Part shown: piece by piece, positions 1 to 64,000 of the stretch | How positions within the stretch are numbered: the first letter of the stretch is position 1 | Layout of the letters: each line of letters begins with the position of its first letter | The notes under the pieces: generated by a model | Database searches by the model: none | What the model was told of the DNA's origin: nothing | What the model saw: the letters and a program-made list of their open reading frames with translations, nothing else | Position numbers and translations under genes: made by a program | DNA from: Entoloma clypeatum | Taxonomy: Eukaryota > Basidiomycota > Agaricomycetes > Agaricales > Entolomataceae | Reading direction: 5' to 3' | Length of the DNA stretch: 64,000 nt | Assembly: GCA_963565915.1 (NCBI GenBank) | Contig: OY751493.1 | Span: 4,588,001-4,652,000 of the forward strand

Positions 1-5
1 GAACA

Positions 6-374
6 TGTTACGGACTAACGACTATGGACGTATACGCTTACTTTTTCACTTTTACTCATGGCCCCCGCTTACACATATCATATTATACTTTATTCCCTTT
101 AGTATACTTCGCTCCCGCGCTGACTCGCTTTCCGCAGCTGTCTGACTCATTCCGCAGTCAGCTTACTCATTAGTGCATAGCCTTCCGCAGTCGCCTTACT
201 CATGCGCACTGCCTTCCGCAGTTACTGACTCATTCGCTACCGCTCATAGTCAGTACTATATAAACCTCATGTACCATAGCTACATTCCTTAGATTTAGCA
301 ATCACATTGCTCTTCGCCTTTCCATCTTCCTGCATACTCTGCCCAAACCTTGGAACGGTTTGTTACGCATAACA
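6..374 (+). mobile_element. GypA 3' LTR of an element lying off the left edge
   Basis: This LTR starts TGTTACGG and ends GCATAACA. It closely matches the LTRs at 42379-42780 and 48419-48819, with a shortened U3. The five bases before it (gaaca) are the same as those that precede the 3' LTR at 48419, so this is the 3' LTR of a plus-strand element whose body is outside the window, rather than a solo LTR. A TATA-like tatataaa lies at 257-264. It interrupts the minus-strand GypA copy to its right, inside that copy's accessory ORF. The TSD cannot be tested because the other end is outside the window. Confidence 0.85.
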
Positions 375-439
375 ATAAGGGCAGAAATGGCGGGGTTGAT
401 GTTGATGGTGGAGGTGGAAGTGGTGGTGATATTGGACAT
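375..439 (-). pseudogene. truncated GypA 3' accessory ORF
   Basis: An ATG at 439 (minus) opens a Ser/Thr-rich start (MSNITTTSTST) matching the first 21 or so residues of the accessory ORFs at 48013 (plus) and 62758 (plus). The reading is cut at 375 by the GypA LTR at 6-374. It shows that the ORF belongs to the family and is not peculiar to one copy. Confidence 0.65.
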
Positions 440-561
440 GCTGGAGAGGATGTTGGAAAGGTAGAAGAAGAAAGGGGTGTTGGGCAGAAGACTAGAGCGG
501 GGAACTCAGTGGATTGGTTGACTGATGAGGTTGATGCTGTTATGGGTTCTGAAGTTATTTT

Positions 562-1531
562 TTATCGTGGATGTGACAGGTTCTGCCGATGGAAATCATG
601 GATCAAGTATTGAGCATTCTGAACATTAGTCCGCGGTTCCCATGTGTTCTCTTCTGGGCCATACCCTTCCCATTGGACAAGGTATTGGATCTTTCCACAG
701 AATTTCTGAGAGTCCAGGATTGTGGAAACGTGGTACTCTTCTCATCCTTCAACAATGATTGGATCAGGGGCTGGCTTCTTCTTCTGGATGGCATACTTTG
801 GGGTTTTGTATGGTGACAACAGGGTCTTGTTGAACACAGGGTGAATCATTTTCCAAGTCTTTGGAAGATCAAGAAGATATGTGCTAGTCCCTTTCTTTTC
901 TAGGACCTTGAATGGTCCATGTCGGAGTGCATTGAGTTTCTTTGAGGGACGGTTGGTCCTGATGTTAGTCCCTTCCAGCCACACCTTGTCTCTGATGTGG
1001 TAGTTCCAAGACAGACTCCATTGTGTGTCAACTGTCTTCTTCATCTGATCCTGTGCCTGTTTCAGTGCTGCATTGGCTTCTTCTCCTGCCTGTTTGAGTT
1101 TTTTCAAGAAGTCATTGGCAGCCGGATTGGTGTCTTTCAACACAAGTTCTCCCTTCCAAGGATGCAAACCATAGTTAAGGTAGAATGGTGTGTGCTTCGT
1201 CGCCTGATGTTCTTTGTCATTGTACTGGAATTCAGCAATTGCAATCCATTCAGCCCAATCATGCAAATGGTTGACAAAGTTTTATAAGAACACTTTTGTT
1301 TCCTGATGCGATCGTTTGGCCTGTCCATCAGTCTGTGGATGGTATGCAGTAGACAGATTCCTTTTGATCTCTAACATGCGGCAAAGTATCTCCATGAACT
1401 TCGTGGCGAACTGCGGTCCCCTGTCACTGATGATCTTCTTGGGGATCCCATGAAGCTTCCATATCTGATCCTGATAGATCTTGGCTAATCCTTTAGCTGA
1501 TAATTCCACGGTTCTCAGAATGAGATGAAGC
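562..1531 (-). pseudogene. GypA integrase C-terminal half and chromodomain (broken)
   Basis: Minus-strand reading gives integrase core motifs (SDRGPQF at about 1420, STAYHPQTDGQ at about 1340), the C-terminal GPFKVLEKKG segment, HPVFNKTLLSPYKTPK, and a chromodomain-like tail ([21 protein letters not shown]). There is a frame break between 1282 and 1266 and an in-frame TGA after PIIVEG (741-743 region). The zinc-binding HHCC part and the first catalytic Asp are missing, because the sequence joins RNase H directly to integrase at about 1532. In an intact element this protein would insert the cDNA, with the chromodomain steering it to marked chromatin. Confidence 0.85.
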
Positions 1532-1824
1532 ATCTTCGAACTTGTGATCAATTAAGTCTCAAAGTGTTCCCTGGCTTCAAGCAAATAGTGTCTCCAATCT
1601 TTCAGTGCTTCCATAACTGCCAAGAGCTCTTTGTCATATATCTCATAATTTTGTTTGGCTGCGGACATGGTCCGCGACAAGAACACAATAGGTTGCCACT
1701 TGTTGTCCTGTTTCTGAGAGAGTACCACTCCAATTGCATAGCCCAATGTATTGGTTTCAACCCAGAACTGCCCATCTGGTTTTGGTAATGCCAAGACTGG
1801 TGCTGATGTGATTGCCTGTATGAG
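1532..1824 (-). pseudogene. GypA RNase H fragment
   Basis: Minus-strand reading AITSAPVLALPKP ... VETNTLGYAIGVVLSQ ... SRTMSAAKQNYEIYDKELLAV ... DWRHYLLEAR is the RNase H-like domain of a Ty3/gypsy polymerase. It starts at the hAT-type insertion (1825) and ends at a deletion junction of about 770 bp at about 1532, where the RNase H text (atcacaag) meets integrase text (ttcgaagatg). Confidence 0.85.
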
Positions 1825-1920
1825 TAGTGTTTGAGGGTTCGGTTCGGTTCGGTTTTTTGCCCCAAAAACGGGTGGACCAAGACCGGACTGGTCTTTCAAT
1901 CACTCAGAAATACAATAGAC

Positions 1921-2392
1921 CACCTGATGTACCCACAATACCCCTCTAATTAGAGGTTCATAATATATGCACATGCACCTCTAATTAGAGCCCTTTTTGT
2001 TCAGTCTCCCCAAACCTTGTTAAATGCTGGATAAATACCCTAAATACTTGACAAAGTCCCTCGTCTCGTTCTTCTGATGCATGGGAAGGGCGTGGGAGCG
2101 CGCCTGAACGTTGCTCGGGACTCGATCCGAACAGCATCGGTGACACGGAAGACGATGTGGATGGGCCCTGAGATGTTGATGGTGATGACGACGTGATGTG
2201 AGACGTTGATGGCACAGTGATTGATGGTGCCGGTAGGTTCTGAACGAGACGAGGGACTTTGTCAAGTATTTAGAGTATTTATCCAGCATTTAACGAGGTT
2301 TGGGGAGACTGAACAAAAAGGGCTCTAATTAGAGGTGCATGTGCATATATTATGAACCTCTAATTAGAGGGGTATTGTGGGTACATCAGGTG
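1921..2392. mobile_element. foldback MITE with ~150-bp inverted repeats
   Basis: The arms 1921-2071 and about 2243-2392 are almost perfect reverse complements, starting CACCTGATGTACCCACAATA. They are separated by a 171-bp loop. An exact 8-bp duplication caatagac flanks it (1913-1920, 2393-2400). Each arm contains two further cctctaattagagg palindromes. The 8-bp TSD again suggests mobilisation by a hAT-type enzyme, but the ends differ from those of the surrounding hAT-n1, so a different transposase is likely. It is nested within hAT-n1. Confidence 0.88.
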
Positions 2393-2526
2393 CAATAGAC
2401 CGAGACCGAACCAGGGGGAACCGGTCTCGGCATGTCATTTTGCTTGGACCGGACCGGTCCAAACTGGTCTAGACCAGTCATAACATGGTAATACACTAAT
2501 AATGTAAAAACATGTGTTGGGCGCGA

Positions 2527-3055
2527 GACGACGCCGTTGGACGTGAGTGAGGGGGCCGTTGGGCATGAGTTGAGGCCGTGGGGCATAAGTGAGGGGTCGT
2601 TGGTCATGAGAGGAGGCCGCTGGACATGAGAGTGGGCCATTGCGCACGAGTGGGGAGCGTTGGGCACGAGAAGGTGCCGTTGGGCATTAGAGAGGGCTGT
2701 TGCGCGCTAGTACGCGCCGTTGGGCATGATGGGTGGCCGTTGGGCACGAAGGGAGGGCGCTGGGCATTAAAGGGCGCCGTTGGGTGTGCAGGGAGGCCGT
2801 TGGGTGGTAGAGGGGCCCATTGGGCATGATGGGCAGCCGTTGGGTGCAAAGGGAGGCCATTGGGCATGAGGGGAAGCCGTTGGGCACGCAGGGAGGCCGT
2901 TGGGCATTAGAGGGGGCCATTGGGCGCTAGTAGGGGCCATTGGACATGCGAGGCGGCTGTTGGGCATGAAGGGGCATTAGAGGGGGGCGTTGGGCACAAA
3001 GGGAGGCTGTTGGGCATTAGAGGGGGCTGTTGGGCATGAGGGGTGGCCGTTGGGC
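2527..3055. repeat. 20-bp minisatellite, about 26 units
   Basis: Imperfect tandem units of about 20 bp follow the pattern gccgttgggcatgagggg-g. Because 20 is not a multiple of 3, three units (60 bp) give a 20-residue period in every minus-strand frame, which explains several overlapping Pro/His/Ala-rich open frames here that are unlikely to be genes. A single diverged copy of the right flank of this array (about 3040-3180) occurs at about 32060-32206, without the array. Confidence 0.85.
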
Positions 3056-4356
3056 GGAAGTGGAGCCAGGTGGAGTGGAGGTGGGGGGATAAAAGAAGTG
3101 TGGGAACGTTTCGTTGGCTGTCTGTCGAATTATGGTTCGAGTTTCAGCGATTGCTGAAAGTGCTTGGCAGTCGATGCCAAGTGATGAGCATTGATGAAAC
3201 ATAAGGCCTCGATGCCCAAACCGTGGCATCACAGGCCTCAAGATAGCTTTGAACTTATGGATAGATGTATATAGAGTCATAAAAAGTATATATATAGTTG
3301 GGAACTCAAGCTATGTATACTAGAGAATCTGTATTCTAAAATGATGCATCAAAACACACTGTAAATAGTGCATCACCATGGGTTTTCTCAAACACAAAAA
3401 CAACCTTTTGTTACTTCCTCCCTTCCACAACCACTGTAGTCTATATGTACTGTATATATACCATTGTAACATTGTATGTAAATCTACTCGACCATAGAAG
3501 CAAAATAGGTCGAAAATTTGACCAAAAGATTTTGTTTCAGCTTTGGATTCTCCTCATTCAGGGGACCTCACAGCACATCTGTTTTTCAAATTTGGTGCAT
3601 TCATTATGGAGATATAACACTTTTACTGAAATATGCACATTTCATCATTTCTATCTTATCTAGAGATCTAAAAATTATACAAGATGTTTCAGAAGGTGAA
3701 TACATATATATTGATGAGTTCTATCATGTTAAACTATTATTAGATCATGAGGAAGGCACCGCGCGTGCCTGCACGATGCATTTGCACGTTGTTTACCATT
3801 GTTTGGTGTAAAGTGTCGCATCGCTATATGCTCAAATCCATGGCGAAAATTCATGAAATAAATACACATTTATTAACATATGATACTCTGGTACATAATT
3901 GATATAGTCTGTAAGCTTACTTCCTCCTGTGTAGCCATATTAAGGAGAAATGCGATGTTTTTTGAGTTTGTTTACATATATTTGACACATTTGATGCGTG
4001 CGTGTCGCACATCATCCAATGTTGAATCGACGCATCCACCCATTGCTCGCTCCGCAATGAGAGGCACACAGATATAACAAAAATAACACAGTAATAATAG
4101 TACAGATACAACAAAAATAGCACTGTAAACACAGATACAAAAAAATAACACTGTAATCATATGTTTTAGCTATGTTTTCATCATGTTTCACTCAATTCTT
4201 AACCTTTGTGACTCTGAGCAAGAGTTTATATACAAGCTAGAAATGTATTCCACTCAGTTGTAGCTTCAAAACAAGCCTTAGACCAATGAAATTGGACTAT
4301 AAATATCTAGAATATTATGCAGATTACTGAAAAATCTCCAAAAATTGTAGAATATT
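3056..4356. other. non-coding interior of hAT-n1
   Basis: About 1.3 kb without a credible gene. It is AT-rich with several short open frames lacking any motif. At 4080-4160 there is a short local repeat of an acagatacaacaaaaatagcactgtaa-like unit in about two to three imperfect copies (short blocks only). I see no transposase text on either strand. Confidence 0.55.
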
Positions 4357-4376
4357 GGGGGGGGGGGGGGGGGGGG
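4357..4376 (+). repeat. uninterrupted G20 homopolymer
   Basis: Twenty consecutive G residues (followed by tggg) sit inside the hAT-type element. Such runs are length-unstable and hard to sequence, so the exact length is doubtful. Confidence 0.9.
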
Positions 4377-4601
4377 TGGGTTGGAGGTGTATCCCAAAGG
4401 GCAAAAAGACCGGTCTAGACCTGTTTAGACTGGTCTTTTTGCGGTCTAAGTCAAAAAAAAAAATCTAGACTGAACTGCAGTCTAAATTTTCTAAAACGTA
4501 TAGACCTTAGATCGCGGTTCAGTCCAACGTGGTCTATTTTTCAGTTCAGTTCAGTCCGGTTCAGGTCTATGTAGACTGAACCTTTGAACACTATGTATGA
4601 G

Positions 4602-6060
4602 ACCTTCAAATGCCTTTTGTTCTGTTGGTCCTCAAGTAAATGTAGTGCCGCCTGTGAGGTGGTGAGAGGTTTTGCGATGTTTGAGTACCCTTCAATAAAG
4701 TGTCAGTAGAAGTTAGCAAATCCAAGGAACTTCTGGACTTTCTTTTTTGATGTGGGTGCTCACCAGTTTCAGATCATATCCACCTTCTCAGTTTCCATCT
4801 TGACACGTCCCTCACCAATGACATATCCCAATATAGGACATTTCATTACTTCCCAGAAACACTTCTTCTCCTTCAGAAGCAAATCATTGTCCAATAGGAT
4901 CTGTAGAATTTTTTTGGTGTTTCATGCAAGTTCTTCCTTGGTTTTACTGATAACCACGATGTCATCCATGTAGATCATGCAGATACGTCAGCGGATCTGG
5001 TCCCAGAATAGGGTAGCCATCATCTGAGAGAACATTCCTGGGGAGTTGCAAAGGCTGAAAAACATGACCAATGGTTCAAACAATCCTTGACTGGTGAGGA
5101 AGGCAGCCTTCCATTCATCGCCTTCCTTAATCCAAACATTGTTGTAACCCCACATGATGTCCATCTTATTGAAGTAGACTGCATCTTTCAACACGTTCAA
5201 GAGATCGGAGATGCATGGGAGTGGGAACTTGTCTTTGACCGTAAATTTATTGACCATGCAGTAATCTTGTACCAATTGTTTGGAACCATCCTTCTTGTTG
5301 ATGAAGAAGCAAGGGAATGCATAAGAGGATTTGGACGGGCGGATCTTTCCAGTTGCTAGACCCTTGTCGATGAATGCGTCCAATTCCTCTTGTTTCTTTT
5401 GTGTCATGGGATATGTATTTCCCCTTAGTTCCTTTGGTGCATCTGGTGTAAGTTCGATACCATGGTCCCATTCCCTCTTCTTTGGGATCTTATCAAAGTT
5501 TTCCTTCTCGAAGAGATGAGCAAACCGATCAATGTATGAGGGTCATTTGGTTGTGGGAGGTGGTGTGGGAGTGACAGCTTCCAAGATAGGGTCTCCAGGC
5601 TTCCATTTCTGATCCAACTTCTTGGGTGCATCTTTGTCGAGCACCTCAACCATGCAAACCTGATGTTTGCAACCATCAAGGTTAACCCTGAAATCTGAGT
5701 GTTTGGTTTGGCATGTTGTTGGGCACTGGTTGAATGTTACAGTGCTGGTTGTCCAATTGATCATAGGGTTGTGGTGTACCAACCGGTCATGTCCCAAGAG
5801 CATGTCCATTCTCCCAATGTCCAGTACCATTGCTTCCATGGTTTCCTGATGTGCTCCCAAATCCAGCTTGACTTCGGCAAGTTGGTTCACTTTCTGTTGT
5901 CGATTTGGTGATCCATCCACATTTAGAATTGCTATGGGCAGTATTCCTCGTGTGGGGAGGTTCTGTTCGCGTACTATTCTGGGATGGATGCATGTGTGCT
6001 CACATCTGCTATCAACCTCAGGTCAAATGACCTTTGGTCCTTGTCATGTTTTGAGCTGAG
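4602..6060 (-). pseudogene. GypA protease-reverse transcriptase (broken)
   Basis: Minus-strand order: a protease-like start with the active-site triad changed to D-S-R (about 6030; D-S-G in the copy near 51450), then MLLGHDRLVHHNPMINW, the RT fingers/palm (KIRPSKS, FFINKKDGSKQLVQDY, FNKMDIMWGYNNV, VMFFSLCNSPGMF) and, after an in-frame TGA (4988-4990), the MIYMDDIVV catalytic segment and the thumb. A further in-frame TGA is at 4922-4924. Both TGAs occur at the same places in the two plus-strand copies. The 4602 end is the TSD of the hAT-type insertion. Confidence 0.85.
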
Positions 6061-6132
6061 CTAACAACCTGATCTCTCATCATTTTGGAGGTTTGTCTCT
6101 CTTAATAAATAAGGGTCGCCACTTAGCGTCAT

Positions 6133-6999
6133 TTAATCAGACCCTTCAGGAAAATCCTTCTCATCGGCTTCTAAGATTGTGGTTTTCTCATTCTTGGCAT
6201 CTTCATCAGACACCTTCCTGACCCTTCCGGAGTTCTTCTTTGGCTTGTGGCAGTTGCGCGCAATATGGCCTTCTTGGTCACAGTTGAAACACCTGCAACC
6301 ATCTTTCTTCTGTGGAGCGCTGCAGTCCTTGGCAAGGTGACCGAAGCGTTGACAGTTGTAGCAATGGGCTACTCTTGCTTTGTCAATCTCCATAGCCTTG
6401 CCCTGACCACCATAAGTGGTACTTGATCCAGTGCGCATGTCGCTGCCTCCTTGGATGACAAGTGCATGCCCTTCCATCTGTCACGCCTTGTTCCGGATCT
6501 CCTTTGCATAGTCGGTGTATGTCTTTCTGTCACTAACCACTTGCTTGGAGATCTCGCGGTTGACGTTCTTTTCTAGGATGTACTTCCCAGTTTCTTCACC
6601 AAGGTTTGACAGCTTCAAGATTTCTTTGAATTCATCCAGGAATTTGTTGATGGTGCATTCTTTCTGTTTCATGACTTCCAATCTTGCTTTGGCAGCGGCT
6701 GATTTGTTGGCAACAGAGAATTGTATGGCGATATCATCTGAAAAGCCTAACCAGGTAATGTTCTTGCCATTGGTGGCAAGATCATCTAACTTGTTACTGG
6801 CCCAGTGCCTGCCGGACCCTTCCATCATGCAGGACAGTGCCGCAAGAATCTTCTGATCATCTGTCAGGCCCTTCTGGAACCTGATGAATAGCTTGGTGGC
6901 TTTCCACCATTCATCAAAGGTGTGTCTGTCTTTGAACATCCCAGGATCCTTGATGATCTTGGATGTGTCAGTTGTCTGTACTGCTAGGACTTCTGCCAT
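6133..6999 (-). pseudogene. GypA gag (capsid + two zinc knuckles), interrupted by TGA
   Basis: A start at 6999 (MAEVLAVQTTDTSKI) gives 172 residues of capsid-type gag (DEWWKATKLFIRFQKGLTDDQ). After a TGA at 6481-6483 the same frame continues into two CCHC zinc knuckles (CYNCQRFGHLAKDC and CFNCDQEGHIARNC), ending at 6133. The copy at 50432 reads CGA (Arg) where this copy and the one at 44088 read TGA. In a working element gag packages the RNA and forms the particle. Confidence 0.85.
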
Positions 7000-7001
7000 G
7001 T

Positions 7002-7624
7002 TTAGAGTCTGCGGAGGAGGAGCGGGGTCGAGTTGTTGGGATGAAGATGGGGTTTGGGATACAGGTAGGGGTTGAAAATGAGTCCCTGTTCTAGGTGTCT
7101 GTTCGATGCCTGATTGCGCGGAGTCAGAAGTAGATTCGTCAGGGGACTTGTTGGCGGAATCGGTGGTAAAATGTTTGGGCTATTTCCTCTGTAGATCTCT
7201 AAGGAATCTCTGTTTCTGCACATCTGTCAGTAGCGAGAAGGGGTTGATTCTCTCGTTTTGTGCCCAACGACCGTATTTGGTCTGCTGTTTGGTGGTGGTG
7301 AAGTGGGCATAGATCTGCTGCTTCAAGTAGGACATGATGATGCGACTCTGGGACGTCTCAATGTGAGCATCCTAATCAATCTTCTGATAATGGTTGTCTG
7401 GACACCAATAAACTCTCTGATCTCTGTGATCCGACCTGTCTGAGGTCCTCCTTGAACATGAAAACTTTCGAGTTTGTTCTGTTGGCTGGTGTTGCCAAGC
7501 AAAATGGATGCTCGCTGCTATCTTGCCATGGGGGTGTTGTCTAGTTCTTTGTCAAGCACCTGATGTAGGATGCGATGGATCTCCAATTTGATGTACTGCT
7601 GGATGAGCATAAAATCAATACTGT
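7002..7624 (-). pseudogene. GypA 5' leader ORF remnant
   Basis: Minus-strand text matches the leader ORF of the complete copy (42934-43380): QVLDKELDN, GPQTGRITEIREFIGVQTTIIRRLIR, followed by an Arg/Ser/Pro-rich tail. Stops break it. Homology ends at about 7624 (atactgt), marking the truncated 5' side of this copy. Confidence 0.65.
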
Positions 7625-8484
7625 AAACTTAATCAATTCATCCTCCAATGCACAGTGTTCTTCCACAACAACTCTGAGTATGACAATGACTCTGCCAAAA
7701 TCACTCTCGCCATCTCTTTCCTCTGAGGCACAGCTCTCAATTATTTTGAGCATTTCATCATTGAACTGGACCTGGACAACCCCCCAGACTGGTACAAAGA
7801 TTGGTCTGCATTCCTCCACACACTCCGCACAGAATTTGGGGTCATTGATCCCATTGCGGATGCTGCTGAATCTTTGGACAATCTCAAAATGTGCAAAAAT
7901 CAACACATTCTCAAGTATAATGTCAAATTCATATGCCTCGCCGCTAAAACGCACTGGAACAGCTCCGCTCTGCATCACCGGTACTACTCCAGATTAGTGG
8001 AATGAATCAAGGATGTCCTTGGGACTCAAGTAAAGCCAAGCACGTTACCAGCACTTAGGGAGCTAGCACAAACCATTGATGCTCACCACTGGGAACGTCA
8101 GTGTGAGAAATCCCGCTCCAACAAGTCCACATCCAAATCTGACAAATCCAAAGCAAAAACTCCCTCCACGAACTCTGACAAAAACTCCAAAGCCAAACCG
8201 CAGACACAGAACCAGGGCAAACAGTTGAAGCCTTCCTCTGCTCCCAAGTCCAACATCTCCAACAAACTCGGAAAGGATGGGAAGCTAACTCCGGAGGAAT
8301 GCAAATACTGTTTTGACAACAACCTCTGCATGATTTGTGGCAAGGTAGGACACATCACGAAAGATTGTCCTCATCCTCATCCTTCACCTCTAAGGCTAAA
8401 GCACGTGCTGCCCAAGCCAAGAAAGACTCCAGATGAAACAAAAAAATAGTGGGCAGTCCATAGGACTGTGTTGAACCCTTCCAT
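7625..8484 (+). pseudogene. GypC-like gag, decayed (copy C2, first part)
   Basis: Plus-strand reading matches the gag of the intact element at 58906-60198: ISFL(stop)GTALNYFEHFIIELD, EFGVIDPIADAAESLDNLKM, HILKYNVKF, TIDAHHWERQ, SNKLGKDGKLT, then a CCHC knuckle CMICGKVGHITKDC (about 8330-8370). Two in-frame stops (at about 7716 and 8002) kill it. The gag end is ACA AAA AAA TAG (8438-8449), the same A7-stop arrangement as in the intact element. The continuing protease leader reaches 8484, is cut by GypD (TSD tccat, 8480-8484) and resumes at 17105. Confidence 0.82.
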
Positions 8485-8923
8485 TGTAAGGGCAACCTTA
8501 CGATCCAACAACTTCAAAGTGCTCCGAAGCGACTCCGACGTCGGACGACTTGCAAGGGAGATCCAAAGTTTAGATTGAGCAGTCTGATAAGTAATACAAC
8601 ACACACCTTGCAAGGGAGATCCAAAGAGAAAGTTCTAAGGATTCCCCTGCAAGCTAGTGAGATAAATAGTAAAATGAGATATGAAATAAGAGATAAAACG
8701 AGACACATGAATGATGAGCAATGATCGGGAGTAGGGATGGGGGATGAATGGAAACAAGATGAATGATAGTACCTGTGATCTGACGTGCGGAGTTGTCAGA
8801 TGCGGAGAGGTGGATAAGATGTCAGATACAGCAGATATGATTGGAGGATGTCGGAGATGGTGGAATAGAAAGGAAAGGAAGAAAGGAAAGGAAAAGTGAA
8901 AAGTGAAAGTGGTTGCCCTTACA
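8485..8923 (-). mobile_element. GypD LTR (outer 3' LTR)
   Basis: Starts TGTAAGGGCAACC and ends GGTTGCCCTTACA, a perfect 13-bp terminal inverted repeat, longer than usual for an LTR. Inside, the block ttgcaagggagatcc-aag occurs three times. The left flank tccat is the TSD shared with 17100-17104. Confidence 0.9.
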
Positions 8924-9268
8924 TCATCCCCCCTTCAAGGCACGGCATCTCGACATGTCAGGCAAAACGAGTCAAATATCGCGGCGGAGCTCCCGGATGA
9001 TGTCGGTAGAAGTCGCGGACTAGGCGCAGAGCGTGGACATTGTCTTCTGCTTCCCAGGAATTCTCTTCATAGCCATATCCCTTCCATTTGACCAAGAATT
9101 GAAGCTTGCCTCGATGCAGTCAGCTGTCCAAGAGGTTTTCAACATCGTACTCCAATTCTTCTCCAACTACCATCAAAGGCGGAGGAGAGTGGACTTGGTG
9201 TCGGAAAGGGTCGTCAGGAACTAGTGAAAGTTTGACAACATGGAATACTGGGTGAACGCGGGACATGG
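8924..9268 (-). pseudogene. GypD pol C-terminus fragment (chromodomain)
   Basis: Minus-strand text parallels 11223-11580: HPVFHVVKLSLVPD, then GEELEYDVENLLDS and LQFLVKWKGYGYEENSWEAEDNV, a chromodomain. At 9268/9269 (ggacatgg then tcaaag) it changes abruptly to GypB RT, so only the last 110 or so residues of pol remain. Confidence 0.8.
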
Positions 9269-10789
9269 TCAAAGACTCCATCAGGGGTCATAAATGCCAC
9301 TTTTCACTCGTCTTCCTCCTTGATGCGCACATTGTTGTAGCCCCATCTGAGATCCATCTTGGTGAACCTTTTCTTCTCTTTTAACTTATTGATCAACTCT
9401 GGAATCAACGGGAGTGGATAATTATTGTGGATGGTCCAGCTGTTGATATGTCGGTAATCCTGTACCATTCATTTCTTTCCATCTTTTTTGGGTATAAAGA
9501 ATACTGGCGAAGTTTGTGGTGACTTGGTAGATTGAATATATCCTTTGCGTAATTGATCATCCACAAATTTGGATACTTCTTTCCTTTCATCTGGTGACAG
9601 GGGGTAGACTTTGGCCTTCTTTGGTACAAAATCTGGTTTTAAGTCTATAGCATGATCCCATGGTTTTCTGACTGGTAACCTCTCTGATGCTTTCTTTTCA
9701 AAGACTGATAGATATTTGTGATATTTTTGGGGGACAGCCTGTTCCGCCGGTATTTCATCTGAGGGTTCTCCCTTAGCTGCCCTGAGCATGTGGATTACCT
9801 CTTCCTCCACTTCTTCTTCATTTCTTTCTAGACACATGCCGCATTCTTCTGGACATCTTGATAGTTTAATTTCCGCTTTTTTCCAATCGATCTCTGGATT
9901 ATGGCATTTCAGCCAAGTGTGTCCAACAATAATTTTAGCTTTTCCTAGGTTGCATGCTTCAAACACTGCTATTTCCACATGTCCTTTATACCGCATGGCC
10001 ATGACTGCTTCATGCATGATTGACCCTCCTTGGTTGAGCATGCCATCAACGTTGTAGGCCCGAATGGGGAAAGGTAGTTCCCTTAATTTAATATTGTTCC
10101 TTTTGGCGAAGTCCAGATCAATGAACATCCCTGTCGCCCCTGAGTCTAATAATGCATCAACATCAAAAGTGCGTTTGTCCTGCAATGTTTCCAGCATGAT
10201 TTTCATCATAAGCTCTTTTTCCAAAGAAGCAGATCGAATAAAAGATGGTTCCCCCATAGAGTCCGTTTGCCTAGTTAAATTATCTGATTCTTTGTAACAG
10301 GGAATTAAGCATTCATCCATAAGGGCCAAACCAAGCCTCATTTCCAAGGACTCCCCAATGATATAATTTACAAGCATATTTAAGTCCGAATCATCTGTGC
10401 TAGTTTTTTGAGCTTTTACCTTTTTGGGTTTGTCCAATAGTATTTTATTGTATGTAACTGCTGCATCTGTAAGTTTCTGAAACCATGATTTTACAGTGTC
10501 TTTATATATATAAGAGTCTATAGGCAATTGTTTGTAATGATTTGTCAGAGCCAGCAGGGGAATTACTGGTTGACGTTCACAAAACCCTGCTGCCCTGCAG
10601 CTTGTCCATTGGGATTCAGCGCAGGCACACTATTCACACCCATTTGTCCATTTGTGGCTTGACGTGCTTGACGTCTTGCCGTTATCTGTCATACAATCTC
10701 TTCTTCCTCATGTTCATCAATCTGTTCGATCATTGCTGCTTGTACCCTGTGCTGCGGCTGCCTGCAATCTCGGGCAAATTGCCCCTGCC
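9269..10789 (-). pseudogene. GypB fragment: gag knuckle, protease and RT N-part (copy B2)
   Basis: Minus-strand reading starts in the gag zinc-knuckle region (10789) and runs through a 352-residue open frame (10527-9469). That frame holds an aspartic protease ([21 protein letters not shown], about 10140) and the RT start ([23 protein letters not shown]). It then continues past a stop through [16 protein letters not shown] to GVFD at 9269. 9503-10789 is collinear, in reverse, with 21124-22410 (position sum 31913). It is trapped between two GypD 3' regions. Confidence 0.85.
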
Positions 10790-11222
10790 TGTAAGGGCGA
10801 CCTTACGATCCAAGACTCAAACTCAGATACTTGCAAGGGAGATCCAAAGTTTAGATTGAGCAGTCTGATAAGTAATACAACACACACCCTGCAAGGGAGA
10901 TCCGAAGAGAAAGTTCTAAGGATTCCCCTGCAAGCTAGCGAGATAAATAGTAAAATGAGATATGAAATAAGAGATAAAACGAGACGCATGAATGATGAGC
11001 AATGATTGGGAGTAGCGATGAAGGATGAATGGAAACAAGATGAATGATAGTACCTGTGATCCGACGTGCGGAGTAGCAGATGGGGGCGGAGTCGTCGGAT
11101 GCGGAGAGGCGGATAAGATGTTGGAGACAGCGGATACGATTGGAGGACGTCGGAGATGGTGGAATAGAAAGGAAAGGAAGAAAGTAAAGGAAAAGTGAAA
11201 AGTGAAAGTGGTTGCCCTTACA
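10790..11222 (-). mobile_element. GypD LTR (inner copy)
   Basis: A 433-bp LTR with the same TGTAAGGGC...GCCCTTACA ends, directly followed (minus-strand upstream) by GypD pol text. Its left flank ctgcc does not match the flank of any right-hand GypD LTR in the window. The variant near the start lacks the caacaactcc...gacgac stretch seen in the outer LTRs and has aagactcaaactcagat instead. Confidence 0.88.
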
Positions 11223-11314
11223 TCACCCCTCCTTCAAGGCACGGCGTCTTGACATGTCAGGCGAAACGAGTCGAATATCGCGGCGGCGATCCGCCGCGGA
11301 GCTCCCAGATGATG

Positions 11315-13415
11315 TCAGTAGAAGTCGCGGACTAGTCGCGGAGCATGGACATTGTCTTCTGCTTCCCAGGAATTCTCTTCATAGCCATATCCCTTCCATT
11401 TGACCAAGAATTGAAGCTTGCCTCGATGCAGTCGGCTGTCCAAGAGGTTTTCAACATCGTACTCTAATTCTTCTCCGACTACCATCGGAGGCAGAGGAGA
11501 GCGGACTTGGCATCGGAAAGGGTTGTCGGGAACTAGTGAAAGTTTGACGACATGGAATACTGGGTGAACGCGGGACATGGAAGGGGGAAGGTGAAGTTCA
11601 TAGGCATGTGTTCCGACAGGTCGGACCACTGGGAAAGGGCCTATGTATCGATGTGCAAGCTTTTTTGTGGGTTGGGTGGTTTTGAGGTCTGATGAGTCTA
11701 AAAAGACCTTGTTCCCCGGGCGGAATGTCGGAGTGGTGCTCCGATGCTGGTTGTAGTATCGTGCCATGTCATCTTTTGCCTTTGTCAGTGCTGCGCAAGC
11801 CTCCTCTAGAGTGGACTTCATCCGCTGGCTGAAATTCACTACCACCTCGATCTCTGTCCGCTTCTCGCGAGGTTCGAATCCCATGCGCGGATGGCGGCCG
11901 GTGTCAATGTAGAATGGAGTTTGACATGTCGATGCGTGAACATGGTTGTTGTATGCAAATTCAGCCATCAGAAGCCATTCGTCCCAATTGTCTTGATGTT
12001 CATTGACGAATAGGCGAAGGTATTGTTCCAATCCTTGATTGACCCGCTCCGTCTGTCCGTCCGACTGCGGATGGTAAGCTGTCGAGGCAGCAACCTTAAT
12101 GTTAAGCAGCCTGTATAGTTCGCGTGTGAACTTGGCGACAAACTGTGGTCCTCGGTCGGAGACAATGGCCTCTGGTAGTCCGTGGAGTTTCCAGACATTT
12201 TGAACATAGGAGCGTGCAGTCCTGAGTGCGGAGATGTCGGAGTGCATCGGGATGAAGTGTCCCCGCTTCCCTACTGAGTCCACTATGACCATGATAGCGT
12301 CGTAGCCATGGGCTTCTGGTAGCTCAGTAATGAAGTCAACACTGGTTACTTGCCATCGCTCCGTGGGGACCGGTAGCGGATTGAGCTCTCCGGAGGGCGG
12401 AGTGCATCGGACCTTGGTGTGGAGGCAAGGGTCGCATGTCTTGCAATATTGACCTATTAAACGAGACATGTGTGGCCACCAGTAATTGCGCGACACCAGT
12501 TCCAAGGTTTTCCACCGTCCAGGATGTCCGGCCACCGGAGTGTCATGGTGTTGTGTGAGGATCCGATGACGCAGTTGGGGATTGTTAGGAACATAGATAC
12601 GATCCCTGAAGTAGAGCAAACCTTCCGCTTGCCTCCACTCCGCACTATGGACGGACCCCACTCCGACGGTCGGAAGGGATTTGACAACCTCCGCCACACT
12701 ATCTTCCAGTAACCCCTCTCGGATTCCCTGTTGGACCTGGCGGAGGACGTCGCGTTCTTCCCCTTGAACAGTTACCCCCCGCATTGCTCGCACTGCAAAC
12801 AATTCTGGTCGCAGAAGGATGATGTTTTCGTTGTCCCGCGATCCGTCTCCGTGGTCCGCTCGTTGGGACAAAGCGTCGGACTTGCCCATTGACTTGCCAG
12901 GTCGATGGTGCATTTTGAAATCGAAACGAGCGAGGTATAAGGACCATCTAGCCTGTCGTCGATTTAGTTTTTGAGCTGTCATGAAGTACTCAAGATTTTT
13001 GTGGTCCATCCAAATCTCCACTGTCTTCTCCGCTCCTTCAAGGAAGTGCCTCCACTCCTCCAATGCGCGGACCACTGCCAACATCTTGTCGTAGATCTTG
13101 TAGTTGCATTCCACCGGACTAAGGCTTTTGGAATAGAATGTGACAGGGTGCCACTTACCGTCCTCTGTTGGTTGGGACAGTACTGCTCCAGTTGCAAAGT
13201 CTGAGCTATCCGCTTCTATCCGCCACTTCTTTCCATGATCAGCTAAGACCAGGATCGGAGCAGATGTAATCCTCCGCTTCAACTCCACAAATGCGGACAC
13301 TTCTCCCTCCTTCCAAGACCAGAGGTGCCCTTTCTTTGTGAGCTTGAAAAGAGGGCGCGCGATGTCTGAAAACCCTTCAATAAAATGGCGATAGAAGTTA
13401 GTGAATCCTAGAAAG
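11315..13415 (-). pseudogene. GypD RNase H-integrase-chromodomain (661-aa open part)
   Basis: An unbroken minus-strand frame from 13300 to 11315. In order: RNase H (ITSAPILVLADHGKKWRIEADSS, DKMLAVVRALEEWRHFLEG); integrase zinc finger (HHDTPVAGHPGRWKTLE, with CDPCLHTK); catalytic core DDE signatures (VDFITELP, VSDRGPQF, STAYHPQSDGQTERVNQGLE); GPF segment (IGPFPVVRPVGTHAYELHLPPSM, in parts); and a C-terminal chromodomain (LQFLVKWKGYGYEENSWEAED). 13301-13415 carries the RT/RNase H connection with disruptions. This part looks functional on paper, but the RT upstream is dead and split by a solo LTR. Confidence 0.9.
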
Positions 13416-13873
13416 TGTTATGGTTGACAAACCCATGCGATGCTTAGGCAGAGAGGCTTAAGTAGCAAAGGCGGATACCAAGGTGATTGCTAGATCTGGG
13501 GAATACATGCAATGTATGTACCCTATATATACTAGAAGGTCGAGTCATCTAGATGACTCTAGAGCGGTTCCGGTCTGACTCCAGAAGCAGACCCGGAGTA
13601 GGTGTCTATGGTAACTGCTGCGGCGTGAGTCAGAGTATCTAAGTATAGTCCAATAAGTAACATGATGTCAAGGATGTGTGAGAGTAACCATCTAGATATG
13701 GTAACGATGACCATACTGTAGTGAGTAAGCGGAGGCCGGGGCCCGAATGATGTAAAAGTGAATAGTAAGCATGAAACCAATAGATAAGATGAAACTGGCC
13801 ATTAATCAGATAAGGCCTCTATGTCTTGTATCTTGTCTGAGCGATCAATGCCATGGATAGCGAATCCATAACA
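13416..13873 (+). mobile_element. solo LTR-E, copy 1
   Basis: Starts TGTTATGGTTGAC, ends AATCCATAACA, with a perfect 5-bp duplication gaaag (13411-13415, 13874-13878). The interrupted GypD text (gaatcc-agaaag^gactgtactt) is uninterrupted at about 40330, which proves the insertion site. Length 458 bp, the same as the second copy at 61667-62124. No internal region of this family is in the window. Confidence 0.93.
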
Positions 13874-14915
13874 GAAAGGACTGTACTTCTCGGACATTTG
13901 TCAGAGCAGGCCACTCCGCGACCCCCGCTACCTTCACCGGATCCATCTCTACATGTCCTTGTTCAATAATAAGGCCTAGGTATTCAATGCGTGTTTGTTC
14001 AAACTCGCATTTCTCTGGTTTTAGATAGAGTTTGTGTTCGCGAAGTCGTTCCAGTACGATCCGTGTGACTCTCCGATGCTCCGCAAGGGTCTCTGTGAAG
14101 ATGAGTATATTGTCGAGGTAAACACAGACTACACCTTCAGTGATCTGGAATGTGGATGGACTATTAGTGAGGCCAAAGAACATCACCAATGGTTCATAGA
14201 GTCTGTGATTGGTCCGAAAAGCAGCCTTCCACTCGTCTCCGGGTTTTATCCGCACATTGTTGTAGCCCCAGCGGATGTCGAGCTTGGTGAAGTATTGAGC
14301 GCGTTGAAGTTTATTGATCAGTTTGGATATGAGCAGAAGCAGATACTTGTTTTTGATAGTTTTGGAGTTGAGTGACTGGTAGTCTTGTACAAGACAAAGG
14401 GAGCCATCCTTCTTCTTGATGTAGAATACTGGAGATGCCATCAGAGACTTGGAAGGGCAGATCCGACCAGTTGCAAGGTTTTCCTCCAAAAACGCGTTGA
14501 GTTCCTTCTGTTTGTTTGGAGCAAGCGGATATACCTTACAACCTGCCAGAGAGGCATCCGGAACAAGTTCAATGGCGTGGTCCCAAGTCCACTCTTCCAG
14601 TAAGGTGTTGAAAGAGGTCTTTGAGAATACGTCTTCGAAGTCAAACAAGTGGTCTGGTACAGAGTCGTGGAAAGATTTAGGTTTTTGGTTACTGAGGAAG
14701 GCCTCCGATAGACGTTGCGAGATATTGGATGAAGCGCGGATGAACTCCGCCTCTGCGGGTACTGTTCTGACAAAAAGGCGATCTCCCTCCTCAAACTCAT
14801 CCTCTTCCTCAGCGTCTTCCACTAACTCCTCCGCTTCCTCTCCTTCTGTGACATTCTCCACCCATGGGCCACATGGAGCCTCCTCCTCTAGACTGGATGT
14901 CAGAGTGGAACCCAT
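13874..14915 (-). pseudogene. GypD reverse transcriptase (catalytic Asp lost, deletion)
   Basis: Minus-strand frame with a Glu-rich stretch, then [82 protein letters not shown]. Next come VYLDNILIFTE and LYLKPEKCEFEQTRIEYLGLI. The catalytic YxDD box reads Y-L-D-N, and the same change is present in the copy at about 40585. About 33 nt (TMMNEIFQDL region of that copy) are deleted just before it, at about 14141. The downstream end is cut by the solo LTR. Confidence 0.87.
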
Positions 14916-14940
14916 CTGACAGGCTCAGATGCAGACTTGT

Positions 14941-15330
14941 TCAAACTTCCGCTCCTTCCGCTCTTGGGCTGCCTCCTGTGGCATGTCCAACATCGTGCAG
15001 GACACGATGTTTCTCAACCAGAGTGCGTTCAATAAACGACCCTGTTGCCCCGCTGTCGAGTAAGGCCTTTTGTGATAGTGTGTCTTTGGTGTCGGTAGTT
15101 TCAAGAACTATGTCTAGTTCAATAGAATTGTCAGAGTGAGTGGAGGCGAGGAAATATTGTTTTGGAAGCCGATGCTTCCATTTAGAGAGGCGAAGGCGGA
15201 TGGGATTTGCAGAGTTGGGTGCGACTATGGGATTGTTTGCAGGCTTAGAGATGGAGGGTATAGGATCATATTGTTCCATAAATAAGGCAGCATAATGATT
15301 TTTAGCAGACAACGAGGGCGCACTGTTCAC
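14941..15330 (-). pseudogene. GypD aspartic protease, internally deleted
   Basis: Minus-strand reading has [20 protein letters not shown] (about 15030-15080), the retropepsin active site D-S-G with the usual hydrophobic lead. It is then joined to an Ala/Gly-rich stretch after a deletion of about 290 bp relative to the complete version at 41386-42303. The reading overlaps the gag end at 15327-15330 in the -1 frame. Confidence 0.8.
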
Positions 15331-16595
15331 TCGCTGTGGGGAGGAAAATCCTCCTGTCCTTCCTCTGACTCCGCAGACTCCGTGGGCAGAATGGAGTTGC
15401 CTTCCGCTGCATCCTTGACCACGAGTTGCTCCATAACAAACTCATCCTGCTCCTCCGTTGTCATGAAGCGAACGTCGAAGCGAAGGGGGCATTCACGACT
15501 AAAGTGACCCGTTTTGTTACACCTGAAGCATGCATTGGCATTCTTGCCTTTGATGCATGAAGTATCAATGTCCATTGCATTGGGGTCCCTTGTCGGCGGA
15601 GCGGATGCAGATGCGAGCGGAGTTGTACGCGGAGTGAATGGAATGTAGGGGTGAGGGAATACTGAGGTGCCAGGTACTCATGGTCCGACAACGTTGCGGA
15701 AGGCGGAGGTGTGGGTCGGAGCGGTGGCTTTGAAGGCTTTGTTGGCAATCCTATTGTCATCATTGACTCGTGCTGCAGAGTACCACTCATCGGGGTTGTC
15801 ATCCGCAGGCCGTCCGTGGGTCAGGGTGGCAATCTCATTCTGAATGTCGGAACGGAGACCATGGCAGAATTTGAGTACGATGTTGGTATCCTCCTGATAG
15901 CCCGCTTTGTCAATGTAGTCTTTGAACTCGTCAATATGGGTCTCGACATCCCGTTGACCTTGATAATAGGATTCTCCTTCGAGGATCAGTCTCACATCCT
16001 GTTCCTCATTCTTTGGAGTGAACTCCGCTGTAAAGACTGCATGGAAGTCCACCCAAGTCTGATAAGGCGGAGCACCGGTTCTCCGCTCCTGTCGGATAAT
16101 GCGATCCGCAAAGTGTGCTGTGCGTCCACTCTTCATGAAAGATAAGGCCCAATAAATTTTAGCGTGGTCGTCTGCGAACTGTTCCGGAGCCAGCCCCATA
16201 AACAATTCACAGGACTTTAGAAAGGTCCAGCCATTTGCGCGTGATCCATCGAAGTCCGACGGATTGGCAGGTTTTGCTCGACGCACACCCGGATTGGCCG
16301 GAGCGAGCGGAGCGGGTATAATAGCAGGTGCGGGAGCAGCTGGGATAGGTGGCGGAGCTGGGGCAGGAATTCCGTTGAAGGCGAGGAGGAGTTGGTCAAG
16401 TTGAGCCGAGATATCAGCGAGAGTTTGACGTTGTTCCTGGAACTCGTGCTCGAGCTGTTCAAGGCGATTGGGGTCGTCCATTACTATGCGCGGAGCAGAA
16501 TCACCAGTTACAGAGAGGTAATTAGAAGAACTGGAAGGGGTGTGAGATGTATCGGAGTTGGACGCGGACGAAGCTGCTCCGAAGCGCGGAATCAT
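15327..16595 (-). pseudogene. GypD gag with one TGA break
   Basis: The start at 16595 (MIPRFGAASSASNSD) gives 305 residues: coiled-coil N-part (RLEQLEHEFQEQRQTLADISAQLDQL), Pro-rich linker, capsid (KPANPSDFDGSRANGWTF, GLAPEQFADDHAKIYWALSF). A TGA at 15678-15680 interrupts it, where the copy at 48825-49539 reads ACA. The frame then continues to a CCHC knuckle (CFRCNKTGHFSREC, about 15500-15540) and ends at 15327. Confidence 0.88.
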
Positions 16596-16642
16596 GACAA
16601 CGATGCAATCAGACCCGGTCCAATTAGAAGAGAACTTTCTAC

Positions 16643-17099
16643 TGTAAGGGCGACCTTACGATCCAACAACTCCAAAGTGCTCTGAAGCGACTCCGACGTC
16701 GGACGACTTGCAAGGGAGATCCGAAGTTTAGATCGAGCAGTCTGATAAGTAATACAACACACACCTTGCAAGGGAGATCTGAAGAGAAAGTTCTAAGGAT
16801 TCCCCTGCAAGCTAGTGAGATAAATAGTAAAATGAGATATGAAATAAGAGATAAAACGAGACACATGAATGATGAGCAATGATCGGGAGTAGGGATGGGG
16901 GATGAATGGAAACAAGATGAATGATAGTACCTGCGATCCGATGTGTGGAGTAGCGGATGGGGGCGGAGTCGTCGGATGCGGAGAGGCGGATAAGATGTCA
17001 GATACAGCAGATATGATTGGAGGACGTCAGAGATGGTGGAATAGAAAGGAAAGGAAGAAAGGAAAGGAAAAGTGAAAAGTGAAAGTGGTTGCCCTTACA
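16643..17099 (-). mobile_element. GypD 5' LTR
   Basis: A 457-bp LTR (TGTAAGGGCGACC ... GGTTGCCCTTACA) directly upstream, on the minus strand, of the gag start. The right flank tccat (17100-17104) duplicates 8480-8484. The leader between LTR and gag ATG is only about 47 nt. Confidence 0.9.
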
Positions 17100-17171
17100 T
17101 CCATACTACCACTCTACTCAATGCTTCTGCTCTTTCCAACTCCCAACTCCCTCAGTGTCTGACTTACATCT
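17100..17171 (+). pseudogene. GypC-like protease leader, second part of copy C2
   Basis: Joined across the TSD to 8484, the plus-strand reading gives DCVEPFH then LLNASALSNSQLPQCLTYISA, paralleling the pol start of the intact GypC (DCVDSLRASAPI, RLNASALSDPNSLRI). It ends at about 17171, where copia-type text on the other strand begins. This is what shows that 8485-17099 is a single insertion in origin. Confidence 0.72.
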
Positions 17172-18759
17172 CCGCCAACTTGATCTTCTTGCTCTCTTTG
17201 AGAAGCTTCTCCCTCTTCTCCTTTGCCTTGCCTTGCTCCTTCGCCTGGTGGTCCGCAAGCTCCTCGTGTTTCTTCTTCTTCTTCTCCAGACCCTCTGCGG
17301 TCTTCTTGGCCTTCTTCAAGGAGGACTGTGTTGGCTCCTCATATGCTCCCGCAGCATCTTTGCTTATCTCTGATTCTTCTCTGATAGCCACCCTTGTTAG
17401 TGTTCAAGGGTTCAGTCCAGTCCGGTTTTTTGACCAAAAAATTGATGAACTGGAGACTGGCAGTTCATTTTTTTTTCTCAAAGTCTGAAAAAACTGGACT
17501 GGACTGGTACAGACTGGTTTAAACCAGTTTAAACTGGTAAAATCCTTCACTATTTATAAACCTACCAAAAGCCTGTTTTTTCAATCAAAAACTTGAAAAT
17601 TTACTCAATTTGTTATCAATAACATGTTTCTCAAGCATTTTGGATGTAAAAATGATTGAAAACTGTATCAAAGAACATCTTTGCCCATAAAAGTACAGTT
17701 TTTGAATAAATATATGGTCAAAAACTGGAACCAGTTCATATTTTTCAGACCCAAAACTAGAACTGGGGGTGAACCAGTCCAGTTTTTTTCCATATTTGGA
17801 GAGACTGGAGACTGGTTGAGCTCAAAATCAGTGAGACCTGAACTGCCAGTTCAGGTCTCTTCCAGTCCAGTCCAGTCCAGTTCAGGTTCATTTTCCAGTT
17901 CATAAGACTGAACCTTCGAACACTACCCTTGTCTATGATGAGTTTTCTTCTTCTGAGCAGGTTGGTTAGACGGCCCACCCTGGGACTGATGCTGGTGCTG
18001 GTGTTGCAGTTTTTCATTGTAGGAATGATAAGGCTTCTTCCCTTTGATAGCCGACAATTTATTTGCTCCATTATTATGGCGGGCAGATTGAGCGATTTTC
18101 TTCCGTCCACCTTCCGAAACAAGGGCCTGGGTAATGTTGGACCAAGTGAATTCAGAAGGTTTCTTTTAATGCAGCAGAATGGTCTGCTGGAACGACTGCC
18201 ATTGGTTGTTTTTGGGGAGTGCACCAACAAGCATTAAAGTCTTGAAGAAGTCCAGGAATTGAATGGAAATCCCAGCGTCGGACTGAGAGTCCTGAAGGTG
18301 TTGGTAGAGATGATTAAGGTGTTCAATTTCACTGGCAGGGTCATTGCCAGTGAGATGGAAGGAAGTGATTTGGTTCCAGATGACGAAGGTGTCTGAAATG
18401 GTTTCTGCTCCATAGATCTTCTGGAGTCTGTCCCAGAGAAATCCTGAGGATGGCTTGAGATCTTCTCCTTTAATGGAGGGAGCGACGCGAAGGTGGATGA
18501 AGCCTAGGGCTTTGTCATCAGCATTGGTCCATTCCTTTTGTTTCTGGATCCTATCATCGTCTGCCAAGACAGTTGTGCTTTCATTGTCTGTCTTCTTCCA
18601 ATAAGCCCAATCACCATTGTCATCTTTGAAGCATGGTCATGGAATTGATCCTGAGGTGTGCCCCCAGAGGGACTGAGAGACGAGGAAATCGCACATAGCG
18701 ATAGACCAGGATCAGTAACCGGCTCCTTCGAAGACTTTGACGTGTTTTTCGACAGACAT
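17172..18759 (-). pseudogene. Ty1/copia-type gag, split by a MITE
   Basis: A minus-strand ATG at 18759 starts MSVEKHVKVFEGAGY. After two in-frame stops (about 18714 and 18648) it continues CFKDDNGDWAYWKKTDNEST, KALGFIHLRVAPSIK, LWDRLQKIYGAETISDTF, NHLYQHLQDSQSDAGI, ALPKNNQWQSFQQTILLH. This is the capsid fold seen in copia gag proteins (UBN2/Retrotran_gag type). A Gln/His/Lys-rich tail (KPYHSYNEKLQHQHQHQ) runs up to 17933. A hAT-n MITE interrupts here, and a Lys/Glu-rich open stretch (17391-17164) follows. No zinc knuckle, protease or LTR is recognised. Confidence 0.75.
17398..17924. mobile_element. hAT-n MITE, copy 2 (527 bp)
   Basis: Ends tagtgttcaaggg and ccttcgaacact; 8-bp duplication acccttgt (17390-17397, 17925-17932). 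The subterminal parts repeat cagtccagtcc/aactggtt motifs. No coding capacity. It is inserted in the copia gag tail. Confidence 0.87.
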
Positions 18760-18778
18760 GTTGAAGATGGTTTGTGAG

Positions 18779-19058
18779 TGTTATGATCATACTTTCACTT
18801 TTTGTCTATTCTTATCTAAATATCATCTTATCTACATCTTATCTACATCATATCATATCTATGGCTGCACAACACATGTATGCCACATGTATTACAGTAT
18901 ATAAGTAGCCCACTTTCTCTTGTATTCGATAGCTTGTTCTCTTGAGATTCCTGCTGGGTCTCTTGGCGATACAGCCCCTTCCTCATCTTTCCACGTTCCT
19001 CATCCTTAGTTCCTAAGTTTGGGCTCACGACGTCATCTGACTTAGCATCGCCTCAACA
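18779..19058 (+). mobile_element. GypB-type LTR (left)
   Basis: TGTTATGATCAT...CGCCTCAACA, 280 bp, with a TATA-like tatataag followed by the shared ttgtattcgatagcttgttc block. It starts 19 nt upstream of the copia gag ATG (18759, minus). I assign it to GypB because the same LTR follows GypB pol and its polypurine tract at 25248. Confidence 0.8.
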
Positions 19059-20239
19059 GAAGAACAAGCTCTCATCACCACCCGCCCAAACATCAACAAT
19101 CCTTTCCAAGTTTCTGTTAAGCGCTTTCGCTTTTTGAAACCCATCCATTTCAACCTTGCCGTTTCGTGCTTTTTCGTCAAAAGTACACATCTATATGCGG
19201 TATAGTGTTAAGGGGGACCTCCCGGACTTCAGGGAAGAAGAGAAACGCTCAGTGCACCCACTATAACTAGTGTTGCCGTTCGAGACACATAGGGAAATAT
19301 TGAGCCTGTCCCATGTCGAGGTGACCAAAGGCCGACGCATCTAACCTTTGGGGAAGTTGCTGGCGTGTGTGATGGTTTGGAAGAGAAGACCGTACACATC
19401 TAGTTTGCAACAGGTGTTCCAGGCCCCAACTCCTCGACAGCTCAATTTGACCAGTCCAGCACGTGTAGGGGTATTGACCACGTGGACTTCATCTTTCCCA
19501 GATCTTCCTCTAACTAGTGTTTAAAGGTCCGGTTCGGTCTGGTTTTTGACCCTCAAAATTTAGAGACCGAGACCGAGACCAATTTTTTGGTTCACATGAT
19601 CTTGAAAAAACTGAACCAGACCATGTGAAACCAGTCATACCAGTTCTGTTTCTCAGATAGAATGAAACCAAGACCGGTTCAGACCGGTCTTCACCCGCAG
19701 TTGGTATACTCACCAACTGCGGTGAGTTTTTGATGATTGTTTGACTTTATTTGGGTCTTTGATATCAAAGAATCATCAAAAAATTCAAGAATGGACCGCA
19801 GTTTGTCAGTATACCAACTGCGGTTTTTTTTAAAGAAATTTTTGATATCAGAAATTGGTCAAAGAATCACTGAAAAACTCAGAGTTTAACTGCAGTTGGT
19901 GAGTATACCAACTGTGGGTGACCTTTGGTCAAAGACTGGTTTAAACCGGTCTCTGAAAATCCTGAAAAAAGACGAACCAGAAACCGGTTGTGATCCGAAA
20001 CCTTAAAGACCGAGACTGGCGGTCCGGTCTTTCACCGGTTCAGTTCTGTCCAGTCTCAGTCTGAAACCAACAAAAGTAAACTGGACCTCAAAACACTACC
20101 TCCAACTGCCTGGGTAGACAGATCGTTCTTTGGGTCTTCTTTTCAGATTTTTTTTTTGCCTAAGCGTCAGAACAGGGTTGCGCGCCCGACGTAAGGTACT
20201 ATTGTTCAAACCAAAACACTCCCCCGTCAAAACACCATC
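19059..20239 (+). other. GypB leader region with MITE
   Basis: Untranslated stretch between the left LTR and the gag ATG at 20240. No open frame of note. It is split by the hAT-n MITE at 19515-20098; the remaining leader is about 0.6 kb. No primer-binding site was recognised with confidence. Confidence 0.5.
19515..20098. mobile_element. hAT-n MITE, copy 3 (584 bp)
   Basis: Ends tagtgtttaaagg and cctcaaaacacta; near-perfect 8-bp duplication cctctaac / cctccaac (19507-19514, 20099-20106). Internally it contains three copies of a gcagttggt-atac/gtat-accaactg palindrome (around 19698, 19798 and 19892) that the other hAT-n copies lack. Confidence 0.85.
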
Positions 20240-21350
20240 ATGGACAACCAAGATTTTCAGAACAAAGCCCCCGAGATCCCTAAGCATCACAAACCCCCCA
20301 TTGCACCACCACCTCCACCTCCTCACCGACCAGGCCGAAGAATTGAAATAGCCGCAGATCCCGGCAAATATAATGGATCCCAACCCCTGTTTTTGGGATG
20401 GTGGGCAAAAATGCTCACGTGGATCCGAGTAAATCGAGATTTGTTACATGGGGATGATGAAATCTGTATCGCAGTCTGGTCCTGATTAGATGGACCAATT
20501 GCAGGAACATATGGGGAGACACGACTCACCCAATGCATGGAATCAAATGATTGGCCAATGTATCGAAACTTAGTCTATAAGATCACCACGAGGTTTCACC
20601 CTACCACTGAAGTGGAATGGGCCAGAGCAAAGATTGAGGGGTTCAAACAGAACCAGATGAAGACAGATGACTGGATCACACAGTTTGGAACACTGACAAT
20701 CAAGGGGAAAATTGAGGATCATCATGGGATTTCCTTACTAGAGAGAAATGTCCAGGACTCAATCATACAACAATTGTTTCAGCAAGGAAGACGGCAGAAC
20801 ACCATGCAGGAAACTGTCGAGGAAATCTCAGCCATTGGAAGGGCTGAAGAGAATTATGCCATGAGGCAAGGAATGAGGCAGGGACCTCAAAGACAAGGGA
20901 ACCAATGGCGAAATCACCCCCAGAATCAGCAAGCACCACAGCCACAAGGCCAGAATAATTTCGGAAGGCCCTTTGGGCAACAACAGAATGGGGGGTACCG
21001 TCCCCAGCAAAACGGTCAGCAGCAACAACAACGGGATCCAAACACGATGAACGTCAACAGGAATCAGCAATGAGCCTCTGGTAATTGCTATAACTGTGGA
21101 GGGCAGGGGCAATTTGCCCGAGATTGCAGGCAGCCGCAGCACAGGGTACAAGCGGCAATGATCGAACAGATTGATGAACATGATCGAACAGATTGATGAA
21201 CATGAGGAAGAAGAGATTGTATGACAGATAACGGCAAGACGTCAAGCACGTCAAGCCACAAATGGACAAATGGGTGTGAATAGTGTGCCTGCGCTGAATC
21301 CCAATGGACAAGCTGCAGGGCAGCAGGGTTTTGTGAACGTCAACCAGTAA
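20240..21350 (+). pseudogene. GypB gag, broken
   Basis: The start MDNQDFQNKAPEI is followed by a poly-Pro segment and IAADPGKYNGSQPLF. An in-frame TGA occurs at about 20483. The capsid continues in the same frame (ESNDWPMYRNLVYKITTRFHP, in part), then a long Gln/Asn-rich tail, a second TGA (21071-21073) and a zinc knuckle reading CYNCGGQGQFARDC. The canonical His of CCHC is Gln here (CAA), as it also is in copy B2. A 22-24 bp tandem duplication (gatcgaacagattgatgaac) at about 21158-21205 shifts the frame and is single in B2. Confidence 0.83.
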
Positions 21351-21385
21351 TTCCCCTGCTGGCTCTGACAAATCATTACAAACAA

Positions 21386-22410
21386 TTGCCTATAGACTCT
21401 TATATATATAAAGACACTGTAAAATCATGGTTTCAGAAACTTACAGATGCAGCAGTTACATACAATAAAATACTATTGGACAAACCCAAAAAGGTAAAAG
21501 CTCAAAAAACTAGCACAGATGATTCGGACTTAAATATGCTTGTAAATTATATCATTGGGGAGTCCTTGGAAATGAGGCTTGGTTTGGCCCTTATGGATGA
21601 ATGCTTAATTCCCTGTTACAAAGAATCAGATAATTTAACTAGGCAAACGGACTCTATGGGGGAACCATCTTTTATTCGATCTGCTTCTTTGGAAAAAGAG
21701 CTTATGATGAAAATCATGCTGGAAACATTGCAGGACAAACGCACTTTTGATGTTGATGCATTATTAGACTCAGGGGCGACAGGGATGTTCATTGATCTGG
21801 ACTTCGCCAAAAGGAACAATATTAAATTAAGGGAACTACCTTTCCCCATTCGGGCCTACAACGTTGATGGCATGCTCAACCAAGGAGGGTCAATCATGCA
21901 TGAAGCAGTCATGGCCATGCGGTATAAAGGACATGTGGAAATAGCAGTGTTTGAAGCATGCAACCTAGGAAAAGCTAAAATTATTGTTGGACACACTTGG
22001 CTGAAATGCCATAATCCAGAGATCGATTGGAAAAAAGCGGAAATTAAACTATCAAGATGTCCAGAAGAATGCGGCATGTGTCTAGAAAGAAATGAAGAAG
22101 AAGTGGAGGAAGAGGTAATCCACATGCTCAGGGCAGCTAAGGGAGAACCCTCAGATGAAATACCGGCGGAACAGGCTGTCCCCCAAAAATATCACAAATA
22201 TCTATCAGTCTTTGAAAAGAAAGCATCAGAGAGGTTACCAGTCAGAAAACCATGGGATCATGCTATAGACTTAAAACCAGATTTTGTACCAAAGAAGGCC
22301 AAAGTCTACCCCCTGTCACCAGATGAAAGGAAAGAAGTATCCAAATTTGTGGACAATCAATTACGCAAAGGATATATTCGACCTACCAAGTCACCACAAA
22401 CTTCGCCAGT
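21386..22410 (+). pseudogene. GypB protease and RT N-terminus
   Basis: Open from [15 protein letters not shown]. The protease active site is [15 protein letters not shown] (about 21753-21797), with [12 protein letters not shown] downstream. The RT entry is [12 protein letters not shown] and [25 protein letters not shown]. At 22410 the GypB text stops in mid-RT (SPQTSPV) and a short GypD-like patch follows. The whole segment is almost identical, inverted, to 9503-10527. Confidence 0.85.
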
Positions 22411-22655
22411 ATGGGCTACAACAATGTGCGGATAAAACCTGGAGACGAGTGGAAGGCCGCTTGGTCAGCTGGGATCGTGATTCTTCAGGGCTTTCATCAG
22501 GTTAAAATGGGATATTTGAGTTAACCAATAAACTGTCCAACTTATTATGTTTGGGTGGGAATTACAGTGCCTCACAAAACTGATTCAATGTTTGTTGCTT
22601 TTTGAATACCTTCAAGATAACTCTGCAAAGCATACCAATTGAATTAAACCTTTGG
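22411..22655 (+). other. foreign patch inside GypB RT: GypD RT piece plus DNA-transposon relic
   Basis: 22411-22471 reads [16 protein letters not shown] in a GypD-type spelling (compare 14250, minus strand), not GypB. 22472-22655 is unrelated to retroelement pol. It contains cagtgcctcacaaaactgat followed by about 90 bp also present at 41036-41130. GypB RT resumes at about 22656 (GVFEPTVMFF). The ta|cagtg start resembles Tc1/mariner ends, but no second end is clear here. Confidence 0.65.
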
Positions 22656-25236
22656 TATGATGGAGTCTTTGAACCGACAGTCATGTTTTTTGGATTGAAT
22701 AATTCCCCGAGCACGTTCCAGACCATGATGAACCATATCTTTAGGGACTTGATCAACCAAGAATATGTGGTTATTTATATCGATGATATATTGGTGGCAA
22801 CAGAAGGAGAGGAAGGACACAACGCCATAGTGGAGGAAGTTTTGAAAAGATTACGAGAAAATGATTTATTCTTGAAACCAGAAAAATGTTTCTTTGATAG
22901 AGACGAAATAGAGTTCTTGGGATTAATTATTGGGAAAGGCGGAATTCGGATGGACCCTTCGAAAGTAGACGCCATCAAACAATGGCCGACACCGACTAAG
23001 GTCAAGGAAGTACAATCATTCCTTGGACTCACCAATTTCTATTGGAGATTTGTCAAGGATTTCTCTAATGTGGCCAGACCATTACATAAATTAACAAGGA
23101 AGGACATGGTATGGAAATGGAGTACGGAACAGGAGGAAGTGTTTGACACACTAAAGAAATTATTTACAGAAGCACCCATATTGGTATCTCCCGATCCGGA
23201 TCAGAAGTTAAGAGTAGAATCAGACGCATTGGACTTCACCATGGGAGTGATTCTATCTATGGAATGTGAGGATGAGAAATGGAGGCCATGTGCCTTTCTA
23301 TCTAAAGGGTTAAATGATGTGGAATGAAATTACGACGTACATGATAAAGAAATGCTGGGCATGATTCGAGCGCTGGAAGCATGGAGACACCACCTTGAGG
23401 GAGCCAAACATGAGGTCGAGATCTGGACCGATCATAAAAACCTCGAGTACTTCATGCAGGGATGAAAGCTTGCAGACAAGCACACTGGGCATTGTATCTA
23501 ACACGTTTCAACTTTAAATTAATACACAAGGCTGGCACATCAATGGGAAAGGCAGACGCTCTTTCAAGAAGAGTCTATCATAGAAAGGGGGTGGAAAATG
23601 ACAATGAGGATGTAACATTATTGAAACCAGAATACTTCCATTTACGAGCAATGGATTGGAGACACATACTTATTGATGGGGAAGAAAGTAAATTACTAAA
23701 ACACATCAGGGATGCCAAGGAATTTGACAAGCAGGTGTTAAAAGCAGTGGAAGAACTAAAGAAAACCAATACCAAAATATTACGCGCAGACAAATGGCAT
23801 GAGGAGCAGGGACTCTGGTTACACAGAGGGAAAGTTTATGTTCCAAAGAGTCAGGAACTCAGGGAGGAAATAATTAAATTACACCACGACAATCCAGTCG
23901 CTGGACATCTGGGTCAATGGAAAACTCTGGAATTAGTTACGCATAATTATTGGTGGCCCGGAATCACAAACATGGTCAAAGCTTATGTTGAGGGCTGCAA
24001 CAGATGCCAACAATCAAAAAATGTGCCTCAACCGTTAGCTGGTAAATTAAAAGCAAACACGGAACATGCTGGACCATGGAAACACGTCACTGCAGACTTT
24101 ATTGTAGGACTCCCGGAAGCCCAGGGATATAACGCAGTATTGGTGGTCACTTGTAGATCTACAAAACAAGCACACTTTATCAAAACATGTACAAAGTCTT
24201 GGCTGAGGGGTTAGCTAAGCTATATTGGGACAAAGTCTGGAAACTTCATGGATTACTGGAAACACTGAGATCAGATTGAGGACCGCAATTTGCGGCAACT
24301 TTTATGAAAGAACTAAACAAGATCCTGGGGATTACAACTAAATTATCAACGGCATACCATCCACAAACAGACGGACAAACAGAACAGATCAACCAGGAGT
24401 TGGAACAGTATCTAAGATCATTTATTTCCCATCAACAAACAGATTGGCCTGAATGGATGGCAAGTGCCGAGTTCGCCTACAATAATAAAATACACACAGC
24501 AACTCAGTTTTTGCTGTTCTATTTAAACTATGGATTCAACCCTAGGATGGGCATAGAACCTCGGAGGGCAGAAAAGTCAGAACCGGCAAAAGAATTTGCG
24601 CAGCGAATGAAGAAGATTCATGAGGAGGCAGAAGCGGCGCTAGTAAAAGCACGAGAAGAGATGGAACGGTATGCGAACCAAAACGGGGTGATGCACCAGT
24701 TTACAAAGTTGGCAACAAAGTTTGGTTATCGACTAAAGACCTGAAGTTGAACCGACCCTTAAAGAAACTTGCTGAACAATGGATTGGACCCTATACCATA
24801 ACCAAAGTCATTTTGTCGCACGCTGTGGAACTTAAAATTGCCAAAGTCGTGGAAAATCCACCCGGTTATCAATGTATCACGGGTCTGGTTATTTAAGCAA
24901 CCACTATTTAAATCACAAAAGGTGCAAGCACCAAATCCCATAGTTATCAATGGCAAAGAGGAGTACAATGTCGCTAAAGTTATTGACTCAAGATTGAAGA
25001 GAGGAAAGCTGGAATATTTAGTGCAATGGGAAGGTCTGACTCCAGACCACAACATGTGGGAACCTGAAGATCACCTGGAACATGCCAAGGAAATGGTGGA
25101 GGACTTCTTTAAATTAAACCTGAATGCATCCCGGCGCTTACGCACAAACATCTTTGAAGGATTGAAATTTAAACCATATGAGAACTTCACGGACACCCCG
25201 GACGACATCATATCTCACCTGGAAGTCGAGATCTAG
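22656..25236 (+). pseudogene. GypB RT-RNase H-integrase-chromodomain, several breaks
   Basis: Order: RT palm VMFFGLNNSPSTFQ and intact YIDDILVATE (about 22777); thumb; RNase H (LRVESDALDFTMGVILS, then a TGA at 23325-23327, where an Arg codon is expected, and [16 protein letters not shown]); a TGA at about 23464; integrase finger (HHDNPVAGHLGQWKTLELV, CNRCQQSK); core (ADFIVGLPEAQGY); a frameshift at about 24190; SD(stop)GPQFAATF; AYHPQTDGQTEQINQELEQYL; and a C-terminal chromodomain (KLEYLVQWEGLTPDHNMWEPEDHLE). Stop at 25234-25236. From 23531 on, this region is duplicated in inverted form at 37706-39411. Confidence 0.87.
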
Positions 25237-25247
25237 AAAGGGGATAA

Positions 25248-25545
25248 TGTTATAATCATATTTTCACTTTTTACTTCATCTCATCTTATCTCAATCTTAT
25301 CTTATCTACATCATATCATACATGAGGACATCTTATCAATTGCGCAGCATGACGCTGCCTCAATGCAGCCTCATGGTATTTACATATATAAGTAGGGTAC
25401 TTTCACTTGTATTCGATAGCTTGTTCTCTTGAGATTCCCACTGGGTCTCTTGGCAATACAGCCCCTTCTTCATCTTTCCACGTTTCTCATTCTAAGTTCC
25501 CAAGTTTGGGCTCATGATGTCTTTTGACTTAGCGTCACCTCAACA
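25248..25545 (+). mobile_element. GypB 3' LTR (left arm)
   Basis: TGTTATAATCAT...CACCTCAACA, preceded by a polypurine run (25237-25247). TATA-like acatatataag lies at about 25381-25391. The right flank is GypD gag text (cagtcccatatac). Confidence 0.88.
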
Positions 25546-25848
25546 CAGTCCCATATACAGTTCACAAGAATTAAGGAAAGTCCAACCAGTGGTACATGCT
25601 CTGTTGAAGTCCGATGGAGTTGCAGGTTTTGCCCAACACACACCTGGATTGGCAGGCGCAATCGGAGCAGGTGGAAAGGCTGGAACTGCGGCCTCCGCTG
25701 GAAGGGGAATTGGGTTGGGATTGGGAATGGAAGCAGGTGGAATAGCAGCACGCATAAGTTGTTTGAGTTGAGCGGTAATGTTGGTGAGGGTCTGGCAGTG
25801 TTCCTGGAACTCACATTCGAGCACAGCAAGGTGTTCAGGGTCGTCCAT
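25546..25848 (-). pseudogene. GypD gag N-terminus (copy D3, left arm)
   Basis: The minus-strand ATG at 25848 starts MDDPEHLAVLECEFQEHCQTL, followed by a Pro-rich linker and PATPSDFN, TGWTFLNSCELYMGL. This matches about 100 residues of GypD gag (MDDPNRLEQLEHEF). It is cut at 25546 by the end of the GypB LTR, and the remainder is not found to the left of GypB. Confidence 0.83.
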
Positions 25849-26024
25849 TTCTACATGTGATATGGAGTCACCAGTTACAGAGTGGTAGGCAGAACGGTGG
25901 GAAGGGGCGTCGGATATACTGGAATTGGAGGAGGGCAGACTCGAGTCTGTGTTGTCAACTCCGAAGCGCAGAATGGCTTCAACGGTACAATTTGTACCTG
26001 GTCTGTTTAGAGAGAACTTTCTAC

Positions 26025-26451
26025 TGTAAGGGCGACCTTACGATCCAACAACTCCGAAGTGCTCCGAAGCAACTCCAATGTCGGATGACTTGCAAGGGAA
26101 ATCCAAAGTTGAATAGACTCTACAAAGTACAATATGAGGTGTACCTTGCAAGGGAAATCCAAAGAGAAAGTTCTGAGGATTCCCATGCAAGCTAGGCAGC
26201 TATATAGACGATGAGAATTGGAAATGGGGAGAGAAATGTTGAAATACAACAAAGATTGGGAGTAGGGATGGGAACGGAATATGCAAATCAGAATAGTGCA
26301 TATGGTGACGTTGGAGGTTTGAAGTGAAGAAAGAGAGATGGAAAAGAAAAGAAATGTAAAGTATAGTAATTGATGTACCACAATGGTCAGAGGGTGGGTT
26401 GGAGGTGTCGGACTAAGGAAATCGGATGGAAATCAGATGGTTGCCCTTACA
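26025..26451 (-). mobile_element. GypD 5' LTR (copy D3, left arm)
   Basis: TGTAAGGGCGACC ... GGTTGCCCTTACA, 427 bp, upstream (minus) of the D3 gag. It carries the same internal ttgcaagggaaatccaaag direct repeats, with many substitutions compared with D1, so it is an older subfamily member. Confidence 0.88.
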
Positions 26452-26949
26452 TTATCATGTGCAAAACTAATAGCACTACTGGGATGTCCAAAACATTATG
26501 TACAAGGCTGTTTGCATCAATTTGCTTGGATATATATTGAAGTAAAGTGGAAGAAAGAATGTGGTGACACTGAAATAGCCATATTGTTTCAAGTGACACA
26601 ATAGACCAGGGGGTCAACCAAGAAGAAGAAACATTGGTAGAATGCACTGCAGATGTACAGGTAGGTTTCCAAGCTGGGATGTGGGCATATAATGGCTAGA
26701 CACGCTCTCTGCATGGACATACTGTAGCATTCCTGGGATGGCCATGGGTGACCTGTGCTTGGGGTTTCATGATGTTGAGTAGTTGGCATGTTTACATTGG
26801 GTTGAATATGGGCAGGTGCCACACACTGTGGGCATTGGCTGTTATAACCTTGTGTAATATGCAAGTTTTAATGAGAATAAATTATCAATGTACTTGATTC
26901 ATAAGTGACAGATAAAATGTAGCTTTTATTTTCAATATAATCTCTCTAT
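26452..26949. other. unassigned 0.5-kb segment (left arm)
   Basis: Lies between the D3 LTR and the GypC-like pol tail. A plus-strand frame ends at 26604 (CPKHYVQGCLHQFAWIYIEVK, in part) and a minus-strand frame covers 26589-26864. Neither shows a motif I recognise. The 3' end is AT-rich with a pyrimidine-rich tctctctatctttcag just before the pol tail. Confidence 0.5.
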
Positions 26950-27332
26950 CTTTCAGACTCATCCTTGCCAGGAATGGTACACACTCTTATACCCTCTGAC
27001 TTCTGGACACCATACACGGTGTTCACCCTGTATTCCACATCTCCATGCTGGAGCCATCTGTTCCAGACAACATTCCAAACCGGACAGTAACTCCACCTCC
27101 TCTGATCGACATTGAAGGAGAACTGGAATACAAAATCGCTGAAATCCTCAACACTAAATTGGATCAGCGTCGTTCTTGCAAACTGCTCTACCTAGTCCAT
27201 TGGCTAGGCTATGAAGGAACCTATGAGAAACAGTTCTGGCTACCTGCCACAGAACTTGAACATGTGATGGACTTAGTCATGGACTTCCACTCCATGTATC
27301 CAGAGAAACCGGGCCCCTTATCATGCCTATAG
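26950..27332 (+). pseudogene. GypC-like pol C-terminus (copy C3, left arm)
   Basis: Reading GTHSYTL(stop)LLDTIHGVHPVFHISMLEP is followed by PNRTVTPPPLIDIEGELEYKI and the chromodomain CKLLYLVHWLGYEGTYEKQFWLP, ending PGPLSCL at 27332. It aligns along its length with the last ~125 residues of the intact GypC pol (55232-55600, minus). An in-frame TGA lies in the GPF segment. The rest of gag-pol is absent. Confidence 0.82.
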
Positions 27333-27394
27333 AACCCCGCAAGACATATATATATAAAATAAAAGATTTGTTTTAAAAAAAGAGGGAGGCAGGG

Positions 27395-28223
27395 CTACTG
27401 GGTTTTGGCCAGTGGACCATCATCCTCTGACTCCTCCTCTGGCTCTTCCTCCACCTTTTCCTCCGCCTTCCTCACCTGATTCTTCTCCTCCTCCTCCTTC
27501 TCCACTTGCAGCTCTGCAAGCTTCCCATTGTCCAGTTCTCTGTCCTCTTCCTTATCCTCCTCCTCATTCTCTTCCCCTTTTTCTTCCTCTTCTCCATCCT
27601 CCAACTCTGGAACCGCCGCCTCCAGCAAGAAATTCCAGTAGGCCAGGTGGCCATTCAGAATTTGCAGCTGCCAGAGCAGTGCAAAGCCAACTATTGCTGA
27701 CCACTTCTCCCTCTTCTCAAGAGCCTCTTGGAGCTCCCAGAACTCCTCTACAACAAAGCCCCCGCAACACTCCATTGCTCCACTTGGTCCTGCAATCTCC
27801 ATCATGTCCTCCTCTGTTTTCCCCCATTTCCACTTCGCCCGCATCTCGCCAACCTTCAGACAAACCCGTTTGCTGTCTTTGCACTGCTGGCACGTGGTGC
27901 CCTTCCCCTGTCTAAGGAGATTGTCAGTAAGAAAAAAATGGAAAGGTGGGAACTCACAGCGCCCACTTGCATTCCACCTGTGCCTGCGTACAGGCCTGAC
28001 ACATTTTCCCCCAGACCTCCGACTCCTCCACTCCCCTCTCCGCCCTCTGCTTCCCAGCTTTTTTCATCCTCTTCTTCTCCGCCTCTGCCTCTGCCCTCTC
28101 TTTCGCCTCCACCTCCCTCGCTCCTCTTCGGAGTCTTCCAGGTTGGCGCTGGAACAGGTGGGCTGTGTCCCTGAGTTTTGGGGCATATTGGTGGTAACTG
28201 GAAGAAACCCTTCGACCGCTCAT
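27395..28223 (-). CDS. antisense spliced Cys-cluster accessory gene (left arm)
   Basis: Two exons on the minus strand: 28223-27958 and 27911-27395, with a 46-bp intron (GTGAGT...CTTACTGAC...TTAG). The spliced length is exactly 261 codons (260 residues plus stop). Exon 1: a basic, Glu/Lys/Arg-rich predicted coil ending C-x2-C-x6-C-x-W. Exon 2 opens with the second C-x2-C-x6-C (CQQCKDSKRVC), then a helical part with aromatic residues and a very acidic Glu/Asp-rich tail. The linker between clusters is 10 residues. It lies convergent to, and directly downstream of, a GypC-like pol tail and before its 3' LTR. Same position, intron site and Cys spacing as the gene at 54169-55187. Function unknown; the cluster suggests zinc or DNA binding. 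Confidence 0.7.
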
Positions 28224-28304
28224 CTCTGTTATATAACCAAGACCACATGACCTTGTTTATTTTCTTGCAGTCTTCCATGGGTGTCAGACCTAAGAGAGGA
28301 ATAC

Positions 28305-28588
28305 TGTTATATCCATTTTCTGAAGCTCTGATCCACTCTGATCATCCTCCAATATTCTGGACATCCATTACCTCCACATCTCTGCATGTTGTCATCATGC
28401 ATTTTATATTCATAACTCCATGCCTTTATGCATTTCATATCCATATTCCCGTCACTCTCAGTTCATGCCAGAGATCCTCGCCGTTTTCTTAGCTTTCTCC
28501 TTGTCTACCACTATGTTGTATCTGCCCTATCTCAGTTATAGAATGGGTCTTATGCACTTGTGGGACTAAGGAAGCTCACCCCGTAACA
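28305..28588 (+). mobile_element. GypC-like 3' LTR (left arm)
   Basis: Begins TGTTATATCC after the polypurine aagagaggaatac (the intact GypC has aagagggaaatac) and ends CACCCCGTAACA; 284 bp. The 5' partner is missing. Ends TGTTA/TAACA. Confidence 0.72.
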
Positions 28589-30517
28589 AACTGTTAGAAT
28601 TCTACAGGCAGCCAACAGATGGATTTTAAATCCAAGACAGATGGTGGGTTCCAAATCTGCACCTGTGAAATTGGCAGCAAAAGCCGATCTATTCTACAGA
28701 CAGCCGACAGGTGGATTTTAGATCCAAGACTGATGGTGGATTTCCACATGTTTCTCTACAGTTGAGAAATTCTTGTACTGCTTGTCTTCAAATGACCATC
28801 ACTCTCACAGGTGGCTACTCTAGTTTTACCATCATGAAATCATATATCACCTGATGAAATAATTCCAGATATAAAGTGACTGTTTCTATAATATATAATT
28901 TCTCTAAGATGTAGGACAGTATTGTGTTTCTCATTAGTCTTGAATGTAATCTTGTTTCAATGTTTCTATTCAAATATTCATATATTAGTTTTGGAATTTC
29001 TGTATAATACAGTTGGTTAGTCAATTTATTTTAGCAATGACAACATTTTTTTATAGTTGGCTTCTGAAGCTGCAGGTCTGTATACATTTGGAACTTTGAC
29101 AGTTATCTTTTTGCTCTTCTTATTTTTGCTCATCAATTCCTAAGGACTATCAGTATCAACTGGAAGCAAGTTCATTGGCTGAACATTCTAATAAAGCATT
29201 GTTTGAAAGTAATTCAAGTACCAGCAAAGTTGTAATTTGATTTTGAACAACTTTTATGAAAGGAAATCCAGTATCCATATATGATAATAAATACAGGAAA
29301 TATTCAAAATCAAATCATCAGTTTGACGATACTTGACTTACTCTCATACAATGCTTACAAATGATGTATGATAGCTGTCTGTATTGACTTGAATTCAGAT
29401 CATCTTTCTATAGCTACCTTCAAAACTGCTTATGGTTATATTTGTATAAATACACATAGCTGACATTCTTTTTTCAAAGCAATCTCTTTATCCTCCCACA
29501 TGATCTTGATCCAAACAAAACTGATTATTTCATCAAATGCTTATATAATCATCAAATATTTGTTATTTCACCAAGTCACATGACCAAACAAATGCCACTT
29601 TTGAATCCAGCTCGCAAAATGGATCCTAATAGCATATTACTCCAACACTCTAACTAATATTGTTGAGCATTGCCCATTTAGAAAATATTTTGCTGCAGTG
29701 CAAAAGATGGATGAATAAATAAACAATGGTGCTAAGTTGTGAAATGATAAAGAATGAGTTTTGATGTATTTGTTTTTGATATTTTCTATGTATTTAATCT
29801 CCAAACTTGATATAATAATTTAAACCTCACTTTTCAGTATTTTTATACAATATTATATAAGTATATTGTATTTATATTCAAAAGATACTGTGACAATCTG
29901 ATTTTTATATATTTTCAATATTATTCTACTCAATATTTAATAGAGTTTCTTGGAGTATTTAAAAAATTATTCCAATAATAACAGAACCTTTGTTTATAAT
30001 ATTCTATCAATACTATACTATATTATAGTTAATGTATATCCAAAGTAATATAAAAAAATAATTTCTTTCATTTGAATTTCTTTTCAATATTTTTGATTAA
30101 AGTACACAAATACAACTTGAAAAAATAATAAATATATATTGAAATCTTTCTTTTTAATAAGATATAAATATTCATCTTCTCAATATTTATAATATATTGA
30201 AAACTTATAATCAAAGATACTTGAAATATATCATAAAAATATTGTATGTCAAGTTTATTAAATCTTTTAGATATTTAATCATAAAATATGCATGTCTGCT
30301 TTCTTCATTATTGTTTCATATGATGCTCAAAACTATTGTATAAGAATCATATATAATATCTAAATAGCATATAAAAAGTACAATAAATCTCAATTCAAGT
30401 ACTTTTCAGATATTGATTGTTGTCTAAAGTAGTGTGACATTTGTATTTAATACTTGCAAGATTTTTCTAATACTTTTTGAATAGTTCAGCCCTAAGTATC
30501 CTTGACTGCATCCAGTG
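28589..30517. other. AT-rich non-coding stretch, inner part of the left arm
   Basis: No gene is visible over 1.9 kb. A ~60-bp unit (cagccaacagatggatttta...) occurs twice, at about 28598-28660 and 28692-28752. From about 29750 to 30480 the sequence is extremely AT-rich with runs of tata and aatatt. Confidence 0.7.
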
Positions 30518-30718
30518 GCAGGAAAATCCCAAAACTGAAAGCTTGCACAGCATTACACTTTCATGCAGAGTTGTTCCAAAGATGCAAGTTCTTCAAGGAT
30601 TTATATTGTCTACAGAGTTGGGTTGAGAATGCCAGATAACGCAGAATATAGCTTCACAACTTATAAATTTTGAATTACAGTAAAAGATCAACTTGATGTC
30701 ATTCACAGCAAATGAAAA

Positions 30719-31222
30719 CTATTTAGACCCCTCCATTTTCCTCTTCTTTCCTAGCCTGACCTGCTGACCCTTCTCGGCATTGATGAACAGTGATCTAAGG
30801 GAGTCAATGGCAGGAAATTTATGTGCCCACACCCAGGGCATGATGGACCCTTGAGGAGCCTTGAAGTGGTCGTTATCCATCAAAGGCACCCAATCCAACT
30901 TCCATCCACAGCCTGCACAAACCAAACACATCTTTCTGTGTTCTGTCTGGGGGCAGAGATTGAATGTGTTCTTGTGCCCAGGGCATTGTGGTGTGGGACA
31001 GGCCTGGAATTGGTAGCCAAATATGTGTGCTTTGGTGCGCCTTGCAAACACCTTCCTCTGCACCTTCCACTCACCATTTTCATCCTTCTCTTTGTAAATG
31101 ATGAGGACATTGGTTCCAAGTGAGATGTCCTTGTAGATGTCCTGAATGCCCACAAAGGCAACCCTCTGGGTGAGGGCCGAGACAAACAGCTGAACACTCT
31201 CCACTAAGGTTTCCTCACCCAA
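30719..31222 (-). CDS. Cys-rich hypothetical protein, 3' part
   Basis: A 167-residue open frame. Basic N-half (YKEKDENGEWKVQRKVFARR) is followed by a Cys/His segment: CPTPQCPGH, then NLCPQTEHRKMCLVCAGCGW. The end is basic (RLGKKRKMEGSK). The Cys spacing suggests metal binding, but I do not recognise the family. The open frame probably extends upstream through 31253-31555 by splicing, since a GT..ctaac..AG-like stretch lies at about 31240-31295, but I could not make the frames join cleanly. It is either a spliced gene with an intron I misplace or a decayed one. Confidence 0.45.
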   Translation of the reverse strand: MGEETLVESVQLFVSALTQRVAFVGIQDIYKDISLGTNVLIIYKEKDENGEWKVQRKVFARRTKAHIFGYQFQACPTPQCPGHKNTFNLCPQTEHRKMCLVCAGCGWKLDWVPLMDNDHFKAPQGSIMPWVWAHKFPAIDSLRSLFINAEKGQQVRLGKKRKMEGSK

Positions 31223-31252
31223 AAACCCACAAAAAGGTCAATCTCGTCACTG

Positions 31253-31929
31253 TCAATTGTTAGTGCTAGAAAAAATGGAGGTGGTGGAAGAGTACCTCAT
31301 GATGAGCTTTGAGATGCCCTCAAACTGGTCTCTCTGTCTAATGGCGGACCCGCAGGAAATCAGGATCATGACCTGGATCCCACCCCGGTTCTTCACTAAC
31401 AGAGGGGACCAGATGCGCCCACCCCCAGCGATCGTCTCTAGATGCTGATCTTGATATGCATTCCCAGCAGCCGCCTTCATTGCCCTTAACATCTCCTTTC
31501 CAATGTAAATCCTGAGGAGGTCACCAAGATCTAATGTCTCCTGAGCACTGCCCAAGCCACTTGTTCATTGAAGGAGACCGCTCCAGGAGTTGCTGTGAGT
31601 ATTGATGGCAATGATGCTGTTGGGCAGGAGACCTTTGCCCTGAGTTTGGGCAATGAAGTTTAGGTCCTTCGCCTCATGGGCCAGTCACATTGTCTTTGCC
31701 TGTGTTGTGCTCATTTCAATCTTGTTAGAGACCAAGTTCTGTTGCATTGCTGGATTAGATGTTCCTGGGTGTTGGGAGACAGGAGATGCACCTTCTTGGC
31801 ATCCCAGTATGAGTATGCCATGACCTTCTTGAGGATAGTAAGGGCATGTTTATCAAGGCCAAGAAGTGTCACCCTCTGCAGAAGGAGCGGCCATGCCACT
31901 GGCATTGTTAGAAGCAAAACCATCCCCAT
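31253..31929 (-). pseudogene. upstream segments of the spacer hypothetical gene
   Basis: Two minus-strand open stretches: 31929-31711 (VTLLGLDKHALTILKKVMAYS, in part) and 31555-31253 (GSAQETLDLGDLLRIYIGKEM; RIWSPLLVKNRGGIQVMILIS). Between them the same strand reads on with a stop at about 31669 and another at about 31561. The amino-acid composition looks protein-like, and the order fits one gene with the Cys-rich part downstream. Family not recognised. Confidence 0.4.
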
Positions 31930-32039
31930 AGGAGCTACTTTTCAATAGTATACATAATTATCATACTAAAGATAGTCAGCAAAGGTTTTGCTAATGTATT
32001 TAAGAAGAGCTAATTTCTAATATAAAGACCAGGTAGCAG

Positions 32040-32206
32040 GCAGGGGTGGCATTTGAATTCTTGAGGCTTCTGAATGGCTGTTGGGCGGTGGTGGTGGCCA
32101 GATGGAGTGGAGGTGGGGCATTAAAACAGGGTGGAATGTTTTGTTGACTATTTATCAAATTATCATACAACTTTTGATGATTGTCAGAAGTACTCGGCAG
32201 CCAGTG
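32040..32206 (+). repeat. diverged relic related to the hAT-n1 interior
   Basis: Parallels about 3040-3180: ggctgttgggcgg, gatggagtggaggtggg, taaaa-agg-tggaa-gtttcgttg-like, cagaagt-ctcggcag blocks in the same order. It contains one unit related to the 20-bp minisatellite, not an array. Confidence 0.6.
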
Positions 32207-32350
32207 TGTTGAGGCGACGCTAAGTCCAACAACGTTGCAAGCCCAAACTTAGGAAGTTAGTGAAGAAATGTGGGAAGTGATGAAAGGGCTGTATTAAGCA
32301 GATAGACAGATGCACACTCAATTCACAGATTGAGTATAGAAGGCATAAAT
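32207..32350 (-). mobile_element. GypB-type LTR fragment
   Basis: Starts TGTTGAGGCGACGCTAAGTC and runs parallel to 37397 onwards (gcccaaacttagga, gggctgtatt), fading out at about 32350. 32351-32424 shows nothing recognised before the right arm starts. Confidence 0.65.
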
Positions 32351-32424
32351 AAAGTAAATAAGGGTTGGGGGCAAAGCTAGTGGCTTTCCAACATTGCCAA
32401 TGTTTGGCAGTCATCCGGCCAGCA

Positions 32425-34353
32425 CACTGGATGCAGTCAAGGATACTTAGGGCTGAACTATTCAAAAAGTATTAGAAAAATCTTGCAAGTATTAAATACA
32501 AATGTCACACTACTTTAGACAACAATCAATATCTGAAAAGTACTTGAATTGAGATTTATTGTACTTTTTATATGCTATTTAGATATTATATATGATTCTT
32601 ATACAATAGTTTTGAGCATCATATGAAACAATAATGAAGAAAGCAGACATGCATATTTTATGATTAAATATCTAAAAGATTTAATAAACTTGACATACAA
32701 TATTTTTATGATATATTTCAAGTATCTTTGATTATAAGTTTTCAATATATTATAAATATTGAGAAGATGAATATTTATATCTTATTAAAAAGAAAGATTT
32801 CAATATATATTTATTATTTTTTCAAGTTGTATTTGTGTACTTTAATCAAAAATATTGAAAAGAAATTCAAATGAAAGAAATTATTTTTTTATATTACTTT
32901 GGATATACATTAACTATAATATAGTATAGTATTGATAGAATATTATAAACAAAGGTTCTGTTATTATTGGAATAATTTTTTAAATACTCCAAGAAACTCT
33001 ATTAAATATTGAGTAGAATAATATTGAAAATATATAAAAATCAGATTGTCACAGTATCTTTTGAATATAAATACAATATACTTATATAATATTGTATAAA
33101 AATACTGAAAAGTGAGGTTTAAATTATTATATCAAGTTTGGAGATTAAATACATAGAAAATATCAAAAACAAATACATCAAAACTCATTCTTTATCATTT
33201 CACAACTTAGCACCATTGTTTATTTATTCATCCATCTTTTGCACTGCAGCAAAATATTTTCTAAATGGGCAATGCTCAACAATATTAGTTAGAGTGTTGG
33301 AGTAATATGCTATTAGGATCCATTTTGCGAGCTGGATTCAAAAGTGGCATTTGTTTGGTCATGTGACTTGGTGAAATAACAAATATTTGATGATTATATA
33401 AGCATTTGATGAAATAATCAGTTTTGTTTGGATCAAGATCATGTGGGAGGATAAAGAGATTGCTTTGAAAAAAGAATGTCAGCTATGTGTATTTATACAA
33501 ATATAACCATAAGCAGTTTTGAAGGTAGCTATAGAAAGATGATCTGAATTCAAGTCAATACAGACAGCTATCATACATCATTTGTAAGCATTGTATGAGA
33601 GTAAGTCAAGTATCGTCAAACTGATGATTTGATTTTGAATATTTCCTGTATTTATTATCATATATGGATACTGGATTTCCTTTCATAAAAGTTGTTCAAA
33701 ATCAAATTACAACTTTGCTGGTACTTGAATTACTTTCAAACAATGCTTTATTAGAATGTTCAGCCAATGAACTTGCTTCCAGTTGATACTGATAGTCCTT
33801 AGGAATTGATGAGCAAAAATAAGAAGAGCAAAAAGATAACTGTCAAAGTTCCAAATGTATACAGACCTGCAGCTTCAGAAGCCAACTATAAAAAAATGTT
33901 GTCATTGCTAAAATAAATTGACTAACCAACTGTATTATACAGAAATTCCAAAACTAATATATGAATATTTGAATAGAAACATTGAAACAAGATTACATTC
34001 AAGACTAATGAGAAACACAATACTGTCCTACATCTTAGAGAAATTATATATTATAGAAACAGTCACTTTATATCTGGAATTATTTCATCAGGTGATATAT
34101 GATTTCATGATGGTAAAACTAGAGTAGCCACCTGTGAGAGTGATGGTCATTTGAAGACAAGCAGTACAAGAATTTCTCAACTGTAGAGAAACATGTGGAA
34201 ATCCACCATCAGTCTTGGATCTAAAATCCACCTGTCGGCTGTCTGTAGAATAGATCGGCTTTTGCTGCCAATTTCACAGGTGCAGATTTGGAACCCACCA
34301 TCTGTCTTGGATTTAAAATCCATCTGTTGGCTGCCTGTAGAATTCTAACAGTT
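32425..34353. other. AT-rich non-coding stretch, inner part of the right arm
   Basis: Reverse complement of 28589-30517; no gene seen. 32462-33192 is the most AT-rich part. Confidence 0.7.
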
Positions 34354-34637
34354 TGTTACGGGGTGAGCTTCCTTAGTCCCACAAGTGCATAAGACCCATT
34401 CTATAACTGAGATAGGGCAGATACAACATAGTGGTAGACAAGGAGAAAGCTAAGAAAACGGCGAGGATCTCTGGCATGAACTGAGAGTGACGGGAATATG
34501 GATATGAAATGCATAAAGGCATGGAGTTATGAATATAAAATGCATGATGACAACATGCAGAGATGTGGAGGTAATGGATGTCCAGAATATTGGAGGATGA
34601 TCAGAGTGGATCAGAGCTTCAGAAAATGGATATAACA
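34354..34637 (-). mobile_element. GypC-like 3' LTR (right arm)
   Basis: Mirror of 28305-28588. Confidence 0.72.
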
Positions 34638-34718
34638 GTATTCCTCTCTTAGGTCTGACACCCATGGAAGACTGCAAGAAAATAAACAAGGTCATGTGGT
34701 CTTGGTTATATAACAGAG

Positions 34719-35547
34719 ATGAGCGGTCGAAGGGTTTCTTCCAGTTACCACCAATATGCCCCAAAACTCAGGGACACAGCCCACCTGTTCCAGCGCCAAC
34801 CTGGAAGACTCCGAAGAGGAGCGAGGGAGGTGGAGGCGAAAGAGAGGGCAGAGGCAGAGGCGGAGAAGAAGAGGATGAAAAAAGCTGGGAAGCAGAGGGC
34901 GGAGAGGGGAGTGGAGGAGTCGGAGGTCTGGGGGAAAATGTGTCAGGCCTGTACGCAGGCACAGGTGGAATGCAAGTGGGCGCTGTGAGTTCCCACCTTT
35001 CCATTTTTTTCTTACTGACAATCTCCTTAGACAGGGGAAGGGCACCACGTGCCAGCAGTGCAAAGACAGCAAACGGGTTTGTCTGAAGGTTGGCGAGATG
35101 CGGGCGAAGTGGAAATGGGGGAAAACAGAGGAGGACATGATGGAGATTGCAGGACCAAGTGGAGCAATGGAGTGTTGCGGGGGCTTTGTTGTAGAGGAGT
35201 TCTGGGAGCTCCAAGAGGCTCTTGAGAAGAGGGAGAAGTGGTCAGCAATAGTTGGCTTTGCACTGCTCTGGCAGCTGCAAATTCTGAATGGCCACCTGGC
35301 CTACTGGAATTTCTTGCTGGAGGCGGCGGTTCCAGAGTTGGAGGATGGAGAAGAGGAAGAAAAAGGGGAAGAGAATGAGGAGGAGGATAAGGAAGAGGAC
35401 AGAGAACTGGACAATGGGAAGCTTGCAGAGCTGCAAGTGGAGAAGGAGGAGGAGGAGAAGAATCAGGTGAGGAAGGCGGAGGAAAAGGTGGAGGAAGAGC
35501 CAGAGGAGGAGTCAGAGGATGATGGTCCACTGGCCAAAACCCAGTAG
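34719..35547 (+). CDS. antisense spliced Cys-cluster accessory gene (right arm)
   Basis: Exons 34719-34984 and 35031-35547; intron 34985-35030 with GTGAGT donor, CTTACTGAC branch region and TTAG acceptor. The junction falls inside a Leu codon (CT|A) and keeps the frame through to the stop. Cluster: CQACTQAQVEC-KW, 10-residue linker to the next Cys, CQQCKDSKRVC. Acidic tail at about residues 165-260. It reads opposite to the GypC-like pol tail (35992-35610, minus). Identical in sequence to the left-arm copy as far as I can see. The start codon choice is uncertain because open frame continues around it. Confidence 0.7.
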
Positions 35548-35609
35548 CCCTGCCTCCCTCTTTTTTTAAAACAAATCTTTTATTTTATATATATATGTCT
35601 TGCGGGGTT

Positions 35610-35992
35610 CTATAGGCATGATAAGGGGCCCGGTTTCTCTGGATACATGGAGTGGAAGTCCATGACTAAGTCCATCACATGTTCAAGTTCTGTGGCAGGT
35701 AGCCAGAACTGTTTCTCATAGGTTCCTTCATAGCCTAGCCAATGGACTAGGTAGAGCAGTTTGCAAGAACGACGCTGATCCAATTTAGTGTTGAGGATTT
35801 CAGCGATTTTGTATTCCAGTTCTCCTTCAATGTCGATCAGAGGAGGTGGAGTTACTGTCCGGTTTGGAATGTTGTCTGGAACAGATGGCTCCAGCATGGA
35901 GATGTGGAATACAGGGTGAACACCGTGTATGGTGTCCAGAAGTCAGAGGGTATAAGAGTGTGTACCATTCCTGGCAAGGATGAGTCTGAAAG
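35610..35992 (-). pseudogene. GypC-like pol C-terminus (right arm)
   Basis: Mirror of 26950-27332: chromodomain LLYLVHWLGYEGTYEKQFW and an in-frame stop in the upstream GPF segment. Confidence 0.82.
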
Positions 35993-36490
35993 ATAGAGAG
36001 ATTATATTGAAAATAAAAGCTACATTTTATCTGTCACTTATGAATCAAGTACATTGATAATTTATTCTCATTAAAACTTGCATATTACACAAGGTTATAA
36101 CAGCCAATGCCCACAGTGTGTGGCACCTGCCCATATTCAACCCAATGTAAACATGCCAACTACTCAACATCATGAAACCCCAAGCACAGGTCACCCATGG
36201 CCATCCCAGGAATGCTACAGTATGTCCATGCAGAGAGCGTGTCTAGCCATTATATGCCCACATCCCAGCTTGGAAACCTACCTGTACATCTGCAGTGCAT
36301 TCTACCAATGTTTCTTCTTCTTGGTTGACCCCCTGGTCTATTGTGTCACTTGAAACAATATGGCTATTTCAGTGTCACCACATTCTTTCTTCCACTTTAC
36401 TTCAATATATATCCAAGCAAATTGATGCAAACAGCCTTGTACATAATGTTTTGGACATCCCAGTAGTGCTATTAGTTTTGCACATGATAA
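35993..36490. other. unassigned segment (right arm)
   Basis: Mirror of 26452-26949; nothing recognised. Confidence 0.5.
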
Positions 36491-36917
36491 TGTAAGGGCA
36501 ACCATCTGATTTCCATCCGATTTCCTTAGTCCGACACCTCCAACCCACCCTCTGACCATTGTGGTACATCAATTACTATACTTTACATTTCTTTTCTTTT
36601 CCATCTCTCTTTCTTCACTTCAAACCTCCAACGTCACCATATGCACTATTCTGATTTGCATATTCCGTTCCCATCCCTACTCCCAATCTTTGTTGTATTT
36701 CAACATTTCTCTCCCCATTTCCAATTCTCATCGTCTATATAGCTGCCTAGCTTGCATGGGAATCCTCAGAACTTTCTCTTTGGATTTCCCTTGCAAGGTA
36801 CACCTCATATTGTACTTTGTAGAGTCTATTCAACTTTGGATTTCCCTTGCAAGTCATCCGACATTGGAGTTGCTTCGGAGCACTTCGGAGTTGTTGGATC
36901 GTAAGGTCGCCCTTACA
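36491..36917 (+). mobile_element. GypD 5' LTR (copy D3, right arm)
   Basis: Mirror of 26025-26451, here in plus orientation upstream of the gag start at 37094. Confidence 0.88.
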
Positions 36918-37093
36918 GTAGAAAGTTCTCTCTAAACAGACCAGGTACAAATTGTACCGTTGAAGCCATTCTGCGCTTCGGAGTTGACAACACAGACTCG
37001 AGTCTGCCCTCCTCCAATTCCAGTATATCCGACGCCCCTTCCCACCGTTCTGCCTACCACTCTGTAACTGGTGACTCCATATCACATGTAGAA

Positions 37094-37396
37094 ATGGACG
37101 ACCCTGAACACCTTGCTGTGCTCGAATGTGAGTTCCAGGAACACTGCCAGACCCTCACCAACATTACCGCTCAACTCAAACAACTTATGCGTGCTGCTAT
37201 TCCACCTGCTTCCATTCCCAATCCCAACCCAATTCCCCTTCCAGCGGAGGCCGCAGTTCCAGCCTTTCCACCTGCTCCGATTGCGCCTGCCAATCCAGGT
37301 GTGTGTTGGGCAAAACCTGCAACTCCATCGGACTTCAACAGAGCATGTACCACTGGTTGGACTTTCCTTAATTCTTGTGAACTGTATATGGGACTG
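37094..37396 (+). pseudogene. GypD gag N-terminus (right arm)
   Basis: Mirror of 25546-25848; 101 residues of gag cut by the GypB LTR end at 37397. Confidence 0.83.
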
Positions 37397-37694
37397 TGTT
37401 GAGGTGACGCTAAGTCAAAAGACATCATGAGCCCAAACTTGGGAACTTAGAATGAGAAACGTGGAAAGATGAAGAAGGGGCTGTATTGCCAAGAGACCCA
37501 GTGGGAATCTCAAGAGAACAAGCTATCGAATACAAGTGAAAGTACCCTACTTATATATGTAAATACCATGAGGCTGCATTGAGGCAGCGTCATGCTGCGC
37601 AATTGATAAGATGTCCTCATGTATGATATGATGTAGATAAGATAAGATTGAGATAAGATGAGATGAAGTAAAAAGTGAAAATATGATTATAACA
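37397..37694 (-). mobile_element. GypB 3' LTR (right arm)
   Basis: Mirror of 25248-25545, starting TGTTGAGG on the plus strand and preceded on the minus strand by the polypurine tract at 37695-37705. Confidence 0.88.
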
Positions 37695-37705
37695 TTATCC
37701 CCTTT

Positions 37706-39411
37706 CTAGATCTCGACTTCCAGGTGAGATATGATGTCGTCCGGGGTGTCCGTGAAGTTCTCATATGGTTTAAATTTCAATCCTTCAAAGATGTTTGTGC
37801 GTAAGCGCCGGGATGCATTCAGGTTTAATTTAAAGAAGTCCTCCACCATTTCCTTGGCATGTTCCAGGTGATCTTCAGGTTCCCACATGTTGTGGTCTGG
37901 AGTCAGACCTTCCCATTGCACTAAATATTCCAGCTTTCCTCTCTTCAATCTTGAGTCAATAACTTTAGCGACATTGTACTCCTCTTTGCCATTGATAACT
38001 ATGGGATTTGGTGCTTGCACCTTTTGCGATTTAAATAGTGGTTCCTTAAATAATCGGACCTGTGATACATTGATAACCGGGTGGATTTTCCACGACTTTG
38101 GCAATTTTAAGTTCCACAGCGTGCGACAAAATGACTTTGGTTATGGTATAGGGTCCAATCCATTGTTCAGCAAGTTTCTTTAAGGGTCGGTTCAACTTCA
38201 GGTCTTTAGTCGATAACCAAACTTTGTTGCCAACTTTGTAAACTGGTGCATCACCCCGTTTTGGTTCGCATACCGTTCCATCTCTTCTCGTGCTTTTACT
38301 AGCGCCGCTTCTGCCTCCTCATGAATCTTCTTCATTCGCTGCGCAAATTCTTTTGCCGGTTCTGACTTTTCTGCCCTCCGAGGTTCTATGCCCATCCTAG
38401 GGTTGAATCCATAGTTTAAATAGAACAGCAAAAACTGAGTTGCTGTGTGTATTTTATTATTGTAGGCGAACTCGGCACTTGCCATCCATTCAGGCCAATC
38501 TGTTTGTTGATGGGAAATAAATGATCTTAGATACTGTTCCAACTCCTGGTTGATCTGTTCTGTTTGTCCGTCTGTTTGTGGATGGTATGCCGTTGATAAT
38601 TTAGTTGTAATCCCCAGGATCTTGTTTAGTTCTTTCATAAAAGTTGCCGCAAATTGCGGTCCTCAATCTGATCTCAGTGTTTCCAGTAATCCATGAAGTT
38701 TCCAGACTTTGTCCCAATATAGCTTAGCTAACCCCTCAGCCAAGACTTTGTACATGTTTTGATAAAGTGTGCTTGTTTTGTAGATCTACAAGTGACCACC
38801 AATACTGCGTTATATCCCTGGGCTTCCGGGAGTCCTACAATAAAGTCTGCAGTGACGTGTTTCCATGGTCCAGCATGTTCCGTGTTTGCTTTTAATTTAC
38901 CAGCTAACGGTTGAGGCACATTTTTTGATTGTTGGCATCTGTTGCAGCCCTCAACATAAGCTTTGACCATGTTTGTGATTCCGGGCCACCAATAATTATG
39001 CGTAACTAATTCCAGAGTTTTCCATTGACCCAGATGTCCAGCGACTGGATTGTCGTGGTGTAATTTAATTATTTCCTCCCTGAGTTCCTGACTCTTTGGA
39101 ACATAAACTTTCCCTCTGTGTAACCAGAGTCCCTGCTCCTCATGCCATTTGTCTGCGCGTAATATTTTGGTATTGGTTTTCTTTAGTTCTTCCACTGCTT
39201 TTAACACCTGCTCGTCAAATTCCTTGGCATCCCTGATGTGTTTTAGTAATTTACTTTCTTCTCCATCAATAAGTATGTGTCTCCAATCCATTGCTCATAA
39301 ATGGAAGTATTCTGGTTTCAATAATGTTATATCCTCATTGTCATTTTCCACCCCCTTTCTATGATAGACTCTTCTTGAAAGAGTGTCTGCCTTTCCCATT
39401 GATGTGCCAGC
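37706..39411 (-). pseudogene. GypB integrase-chromodomain (right arm, truncated)
   Basis: Minus-strand copy of 23531-25236 with a few changes: EQVLKAV for KQVLKAV, VSQVRLFKEPLF for VSRVWLFKQPLF. It retains the same frameshift and stop as the left arm (near 38700), so the duplication is later than those lesions. The N-terminal end is fused at 39411 to GypD integrase. Confidence 0.87.
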
Positions 39412-41029
39412 GCGCGACACCAGTTCCAAGGTTTTCCACCATCCAGGATGTCCGGCCACCGGAGTGTCATGGTGTTGTATGAGGATCCGATGACGCAGTT
39501 GGGGATTGTTAGGAACACAGATACATTCCCTGAAGTAGAGCAAACCTTCCGCTTGCCTCCACTCCGCACTATGGACGGACCCCGCTCCGACAGTCAGAAG
39601 GGATTTGACAACCTCCGCCACACTATCCTCCAGTAACCCCTCTCGGATTCCCTGTCAGACCTGGCAGAGGACGTCGTGTTCTTCCCCTTGAACAGTTACC
39701 CCATGCATTGCTCGCACTGCAAACAATTCTGGTCGAAGAAGGATGATGTTTTCATTGTCCCACGATCCGTCTCTGTGGTCCACTCGTTGGGACAAAGCAT
39801 CGGACTTGCCCATTGACTTGCCAGGTTGATGGTGCATTTTGAAATCGAAACGAGCGAGGTATAAGGACCATCTAGCCTGTCATTGATTTAGTTTTTGAGC
39901 TGTCATGAAATACTCAAGATTTTTGTGGTCCATCCAAATCTCCACTGTCTTCTCCGCTTCTTCAAGGAAGTGTCTCCACTCCTCCAATGCGCGGACCACT
40001 GCCAACATCTCCTTGTCGTAGATCTCATAGTTGTGTTCCACCGGACTCAGGCTTTTGGAATAGAATGCGACAGGGTGCCACTTACCGTCCTCTGTTGGTT
40101 GGGACAGTACTGCTCCGGTTGCAAAGTCTGAGCTATCCGCTTCTATCCGCCACTTCTTTCCATGATCAGCTAAGACCAGGATTGGAGCAGATGTAATCCT
40201 CCGCTTCAACTCCGCAAATGCAGACACTTCTCCCTCCCTCCAAGACCAGAGGTGCCCTTTCTTCATGAGCTCGAAAAGAGGGCGCGTGATGTCCAAAATT
40301 CCTTCAATAAAACGGCGATAGAAGTTAGTGAATCCCAGAAAGGACTGTACTTCTCGGAAGTTTGTCGGAGCGGGCCACTCCGCAACCCCCGCTACCTTCA
40401 CCGGATCCATCTCTACATGTCCTTGTTCAATAATAAGGCCTAGGTATTCAATGCGCGTTTGTTCAAACTCGCATTTCTCTGGTTTTAGATAGAGTTTGTG
40501 TTCGCGAAGTCGTTCCAGTACGATCCGTGTGACTCTCCGATGCTCCGCAAGGGTCTCCGTGAAGATGAGTATATTGTCGAGGTAAACACAGACTACACCT
40601 TCAGTGATAAGGTCCTGAAAGATCTCGTTCATCATAGTCTGGAATGTGGATGGACTATTAGTGAGGCCGAAGAACATCACCAATGGTTCATAGAGTCCGT
40701 GATTGGTCCGAAAAGCAGCCTTCCACTTGTCTCCGGGTTTTATCCGCACATTGTTGTAGCCCCAGTGGATGGCGAGCTTGGTGAAGTATTGAGCGCACGT
40801 TGAAGTTTATTGATCAGTTGGGATATGAGCAGAAGCGGATACTTGTTTTTGATAGTTTTGGAATTGAGTGACTGGTAGTCTTGTACAAGACAAAGGGAGC
40901 CATCCTTCTTCTTGATGTAGAATACCGGAGATGCCATCAGAGACTTGGAAGGGCGGATCCGACCAGTTGCAAGGTTTTCCTCCAAAAATGCGTCGAGTTC
41001 CTTCTGTTTGTTCAGAGTAAGCGGATATA
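39412..41029 (-). pseudogene. GypD RT-RNase H-integrase N-part (copy D2)
   Basis: Minus-strand order: RT (ENLATGRIRPSKS, YIKKKDGSLCLVQDY, a frame break at about 40795, RIKPGDKWKAAF), the segment STFQTMMNEIFQDLI that D1 lacks, and VYLDNILIFTE (about 40577). The Asp-to-Asn change is shared with D1. RNase H (RIEADSSDFATGAVLSQ, YEIYDKEMLAVVRALEEWRHF) runs to a stop at 39880. After further stops comes the integrase finger up to HHDTPVAGHPGWWKTLELVS, where the palindrome join cuts it. The uninterrupted cagaaaggactg site for solo LTR-E copy 1 is at about 40336. Confidence 0.87.
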
Positions 41030-41418
41030 CAGCGCCTCACAAAACTGATTCAATGTTTGTTGCTTTTTGAATACCTTCAAGATAACTCTGCAAAGAATAC
41101 CAATTGAATTAAACCTTTGGTATATAATTGAAAGCCCTACTTCAGGGCTTTCAGAATATAAAGGAATCATATGATTTAGATCAGAATCCATGGAGATATG
41201 ATTAAATTAAATCAGCAACTCATTGAATCAGTTTTGTGAGTACCTATGGCAATTATCAGAATCAAATGCTTCACTGGTTGTATGGTAACCAGTTGTCATG
41301 ACTTACTGATGGAACTTGAATAGAACCCTGATGGTTTGTCAAGGAAAGTTGTATAAGAAGAATCCAACCTCAACAGCCTCCATAATTAATCATGCGCCCT
41401 ATCTCCTCTTCCTACTTT
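41030..41418. mobile_element. inserted DNA-transposon-like relic in GypD
   Basis: Replaces about 140 bp of GypD pol. The part 41036-41241 has perfect 20-bp inverted ends, ctcacaaaactgattcaatg and cattgaatcagttttgtgag. The left side reads tacagcgc|ctcac, similar to ta|cagtgcctcac at 22568, which is reminiscent of Tc1/mariner ends, but no clean TA duplication is seen. Inside is a small hairpin, gaaagccct-acttc-agggctttc. 41242-41418 has no recognised content. Confidence 0.6.
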
Positions 41419-42378
41419 TTGGTTACTGAGGAAGGCCTGCGATAGATGTTGTGAGATATTGGATGAAGCGCGGATGAACTCCGCCTCCGCGGGTACTGTT
41501 CTGACAAAAAGGCGATCTCCCTCCTCAAACTCATCCTCTTCCTCATCGTCTTCCGCTAACTCCTCTGCTTCCTCTCCTTCTGTGACATCCTCCACCCATG
41601 GGCCACGTGGAGCCTCCTCCTCTAGACCGGACATCGGAGTGGAACCCATCTGACAGGCTCGGATGCGGACTTGTTCAAACTTCCGCTCCTTCTGCTCTTG
41701 GGCTGCCTCCTGGTGGCATGTCTGGCATTGTGCAGGACACCAGCTCATCTTCACTTCCCCTGACGTCCAATCTACCTCGGGGTTGTGTTCTTTGAGCCAA
41801 GTGAAGTCTAACACGATTTCTTGTTTTCCCAAACTTGTGACTGCAAGCTGGGTCCGTTCCAAGTGATCCCGATAGCGGAGCACTACATCCAACACCTCCG
41901 TTATTGCTCCGGCCTCGTTTGGAGTTCCGTCGATGTTGTATACCGGAATTGCGCATTGTAGTTTTTGAGTAGAGAGTTGATGTTTCTCAATCAGAGTGCG
42001 TTCAATAAACGACCCTGTTGCCCCGCTGTCGAGTAAGGCCTTTTGTGATAGTGTGTCTTTGGTGTCGGTAGTTTCAAGAACTATGTCTAGTTCAATAGAA
42101 TTGTCAGAGTGAGTGGAGGCGAGGAAATATTGTTTTGGAAGCCGATGCTCCCATTTAGAGAGGCGAAGGCGGATGGGATTTGCAGAGTTGGGTGCGACTA
42201 TGGGATTGTTTGCAGGCTTAGAGATGGAGGGTATAGGATCATATTGTTCCATAAATAAGGCAGCATAATGATTTTTAGCAGACAACGAGGGCGCACTGTT
42301 CACTCGCTGTGGGGAGGAAAATCCTCCTGTCCTTCCTCCGACTCTGCAGACTCCATGGGCAGAACGGAGTTGCCTTCC
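41386..42378 (-). pseudogene. GypD aspartic protease and linker (copy D2)
   Basis: A 305-residue minus-strand frame from 42303. Protease active site [48 protein letters not shown]; a Cys/His string CPAQCQTCHQ; then a Glu/Asp-rich linker (EGEEAEELAEDDEEEDEFEEG). This is the complete version of the protease deleted in D1. 42304-42378 is the end of gag (EGQEDFPPHSE), cut by the GypA insertion (TSD cttcc, 42374-42378). Confidence 0.85.
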
Positions 42379-42780
42379 TGTTACAGACTCTACGGTATGA
42401 GGACCACATCATATCTTTTACTTATCGGCCCGACTCGGCGCCCTCTTACAAACTCACTATGTCTAATGTCTACTTTCGCAACCTTCGATTCCCAGTCTGA
42501 CTCATTACATTACTTCGTCATCCCCTTTAGTATACTTTGCTCCCGCGCTGACTCGCTTTCTGCAGTCAGCTTACTCACTGTACATAGCCTTCTGCAGTCG
42601 CCTTACTCATGCACACTGCCTTCCGCAGTACTGACTCATCCGCTACCGCCTATAGTCAGTACCTATAGAAACCTCTTGTACTATAGTAGATTCCTTAGAT
42701 TTAGCAATCACTTTGCTCTTCGCCTTTCCACTTTCCTGCATACTCTGCCCAAACCTTGGAATGGTTTGTTAAGCATAACA
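42379..42780 (+). mobile_element. GypA 5' LTR (A2)
   Basis: TGTTACAGACTC...AAGCATAACA, 402 bp. The TATA-like site seen in the 3' LTR (tatataaa, 48704-48711) reads tatagaaa here (about 42664-42671), so this copy may have lost its promoter. Confidence 0.92.
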
Positions 42781-42933
42781 AGTTGCTAAATCTCGTTAGG
42801 TTCGCCCAGAGCGAAGAGAGCAACTACCAGACGAGTCAAGACGTCGTGCTTCTTTGAAGACTTCACCAGTAACCCATTCAGCACGCCAGAAGCCCGACAG
42901 GAGGAGCTAAGTCCTCAAGACAGTATCGATTTT

Positions 42934-43380
42934 ATGCTTATCCAGCAGTACATCAAATCGGAGATCCGTCGCATCTTACAACAGGTGCTTGACGAAGAAC
43001 TAGACAACGACGAGCATCGCCCCCACGGCGAGATAGCAGAGAGCATCCATCTTGCTCGGCAACACCAGATCGCGCGTTACAACGCCCAACAGAATGAACT
43101 CAAAAGCTTTCGCGTTCAAGAAGGACCTCAGACAGGTCGGATCACAGAGATCAGAGAGTTTATCGGTGTCCAGACAACCATTATCAGAAGATTGATTAGG
43201 ACGCTCACATCGAGACGTCCCAGAGCCGCATCACCACGTCTTACTCGAAGCAGCAGATCTACGCCCACTTCACCACCGAAGAACAACAGACCGAGTACAA
43301 CCGTTGGGCACAAAACGAGAGACTTGACCCCTTCTCGCCACCAACAGACGCGCAGGAACAGAGATTCCTCAGAGATTTAG
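42934..43380 (+). CDS. GypA leader ORF, 148 aa
   Basis: Open frame upstream of gag: acidic helical N-part (MLIQQYIKSEIRRILQQVLDEEL), GPQTGRITEIREFIGVQTTI, and an Arg/Ser/Pro-rich basic tail. Conserved text in the minus copy at 7624-7258 suggests that it was, or is, translated. It may be a separate leader protein or an upstream gag part in another frame. No domain recognised. Confidence 0.5.
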   Translation: MLIQQYIKSEIRRILQQVLDEELDNDEHRPHGEIAESIHLARQHQIARYNAQQNELKSFRVQEGPQTGRITEIREFIGVQTTIIRRLIRTLTSRRPRAASPRLTRSSRSTPTSPPKNNRPSTTVGHKTRDLTPSRHQQTRRNRDSSEI

Positions 43381-43571
43381 AGAGGAAATACTCTGAACGT
43401 TTTGCCACCGATTCCGCTGACAAGTCCCCTGACGGATTTACTTTTGACTCCGCGCAGTCAGATATCGAACAGACGCCTAGAACAGGGACTCATTTTCAAT
43501 CCTTACCTGTATCTTGAACCCCATCTTCATCCCAACAACCCGACTCCTCTCCTCCTCTGCAGACTCTAAAC

Positions 43572-44438
43572 ATGGCAGAAGCTCCGGCTGTACAAACAAT
43601 GGATACATCCAAGATCATCAAGGATCCTGGGATGTTCAAGGACAGATACACCTTTGACGAGTGGTGGAAGGCCACCAAACTATACATCAGGTTCCAAAAG
43701 AGCCTCACAGACGATCAGAAGATTCTTGCGGTACTATCCCACATGATGGAAGGGTCCGGCAGGCACTGGGCCAGTAACAAGTTAGATGCTCTTGCTGTTG
43801 ACAATGAGAACATCACCTGGCTAGGTTTTTCCGATGATATCGCCACACGATTCTCCATCGCCAACAAGTCGGTCGCTGCCAAAGCAAGACTCGAAGTCCT
43901 GAAACGAGAGAAACGCACCGTTGATGAATTCTTGGATGAATTCGAAGAACTCTTGAAACTGTCAAACCTTGGCAAAGAAACTGGGAAATACATCCTAGAG
44001 AAGAACATCAACCGCAGAATCTCCGAACAAGTGGCTAGCGATGGCAAGACGTACACCAATTATGCAAAGGAGATCCGAAACAAGGGATGACAGATGGAAG
44101 GACATGCACTGGTCATCCGAGGTGATGGCGACATACACACCGGATTGGGTACCACTTATGGTGGTCAGGGCAAGGCCATGGAGATTGACAAAGCAGGAGT
44201 CGCCCGTTGCTACAACTGTCAACGCTTTGGTCATCTGGCTAAAGACTGTAGCGCTCCAAAGAAGAAAGATGGTTGCAAGTGTTTCAACTGTGACCAAGAA
44301 GGCCATATCGCACGCAACTGCCGCAAGCCGAAGAAGAACTCCGGAAGGGTTAGGAAGGTGTCCGAGGAAGATGCCGAGAATGATGAAACCACAATCTTAG
44401 AAGCCAACAAGAAGGATTTTCCTGAAGGGTCTGATTAA
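43572..44438 (+). pseudogene. GypA gag (A2), one TGA
   Basis: MAEAPAVQTMDTSKI starts a 172-residue capsid part ending in TGA at 44088-44090. Beyond it, in frame, come the nucleocapsid part with two CCHC knuckles (CYNCQRFGHLAKDC, CFNCDQEGHIARNC) and an acidic end (EEDAENDETTILE). Copy A3 has CGA at the stop position. Role: particle formation and RNA packaging. Confidence 0.85.
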
Positions 44439-44469
44439 ACGACGCTAAGTCGCGACCCTTATCTACTAA

Positions 44470-46408
44470 ACGGACTTGCTTGCCTTGTATGACTGCAGAC
44501 AATAGAACCTATGTCATCCCTGCCAAACAAGCTGCTGCATCGACTAAGATTGTGAAGGGAGATAAACCTCTGAAAAGATGAGAGATCAGGCTGTTAGCTC
44601 AGCTCAAAACACGACAAGGACCAAAGGTTATCCGACCTGAGGTTGACCAACAGACATGCTCTTGGGACATGACTGGTTGGTACACCACAACCCCACAATC
44701 AATTGGACAACCGGTGCGGTAACATTTAACCGGTGCCCAACAACATGTCGAACCAAACACTCGGATTTCAGGATTAACCTTGATGGTAGCAAACACCGGG
44801 TTCGCATGGTTGAGGTGCGCGACAAAGATGCACCCAAAAAGTTGGATCAGAAATGGAAGCCTGGAGACCCTATTTTGGAAGCTGTCACTCCCACACCACC
44901 TCCCACAACCAAACGACCCTCATATGTTGAACGATTTGCTCATCTCTTCAAGAAAGAGAACTTTGATAAGATCCCAAAGGAGAGGGAATGGGACCATGGT
45001 ATCGAACTTACACCGGACGCACCAAAGGAACTAGGGGGAAATACATATCCTATGACGCAAAAGAAACAAGAGGAATTGGACACATTCATCGACAAGGGTC
45101 TAGCAACAGGAAAGATCCGCCCGTCCAAATCCCCTTATGCCTCCCCTTGCTTCTTCATCAACAAGAAGGATGGTTCCAAATAATTGGTACAAGATTACCA
45201 CATGGTCAATAAATTCACGGTCAAAGACAAGTTCCCACTCCCACGAATATCCAATCTCTTGGACGTGTTGAAAGATGCAGTCTACTTCAATAAGATGGAC
45301 ATCATGTGGGGCTATAACAATGTCTGGATTAAGGAGGGCAATGAATGGAAAGCTGCCTTCCTCACCAGTTGAGGATTGTTCAAACCATTGGTCATGTTTT
45401 TCGGTCTTTGCAACTCCCCAGGAATGTTCTCTCAGATGATGGCTAGTCTATTCTGGGATCAAATCCGCTGATGTATCTGCATGATCTACATGGATGACAT
45501 TGTGGTTATTGGTAAAACCAAGGAAGAACTCACGTGAAACACCAAAGAAATTCTACAGATCCTATCAGACAATGATTTGTTCCTAAAGGAGAAGAAGTGC
45601 TTATGGGAAGTAACAAAATGTCCTATATTGGGATATGTTGTTGGTGAGGGACGTGTCGAAATGGAAACTGAGAAGGTGGATACAATCCAAAACTGGCAAG
45701 CACCCACATCAAAAAAGGAAGTTCAGAGGTTCCTACTTCTATCGACGTTTTATTGAAGGGTACTCAAACATTGCAAAACCTCTCACCGTGCTCACAGGCG
45801 GTACAGCATTTACTTGGGGACCAACAGAGCAGCAAGCCTTTGAAGGTCTCATATGGGCAATTACATCGGCACCAGTCTTGGCATTACCGAAACCAGAGGG
45901 ACAGTTCAGGGTTGAAACTGATGCATCGGGCTATGCCATTGGAGCAGTACTCTCTCAGAAACAAGACAACAAATGGCATCCCATTGCATTCTTGTCGCGG
46001 ACCATGTCCGCGGCCAAACAAAATCATGAGATATACAACAAGGAACTCCTGGCGGTCGTGGAAGCATTGAAAGATTGGAGACACTATCTGCTCGAAGCCA
46101 GGGAATGTTTTGAGATCTTGACCAATCACAAGAACCTGGAATATTTCTGTTGTCCTCAGGATTTAAATCAGCGACAGTGACGCTGGAAAATGAAGTTACA
46201 AAAATATGACTTCGAATTACAGCATGTGCCTGGCAAGACCAATGCAAAAGCGGACATCCTGTCGCACTTACCCTGGTATGAAGCGGAACTCGAACCACAA
46301 GACAGTGACCAAATGCTCAAGGAGGGACTATTCTTGAAATGGTTGGAATCAGAAGATGTGGTACAAATGGAGATGTTCACGGAGGAACAATTCTCTGAAG
46401 GGGGGTGA
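44470..46408 (+). pseudogene. GypA RT-RNase H (A2), protease deleted, several stops
   Basis: The protease D-S-G region is deleted at about 44647 (EVD joins QQTCSWDMTG), about 190 bp shorter than A3. RT: KIRPSKSPYASPCFFINKKDGSK, TAA (45181-45183), VQDYHMVNKF, MDIMWGYNNVW, TGA (45370-45372), VMFFGLCNSPGMFSQMM, TGA (45469-45471), MIYMDDIVVIGKTKEEL, TGA (45535-45537). There is a frame break at about 45745, then RNase H FRVETDASGYAIGAVLSQK and HEIYNKELLAVVEALKDWRHY, a TGA at about 46178, and KTNAKADILSHLPW to a stop at 46408. Confidence 0.87.
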
Positions 46409-47877
46409 AACATCTGATTCCATCAAAATCGGAAACGCCACAACCATCGAAAACCCATGGATCGCACACATCAAGGCTTTGAACCGCATGGAGACAGAAG
46501 TAGCGCAGGGCCTGAAAAAGAATCCTCATTGGTATCAGCAGGAGAATGGGATCACCTATGCAGGAGAACAAGTCTATGTCCTGCCAGACCCACAATTACG
46601 ACAAGAATTGATGTTTGAGTCACACGATGCACCAGTGGCTGGACATCCAGGACAGTACCAGACACATGAACTCCTCACTCGCACCTACTGGTGGCCTACC
46701 ATACTGCATGATGTGAAGAAGTACGTAAAGGGTTGCGACACTTGTCAATGCAAGAAGATTAACCGACAAAAGCGACATGCTCCGCTACATCCCCATGCAG
46801 CACCAAGTCACCCATGGGAAGACATAGGAATAGATGTCGTGGGACCAATACCAGAATCTGATGGAAAAAACGCAATTCTGGTCATCACGGATAGACATTC
46901 GAAGATGCTTCACCTCATTCCGACAACCGTGGAACTATCAGCTGAAGGATTAGCCAAGATCTATCAGGATCAGATATGGAAGCTTCATGGGATCCCCAAG
47001 AAGATCATCAGCGATAGGGGACCGCAGTTTGCCGCAAAGTTCATGGAGATACTCTGCCACATGCTAGGGATCAAGAGGAACCTGTCCACCGCATACCACC
47101 CACAGACTGATGGACAGGCCGAGCGATCGCATCAGGAAACAGAAGCGTTCTTACAAAACTTTGTCAACCATCTACAGGATGATTGGGCTGAATGGGTCAC
47201 AATCGCAGAGTTCCAGTACAATGACAAAGAACATCAGGCAACGAAGCACACCCCATTCTACCTCAACTATGGTTTACATCCATGGAAGGGAGAGCTCGTG
47301 TTAGAAGATACTAATCCGGCTGCCAACGACTTCTTGAAAAAACTTAAACAGGCACGAGAAGAAGCCAATGCCGCGCTGAAACAAGCACAGGATCAGATGA
47401 AGAAGACAGTTGACACACGGCGAAGTCCGTCTCGGAACTACCGCGTCAGAGACAAGGTGTGGCTGGAAGGGACTAACATCAGAACCGATCGCCCCTCAAA
47501 GAAACTTGATGCACTCTGACATGGACCATTCAAAGTCCTAGAGAAGAAAGGAGCTAGCGCGTACCTTCTTGATCTTCCAAAGACTTGGAAGATGATTCAC
47601 CCTGTGTTCAACGAAACCCTGTTGTCACCATATGAAACTCCGAAGTACGCCATCCAGAAAAAGAAACCAGCCCCTGATCCGATCATCGTTGAAGGATGAG
47701 AAGAGTACCACGTGTCTACGATCCTAGACTCTCGAAAGTTCCGTGGAAAGATCCAGTACCTCGTCCAGTGGGAAGGATATGGTCCAGAAGAGAACACATG
47801 GGAACCTCGAACTAATGTTCAGAACGCTCAAGATTTGATCCGTGATTTCCATTGGCAGAACCCGTCTCGTCCACAAT
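46409..47877 (+). pseudogene. GypA integrase-chromodomain (A2)
   Basis: A long open part to 47519: integrase finger (ESHDAPVAGHPGQYQTHELLTRTYWW in two blocks, CDTCQCKK), core DDE (IDVVGPIPESDGKNAILVITD, ISDRGPQFAAKF, STAYHPQTDGQAERSHQETEAFL). TGA at 47517-47519 stands where A1 has CGA. Next come HGPFKVLEKKGAS and HPVFNETLLSPYETP, a TGA at 47697-47699 (CGA in A3), and the chromodomain [21 protein letters not shown], ending at about 47877 (TAA). Two of the three stops fit a CGA-to-TGA change. Confidence 0.88.
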
Positions 47878-48012
47878 AAAAGACGAGTTCTCAAAACCCA
47901 TGGCAGTATCAACCTCATCAGTCAACCACACACCGAGTTCCCCGCTCTAGTCTTTTCCCTGCCCAATATAGCCACCCCATTCTTCTTTTATCTCTCAACC
48001 ATCCTCACCGCC

Positions 48013-48384
48013 ATGTCAAACACCATCGTCACCTCCACCTCCACCACCGACATCAACCCCACCATCACCGCCCTTATGAACAAAGCGCTCTCCATGAGAG
48101 ACCAAATCCATGCCCTTGAAACTTCCCTAACCGACCTCCTTCATCGCCAGATGAATATCCGACTTCATTTGTTGTCCAATCTCCCCGTCGCCCCGACTCC
48201 CGAAGAGAAACAAATTCTTGGGAATTACACCAGCACCCTCGTCATCGAAAATCGACGCATTTGGCTGGCCATCAAAGGCCTTGAACTCGTCGTAGCAATC
48301 AACGAAGAGTTGATATATGATTGGAGCCTCAAGGAAAGTCCAAACTGGTCCGATCCCGGCAACAATGAGGGATGGGGACAGTGA
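48013..48384 (+). CDS. GypA sense accessory ORF downstream of pol, 123 aa
   Basis: An open frame between pol and the polypurine tract: Ser/Thr-rich start (MSNTIVTSTSTTDI), then helical text with heptad-like hydrophobics (MNKALSMRDQIHALETSLTDLL), PVAPTPEEKQILGNYTSTL, and GLELVVAINEELIYDWSLKE, in parts. Related text is present in A3 (62758, frameshifted) and at the truncated edge of A1 (439-375). I do not recognise a domain; a small structural or regulatory element protein is possible. Confidence 0.6.
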   Translation: MSNTIVTSTSTTDINPTITALMNKALSMRDQIHALETSLTDLLHRQMNIRLHLLSNLPVAPTPEEKQILGNYTSTLVIENRRIWLAIKGLELVVAINEELIYDWSLKESPNWSDPGNNEGWGQ

Positions 48385-48418
48385 CTCTGTGAGGACACAG
48401 AGCTTGGAGAGGGGAACA

Positions 48419-48819
48419 TGTTACGGACTCTATGGTATGAGGACCATGTCATATCTTTTACTTATTGGCCCGACTCGGTGCCCTCTTACGAACTCACTAT
48501 GTCTAATGTCTACTTTCGCAACCTTCGATTCCCAGTCTGACTCATTACATTACTTCGTCATCCCCTTTAGTATACTTTGCTCCCGCGCTGACTCGCTTTC
48601 CGCAGTCAGCTTACTCACTGTACATAGCCTTCCGCAGTCGCCTTACTCATGCGCACTGCCTTCCGCAGTACTGACTCATCCGCTACCGCCTATAGTCAGT
48701 ACCTATATAAACCTCTTGTACTGTAGTAGATTCCTTAGATTTAGCAATCACATTGCTCTTTGCCTTTCCACTTCCTGCATACTCTGCCCAAACCTTGGAA
48801 CAGTTTGTTAAGCATAACA
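48419..48819 (+). mobile_element. GypA 3' LTR (A2)
   Basis: 401 bp, TGTTACGGACTC...AAGCATAACA, directly after ggagaggggaaca. TATA-like tatataaa at 48704-48711. The right flank cttcc is the TSD. Confidence 0.93.
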
Positions 48820-48824
48820 CTTCC

Positions 48825-49539
48825 GCTGTGTCCTTGACCACGAGTTGTTCCATAACAAACTCGTCCTGCTCCTCTGTTGTCATGAAGCGAATGTCGAAGT
48901 GAAGGGGGCATTCACGACTAAAGTGACCCGTTTTGTTACATCTGAAGCATGCATTGGCATTCTTGCCTTTGACGCATGAAGTATCAATGTCCATTGCATT
49001 GGGGTCCCTTGTCAGCGGAGTGGATGCGGATGCGAGCGGAGCTGTACGCGGAGTGAATGGAATGTAGGGGCGAGGGAATACTGAGGTGCCAGGTACTGTT
49101 GGTCCGACAATGTTGCGGAAGGCAGAGGTGCGGGTGGGAGCAGTGGCTTTGAAGGCTTTGTTGGCAATCCTATTGTCATCATTGACTCGTGCTGCAGAGT
49201 ACCACTCATCGGGGTTGTCATCCGCAGGCCGTCCGTGGGTCAGGGTGGCAATCTCATTCTGAATGTCAGAACAGAGACCATGGCGGAATTTGAGTACGAT
49301 GTTGGTATCCTCCTGATAGCCTGCTTTGTCAATGTAGTCTTTGAACTCGTCAATATAGGTCTCGACATCCCGTTGACCTTGATAATAGGATTCTCCTTCA
49401 AGGATCAGTCTCGCATCCTGTTCCTCATGCTTCGGAGTGAACTCCGCTGTAAAGACTGCACAGAAGTCCACCCAAGTCTGATAAGGCAGAGCACCGGTCC
49501 TCCGCTCCTGTCAGATAATGCGATCCGCAAAGTGTGCAG
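48825..49539 (-). pseudogene. GypD gag C-part (copy D2)
   Basis: Minus-strand reading from AVFTAEFTPKHEEQDARLILEGE through YIDEFKDYIDKAGYQEDT to a CCHC knuckle (CFRCNKTGHFSREC) and QDEFVMEQLVVKDTAE, where the GypA insertion cuts it. It continues at 42378. The N-terminal side is truncated at 49539 by unrelated sequence. Confidence 0.87.
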
Positions 49540-50051
49540 TAGGATGACTTGTTCAAGATCAGCAAGTTCCTCAGAAGGACGACTCGGTTCAAGGTCTGGC
49601 AGAGCTAAGTCCTCGCAAGGCACTTAGTTGGAGAGCGTTCGAAGAATAGACAAGTAAGCGTTGTATGCCTAGGTCAAGCTGAGGACCTCTACTCTAAGGT
49701 TACAGGTCTTATATACATGATCCTATGGCTATAAATAAGATGGTGCTGCGCAGGAGCTAAATAGGCCATTGGTTAGATAGATGTTTCAAGGAGGCTGTGG
49801 TATAGGAGTCAGAGATAAGGCCTCAAGGCCGTGAGTCAGAGATAGCAAGTGAAAATGTATCTACAAGGGGAATCATCCGAGTCGATGTGAGTCATAGCGC
49901 TGATAGGGGGGACACGTGTCCCAGGGTTGTCAGAGTTAAGTGAAACGGGGTTTGATAGAGATCAAGGGTTGAGGGGTTGTGTGAAGGCACATAGGAAGAG
50001 GGTGAAAAAGTGTAACAGTGTGTACTAAGATGTGAACCTCATTTTCCCGGT
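49540..50051. other. unassigned 0.5-kb block between GypD gag and copia fragment
   Basis: No coding text. On the minus strand a tatataagacc TATA-like site and the edges tgttacact (about 50016) and ctactgcaca (about 49536) could make this an LTR of the adjacent copia element, but there is no second copy and no duplication to test it. Confidence 0.4.
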
Positions 50052-50419
50052 TTGACAATATACTGGGTAAATACACGCGTTGAACAAATCACGCAGCTAA
50101 ATGCTAGAAATATTGATGTCTATAAAGCCGATTACAGCATTTGGCATCAGCAGTTTGCACACCCTGGAAAAGATGTCCTGAAAAAGGCACCCGACGCATG
50201 TGATGGATTCCCAAGGGACATCCAATTTCCCCTTAAGGATAAGCCATGCCGTCCCTGTGCAGAAGCAAAGTTGAGGTTGAAAAGCTTCCCTCCTTCATCT
50301 TTACGTGCTTCCAGACCCTTTGAGTTGCTCCATTCGGACCTCAAAGAGTTTTCTGTCACCTCCTATCACAAATTTAAATACTACATCAGCTTCTTGGATG
50401 ACTATTCTGGGCATGCTTG
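50052..50419 (+). pseudogene. Ty1/copia integrase N-part fragment
   Basis: Reads WHQQFAHPGKDVLKKAP, then PCRPCAEAKLRLKSFP, which is the H-H-C-C finger of the GAG-pre-integrase domain (His, His, CxxC). Next come PFELLHSDLKEF with the first catalytic Asp, and YYISFLDDYSGH. At 50420 it is fused abruptly to GypA just upstream of gag (gcagactctgaacatgg). Confidence 0.82.
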
Positions 50420-50431
50420 CAGACTCTGAAC

Positions 50432-51250
50432 ATGGCAGAAGTCCTAGCAGTACAGACAACTGACACATCCAAGATCATCAAGGATCCTGGGATGTTCAAA
50501 GACAGACACACCTTTGATGAATGGTGGAAAGCCACCAAGCTATTCATCAGGTTCCAGAAGGGCCTGACAGATGATCAGAAGATTCTTGCAGCACTGTCCT
50601 GCATGATGGAAGGGTCCGGCAGGCACTGGGCCAGTAACAAGTTAGATGATATTGCCATACAATTCTCCATCGCCAACAAGTCAGTCGCTGCCAAAGCAAG
50701 ACTCGAAGTCCTGAGACAAGAGAAAGGCACCGTTGATGAATTCTTGGACGAATTTGAAGAGCTCTTGAAGCTATCAAACCTTGGCAAAGAAACTGGGAAA
50801 TACATCCTAGAGAAGAACATCAACCGCAGAATCTCTGAACAAGTGGCTAGTGATGGCAAGACATACTCCGAGTACGCAAAGGAGATCCAAAACAAGGGAC
50901 GACAGATGGAAGGACATGCACTGGTCATCCGAGGTGGCGGCGACATGCGCACTGGATTGGGTACCACTTATGGTGGTCAGGGCAAGGCCATGGAGATTGA
51001 CAAAGCAGGGGTAGCCCATTGCTACAACTGTCAACGCTTCGGTCACCTTGCTAAGGACTGCAGCACTCCAAAGAAGAAAGATGGTTGCAAGTGTTTCAAC
51101 TGCAACCAAGAAGGCCATATTGTGTGCAACTGCCGCAAGCCGAAGAAGAACTCCGGAAGGGTTAGGAAGGTGTCCGAAGAAGATGCCGAGAATGATGAAA
51201 CCACAATCTTAGAAGCCAACAAGAAGGATTTTCCTGAAGGGTCTGATTAA
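50432..51250 (+). CDS. GypA gag (A3), open, 272 aa
   Basis: The only GypA gag in the window without a stop: capsid MAEVLAVQTTDTSKI..., then RNKGRQMEG with Arg at the position of TGA in A1 and A2, then two knuckles, CYNCQRFGHLAKDC and CFNCNQEGHIVCNC. It has an internal deletion of about 17 residues after SNKLDD compared with A1/A2. The text before that deletion resembles A1 and after it A2, so the copy is a mosaic. Confidence 0.8.
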   Translation: MAEVLAVQTTDTSKIIKDPGMFKDRHTFDEWWKATKLFIRFQKGLTDDQKILAALSCMMEGSGRHWASNKLDDIAIQFSIANKSVAAKARLEVLRQEKGTVDEFLDEFEELLKLSNLGKETGKYILEKNINRRISEQVASDGKTYSEYAKEIQNKGRQMEGHALVIRGGGDMRTGLGTTYGGQGKAMEIDKAGVAHCYNCQRFGHLAKDCSTPKKKDGCKCFNCNQEGHIVCNCRKPKKNSGRVRKVSEEDAENDETTILEANKKDFPEGSD

Positions 51251-51300
51251 ACGACGCTAAGTCGCAACCCTTATCTATTAAACGGACTTGCTTGCCTTGT

Positions 51301-53504
51301 ATGACTGCAGACAATAGAACCTATGTCATCCCTGCCAAACAAGCCGCCACATCAACTAAGATTGTGAAGGGAGATAAACCTCCGAAAAGATGAGAAATCA
51401 GGCTGGTAGCGCAGCTCAAAACACGACAAGGACCAAAGGTTATCCGACCTGAGGTTGATAGTGGATGTGAATGCACATGCATCCATCCCAGAATAGTACA
51501 TGAACAGAACCTCCCCATGTGAGGAATACCGCCCATAGCAATTCTAAATGCAGATGGATCACCAAATCGACAACAGAAAGCAAGCCAACTTGCTGAAGTC
51601 AAGCTGGATTTGGAAGCACATCAGGAAACCATGGAAGCAATGGTACTGGACATTGGGAGAACAGACATGCTCCTGGGACATGACTGGTTGGTACACCACA
51701 ACCCCACAATCAATTGGACAACCAGGACTGTAACATTTAACCGGTGCCCAACAACATGCCGAGCCAAACACTCGGATTTCAGGGTTAACCTTGATGGTCA
51801 CAAACACCGGGTTCGCATGGTTGAGGTGCACGACAAAGATGCACCCAAAAAGTTGGATCAGAAATGGAAGCCTGGAGACCCTATTTTGGAAGCTGTCACT
51901 CCCACACCACCTCCCACAACCAAACGACCCTCATATGTTGAACGATTTGCTCATCTCTTCAAGAAAGAGAACTTTGATAAGATCCCAAAGGAGAGGGAAT
52001 GGGACCATGGTATTGAACTTACACCGGACGCACCAAAGGAACTAGGGGGAAATACATATCCTATGACGCAAAAGAAACAAGAGGAATTGGACACATTCAT
52101 CGACAAGGGTCTAGCAACAGGAAAGATCTGCCCGTCCAAATCCCCTTATGCCTCCCCTTGCTTCTTCATCAACAAGAAGGATGGTTCCAAATAATTGGTA
52201 CAAGATTACCACATGGTCAATAAATTCACGGTCAAAGACAAGTTCCCACTCCCACGAATATCCAATCTCTTGGACGTGTTGAAAGATGCAGTCTACTTCA
52301 ATAAGATGGACATCATGTGGGGCTATAACAATGTCTGGATTAAGGAGGGCAATGAATGGAAAGCTGCCTTCCTCACCAGTTGAGGATTGTTCAAACCATT
52401 GGTCATGTTTTTCGGTCTTTGCAACTCCCCAGGAATGTTCTCTCAGATGATGGCTAGTCTATTCTGGGATCAAATCCGCTGATGTATCTGCATGATCTAC
52501 ATGGATGACATTGTGGTTATTGGTAAAACCAAGGAAGAACTCACGTGAAACACCAAAGAAATTCTACAGATCCTATCAGACAATGATTTGTTCCTAAAGG
52601 AGAAGAAGTGCTTATGGAAAGTAACAAAATGTCCTATATTGGGATATGTTGTTGGTGAGGGACGTGTCGAAATGGAAACTGAGAAGGTGGATACAATCCA
52701 AAACTGGCAAGCACCCACATCAAAAAAGGAAGTTCAGAGGTTCCTACTTCTATCGACGTTTTATTGAAGGGTACTCAAACATTGCAAAACCTCTCACCGT
52801 GCTCACAGGCGGTACAGCATTTACTTGGGGACCAACAGAGCAGCAAGCCTTTGAAGGTCTCATATGGGCAATTACATCGGCACCAGTCTTGGCATTACCG
52901 AAACCAGAGGGACAGTTCAGGGTTGAAACTGATGCATCGGGCTATGCCATTGGAGCAGTACTCTCTCAGAAACAAGACAACAAATGGCATCCCATTGCAT
53001 TCTTGTCGCGGACCATGTCCGCGGCCAAACAAAATCATGAGATATACAACAAGGAACTCCTGGCGGTCGTGGAAGCATTGAAAGATTGGAGACACTATCT
53101 GCTCGAAGCCAGGGAATGTTTTGAGATCTTGACCAATCACAAGAACCTGGAATATTTCTGTTGTCCTCAGGATTTAAATCAGCGACAGTGACGCTGGAAA
53201 ATGAAGTTACAAAAATATGACTTCGAATTACAGCATGTGCCTGGCAAGACCAATGCAAAAGCGGACATCCTGTCGCACTTACCCTGGTATGAAGCGGAAC
53301 TCGAACCACAAGACAGTGACCAAATGCTCAAGGAGGGACTATTCTTGAAATGGTTGGAATCAGAAGATGTGGTACAAATGGAGATGTTCACGGAGGAACA
53401 ATTCTCTGAAGGGGGTGAAACATCTGATTCCATCAAAATCGGAAACGCCACAACCATCGAAAACCCATGGATCGCACACATCAAGGCTTTGAACCGCATG
53501 GAGA
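51301..53504 (+). pseudogene. GypA protease-RT-RNase H (A3), broken
   Basis: The protease active site EVDSGCECTCIHPRIV is present (about 51452-51500), unlike A2. Stops: TGA at about 51391, TGA at about 51521, TAA at 52192-52194, TGA at 52381-52383, 52480-52482 and 52546-52548. The last four are at the same places as in A2. RT box IYMDDIVV and RNase H VETDASGYAIGAVLSQ are recognisable. GypC interrupts at 53504/53505 (TSD ggaga). Confidence 0.87.
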
Positions 53505-54037
53505 TGTCACGTAGCGTGTTTCTCAACGTCGGACGAGTCGGAGCGGAGTAGCGGAGGAGCGGAATGCGGTAAGTGCAACGTTGGCAGAAAGGACCTGGCT
53601 TCAACTTGTGCGTTGCGCCCCACTCTTTGATGTGGTCCTCGATTTCGGATTGGCGGATGTCGGATGAGCGGATGAGCGGATGAGCGGAGGTGACGGAGGG
53701 AATGCTCAAAGGCAAGTAGAGACGGATGCGAATGAGGTGTAACGTATGATATTTGAACTGAGGTTCTACGACAGGTTTGTACACTATTTATAGTAGACTA
53801 GAATGATCAGCATTACTATAAGTGATGTGCAGATATTGGAGTTGACCATCGGAACATTCGGAGTACGGAGAGTAACAGATGAAAAGTGAACAACATATGT
53901 CTACTTGTAAGTATGGTTGAGATGTTACGTAGTAGAAGTATATTCAATATAAATAGAATGTTGTTGGAGCGGATGTCGGAGCGGATGAAATGTCGGAGTC
54001 GTCGGATAAGTCGGATGTGAATCGTATGGTTATGACA
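53505..54037 (-). mobile_element. GypC 3' LTR
   Basis: 533 bp. TATA-like ctataaatag on the minus strand (53784-53793). The segment rich in gcggatgagcggatg short repeats is the same in both LTRs. Confidence 0.94.
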
Positions 54038-54168
54038 GTATTTCCCTCTTAGGGCCGAACCCTGAGGCCCAGATGAGGTAATCCACGTGACCGTTGGTTG
54101 AAAAGCTTTGTGCGTGATCTTTCTCTCTTGTCACCCAACCACAACATCTATCCCGACGCCTATCCGTC

Positions 54169-55187
54169 ATGTCCGCTGAAAACTCACCCCTCGCCGCTCT
54201 TCGTGCTGAAAGGGAGCGCCAGAAGAAGGTCACCGAAGAGTTGGAGAGGAAACTGCAGGAGGCAGAGGAGCGCGCGAAGGAAGATGCAGAGCGCGCGGAG
54301 GCGAAGAGGGCGGCGAAAGAGCGGAGACGAGCAGAGAGGAAGGCAGAGAAGGCGAAGGCGAAGGAACCGGTCGCGGGTGCAGGTGCGGATGCGGAGGCGG
54401 ATGCGGATGCGGATGCGGCGAGTGCGGAGGTGAAGAAGGTCCGGCTGCAGGGGGTTTTCAAGAATATGCCTGCGAGTTACGAGCAGGGGAAGGAGGATTG
54501 CACCTCCTGCTTGAAAGCGGGGGACTTGTGTTTTTGGCCATCGGAGTGAGTTTTTCCTATTTCTTTATACGCTTCGTTATTAACTTGTTCTTTAGGAATG
54601 ACAATGCTTCGTCGTGCTGGCGGTGCCAGCGTTTAAAACGAAGCTGCAGAACGGGAGCGGAAGCGGAGTCGGAGGTGAAGCGGAGGATGACCAAGGCGGT
54701 GAGGGTCGGAAAGGCTAAGGTGGCAGGTGGTGCGACGAAGAACACGAAGGCGGGATCGTCCAAGGGAGAGGGGACCGCGGAGGGATCGCGGATAGCCGCA
54801 GCGTCGGAGGAGCCGGAGTTCATGCCGGAGGGGTTTGGTCCGCCGGAGGTGGTCATAGGCATGGAGGTGGTGAGAGGGCTTAGGAGCATGATAAGGGAGA
54901 TGCGGCTGATAAAGGCGGAGTTGAAGGAATTGCGGGAGATCAAGGAGCTTTTGACGGTTATCGCGTGGAGGGAGGATTCGGAGGCTTCGGAGGAGGGATC
55001 CGACGAGGACGAGGATGCGGAGGAGTATGATAGGGTATTGGAGGAGTTGGGAAGGGAGGTAGAAGAAGAAGCAGAAAAAGAAGAAGAAACGAAGAAGCGG
55101 AAGCGGATGGAGGAAGCGGAAGAGGAATCCGGATCGGAGTGGAACGAGGAGACGGAGGGGGTATCTAACAAAAAACAGCGAAAGTAG
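54169..55187 (+). CDS. GypC antisense spliced Cys-cluster accessory gene
   Basis: Exons 54169-54545 and 54596-55187; 50-bp intron with GTGAGT donor, ttaac branch and TTTAG acceptor. The spliced frame is exactly 323 codons (322 residues plus stop). Exon 1: start MSAENSPLAALRAERERQKK, a long Glu/Lys/Arg/Ala predicted coiled coil, an Ala/Asp repeat, then CTSCLKAGDLC-FW. Exon 2 begins close to CWRCQRLKRSC, followed by a basic stretch, a Gly/Glu part and an acidic tail with a basic C-end (NKKQRK). Pattern C-x2-C-x6-C-x11-C-x2-C-x6-C. It lies opposite to gag-pol and ends 45 bp from the pol stop. Likely nuclear and DNA-binding by its cluster; this is inference. Confidence 0.78.
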
Positions 55188-55231
55188 TTTTTTGTTAGTA
55201 TAAAATTTTAATAGATTTTCTTTTCTTTTTG

Positions 55232-58200
55232 TTACAAGCGCGATAAGGGGCCTGGCTTAGTTGGTTGAGCGGAGTGGAAGTCCGCTACCGTATCCGCTGC
55301 GTGTTCAAGCTCGGATGCGGGTAACCAAGAAAACTCTTCACTGGTGTCTTCATAACCTAACCAGCGGACGAGGTAAAGGAGTTTGCAGCGTCGTCTTTTA
55401 TCGATCTTTGAGTCGACGATTTCCGCAATTTCGTATTCGGTTTCTCCGTCCATCTCGAGCGGAGGCGGAGGAGATTGTATCCGATTTGGAATCTCGTTAG
55501 GAGTTGCTGGTTCGAGCATGGATATGTGGAAGACGGGGTGTATAGCACGCATAGTGTCGGGTAGACGTAGTGTAAAGGAGTGCGTGCCGGGTTGGGCTAT
55601 GATTTCAAATGGGCCAGCATATTTGTCGGATAACTTTTGGGTGGGTCGTGTGGTGCGGAAGAACTTAGCTTTAACAAAGACTTCTTGTCCGACGCGGAGC
55701 GGGGGAGGCGGAGAACGTCGGACGTCCGCAGGGCCTTGATAACGTTGTTGTGCCTCTGCGACAGCAGTCTTTAGTTCTTGATGTAATTCATCTAAGTCGA
55801 CGATGTATTGTCGAGCTTTATCGGATGCTAGATCACGTTCCGGATGGAGTGTAATGTCGGGGTGATAACCTTTGTTGGCGAAGAATGGTGATACACCTGT
55901 GGTGGCACTCGGAGTGTTGTTGTAAGCGAACTCCGCAAGCGGAAGCAAAGCGGACCAGTTGTCTTGCTGGTAGTTGCAGAAAATGCGGAGGTATTGTTCG
56001 AGTGTCTGGTTGGTGCGTTCGGTTTGACCATCGCCTTCAGGGTGATATCCAGAAGTGAAGTGAAGTCTCATATCGAGGGCTTTTGCAAGAGAGCGGAAAA
56101 AACGGGAGACGAATTCAGGTCCGCGATCGGATGTGACGTTTTGCGGAACTCCGTGCTTGGAAAAGACGTGAAGCACGAAAAGGTTTGCTAGGTCTTCGGA
56201 TGTGCAATTAATGGTGGTAGGGATGAATATGCCTTGTTTAGTGAGGCGGTCTACAATGACCAGAATCGCATCGGAGCCAGCGGATGTCGGAAGGGGTTCA
56301 ATGAAATCCATGGAAATAGAATGCCAGGGACGTTCAGGAATAGGGAGTTGTTTAAGCAGACCGTAGGGTTTATGACGTTGGGGTTTGGCGCGCATACAAG
56401 TGGTACATGACTTGCAATACTTTTTGACGAAGTCGCGCATTCCAGGCCAAGTGTATTCTCGTTGGATAAGACTAATAGTCTTATTTTGACCAGGGTGTCC
56501 AGCGAGGATATGGTCGTGCTTATTGCGGAGGATGCGGAGACGGAGGTCGGATGAGTCGGGAACATAGATACGTCCATTGTGGAGTAGATAACCTGCTTCA
56601 TTCACGATCCAGCGTGGATTAGGATTGTCGAGGAAAGAGGTATAAATGGGATCAGTCGGAAGAGCGGAGAGGATGTCGGAGCGGAGCTGATCTGTATCCA
56701 TGATGATTGTGGCACGGAGGACGGGTGTATATAACTCTGTTGCGCGAAGTGAAGTGGTGAGCTGTTCTTGTGTGAAGATGGGTTTGAAGTTGCTTGGGTT
56801 GATGGACGAATAGTCGCTATTTCCCTCTTTAGGGTAGATGTCCCATCGTCTACTTAAAAGATCGGGCTTCGTACCTAAACGGCCAGGGCGGAAGCGGATG
56901 ACGAGATTGAACTGGCAGAGGTATTCGGACCAACGAGCTTGTCGACGTGATAAAATCTTGGTAGTAGAAAAGTACTCAAGATTTTTGTGGTCCGTTATGA
57001 CATCGATCGGAGCAGCGGAGCCTTCAAGGTAGTGACGCCAAACCTTGAATGCATCGTGGATCGCTAATAGTTCTTTGTCGTGGGTGTCATAGTTTAACTC
57101 GGGAGGTGTAAAGGTGCGGGAGTGGAAAGCGACCGGATGGATTTCGTCGTCGGAGGTGCGGATGGAGAGGATCGCACCCAAAGCGTAGTCGGAGGCATCG
57201 GTTTCGACGATAATAGGGCTGTCGGGAATCCAATGCGTAAGAACAGGGGCCGTGGTAAAGGCTTTCTTCAAAGTTTTGAAAGATTCGCGAGCGGAGTCGG
57301 AGAAGTGCCATTGTGTGTTTTTGCGGGTGAGTCGAGTGAGCGGAACGGTGATTTCGGAGTAGTAAGGAATGAATCGTCGATAAAAATTGGCAAAACCTAA
57401 GAAAGACTGAATGTCTTTGACCTTCCTTGGTTCAGGCCAATCTTGAATAATTTTGACTTTCTTATCCGACATGCGGAGGCCTGTCGGAGAGAGGATAAAG
57501 CCAAGGTATTCAACAGTATCCGTAGAAAACTCGCATTTGTCTGCGCGTGCGTATAAGCCGTGTTGTCGGAGACGTCGGAGGACTTCGCGGACATGCTTCC
57601 GATGCTCGGAGGGAGAGTCGGAGTAGATGAGGATGTCGTCGAGATATATGGTAACATACTTATCAAGCAGGTCGTGGAAGATGTCGTTCATGAAGCGTTG
57701 AAAAACGGCTGGGGAGTTGGTGAGTCCAAATGGCATGACAAGCCATTCAAAGGACCCGTAGCGCGTGCGGAAGGCGGTTTTCCATTCATCTCCTTCCGCT
57801 ATGCGGACGAGGTGATAGGCGTGTCGGAGGTCGAGAGCCGTATAAACACTGGCTTTTCCAGCGGTCTGGAGAAGGTCGGATATGAGCGGAAGCGGATATC
57901 GGTCCTTCTTTGAGATTTTGTTAAGACCACGGAAATCGACGCAAAGACGAAGGGAGCCATCCTTTTTACGAACGAAAAGGACGGGAGCACCGTGTGGGGA
58001 GGAAGAGGGTCGGATGAATCCAATGGTGAGGTGTTCGTCAATGAATTCACGGAGGGCATTGAGTTCGGTTTGTGAAAGGGAGTAGATCGGACCGAACGGA
58101 GGAGCGGAGCCCTCTTCAAGTTCGATTTTGAGGTCGTAGGTACGGTGGGGTGGAAGAGTGTCTGCTTTTCCTTTACTGAAGACGTCAGCATAGTCGTGGT

Positions 58201-58909
58201 ATTCTTCGGGTACGTTTGTCAAGTCGGGGGTGTCGGAAGCGGATGCGGAGTGAGCGGAAACGGAGGGAGTCGAAAGGTGAAGTCGAAAGGATTGTGTACC
58301 AGGCAATTTGCATGCCCTCATAAATGCGGCTGCGTTAATGAGTGAAATCTGCGGAGCGGACTGCGGAGGTACGATCGGAGGTTCCGGAGGAGGAAGCGTA
58401 GCTGTCCTACCTTGGGAGGAGGTCGACGTCGATGTCGGAAACGGCTCTTTTTGCATCTGTGGACGGAAAGTGATACTGCCCAATACCCAGTCAATCATAG
58501 GATTGTGGCGGGTGAGCCAGTTGTATCCAAGAACCACGGAAGAAGCGGAGTCGAGCGGAGTAACATAAAAATCCTGTTCAAAGGATTCACCTGAAAGAAA
58601 ACATATAGGTATTGTTACAACTTGAGTGATAAACGCGTTAGAAGAACCATCGAAAAGCTTTAGTTCTAAGGGTGGAATAGCGGAGGTCGGAAGATCATAG
58701 GCGGAGGAAAAGTTATTGTCAATAAAACAGTGAGTAGATCCTGAATCAATAAGTGCTGGGACAGAATCTGAGGGGAAAAAAGAAGATGAGATATTGATAC
58801 GTAAAGAGTTCGGATCGGAGAGAGCGGACGCGTTAAGTCGGATGGGAGCGGAGGCACGGAGAGAGTCAACGCAGTCCTCAGACCGTGCTTCATGAGGACC
58901 ACTGCCTAT
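55232..58909 (-). CDS. pol: GypC pol, 1,225 codons reached by -1 frameshift
   Basis: Begins in the -1 frame at 58909 right after the gag slippery site. Domains in order: protease with PALIDSGSTHCFID (about 58720-58755) and VLGYNWLTRHNPMIDW; RT with VLFVRKKDGSLRLCVDFRGLN, YTALDLRHAYH (first Asp), FGLTNSPAVFQ and YLDDILIYSD (about 57617-57645); RNase H (IIVETDASDYALGAILS, DKELLAIHDAFKVWRHYLEG); integrase finger (HDHILAGHPGQNKT, CTTCMRAK), core (SMDFIEPLP, SDRGPEFVSRFF, GYHPEGDGQTERTNQTLEQYL in parts); GPF (KYAGPFEIIAQPGTHSF); C-terminal chromodomain (KLLYLVRWLGYEDTSEEFSW). All catalytic residues checked are present and no stop interrupts. Stop at 55232. Confidence 0.93.
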   Translation of the reverse strand: MGSGPHEARSEDCVDSLRASAPIRLNASALSDPNSLRINISSSFFPSDSVPALIDSGSTHCFIDNNFSSAYDLPTSAIPPLELKLFDGSSNAFITQVVTIPICFLSGESFEQDFYVTPLDSASSVVLGYNWLTRHNPMIDWVLGSITFRPQMQKEPFPTSTSTSSQGRTATLPPPEPPIVPPQSAPQISLINAAAFMRACKLPGTQSFRLHLSTPSVSAHSASASDTPDLTNVPEEYHDYADVFSKGKADTLPPHRTYDLKIELEEGSAPPFGPIYSLSQTELNALREFIDEHLTIGFIRPSSSPHGAPVLFVRKKDGSLRLCVDFRGLNKISKKDRYPLPLISDLLQTAGKASVYTALDLRHAYHLVRIAEGDEWKTAFRTRYGSFEWLVMPFGLTNSPAVFQRFMNDIFHDLLDKYVTIYLDDILIYSDSPSEHRKHVREVLRRLRQHGLYARADKCEFSTDTVEYLGFILSPTGLRMSDKKVKIIQDWPEPRKVKDIQSFLGFANFYRRFIPYYSEITVPLTRLTRKNTQWHFSDSARESFKTLKKAFTTAPVLTHWIPDSPIIVETDASDYALGAILSIRTSDDEIHPVAFHSRTFTPPELNYDTHDKELLAIHDAFKVWRHYLEGSAAPIDVITDHKNLEYFSTTKILSRRQARWSEYLCQFNLVIRFRPGRLGTKPDLLSRRWDIYPKEGNSDYSSINPSNFKPIFTQEQLTTSLRATELYTPVLRATIIMDTDQLRSDILSALPTDPIYTSFLDNPNPRWIVNEAGYLLHNGRIYVPDSSDLRLRILRNKHDHILAGHPGQNKTISLIQREYTWPGMRDFVKKYCKSCTTCMRAKPQRHKPYGLLKQLPIPERPWHSISMDFIEPLPTSAGSDAILVIVDRLTKQGIFIPTTINCTSEDLANLFVLHVFSKHGVPQNVTSDRGPEFVSRFFRSLAKALDMRLHFTSGYHPEGDGQTERTNQTLEQYLRIFCNYQQDNWSALLPLAEFAYNNTPSATTGVSPFFANKGYHPDITLHPERDLASDKARQYIVDLDELHQELKTAVAEAQQRYQGPADVRRSPPPPLRVGQEVFVKAKFFRTTRPTQKLSDKYAGPFEIIAQPGTHSFTLRLPDTMRAIHPVFHISMLEPATPNEIPNRIQSPPPPLEMDGETEYEIAEIVDSKIDKRRRCKLLYLVRWLGYEDTSEEFSWLPASELEHAADTVADFHSAQPTKPGPLSRL

Positions 58910-58915
58910 TTTTTT
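58906..58915 (-). promoter_or_regulatory. -1 ribosomal frameshift site between gag and pol
   Basis: Minus strand TCA AAA AAA TAG: the heptamer A AAA AAA (58915-58909) directly before the gag stop (58908-58906). A -1 slip gives AAA AAA ATA GGC and joins an open frame of 1,225 codons starting with the protease leader. The related decayed copy at 8440-8449 keeps the same arrangement. A downstream structure was not assessed. Confidence 0.8.
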
Positions 58916-60198
58916 GACTCGATCTCCTTACTTTTTTCCTTGGCTTGAGTGCCAACTTGGGCGGCTTTCCCTTTAGCCTTGGAAGCGGAGGAGGTGGACT
59001 TGGGACAGTCCTTGACAGCGTGTCCGACGCTACCGCAGAATAAGCAAAGGTTATTATCGAAACGACGTTTGCGTTCTTGATACGTCAGTTTGCCGTCTTT
59101 GCCTAATTTACTGGAGAGGTCGGGTTTCGGAGCGGATGTGGAAGCGGAAGCGGTAGCGGGAGCAGAGGGTTTGGTTGATGATGTTTGTGGAGTGGATTGG
59201 TTCGGAGCGGATTGTTTTTTGTCGGACTTGGGAGTGGGTTTATCGGTTCTGGATTTCTCTCGTTGACGTTCCCAGTAGCGAGCGTCAATAGTATGAGCCG
59301 CGGATCGTAGGTCTGGTAAAGACTTGATCTTGGGTTGTTGGGAGAGGATGTCCTTGATCCGATCCGGAAGTCCGACGTAGTAGCGGTGTCGGAGGGAGTT
59401 TTCATCCCAGTCAGTCTTGGTAGCAAGACGTTGGAATTCAACATTGTACTTCAATATCTTTTGATTTTCCTTCATCCGTAGGTTGTCCAACTGTTCTTCG
59501 GCTTCGCCCTGAGGGTCAATGATACCAAACTCGGAGCGGAGAAGTCGGACGAACTCGGGGAAAGAACCCCGCCAATTGGGTTCATCATCATCTAGAATGA
59601 AGGGTTCAAAAAATTCGAGTGCTGTGCCTCGGAAGTAAGACATGGCAAAGTTGACTTTGGAATGTTCTGAGTCGAAGTTGTCGTTGTCGGAGAAGTAAAG
59701 TTTGCATTGTAAAATGAATGCGGAGAGTTTGCGCGGATCGGATCCGTCAAAGGTATCCGGTTCGTTGGCATACGACTTTTTCTTCTTTGTATCTCGACGT
59801 TTCAACTCTTTGGTCATGAGCAGAATGGCTTCAGCTAGATTGGGTTCCTGATCCGGATTGGAATCGGAGTCGTCCAAATCTCCATGTAAACTACCGTCGG
59901 AAGGAGGAGGAGATCCTCCTGGAGGTCCGCCGAATAAGCCAGAATTTAGAGGTGCGGAGGGTTCCGTTGGTGGGTTTAGTGGAGGACTGGCAGGAAGTGG
60001 TGGGAGCTGAGAGTCGGAAGAAGGCGGAGGAACGGATGGTCCGGGGGTAGGGGCGGATGATGATGCTGTGGCTCCTCGAGGGGTAATGGTTACATTGCGT
60101 GTTCCTCGAAGAAAAGCAGAGCGTGGTGTGGAAGATGAACGTTCTGCTGCTGCACGAGCAGTCCTAGTTGTTCGAACTGTATTACGGGTTTGAGACAT
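58906..60198 (-). CDS. gag: GypC gag, 430 aa
   Basis: First credible ATG at 60198 (MSQTRNTVRTTRTARAAAER), 51 nt inside the 5' LTR boundary. The open frame continues upstream but without an ATG. Regions: Ser/Pro-rich N-part; Asp/Pro-rich linker (LDDSDSNPDQEPN); capsid (ANEPDTFDGSDPRKLSAFI, SYFRGTALEFFEPFILDD, EFGIIDPQGEAEEQLDNLRM); and a CCHC knuckle CLFCGSVGHAVKDC (about 59000-59045). It ends ESKK-TAG with A AAA AAA overlapping the last two codons. Confidence 0.92.
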   Translation of the reverse strand: MSQTRNTVRTTRTARAAAERSSSTPRSAFLRGTRNVTITPRGATASSSAPTPGPSVPPPSSDSQLPPLPASPPLNPPTEPSAPLNSGLFGGPPGGSPPPSDGSLHGDLDDSDSNPDQEPNLAEAILLMTKELKRRDTKKKKSYANEPDTFDGSDPRKLSAFILQCKLYFSDNDNFDSEHSKVNFAMSYFRGTALEFFEPFILDDDEPNWRGSFPEFVRLLRSEFGIIDPQGEAEEQLDNLRMKENQKILKYNVEFQRLATKTDWDENSLRHRYYVGLPDRIKDILSQQPKIKSLPDLRSAAHTIDARYWERQREKSRTDKPTPKSDKKQSAPNQSTPQTSSTKPSAPATASASTSAPKPDLSSKLGKDGKLTYQERKRRFDNNLCLFCGSVGHAVKDCPKSTSSASKAKGKAAQVGTQAKEKSKEIESKK

Positions 60199-60249
60199 GT
60201 GGGTAGAGGTTGTTGGGTAAATCAAAGAATGGTGGTAGTTCAAATATAC

Positions 60250-60782
60250 TGTCACGTAGCGTGTTTCTCAACGTCGGACGAGTCGGAGCGGAGTAGCGGA
60301 GGAGCGGAATGCGGTAAGTGCAACGTTGGCAGAAAGGACCTGGCTTCAACTTGTGCGTTGCGCCCCACTCTTTGATGTGGTCCTCGATTTCGGATTGGCG
60401 GATGTCGGATGAGCGGATGAGCGGATGAGCGGAGGTGACGGAGGGAATGCTCAAAGGCAAGTAGAGACGGATGCGAATGAGGTGTAACGTATGATATTTG
60501 AACTGAGGTTCTACGACAGGTTTGTACACTATTTATAGTAGACTAGAATGATCAGCATTACTATAAGTGATGTGCAGATATTGGAGTTGACCATCGGAAC
60601 ATTCGGAGTACGGAGAGTAACAGATGAAAAGTGAACAACATATGTCTACTTGTAAGTATGGTTGAGATGTTACGTAGTAGAAGTATATTCAATATAAATA
60701 GAATGTTGTTGGAGCGGATGTCGGAGCGGATGAAATGTCGGAGTCGTCGGATAAGTCGGATGTGAATCGTATGGTTATGACA
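60250..60782 (-). mobile_element. GypC 5' LTR
   Basis: 533 bp, same sequence as 53505-54037 by eye. The minus-strand TATA-like box ctataaatag is at 60529-60538. No clear primer-binding site was assigned in the 51-nt leader. Confidence 0.94.
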
Positions 60783-61666
60783 GGAGACAGAAGTAGCGCA
60801 GGGCCTGAAAAAGAATCCTCATTGGTATCAGCAGGAGAATGGGATCACCTATGCAGGAGAATGAGTCTATGTCCTGCCAGATCCACAATTATGACAAGAG
60901 TTGATGTTTGAATCACACGATGCACCAGTGGCTGGACATCCAGGACATTACTGAACGCATGAACTCCTCACTCGCACCTACTGGTGGCCTACCATCCTGA
61001 ATGATGTGAAGAAGTGTGTGAAAGGTTGCGACACTTGTCAACACAACAAGATCAACTGACAGAAGCAACATGCTCCGCTACATCCCCATGCAGCACCAAG
61101 TCACCCATGGGAAGACATAGGGATCAACGTTGTGGGACCGATACCAGAATCTGATGGAAAAAATGCAATTCTGGTCATCATGGATAGGCACTCAAAGATC
61201 CTTCACATCATCCCAACAACTGTGGAATTATCGGCTGAAGGATTAGCCAAGATCTATCGGGATCAGGTATGGAAGCTTCATGGGATCCCCAAGAAGATCA
61301 TCAGCGATAGGGGACTGCAGTTCGCCGCGAAGTTCATGGAGATACTCTGCCACATGCTAGGGATCAAGAGGAATCTGTCCACTGCATATCACCCACAAAC
61401 TGATGGACAGGCCAAGCGATCACATCAGGAAATGGAGGCGTTCTTACGGAACTTTGTCAACCATCTACAGAATGATTGGGCTGAGTGGATCACAATCACA
61501 GAGTTCCAGTACAATGACAAAGAACATCAGGCAACAAAGCACACCCCATTTTACCTCAACTATGGTTTACATCCTTGGAAGGGAGAACTCATGGTAGAAG
61601 ATACCAATCTGGCTGCCAACAACTTCTTGAAGAGACTCAAACAGGCATGAGAAGAAGCCAATGCGG
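60783..61666 (+). pseudogene. GypA integrase (A3), second part
   Basis: Continues 53504 after the TSD. Finger region HDAPVAGHPGH with several stops before 61132, then an open 172 residues: GPIPESDGKNAILVIMD, RDQVWKLHGIPKKIISDRG, STAYHPQTDGQAKRSHQEM, EFQYNDKEHQATKHTPFYL, in parts. TGA at 61648-61650 (CGA in A2). Interrupted by solo LTR-E at 61667. Confidence 0.86.
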
Positions 61667-62124
61667 TGTTATGGTTGACAAACCCATGCAATGCTTAGGC
61701 AGAGAGGCTTAAGTAGCAAAGGCAGATACCAAGGTGATTGCTAGATCTGGGGAATACATGCAATGTATGTACCCTATATATACTAGAAGGTCGAGTCATC
61801 TAGATGACTCTAGAGCGGTTCCGGTCTGACTCCAGAAGCGGACCCAGAGTAGGTGTCTATGGTAACTGCTGCGGCATGAGTCAGAGTATCTAAGTATAGT
61901 CCAATAAGTAACACAATGTCAAGGATGTGTGAGAGTAACCATCTAGATATGGTAATGATGACCATACTGTAGTGAGTAAGTGGAGGCCGGGGCCCGAATG
62001 ATGTAAAAGTGAATAGTAAGCCTGAAACCAATAGATAAGATGAAACTGGCCATTAATCAGATAAGGCCTCTATGTCTTGTATCTTGTCTGAGCGATCAAT
62101 GCCATGGATAGCGAATCCATAACA
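61667..62124 (+). mobile_element. solo LTR-E, copy 2
   Basis: 458 bp, TGTTATGGTTGAC...AATCCATAACA, duplication tgcgg (61662-61666, 62125-62129). Nearly identical to the copy at 13416-13873 (I noted about ten differences). It interrupts GypA between the codons for EEANA and ALKQ. Confidence 0.93.
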
Positions 62125-62624
62125 TGCGGCACTGAAACAAGCACAGGATCAGATGAAGAAGACAGTTGACACACGACGAAGTCCATCTCGGGACTACTGC
62201 ATTGGAGATAAGGTGTGGCTAGAAGGGACTAACATCAGGACCGATTGCCCTTGATGCACTCCAACATGGACCATTCAAAGTCCTAGAGAAGAAAGGAGCT
62301 AGCGTGTATCTTCTTGACCTTCCAAAGACTTGGAAGATGATTCACCCTGTGTTCAATGAGACCCTGTTGTCACCGTACAAAACCCCGAAGTACACCATCC
62401 AGAAAAGGAAACCAGCCCCTGATCCAATCATTGTTGAAGGACGAGAAGAGTACCATGTGTCTATGATCCTAGACTCTCGAAAGTTCCACAGAAAGATCCA
62501 GTACCTTGTCCAGTGGAAAGGATATGGCCCAGAAGAGAACACATGGGAACCTCGAGCCAACATTCAGAACACTCAAGATTTGATCTGTGATTTCCATCGG
62601 CAGAACCTGTCTCGCCCAAGATAA
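62125..62624 (+). pseudogene. GypA integrase C-terminus and chromodomain (A3)
   Basis: AALKQAQDQMKKTVDTRRSPS, a small deletion at about 62249 where RPSKKL is shortened, and then an open frame from 62304: LLDLPKTWKMIHPVFNETLL, EGREEYHVSMILDS (Arg where A2 has TGA), and the chromodomain [22 protein letters not shown]. Stop at 62622-62624. Confidence 0.87.
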
Positions 62625-62757
62625 AAGACATTTTTCAAAATCCACAACAGTATCAACCTCATCAGTCAAACACACACTGAGTTCCCCACTCTAGTCCACT
62701 TCTCTGCCCAATATAACCTCCCCATTCTTCTTCTATCTCTCAACCATCCTCGCCACC

Positions 62758-63109
62758 ATGTCTAACACCACTGCTACCTCCACTTCCACCGCCGACATCA
62801 ACCCCGCCATCGCCGCCCTCATGAACAAAGCACTTTCCATGAGAGACCAAATTCCATGCCCTTGAAACTTCCCTCTCTGATCTACTTCACTGCCAGATGC
62901 ATATCCGGCTTCACTCGCTGTCCAACCTCCCCGTCGCCCCGAGTCCTGAGGAGAAACAAATTCTCGGAAATTACACCAGCACCCTCGTCATTGAAAATCA
63001 ATGTATTTGGCTGGCTATCAAGGGCCTCGAGCTCGCCGTTGCCATCAACGAGGAGTTGATATATGATTGGAGCCTCAAGGAGAGTCCGAAGTGGTCCGAT
63101 CCCAACAAC
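62758..63109 (+). pseudogene. GypA accessory ORF (A3), frameshifted
   Basis: Starts MSNTTATSTSTADINPAIAAL, the counterpart of 48013. One extra t at about 62852 breaks the frame. The remainder reads on in the next frame (SNLPVAPSPEEKQILGNYTS, GLELAVAINEELIYDWSL) to about 63109, where GypA homology ends without polypurine tract or LTR. Confidence 0.62.
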
Positions 63110-63352
63110 AATAGTCCCGTTCAAAGTTGAACCGCGACTTTCGTGGTTGCGGCCATGGTCGTGGTTTTGCCATCACATAAGCTAGAATTTGAGGCTCCGC
63201 TTTGTGGCGCATTTGTGACGCATTTGTGACATTCATCGCAAGACTCAATCAACTTACCATTTCCTCGAATCTGTGAAACCTGCTGGTCAGGCTTCCAGAA
63301 TACATACTGTGCTCTTTCATCTATTGTTTTTCTTTTGTTCCTGATTCTCGTC
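63110..63352 (+). other. upstream region of the right-edge gene
   Basis: Single-copy sequence between the truncated GypA and the ATG at 63353. It contains a short direct repeat gcgcatttgtgac/acgcatttgtgac (about 63207-63231) and pyrimidine-rich text before the start (ctattgtttttcttttgttcc). No TATA box is obvious. Confidence 0.5.
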
Positions 63353-64000
63353 ATGGTCAATCAAGCTATTCCAGCCATTCCCTGGAACAACAACAACGGG
63401 GAACTCATCTGGGCTCTTATTACTGAGCTCGAGAAACCCAAGAATTTCAAGGTCTTTCTTGGAAAGAAGGACAAAAGTGAGGTGAGTATTCATGCTATAC
63501 CCTCCTAATTGGCCAAAAACTGATGATATCTGGCATGAATGATATAGAATACAACTGGGGAGTCAAAAGCAAAGGTTGCAAAAAGGATGGGCGAGGCCAT
63601 TCTTCCAGAGTACTACAAGATCAATGCGAAAATTGTAGGGGACCGTGTCAAGGGGCAAATTGATGCGTATGTCGCTGTATTTCATATGCTGATGACAGTT
63701 TTAACCAATATGTCTGTCAGACTTGTGGTAGAGTATCGAAAACAAGCGAAACGTCTTTGCAAGACTGGTGGTGGCGTAAACGATCCAGATCAACCCCTTG
63801 TCGACGACGAACCGGAGTTTTACATCAATGCTCATGGTCCAGATGACTCAACCCCAGAATACACGAAGAACATTTGGCGTGAGCATTCATATCTTCATAA
63901 CTTATGTATTGCTAAAATTTTGCAGAGGAAATTACACAGAAATGGCCGTACTTTCCACGGTTTCATGCCCTCTATGCTGCTCGTCCCAACGTCAACCCAA
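63353..64000 (+). CDS. multi-exon host-like gene, 5' part (runs off the window)
   Basis: Four exons join cleanly: 63353-63481, 63548-63666, 63721-63878, 63926-64000. Introns are 66, 54 and 47 bp, all GT..AG (GTGAGT, GTATGT, GTGAGC donors). The reading is open throughout: MVNQAIPAIPWNNNNGELIW, LITELEKPKNFKVFLGKKDK, KRMGEAILPEYY, VVEYRKQAKRLCKTGGGV, EFYINAHGPDD, KWPYFPRFHALYAARPNVNP. The W..nngelIwaLI..L pattern and the Lys-rich spacing resemble Myb/SANT-like DNA-binding N-regions. The family looks like the many-copy hypothetical genes of Agaricomycetes, but this is from memory and function is unknown. Confidence 0.75.

Follow-up and report, generated by a model that had tools for sequence, protein, structure and literature searches.

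In the human Y palindrome P6 and in primate X palindromes, the arms are homogenised by arm-to-arm gene conversion, as set out in the available parts of PMC3723533 and PMC8981503; for P6, the former gives conversion tracts with a mean of ~2 kb and a maximum of >9 kb, lengths sufficient to cover an arm of the palindrome described here. Like these sex-chromosome palindromes, the present one has inverted arms that are >99.8% alike around a spacer, with a likeness that appears younger than the arms themselves. Unlike them, it consists of transposon relics with kilobase arms, displays no GC bias in seven sites and suggests conversion from one assembly; its chromosome is probably not a sex chromosome. 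Among fungi, the centromeres of Candida tropicalis are reported, in the available part of PMC4741521, to carry inverted repeats of 2-5 kb around a core of 2-5 kb, with arms of the same centromere more alike than those of separate centromeres. Both systems are fungal inverted repeats around a core, but the C. tropicalis sequence is described there as common to seven of seven centromeres, whereas the palindromes found here share families only partly.

Rearrangements offer further comparisons. The left arm (A), the right arm (B) and a third copy (C) of our locus form the direct/inverted/direct layout, with inverted repeats at one junction and end joining at the other, that the available parts of PMC10766183 and PMC4352052 describe for origin-dependent inverted amplification (ODIRA) and for DUP-TRP/INV-DUP, respectively. 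In contrast to those systems, our copies do not derive from one event, and GypD rather than an inverted copy lies beyond the outer end of B. In maize, alternative transposition of Ac/Ds involving sister chromatids can produce flanking inverted duplications, as outlined in the available part of PMC3744419. That system likewise has ends of a transposon at the junctions of rearrangements, together with target duplications; here, by contrast, the transposon is CACTA-like and one-ended, and a 3-bp GCA is the only possible target duplication.

Organisation of the palindrome

Within the window, the 64-kb stretch of Entoloma clypeatum DNA that was analysed, the assembly contains a palindrome with arms of 6,987 bp each. 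The left arm (23531..30517, plus strand) shares its outer context with copy C, and the right arm (32425..39411, minus strand) is an inverted copy of it with 10 differences; between them lies an unstranded spacer of 1,907 bp (30518..32424). Recomputation returned the coordinates, the position sum of 62942 and the absence of indels given in a preliminary description of this DNA. The left arm comprises the 3' part of GypB up to 25545, Ty3 pieces up to ~28452 and then a one-ended CACTA-like transposon. Homology between the arms stops sharply at both the outer and the inner end, and their length and identity put a chance origin of the likeness out of the question. Two near-identical inverted arms around a spacer (10/6,987 differences), the feature by which conversion-maintained palindromes are recognised, are thus present.

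The differences fall at left-arm positions 23558, 23612, 23645, 23680, 23729, 24881, 24886, 24888, 24898 and 24915, all within the GypB part, where the preliminary description had placed about eight substitutions. Its difference-free inner ~5.2 kb is borne out by 0 differences over the inner 5,602 bp. The stretch without any A-B difference totals 6,753 bp, which bounds divergence at ~0.045%. The five outer differences all lie within 199 of 6,952 bp (p ~2e-8 under uniform spread); in the corresponding outer tract of the right arm (39213..39411, minus strand), all five are transitions relative to A, and copy C equals A at 5/5. The remaining five occupy a 35-bp patch (24881..24915, plus strand) in which A alone deviates and B equals C; other GypB copies, located on C1 and C6, resemble A more closely in this patch than B and C do. 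These clusters of differences could be polishing errors.

Inner and outer junctions

The inner ends of both arms coincide with a terminus of the CACTA-like transposon, CACTGGATGCA, a point absent from the preliminary description. Termini of this family are of the CAC...GTG type (CACTGGATGCA...TGCATCCAGTG) by which CACTA/EnSpm elements are recognised according to the available part of PMC12730594, and both of the two-ended family copies have 3-bp target duplications (TGG on C10, TTA on C12). The copy in the arm is one-ended and so cannot display one; no convincing second CACTA-like terminus was found within the arm. The part in common with other family members, TE-L (29363..30517, plus strand), ends in the terminus TGCATCCAGTG at 30517 and contains no long ORF, and TE-R (32425..33579, minus strand) is its mirror. 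GCA borders the spacer on each side. The spacer is probably a host gene fragment, with a 172-aa stop-to-stop ORF at 30719-31237 on the minus strand; a relative lies in pieces on C2:33752-35076 at 88-90%. A Pfam scan of the spacer protein gave no family over the cut-off, 0 of 17 candidates reached E <= 0.001, and tRNA and Rfam scans of the whole window gave 0 matches.

The junction between spacer and TE-R is found again on C9 (C9:3484888/3484889), identical to the base, within a segment (C9:3483800-3486438) that has diverged by 1.1% from the window: 17 of 1,549 sites differ in the spacer and 12 of 1,089 in the transposon. For comparison, 73-92 of about 1,150 sites differ between the arms and four other members of the transposon family. 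This divergence indicates that the junction is old. TE-R on C9 could also reflect a recent local hop, not an older palindrome.

At the outer end of the left arm, the GypB reading continues past 23531 (stop-to-stop ORF 23438-24214), and at that of the right arm GypB is fused in frame to GypD integrase (ORF 39295-39654, minus strand), both as first described. The join itself (39411..39412, minus strand) is blunt: GypB homology ends at 39411 and GypD homology at 39412 with 0 shared bases, so the 'gc' overlap reported earlier is not borne out. Among 40 of 2,407 candidate GypD places scored, 37 further places begin at 39412 or 39414 and none extends over the join. The GypD flank (39412..42378, minus strand) contains a 390-bp repeat (~41023-41415) and is interrupted by a Ty3 element whose LTRs span 42379-42780 and 48419-48819. 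A direct duplication from the GypD at 12488, which has the same orientation, was considered as the source of the sequence beyond the join but was dropped because other GypD copies fit equally well (94-96%, against ~95%). ODIRA, one of the origins proposed earlier, was rejected at this join, since it would yield a second inverted junction where B instead meets GypD.

Copy C and the history of the right arm

Copy C, ~52 kb away, repeats the left arm and the start of the spacer in direct orientation at 0.69% divergence. Its outer flank is that of the left arm, which identifies the right arm as the added side and agrees with the earlier view of it as an inverted duplicate of the left. The A-C divergence, set against hardly any difference between A and B, also argues that the three copies are not the product of one event; a one-step DUP-TRP/INV-DUP was rejected on these ages (A-C 0.69%; A-B 10 clustered differences), although the direct/inverted/direct layout is present.

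The right arm has a mosaic make-up. Copy C groups with A, and B stands apart, at the outermost five differences: the base of B at 23729 is that of 10/11 other GypB copies and A and C share a different one, while 23612-A of B occurs in 0/11 of them. In the outer 199 bp of B there are 5 differences, where the A-C rate predicts 1.4 (p ~0.013). Inward from 24200, A and B have derived states in common that are absent from copy C, and over the whole arm 10 A-B differences are observed against ~48 expected at the A-C rate. A sampled GypB copy as the donor of B's outer tract was rejected, as 0 of the 6 closest others have 23576-T and 23660-A. Error-prone synthesis could be an alternative source of this tract. 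Seven changes fall on the A+B lineage at sites where the outgroups all agree, five of them to A or T and two to G or C; GC-biased replacement is thus not seen in this small sample, nor is it strictly required.

Comparing the age of the arms with that of their identity through the C9 junction at 1.1% and this mosaic, hence over few sites, we find that at each of its ends the right arm looks older than the identity in between. The nested elements predate this identity, as had been claimed for the palindrome, and so does the segmental copy at 0.69%. The earlier reading of a single young event is not supported by the diverged C9 junction and the older-looking outermost 199 bp.

Origin of the near-identical arms

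With moderate confidence, and on the basis of one assembly, we propose that an older palindrome has been homogenised by arm-to-arm gene conversion; recent conversion of the inner part is the best supported of the origins listed in the preliminary description. The left arm would have been copied in inverted orientation some time ago, most likely through synthesis that was primed at a repeat and terminated by end joining to GypD. The inverted arms could then have paired around the 1.9-kb spacer, and the sequence of one may later have replaced that of the other, by gene conversion or by repair synthesis on its template. Inward, conversion would have been limited by the end of homology at the CACTA-like termini that border the spacer; on the outer side, the final 0.2 to 0.67 kb of the right arm would have escaped it. 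We infer conversion as the process, together with its direction and any recurrence.

A rival reading is a single recent inverted duplication: after a break or stalled fork on the right, an inverted TE-R primes on TE-L, synthesis runs outward to 23531, the end is joined bluntly to GypD, and error-prone synthesis accounts for the outer differences. The 6,753 difference-free bp (bound ~0.045%), the inverted transposon adjoining the spacer on C9 and a blunt join consistent with end joining all suit this course, and in yeast, inverted repeats near a break steer repair to break-induced replication, according to the available part of PMC6103520. We nevertheless consider it unlikely, since the outer tract of B lacks the 23729 state of A and C yet shares later changes of A further inward, a pattern for which a single copying event does not suffice without a second process, and since the five outer differences are so tightly confined (p ~2e-8). 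Rather less probable still is an assembly error, in which the assembler passed from an inverted TE-R back down the left arm or incorporated a chimeric molecule, and short-read polishing made the differences. Copy C does terminate exactly at a 200-N gap (window coordinates 83868-84067), the differences are confined to the GypB part, a multi-copy sequence in which mis-mapped reads could change bases, and the patch in A is closer to other GypB copies. Against this, the region is gap-free between window coordinates -9999 and 83867, both inner junctions recur (TE-L with the spacer in copy C, the spacer with TE-R on C9), a fold-back read needs a palindromic spacer, which this is not, and 23612-A in B is absent from all 11 other GypB copies. 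Furthermore, the arms of two other inverted pairs, P4 (11 of 1,001 sites) and P3 (7 sites), differ, so that such pairs exist with real differences.

Two readings give the transposon itself a larger role. In a very improbable one, transposition gave rise to the palindrome: a CACTA-like end present on both of two sister chromatids inserted jointly at a single GCA site (CAGTG|GCA ... spacer ... GCA|CACTG), giving mirror arms in one step, after which arm-to-arm conversion keeps such palindromes alike in transposon-filled regions. Birth of this kind would explain the exact transposon terminus as the inner limit on both sides, the family's 3-bp duplication length at the spacer, and the likeness of TE-L and TE-R before the C9 copy separated. 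Such a birth requires a circular or rejoined spacer target; the joined spacer ends (with one GCA) matched nowhere over the join among 40 of 69 candidates scored. A GCA match would arise by chance in roughly 1 of 64 cases. As first judged, a transposon whose core is the spacer and whose terminal inverted repeats are the 7-kb arms can scarcely be entertained: long inverted repeats do flank a near-unique core, and core and inner arm are partly repeated on C9, but the outer ends lie in two different pol genes (GypB and GypD) with unlike flanks and no target duplication, which rules out such an element for this copy; moreover, the CACTA-like termini point inward, and no second arm-core-arm arrangement was found among the places scored.

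Other inverted pairs in the genome

Four further inverted pairs were tested in the same genome, on C5, C12, C6 and C1. In three of them the arms are far closer to each other than to their families: 99.9% over arms of 2.9 kb on C5, 99.86% over 5.8 kb on C12 and 98.8% over 1 kb on C6. The inverted GypB pair on C1 is 86.9% alike, not closer than the family, which indicates that proximity alone does not homogenise. At P3, 7 of 5,804 sites differ between the inverted arms, and 25 of 719 columns between the LTRs of one element; the outer flanks of its left element contain no 5-bp target duplication. If homogenisation by conversion is the correct reading, near-identical palindromes kept by recombination would also occur in transposon-filled regions, beyond sex chromosomes and centromeres and with several in one genome, and arm identity would be a poor clock for these repeats. 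The pairs found would be ready sites at which to test conversion, spacer inversion and breakage at inverted repeats.

In P1-P3, 18 of 19 substitutions fall in the outer 30% of the arms; counted as six clustered events, this outward gradient has p ~0.01 with the outer-30% cut, which was picked post hoc, and 0.11 for the outer half. Next to P2, on its outer side, lies a copy of the 390-bp repeat also present at ~41023-41415, and both P2 differences may be part of the P2 join.

Arms, spacer and third copy

The window (C12:4588001–4652000, within a 60.08-Mb assembly of 20 contigs) lies in sequence that is gap-free from W −9999 to W83867 and is followed by a 200-N gap (W83868–84067). The palindrome of the preliminary description, here P1, is borne out in this assembly: arms A (23531–30517) and B (32425–39411, inverted) keep a constant position sum of 62942 with no indel and enclose a spacer of 1,907 bp (30518–32424). 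About eight clustered substitutions had been described; the clustering holds and the count does not, as A and B differ at 10 positions, five at 23558–23729 and five at 24881–24915. The remaining 6,753 bp are identical, bounding divergence there at ~0.045%.

Genome sequence comparison assigns the arm to GypB, a retroelement family, as far as ~25545, with Ty3 pieces inward of it; the stretch 26960–28452 matches a family that takes the form of an LTR element at 2.65 Mb on C12. Further inward lies a transposon that ends exactly at 30517 in ...TGCATCCAGTG, a terminus that recurs at other genome places with a different flank at each. Two two-ended copies of the form CACTGGATGCA...TGCATCCAGTG were found, C10:162526–164088 and C12:1279318–1279607, with 3-bp target duplications of TGG and TTA, respectively. 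These termini and duplications fit the account of fungal EnSpm/CACTA transposons in PMC12730594. The arm itself yielded no convincing second terminus. The palindrome's inner limit is thus a transposon end on both sides. The spacer starts and ends with GCA, a 3-bp match with a chance of ~1 in 64, which leaves room for an origin of the first inverted copy by transposition.

A third copy, C (W72635–83867), aligns in direct orientation with W20096–31367 over about 11.2 kb with 77 substitutions (0.69%), extending into GypB sequence left of 23531 and ending within the spacer at the scaffold gap. Since C contains this GypB sequence, the surroundings of the left arm are the ancestral state and the right arm is the addition, in keeping with the earlier claim that the right arm was duplicated from the left. 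CpG transitions account for 33 of the 77 A–C substitutions, a pattern suggestive of cytosine methylation in the relic sequences.

Age of the inner junction

Relatives of the spacer occur in pieces, 88–90% alike, ~33 kb into contig C2; these have open frames on the minus strand, and the spacer is thus probably a gene fragment. No genome place uniting both spacer ends was found among the best 40 candidates scored. The same number was scored in every genome search, which makes family counts minimum values and limits any absence to the scored places.

Contig C9 (3483800–3486438) carries spacer 30873–32424 together with 1.1 kb of the right arm, joined as at 32424|32425. It differs from the window to an equal degree in the spacer (17/1,549 sites) and the transposon (12/1,089, plus three short gaps). 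The C9 copy is closer than four other family members, which show 73–92 differences from A or C in about 1,150 sites, and it is therefore the sister copy to the transposon of the arms. The shared junction and like divergence point to a spacer that would already have been bounded by an inverted transposon, close to the one ending A, at the time the C9 copy diverged. Local transposition in recent time may also account for this arrangement.

A mosaic right arm

At the outer difference sites (five, 23558–23729), C agrees with A, and B stands apart. At 23729, B has the base carried by 10/11 other GypB copies, its A at 23612 occurs in none of the 11, and its bases at the other three sites occur in 5, 4 and 6; polarity here depends mainly on one site. 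A, B and C share 23576-T and 23660-A against the six closest other GypB copies. By these shared bases and the outer-site states, B's outer end is of the A/C lineage, from which it seems to have branched before A and C diverged. The outer 199 bp hold 5 differences against 1.4 expected at the A–C rate (p ~0.013). From 24200 inward, A and B share derived states absent from C, placing a switch point in B between 23729 and 24200. The patch 24881–24915 is the reverse case, with B and C agreeing and A differing; there, A is more similar to copies on C1 (97%) and C6 (96%) than to B and C (95%), pointing to a small ectopic conversion event in A or else to an error in polishing.

Any mechanism would thus have to yield a right arm with an inner junction and an outer end that both look old, and a new middle. 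Gene conversion would do so, as would repair synthesis with the left arm as template. Conversion tracts in human palindrome P6 average about 2 kb with a maximum over 9 kb (PMC3723533), so that one or a few events would be enough for P1. GC bias is absent, 5/7 polarised changes on the lineage common to both arms going to A or T, and this counts against steady conversion of the sex-chromosome type. B's outer join to GypD, another retroelement family, at 39411|39412 is in frame and blunt, without the 'gc' overlap previously described, and suggests end joining after synthesis.

Further inverted pairs

Four inverted match pairs of similar score and <10 kb apart were examined from genome match lists, a non-random set that excludes wider pairs; P1–P4 all derive from one assembly. 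The 2,917-column alignment of the P2 arms (C5:4908001–4910916 and 4914680–4917596; spacer 3,763 bp) shows 2 substitutions and 1 gap, and other scored copies of the outer 1,500 bp of P2 are ≤95% alike. P3 (C12:2654681–2660484 and 2663768–2669570; spacer 3,283 bp) has 7 substitutions and 1 gap, its arms end inward at an LTR terminus, and the next best scored copy of a 1-kb piece is 97% alike. Its left element has LTRs that differ from each other at 25/719 columns, versus 7/5,804 between the arms (Fisher p ~1e-18, computed with 25/715, from comparing that LTR with the right copy), so the arms' likeness is much younger than the element. A nested insertion was met at the limit of the traced pair. 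Within C12:2653194–2663768, AGTTC before the left element's 5′ LTR nearly matches GGTTC after the right element's 3′ LTR, as would be left by a crossover between inverted copies. P4 (C6:3875500–3876500 and 3877448–3878448) is 98.8% alike, with 11 mismatches over the 1 kb compared, against 95% for the next best scored copy. In the fourth pair (C1:4829298 and 4836843), similarity reaches just 86.9% across 804 columns; closeness in inverted orientation alone therefore does not homogenise.

Of the 19 substitutions across P1–P3, 18 fall within the outermost 30% of arm length. Treated as six clustered events, 5/6 do so (p ~0.01, the cut being chosen after the fact); with the cut at the outer half p is 0.11, and a test of mean position gives 0.008. 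The two P2 differences may be part of its join. Among the titles listed in a literature search, none reported such palindromes in transposon-rich fungal regions apart from the Candida centromere repeats, and no general absence is claimed.

Other repeats in the window

The Ty3 element at 53505–60783, with identical 534-bp LTRs (53505–54038 and 60250–60783) and long ORFs of 1101 and 449 aa, is by its sequence a recent insertion. A ~390-bp repeat lies within GypD at 41023–41415; a 393-bp copy (98%) borders P2, and 96 bp of it also occur within GypB at 22563–22658 and in copy C. GypB pieces at 9501–10789 and 21102–22412 form an inverted pair 10 kb apart (98% alike, 4 mismatches), and a small palindrome at 1921–2392 (151-bp arms, 99%, 170 bp apart) stands beside a 20-bp tandem array at 2533–3055.
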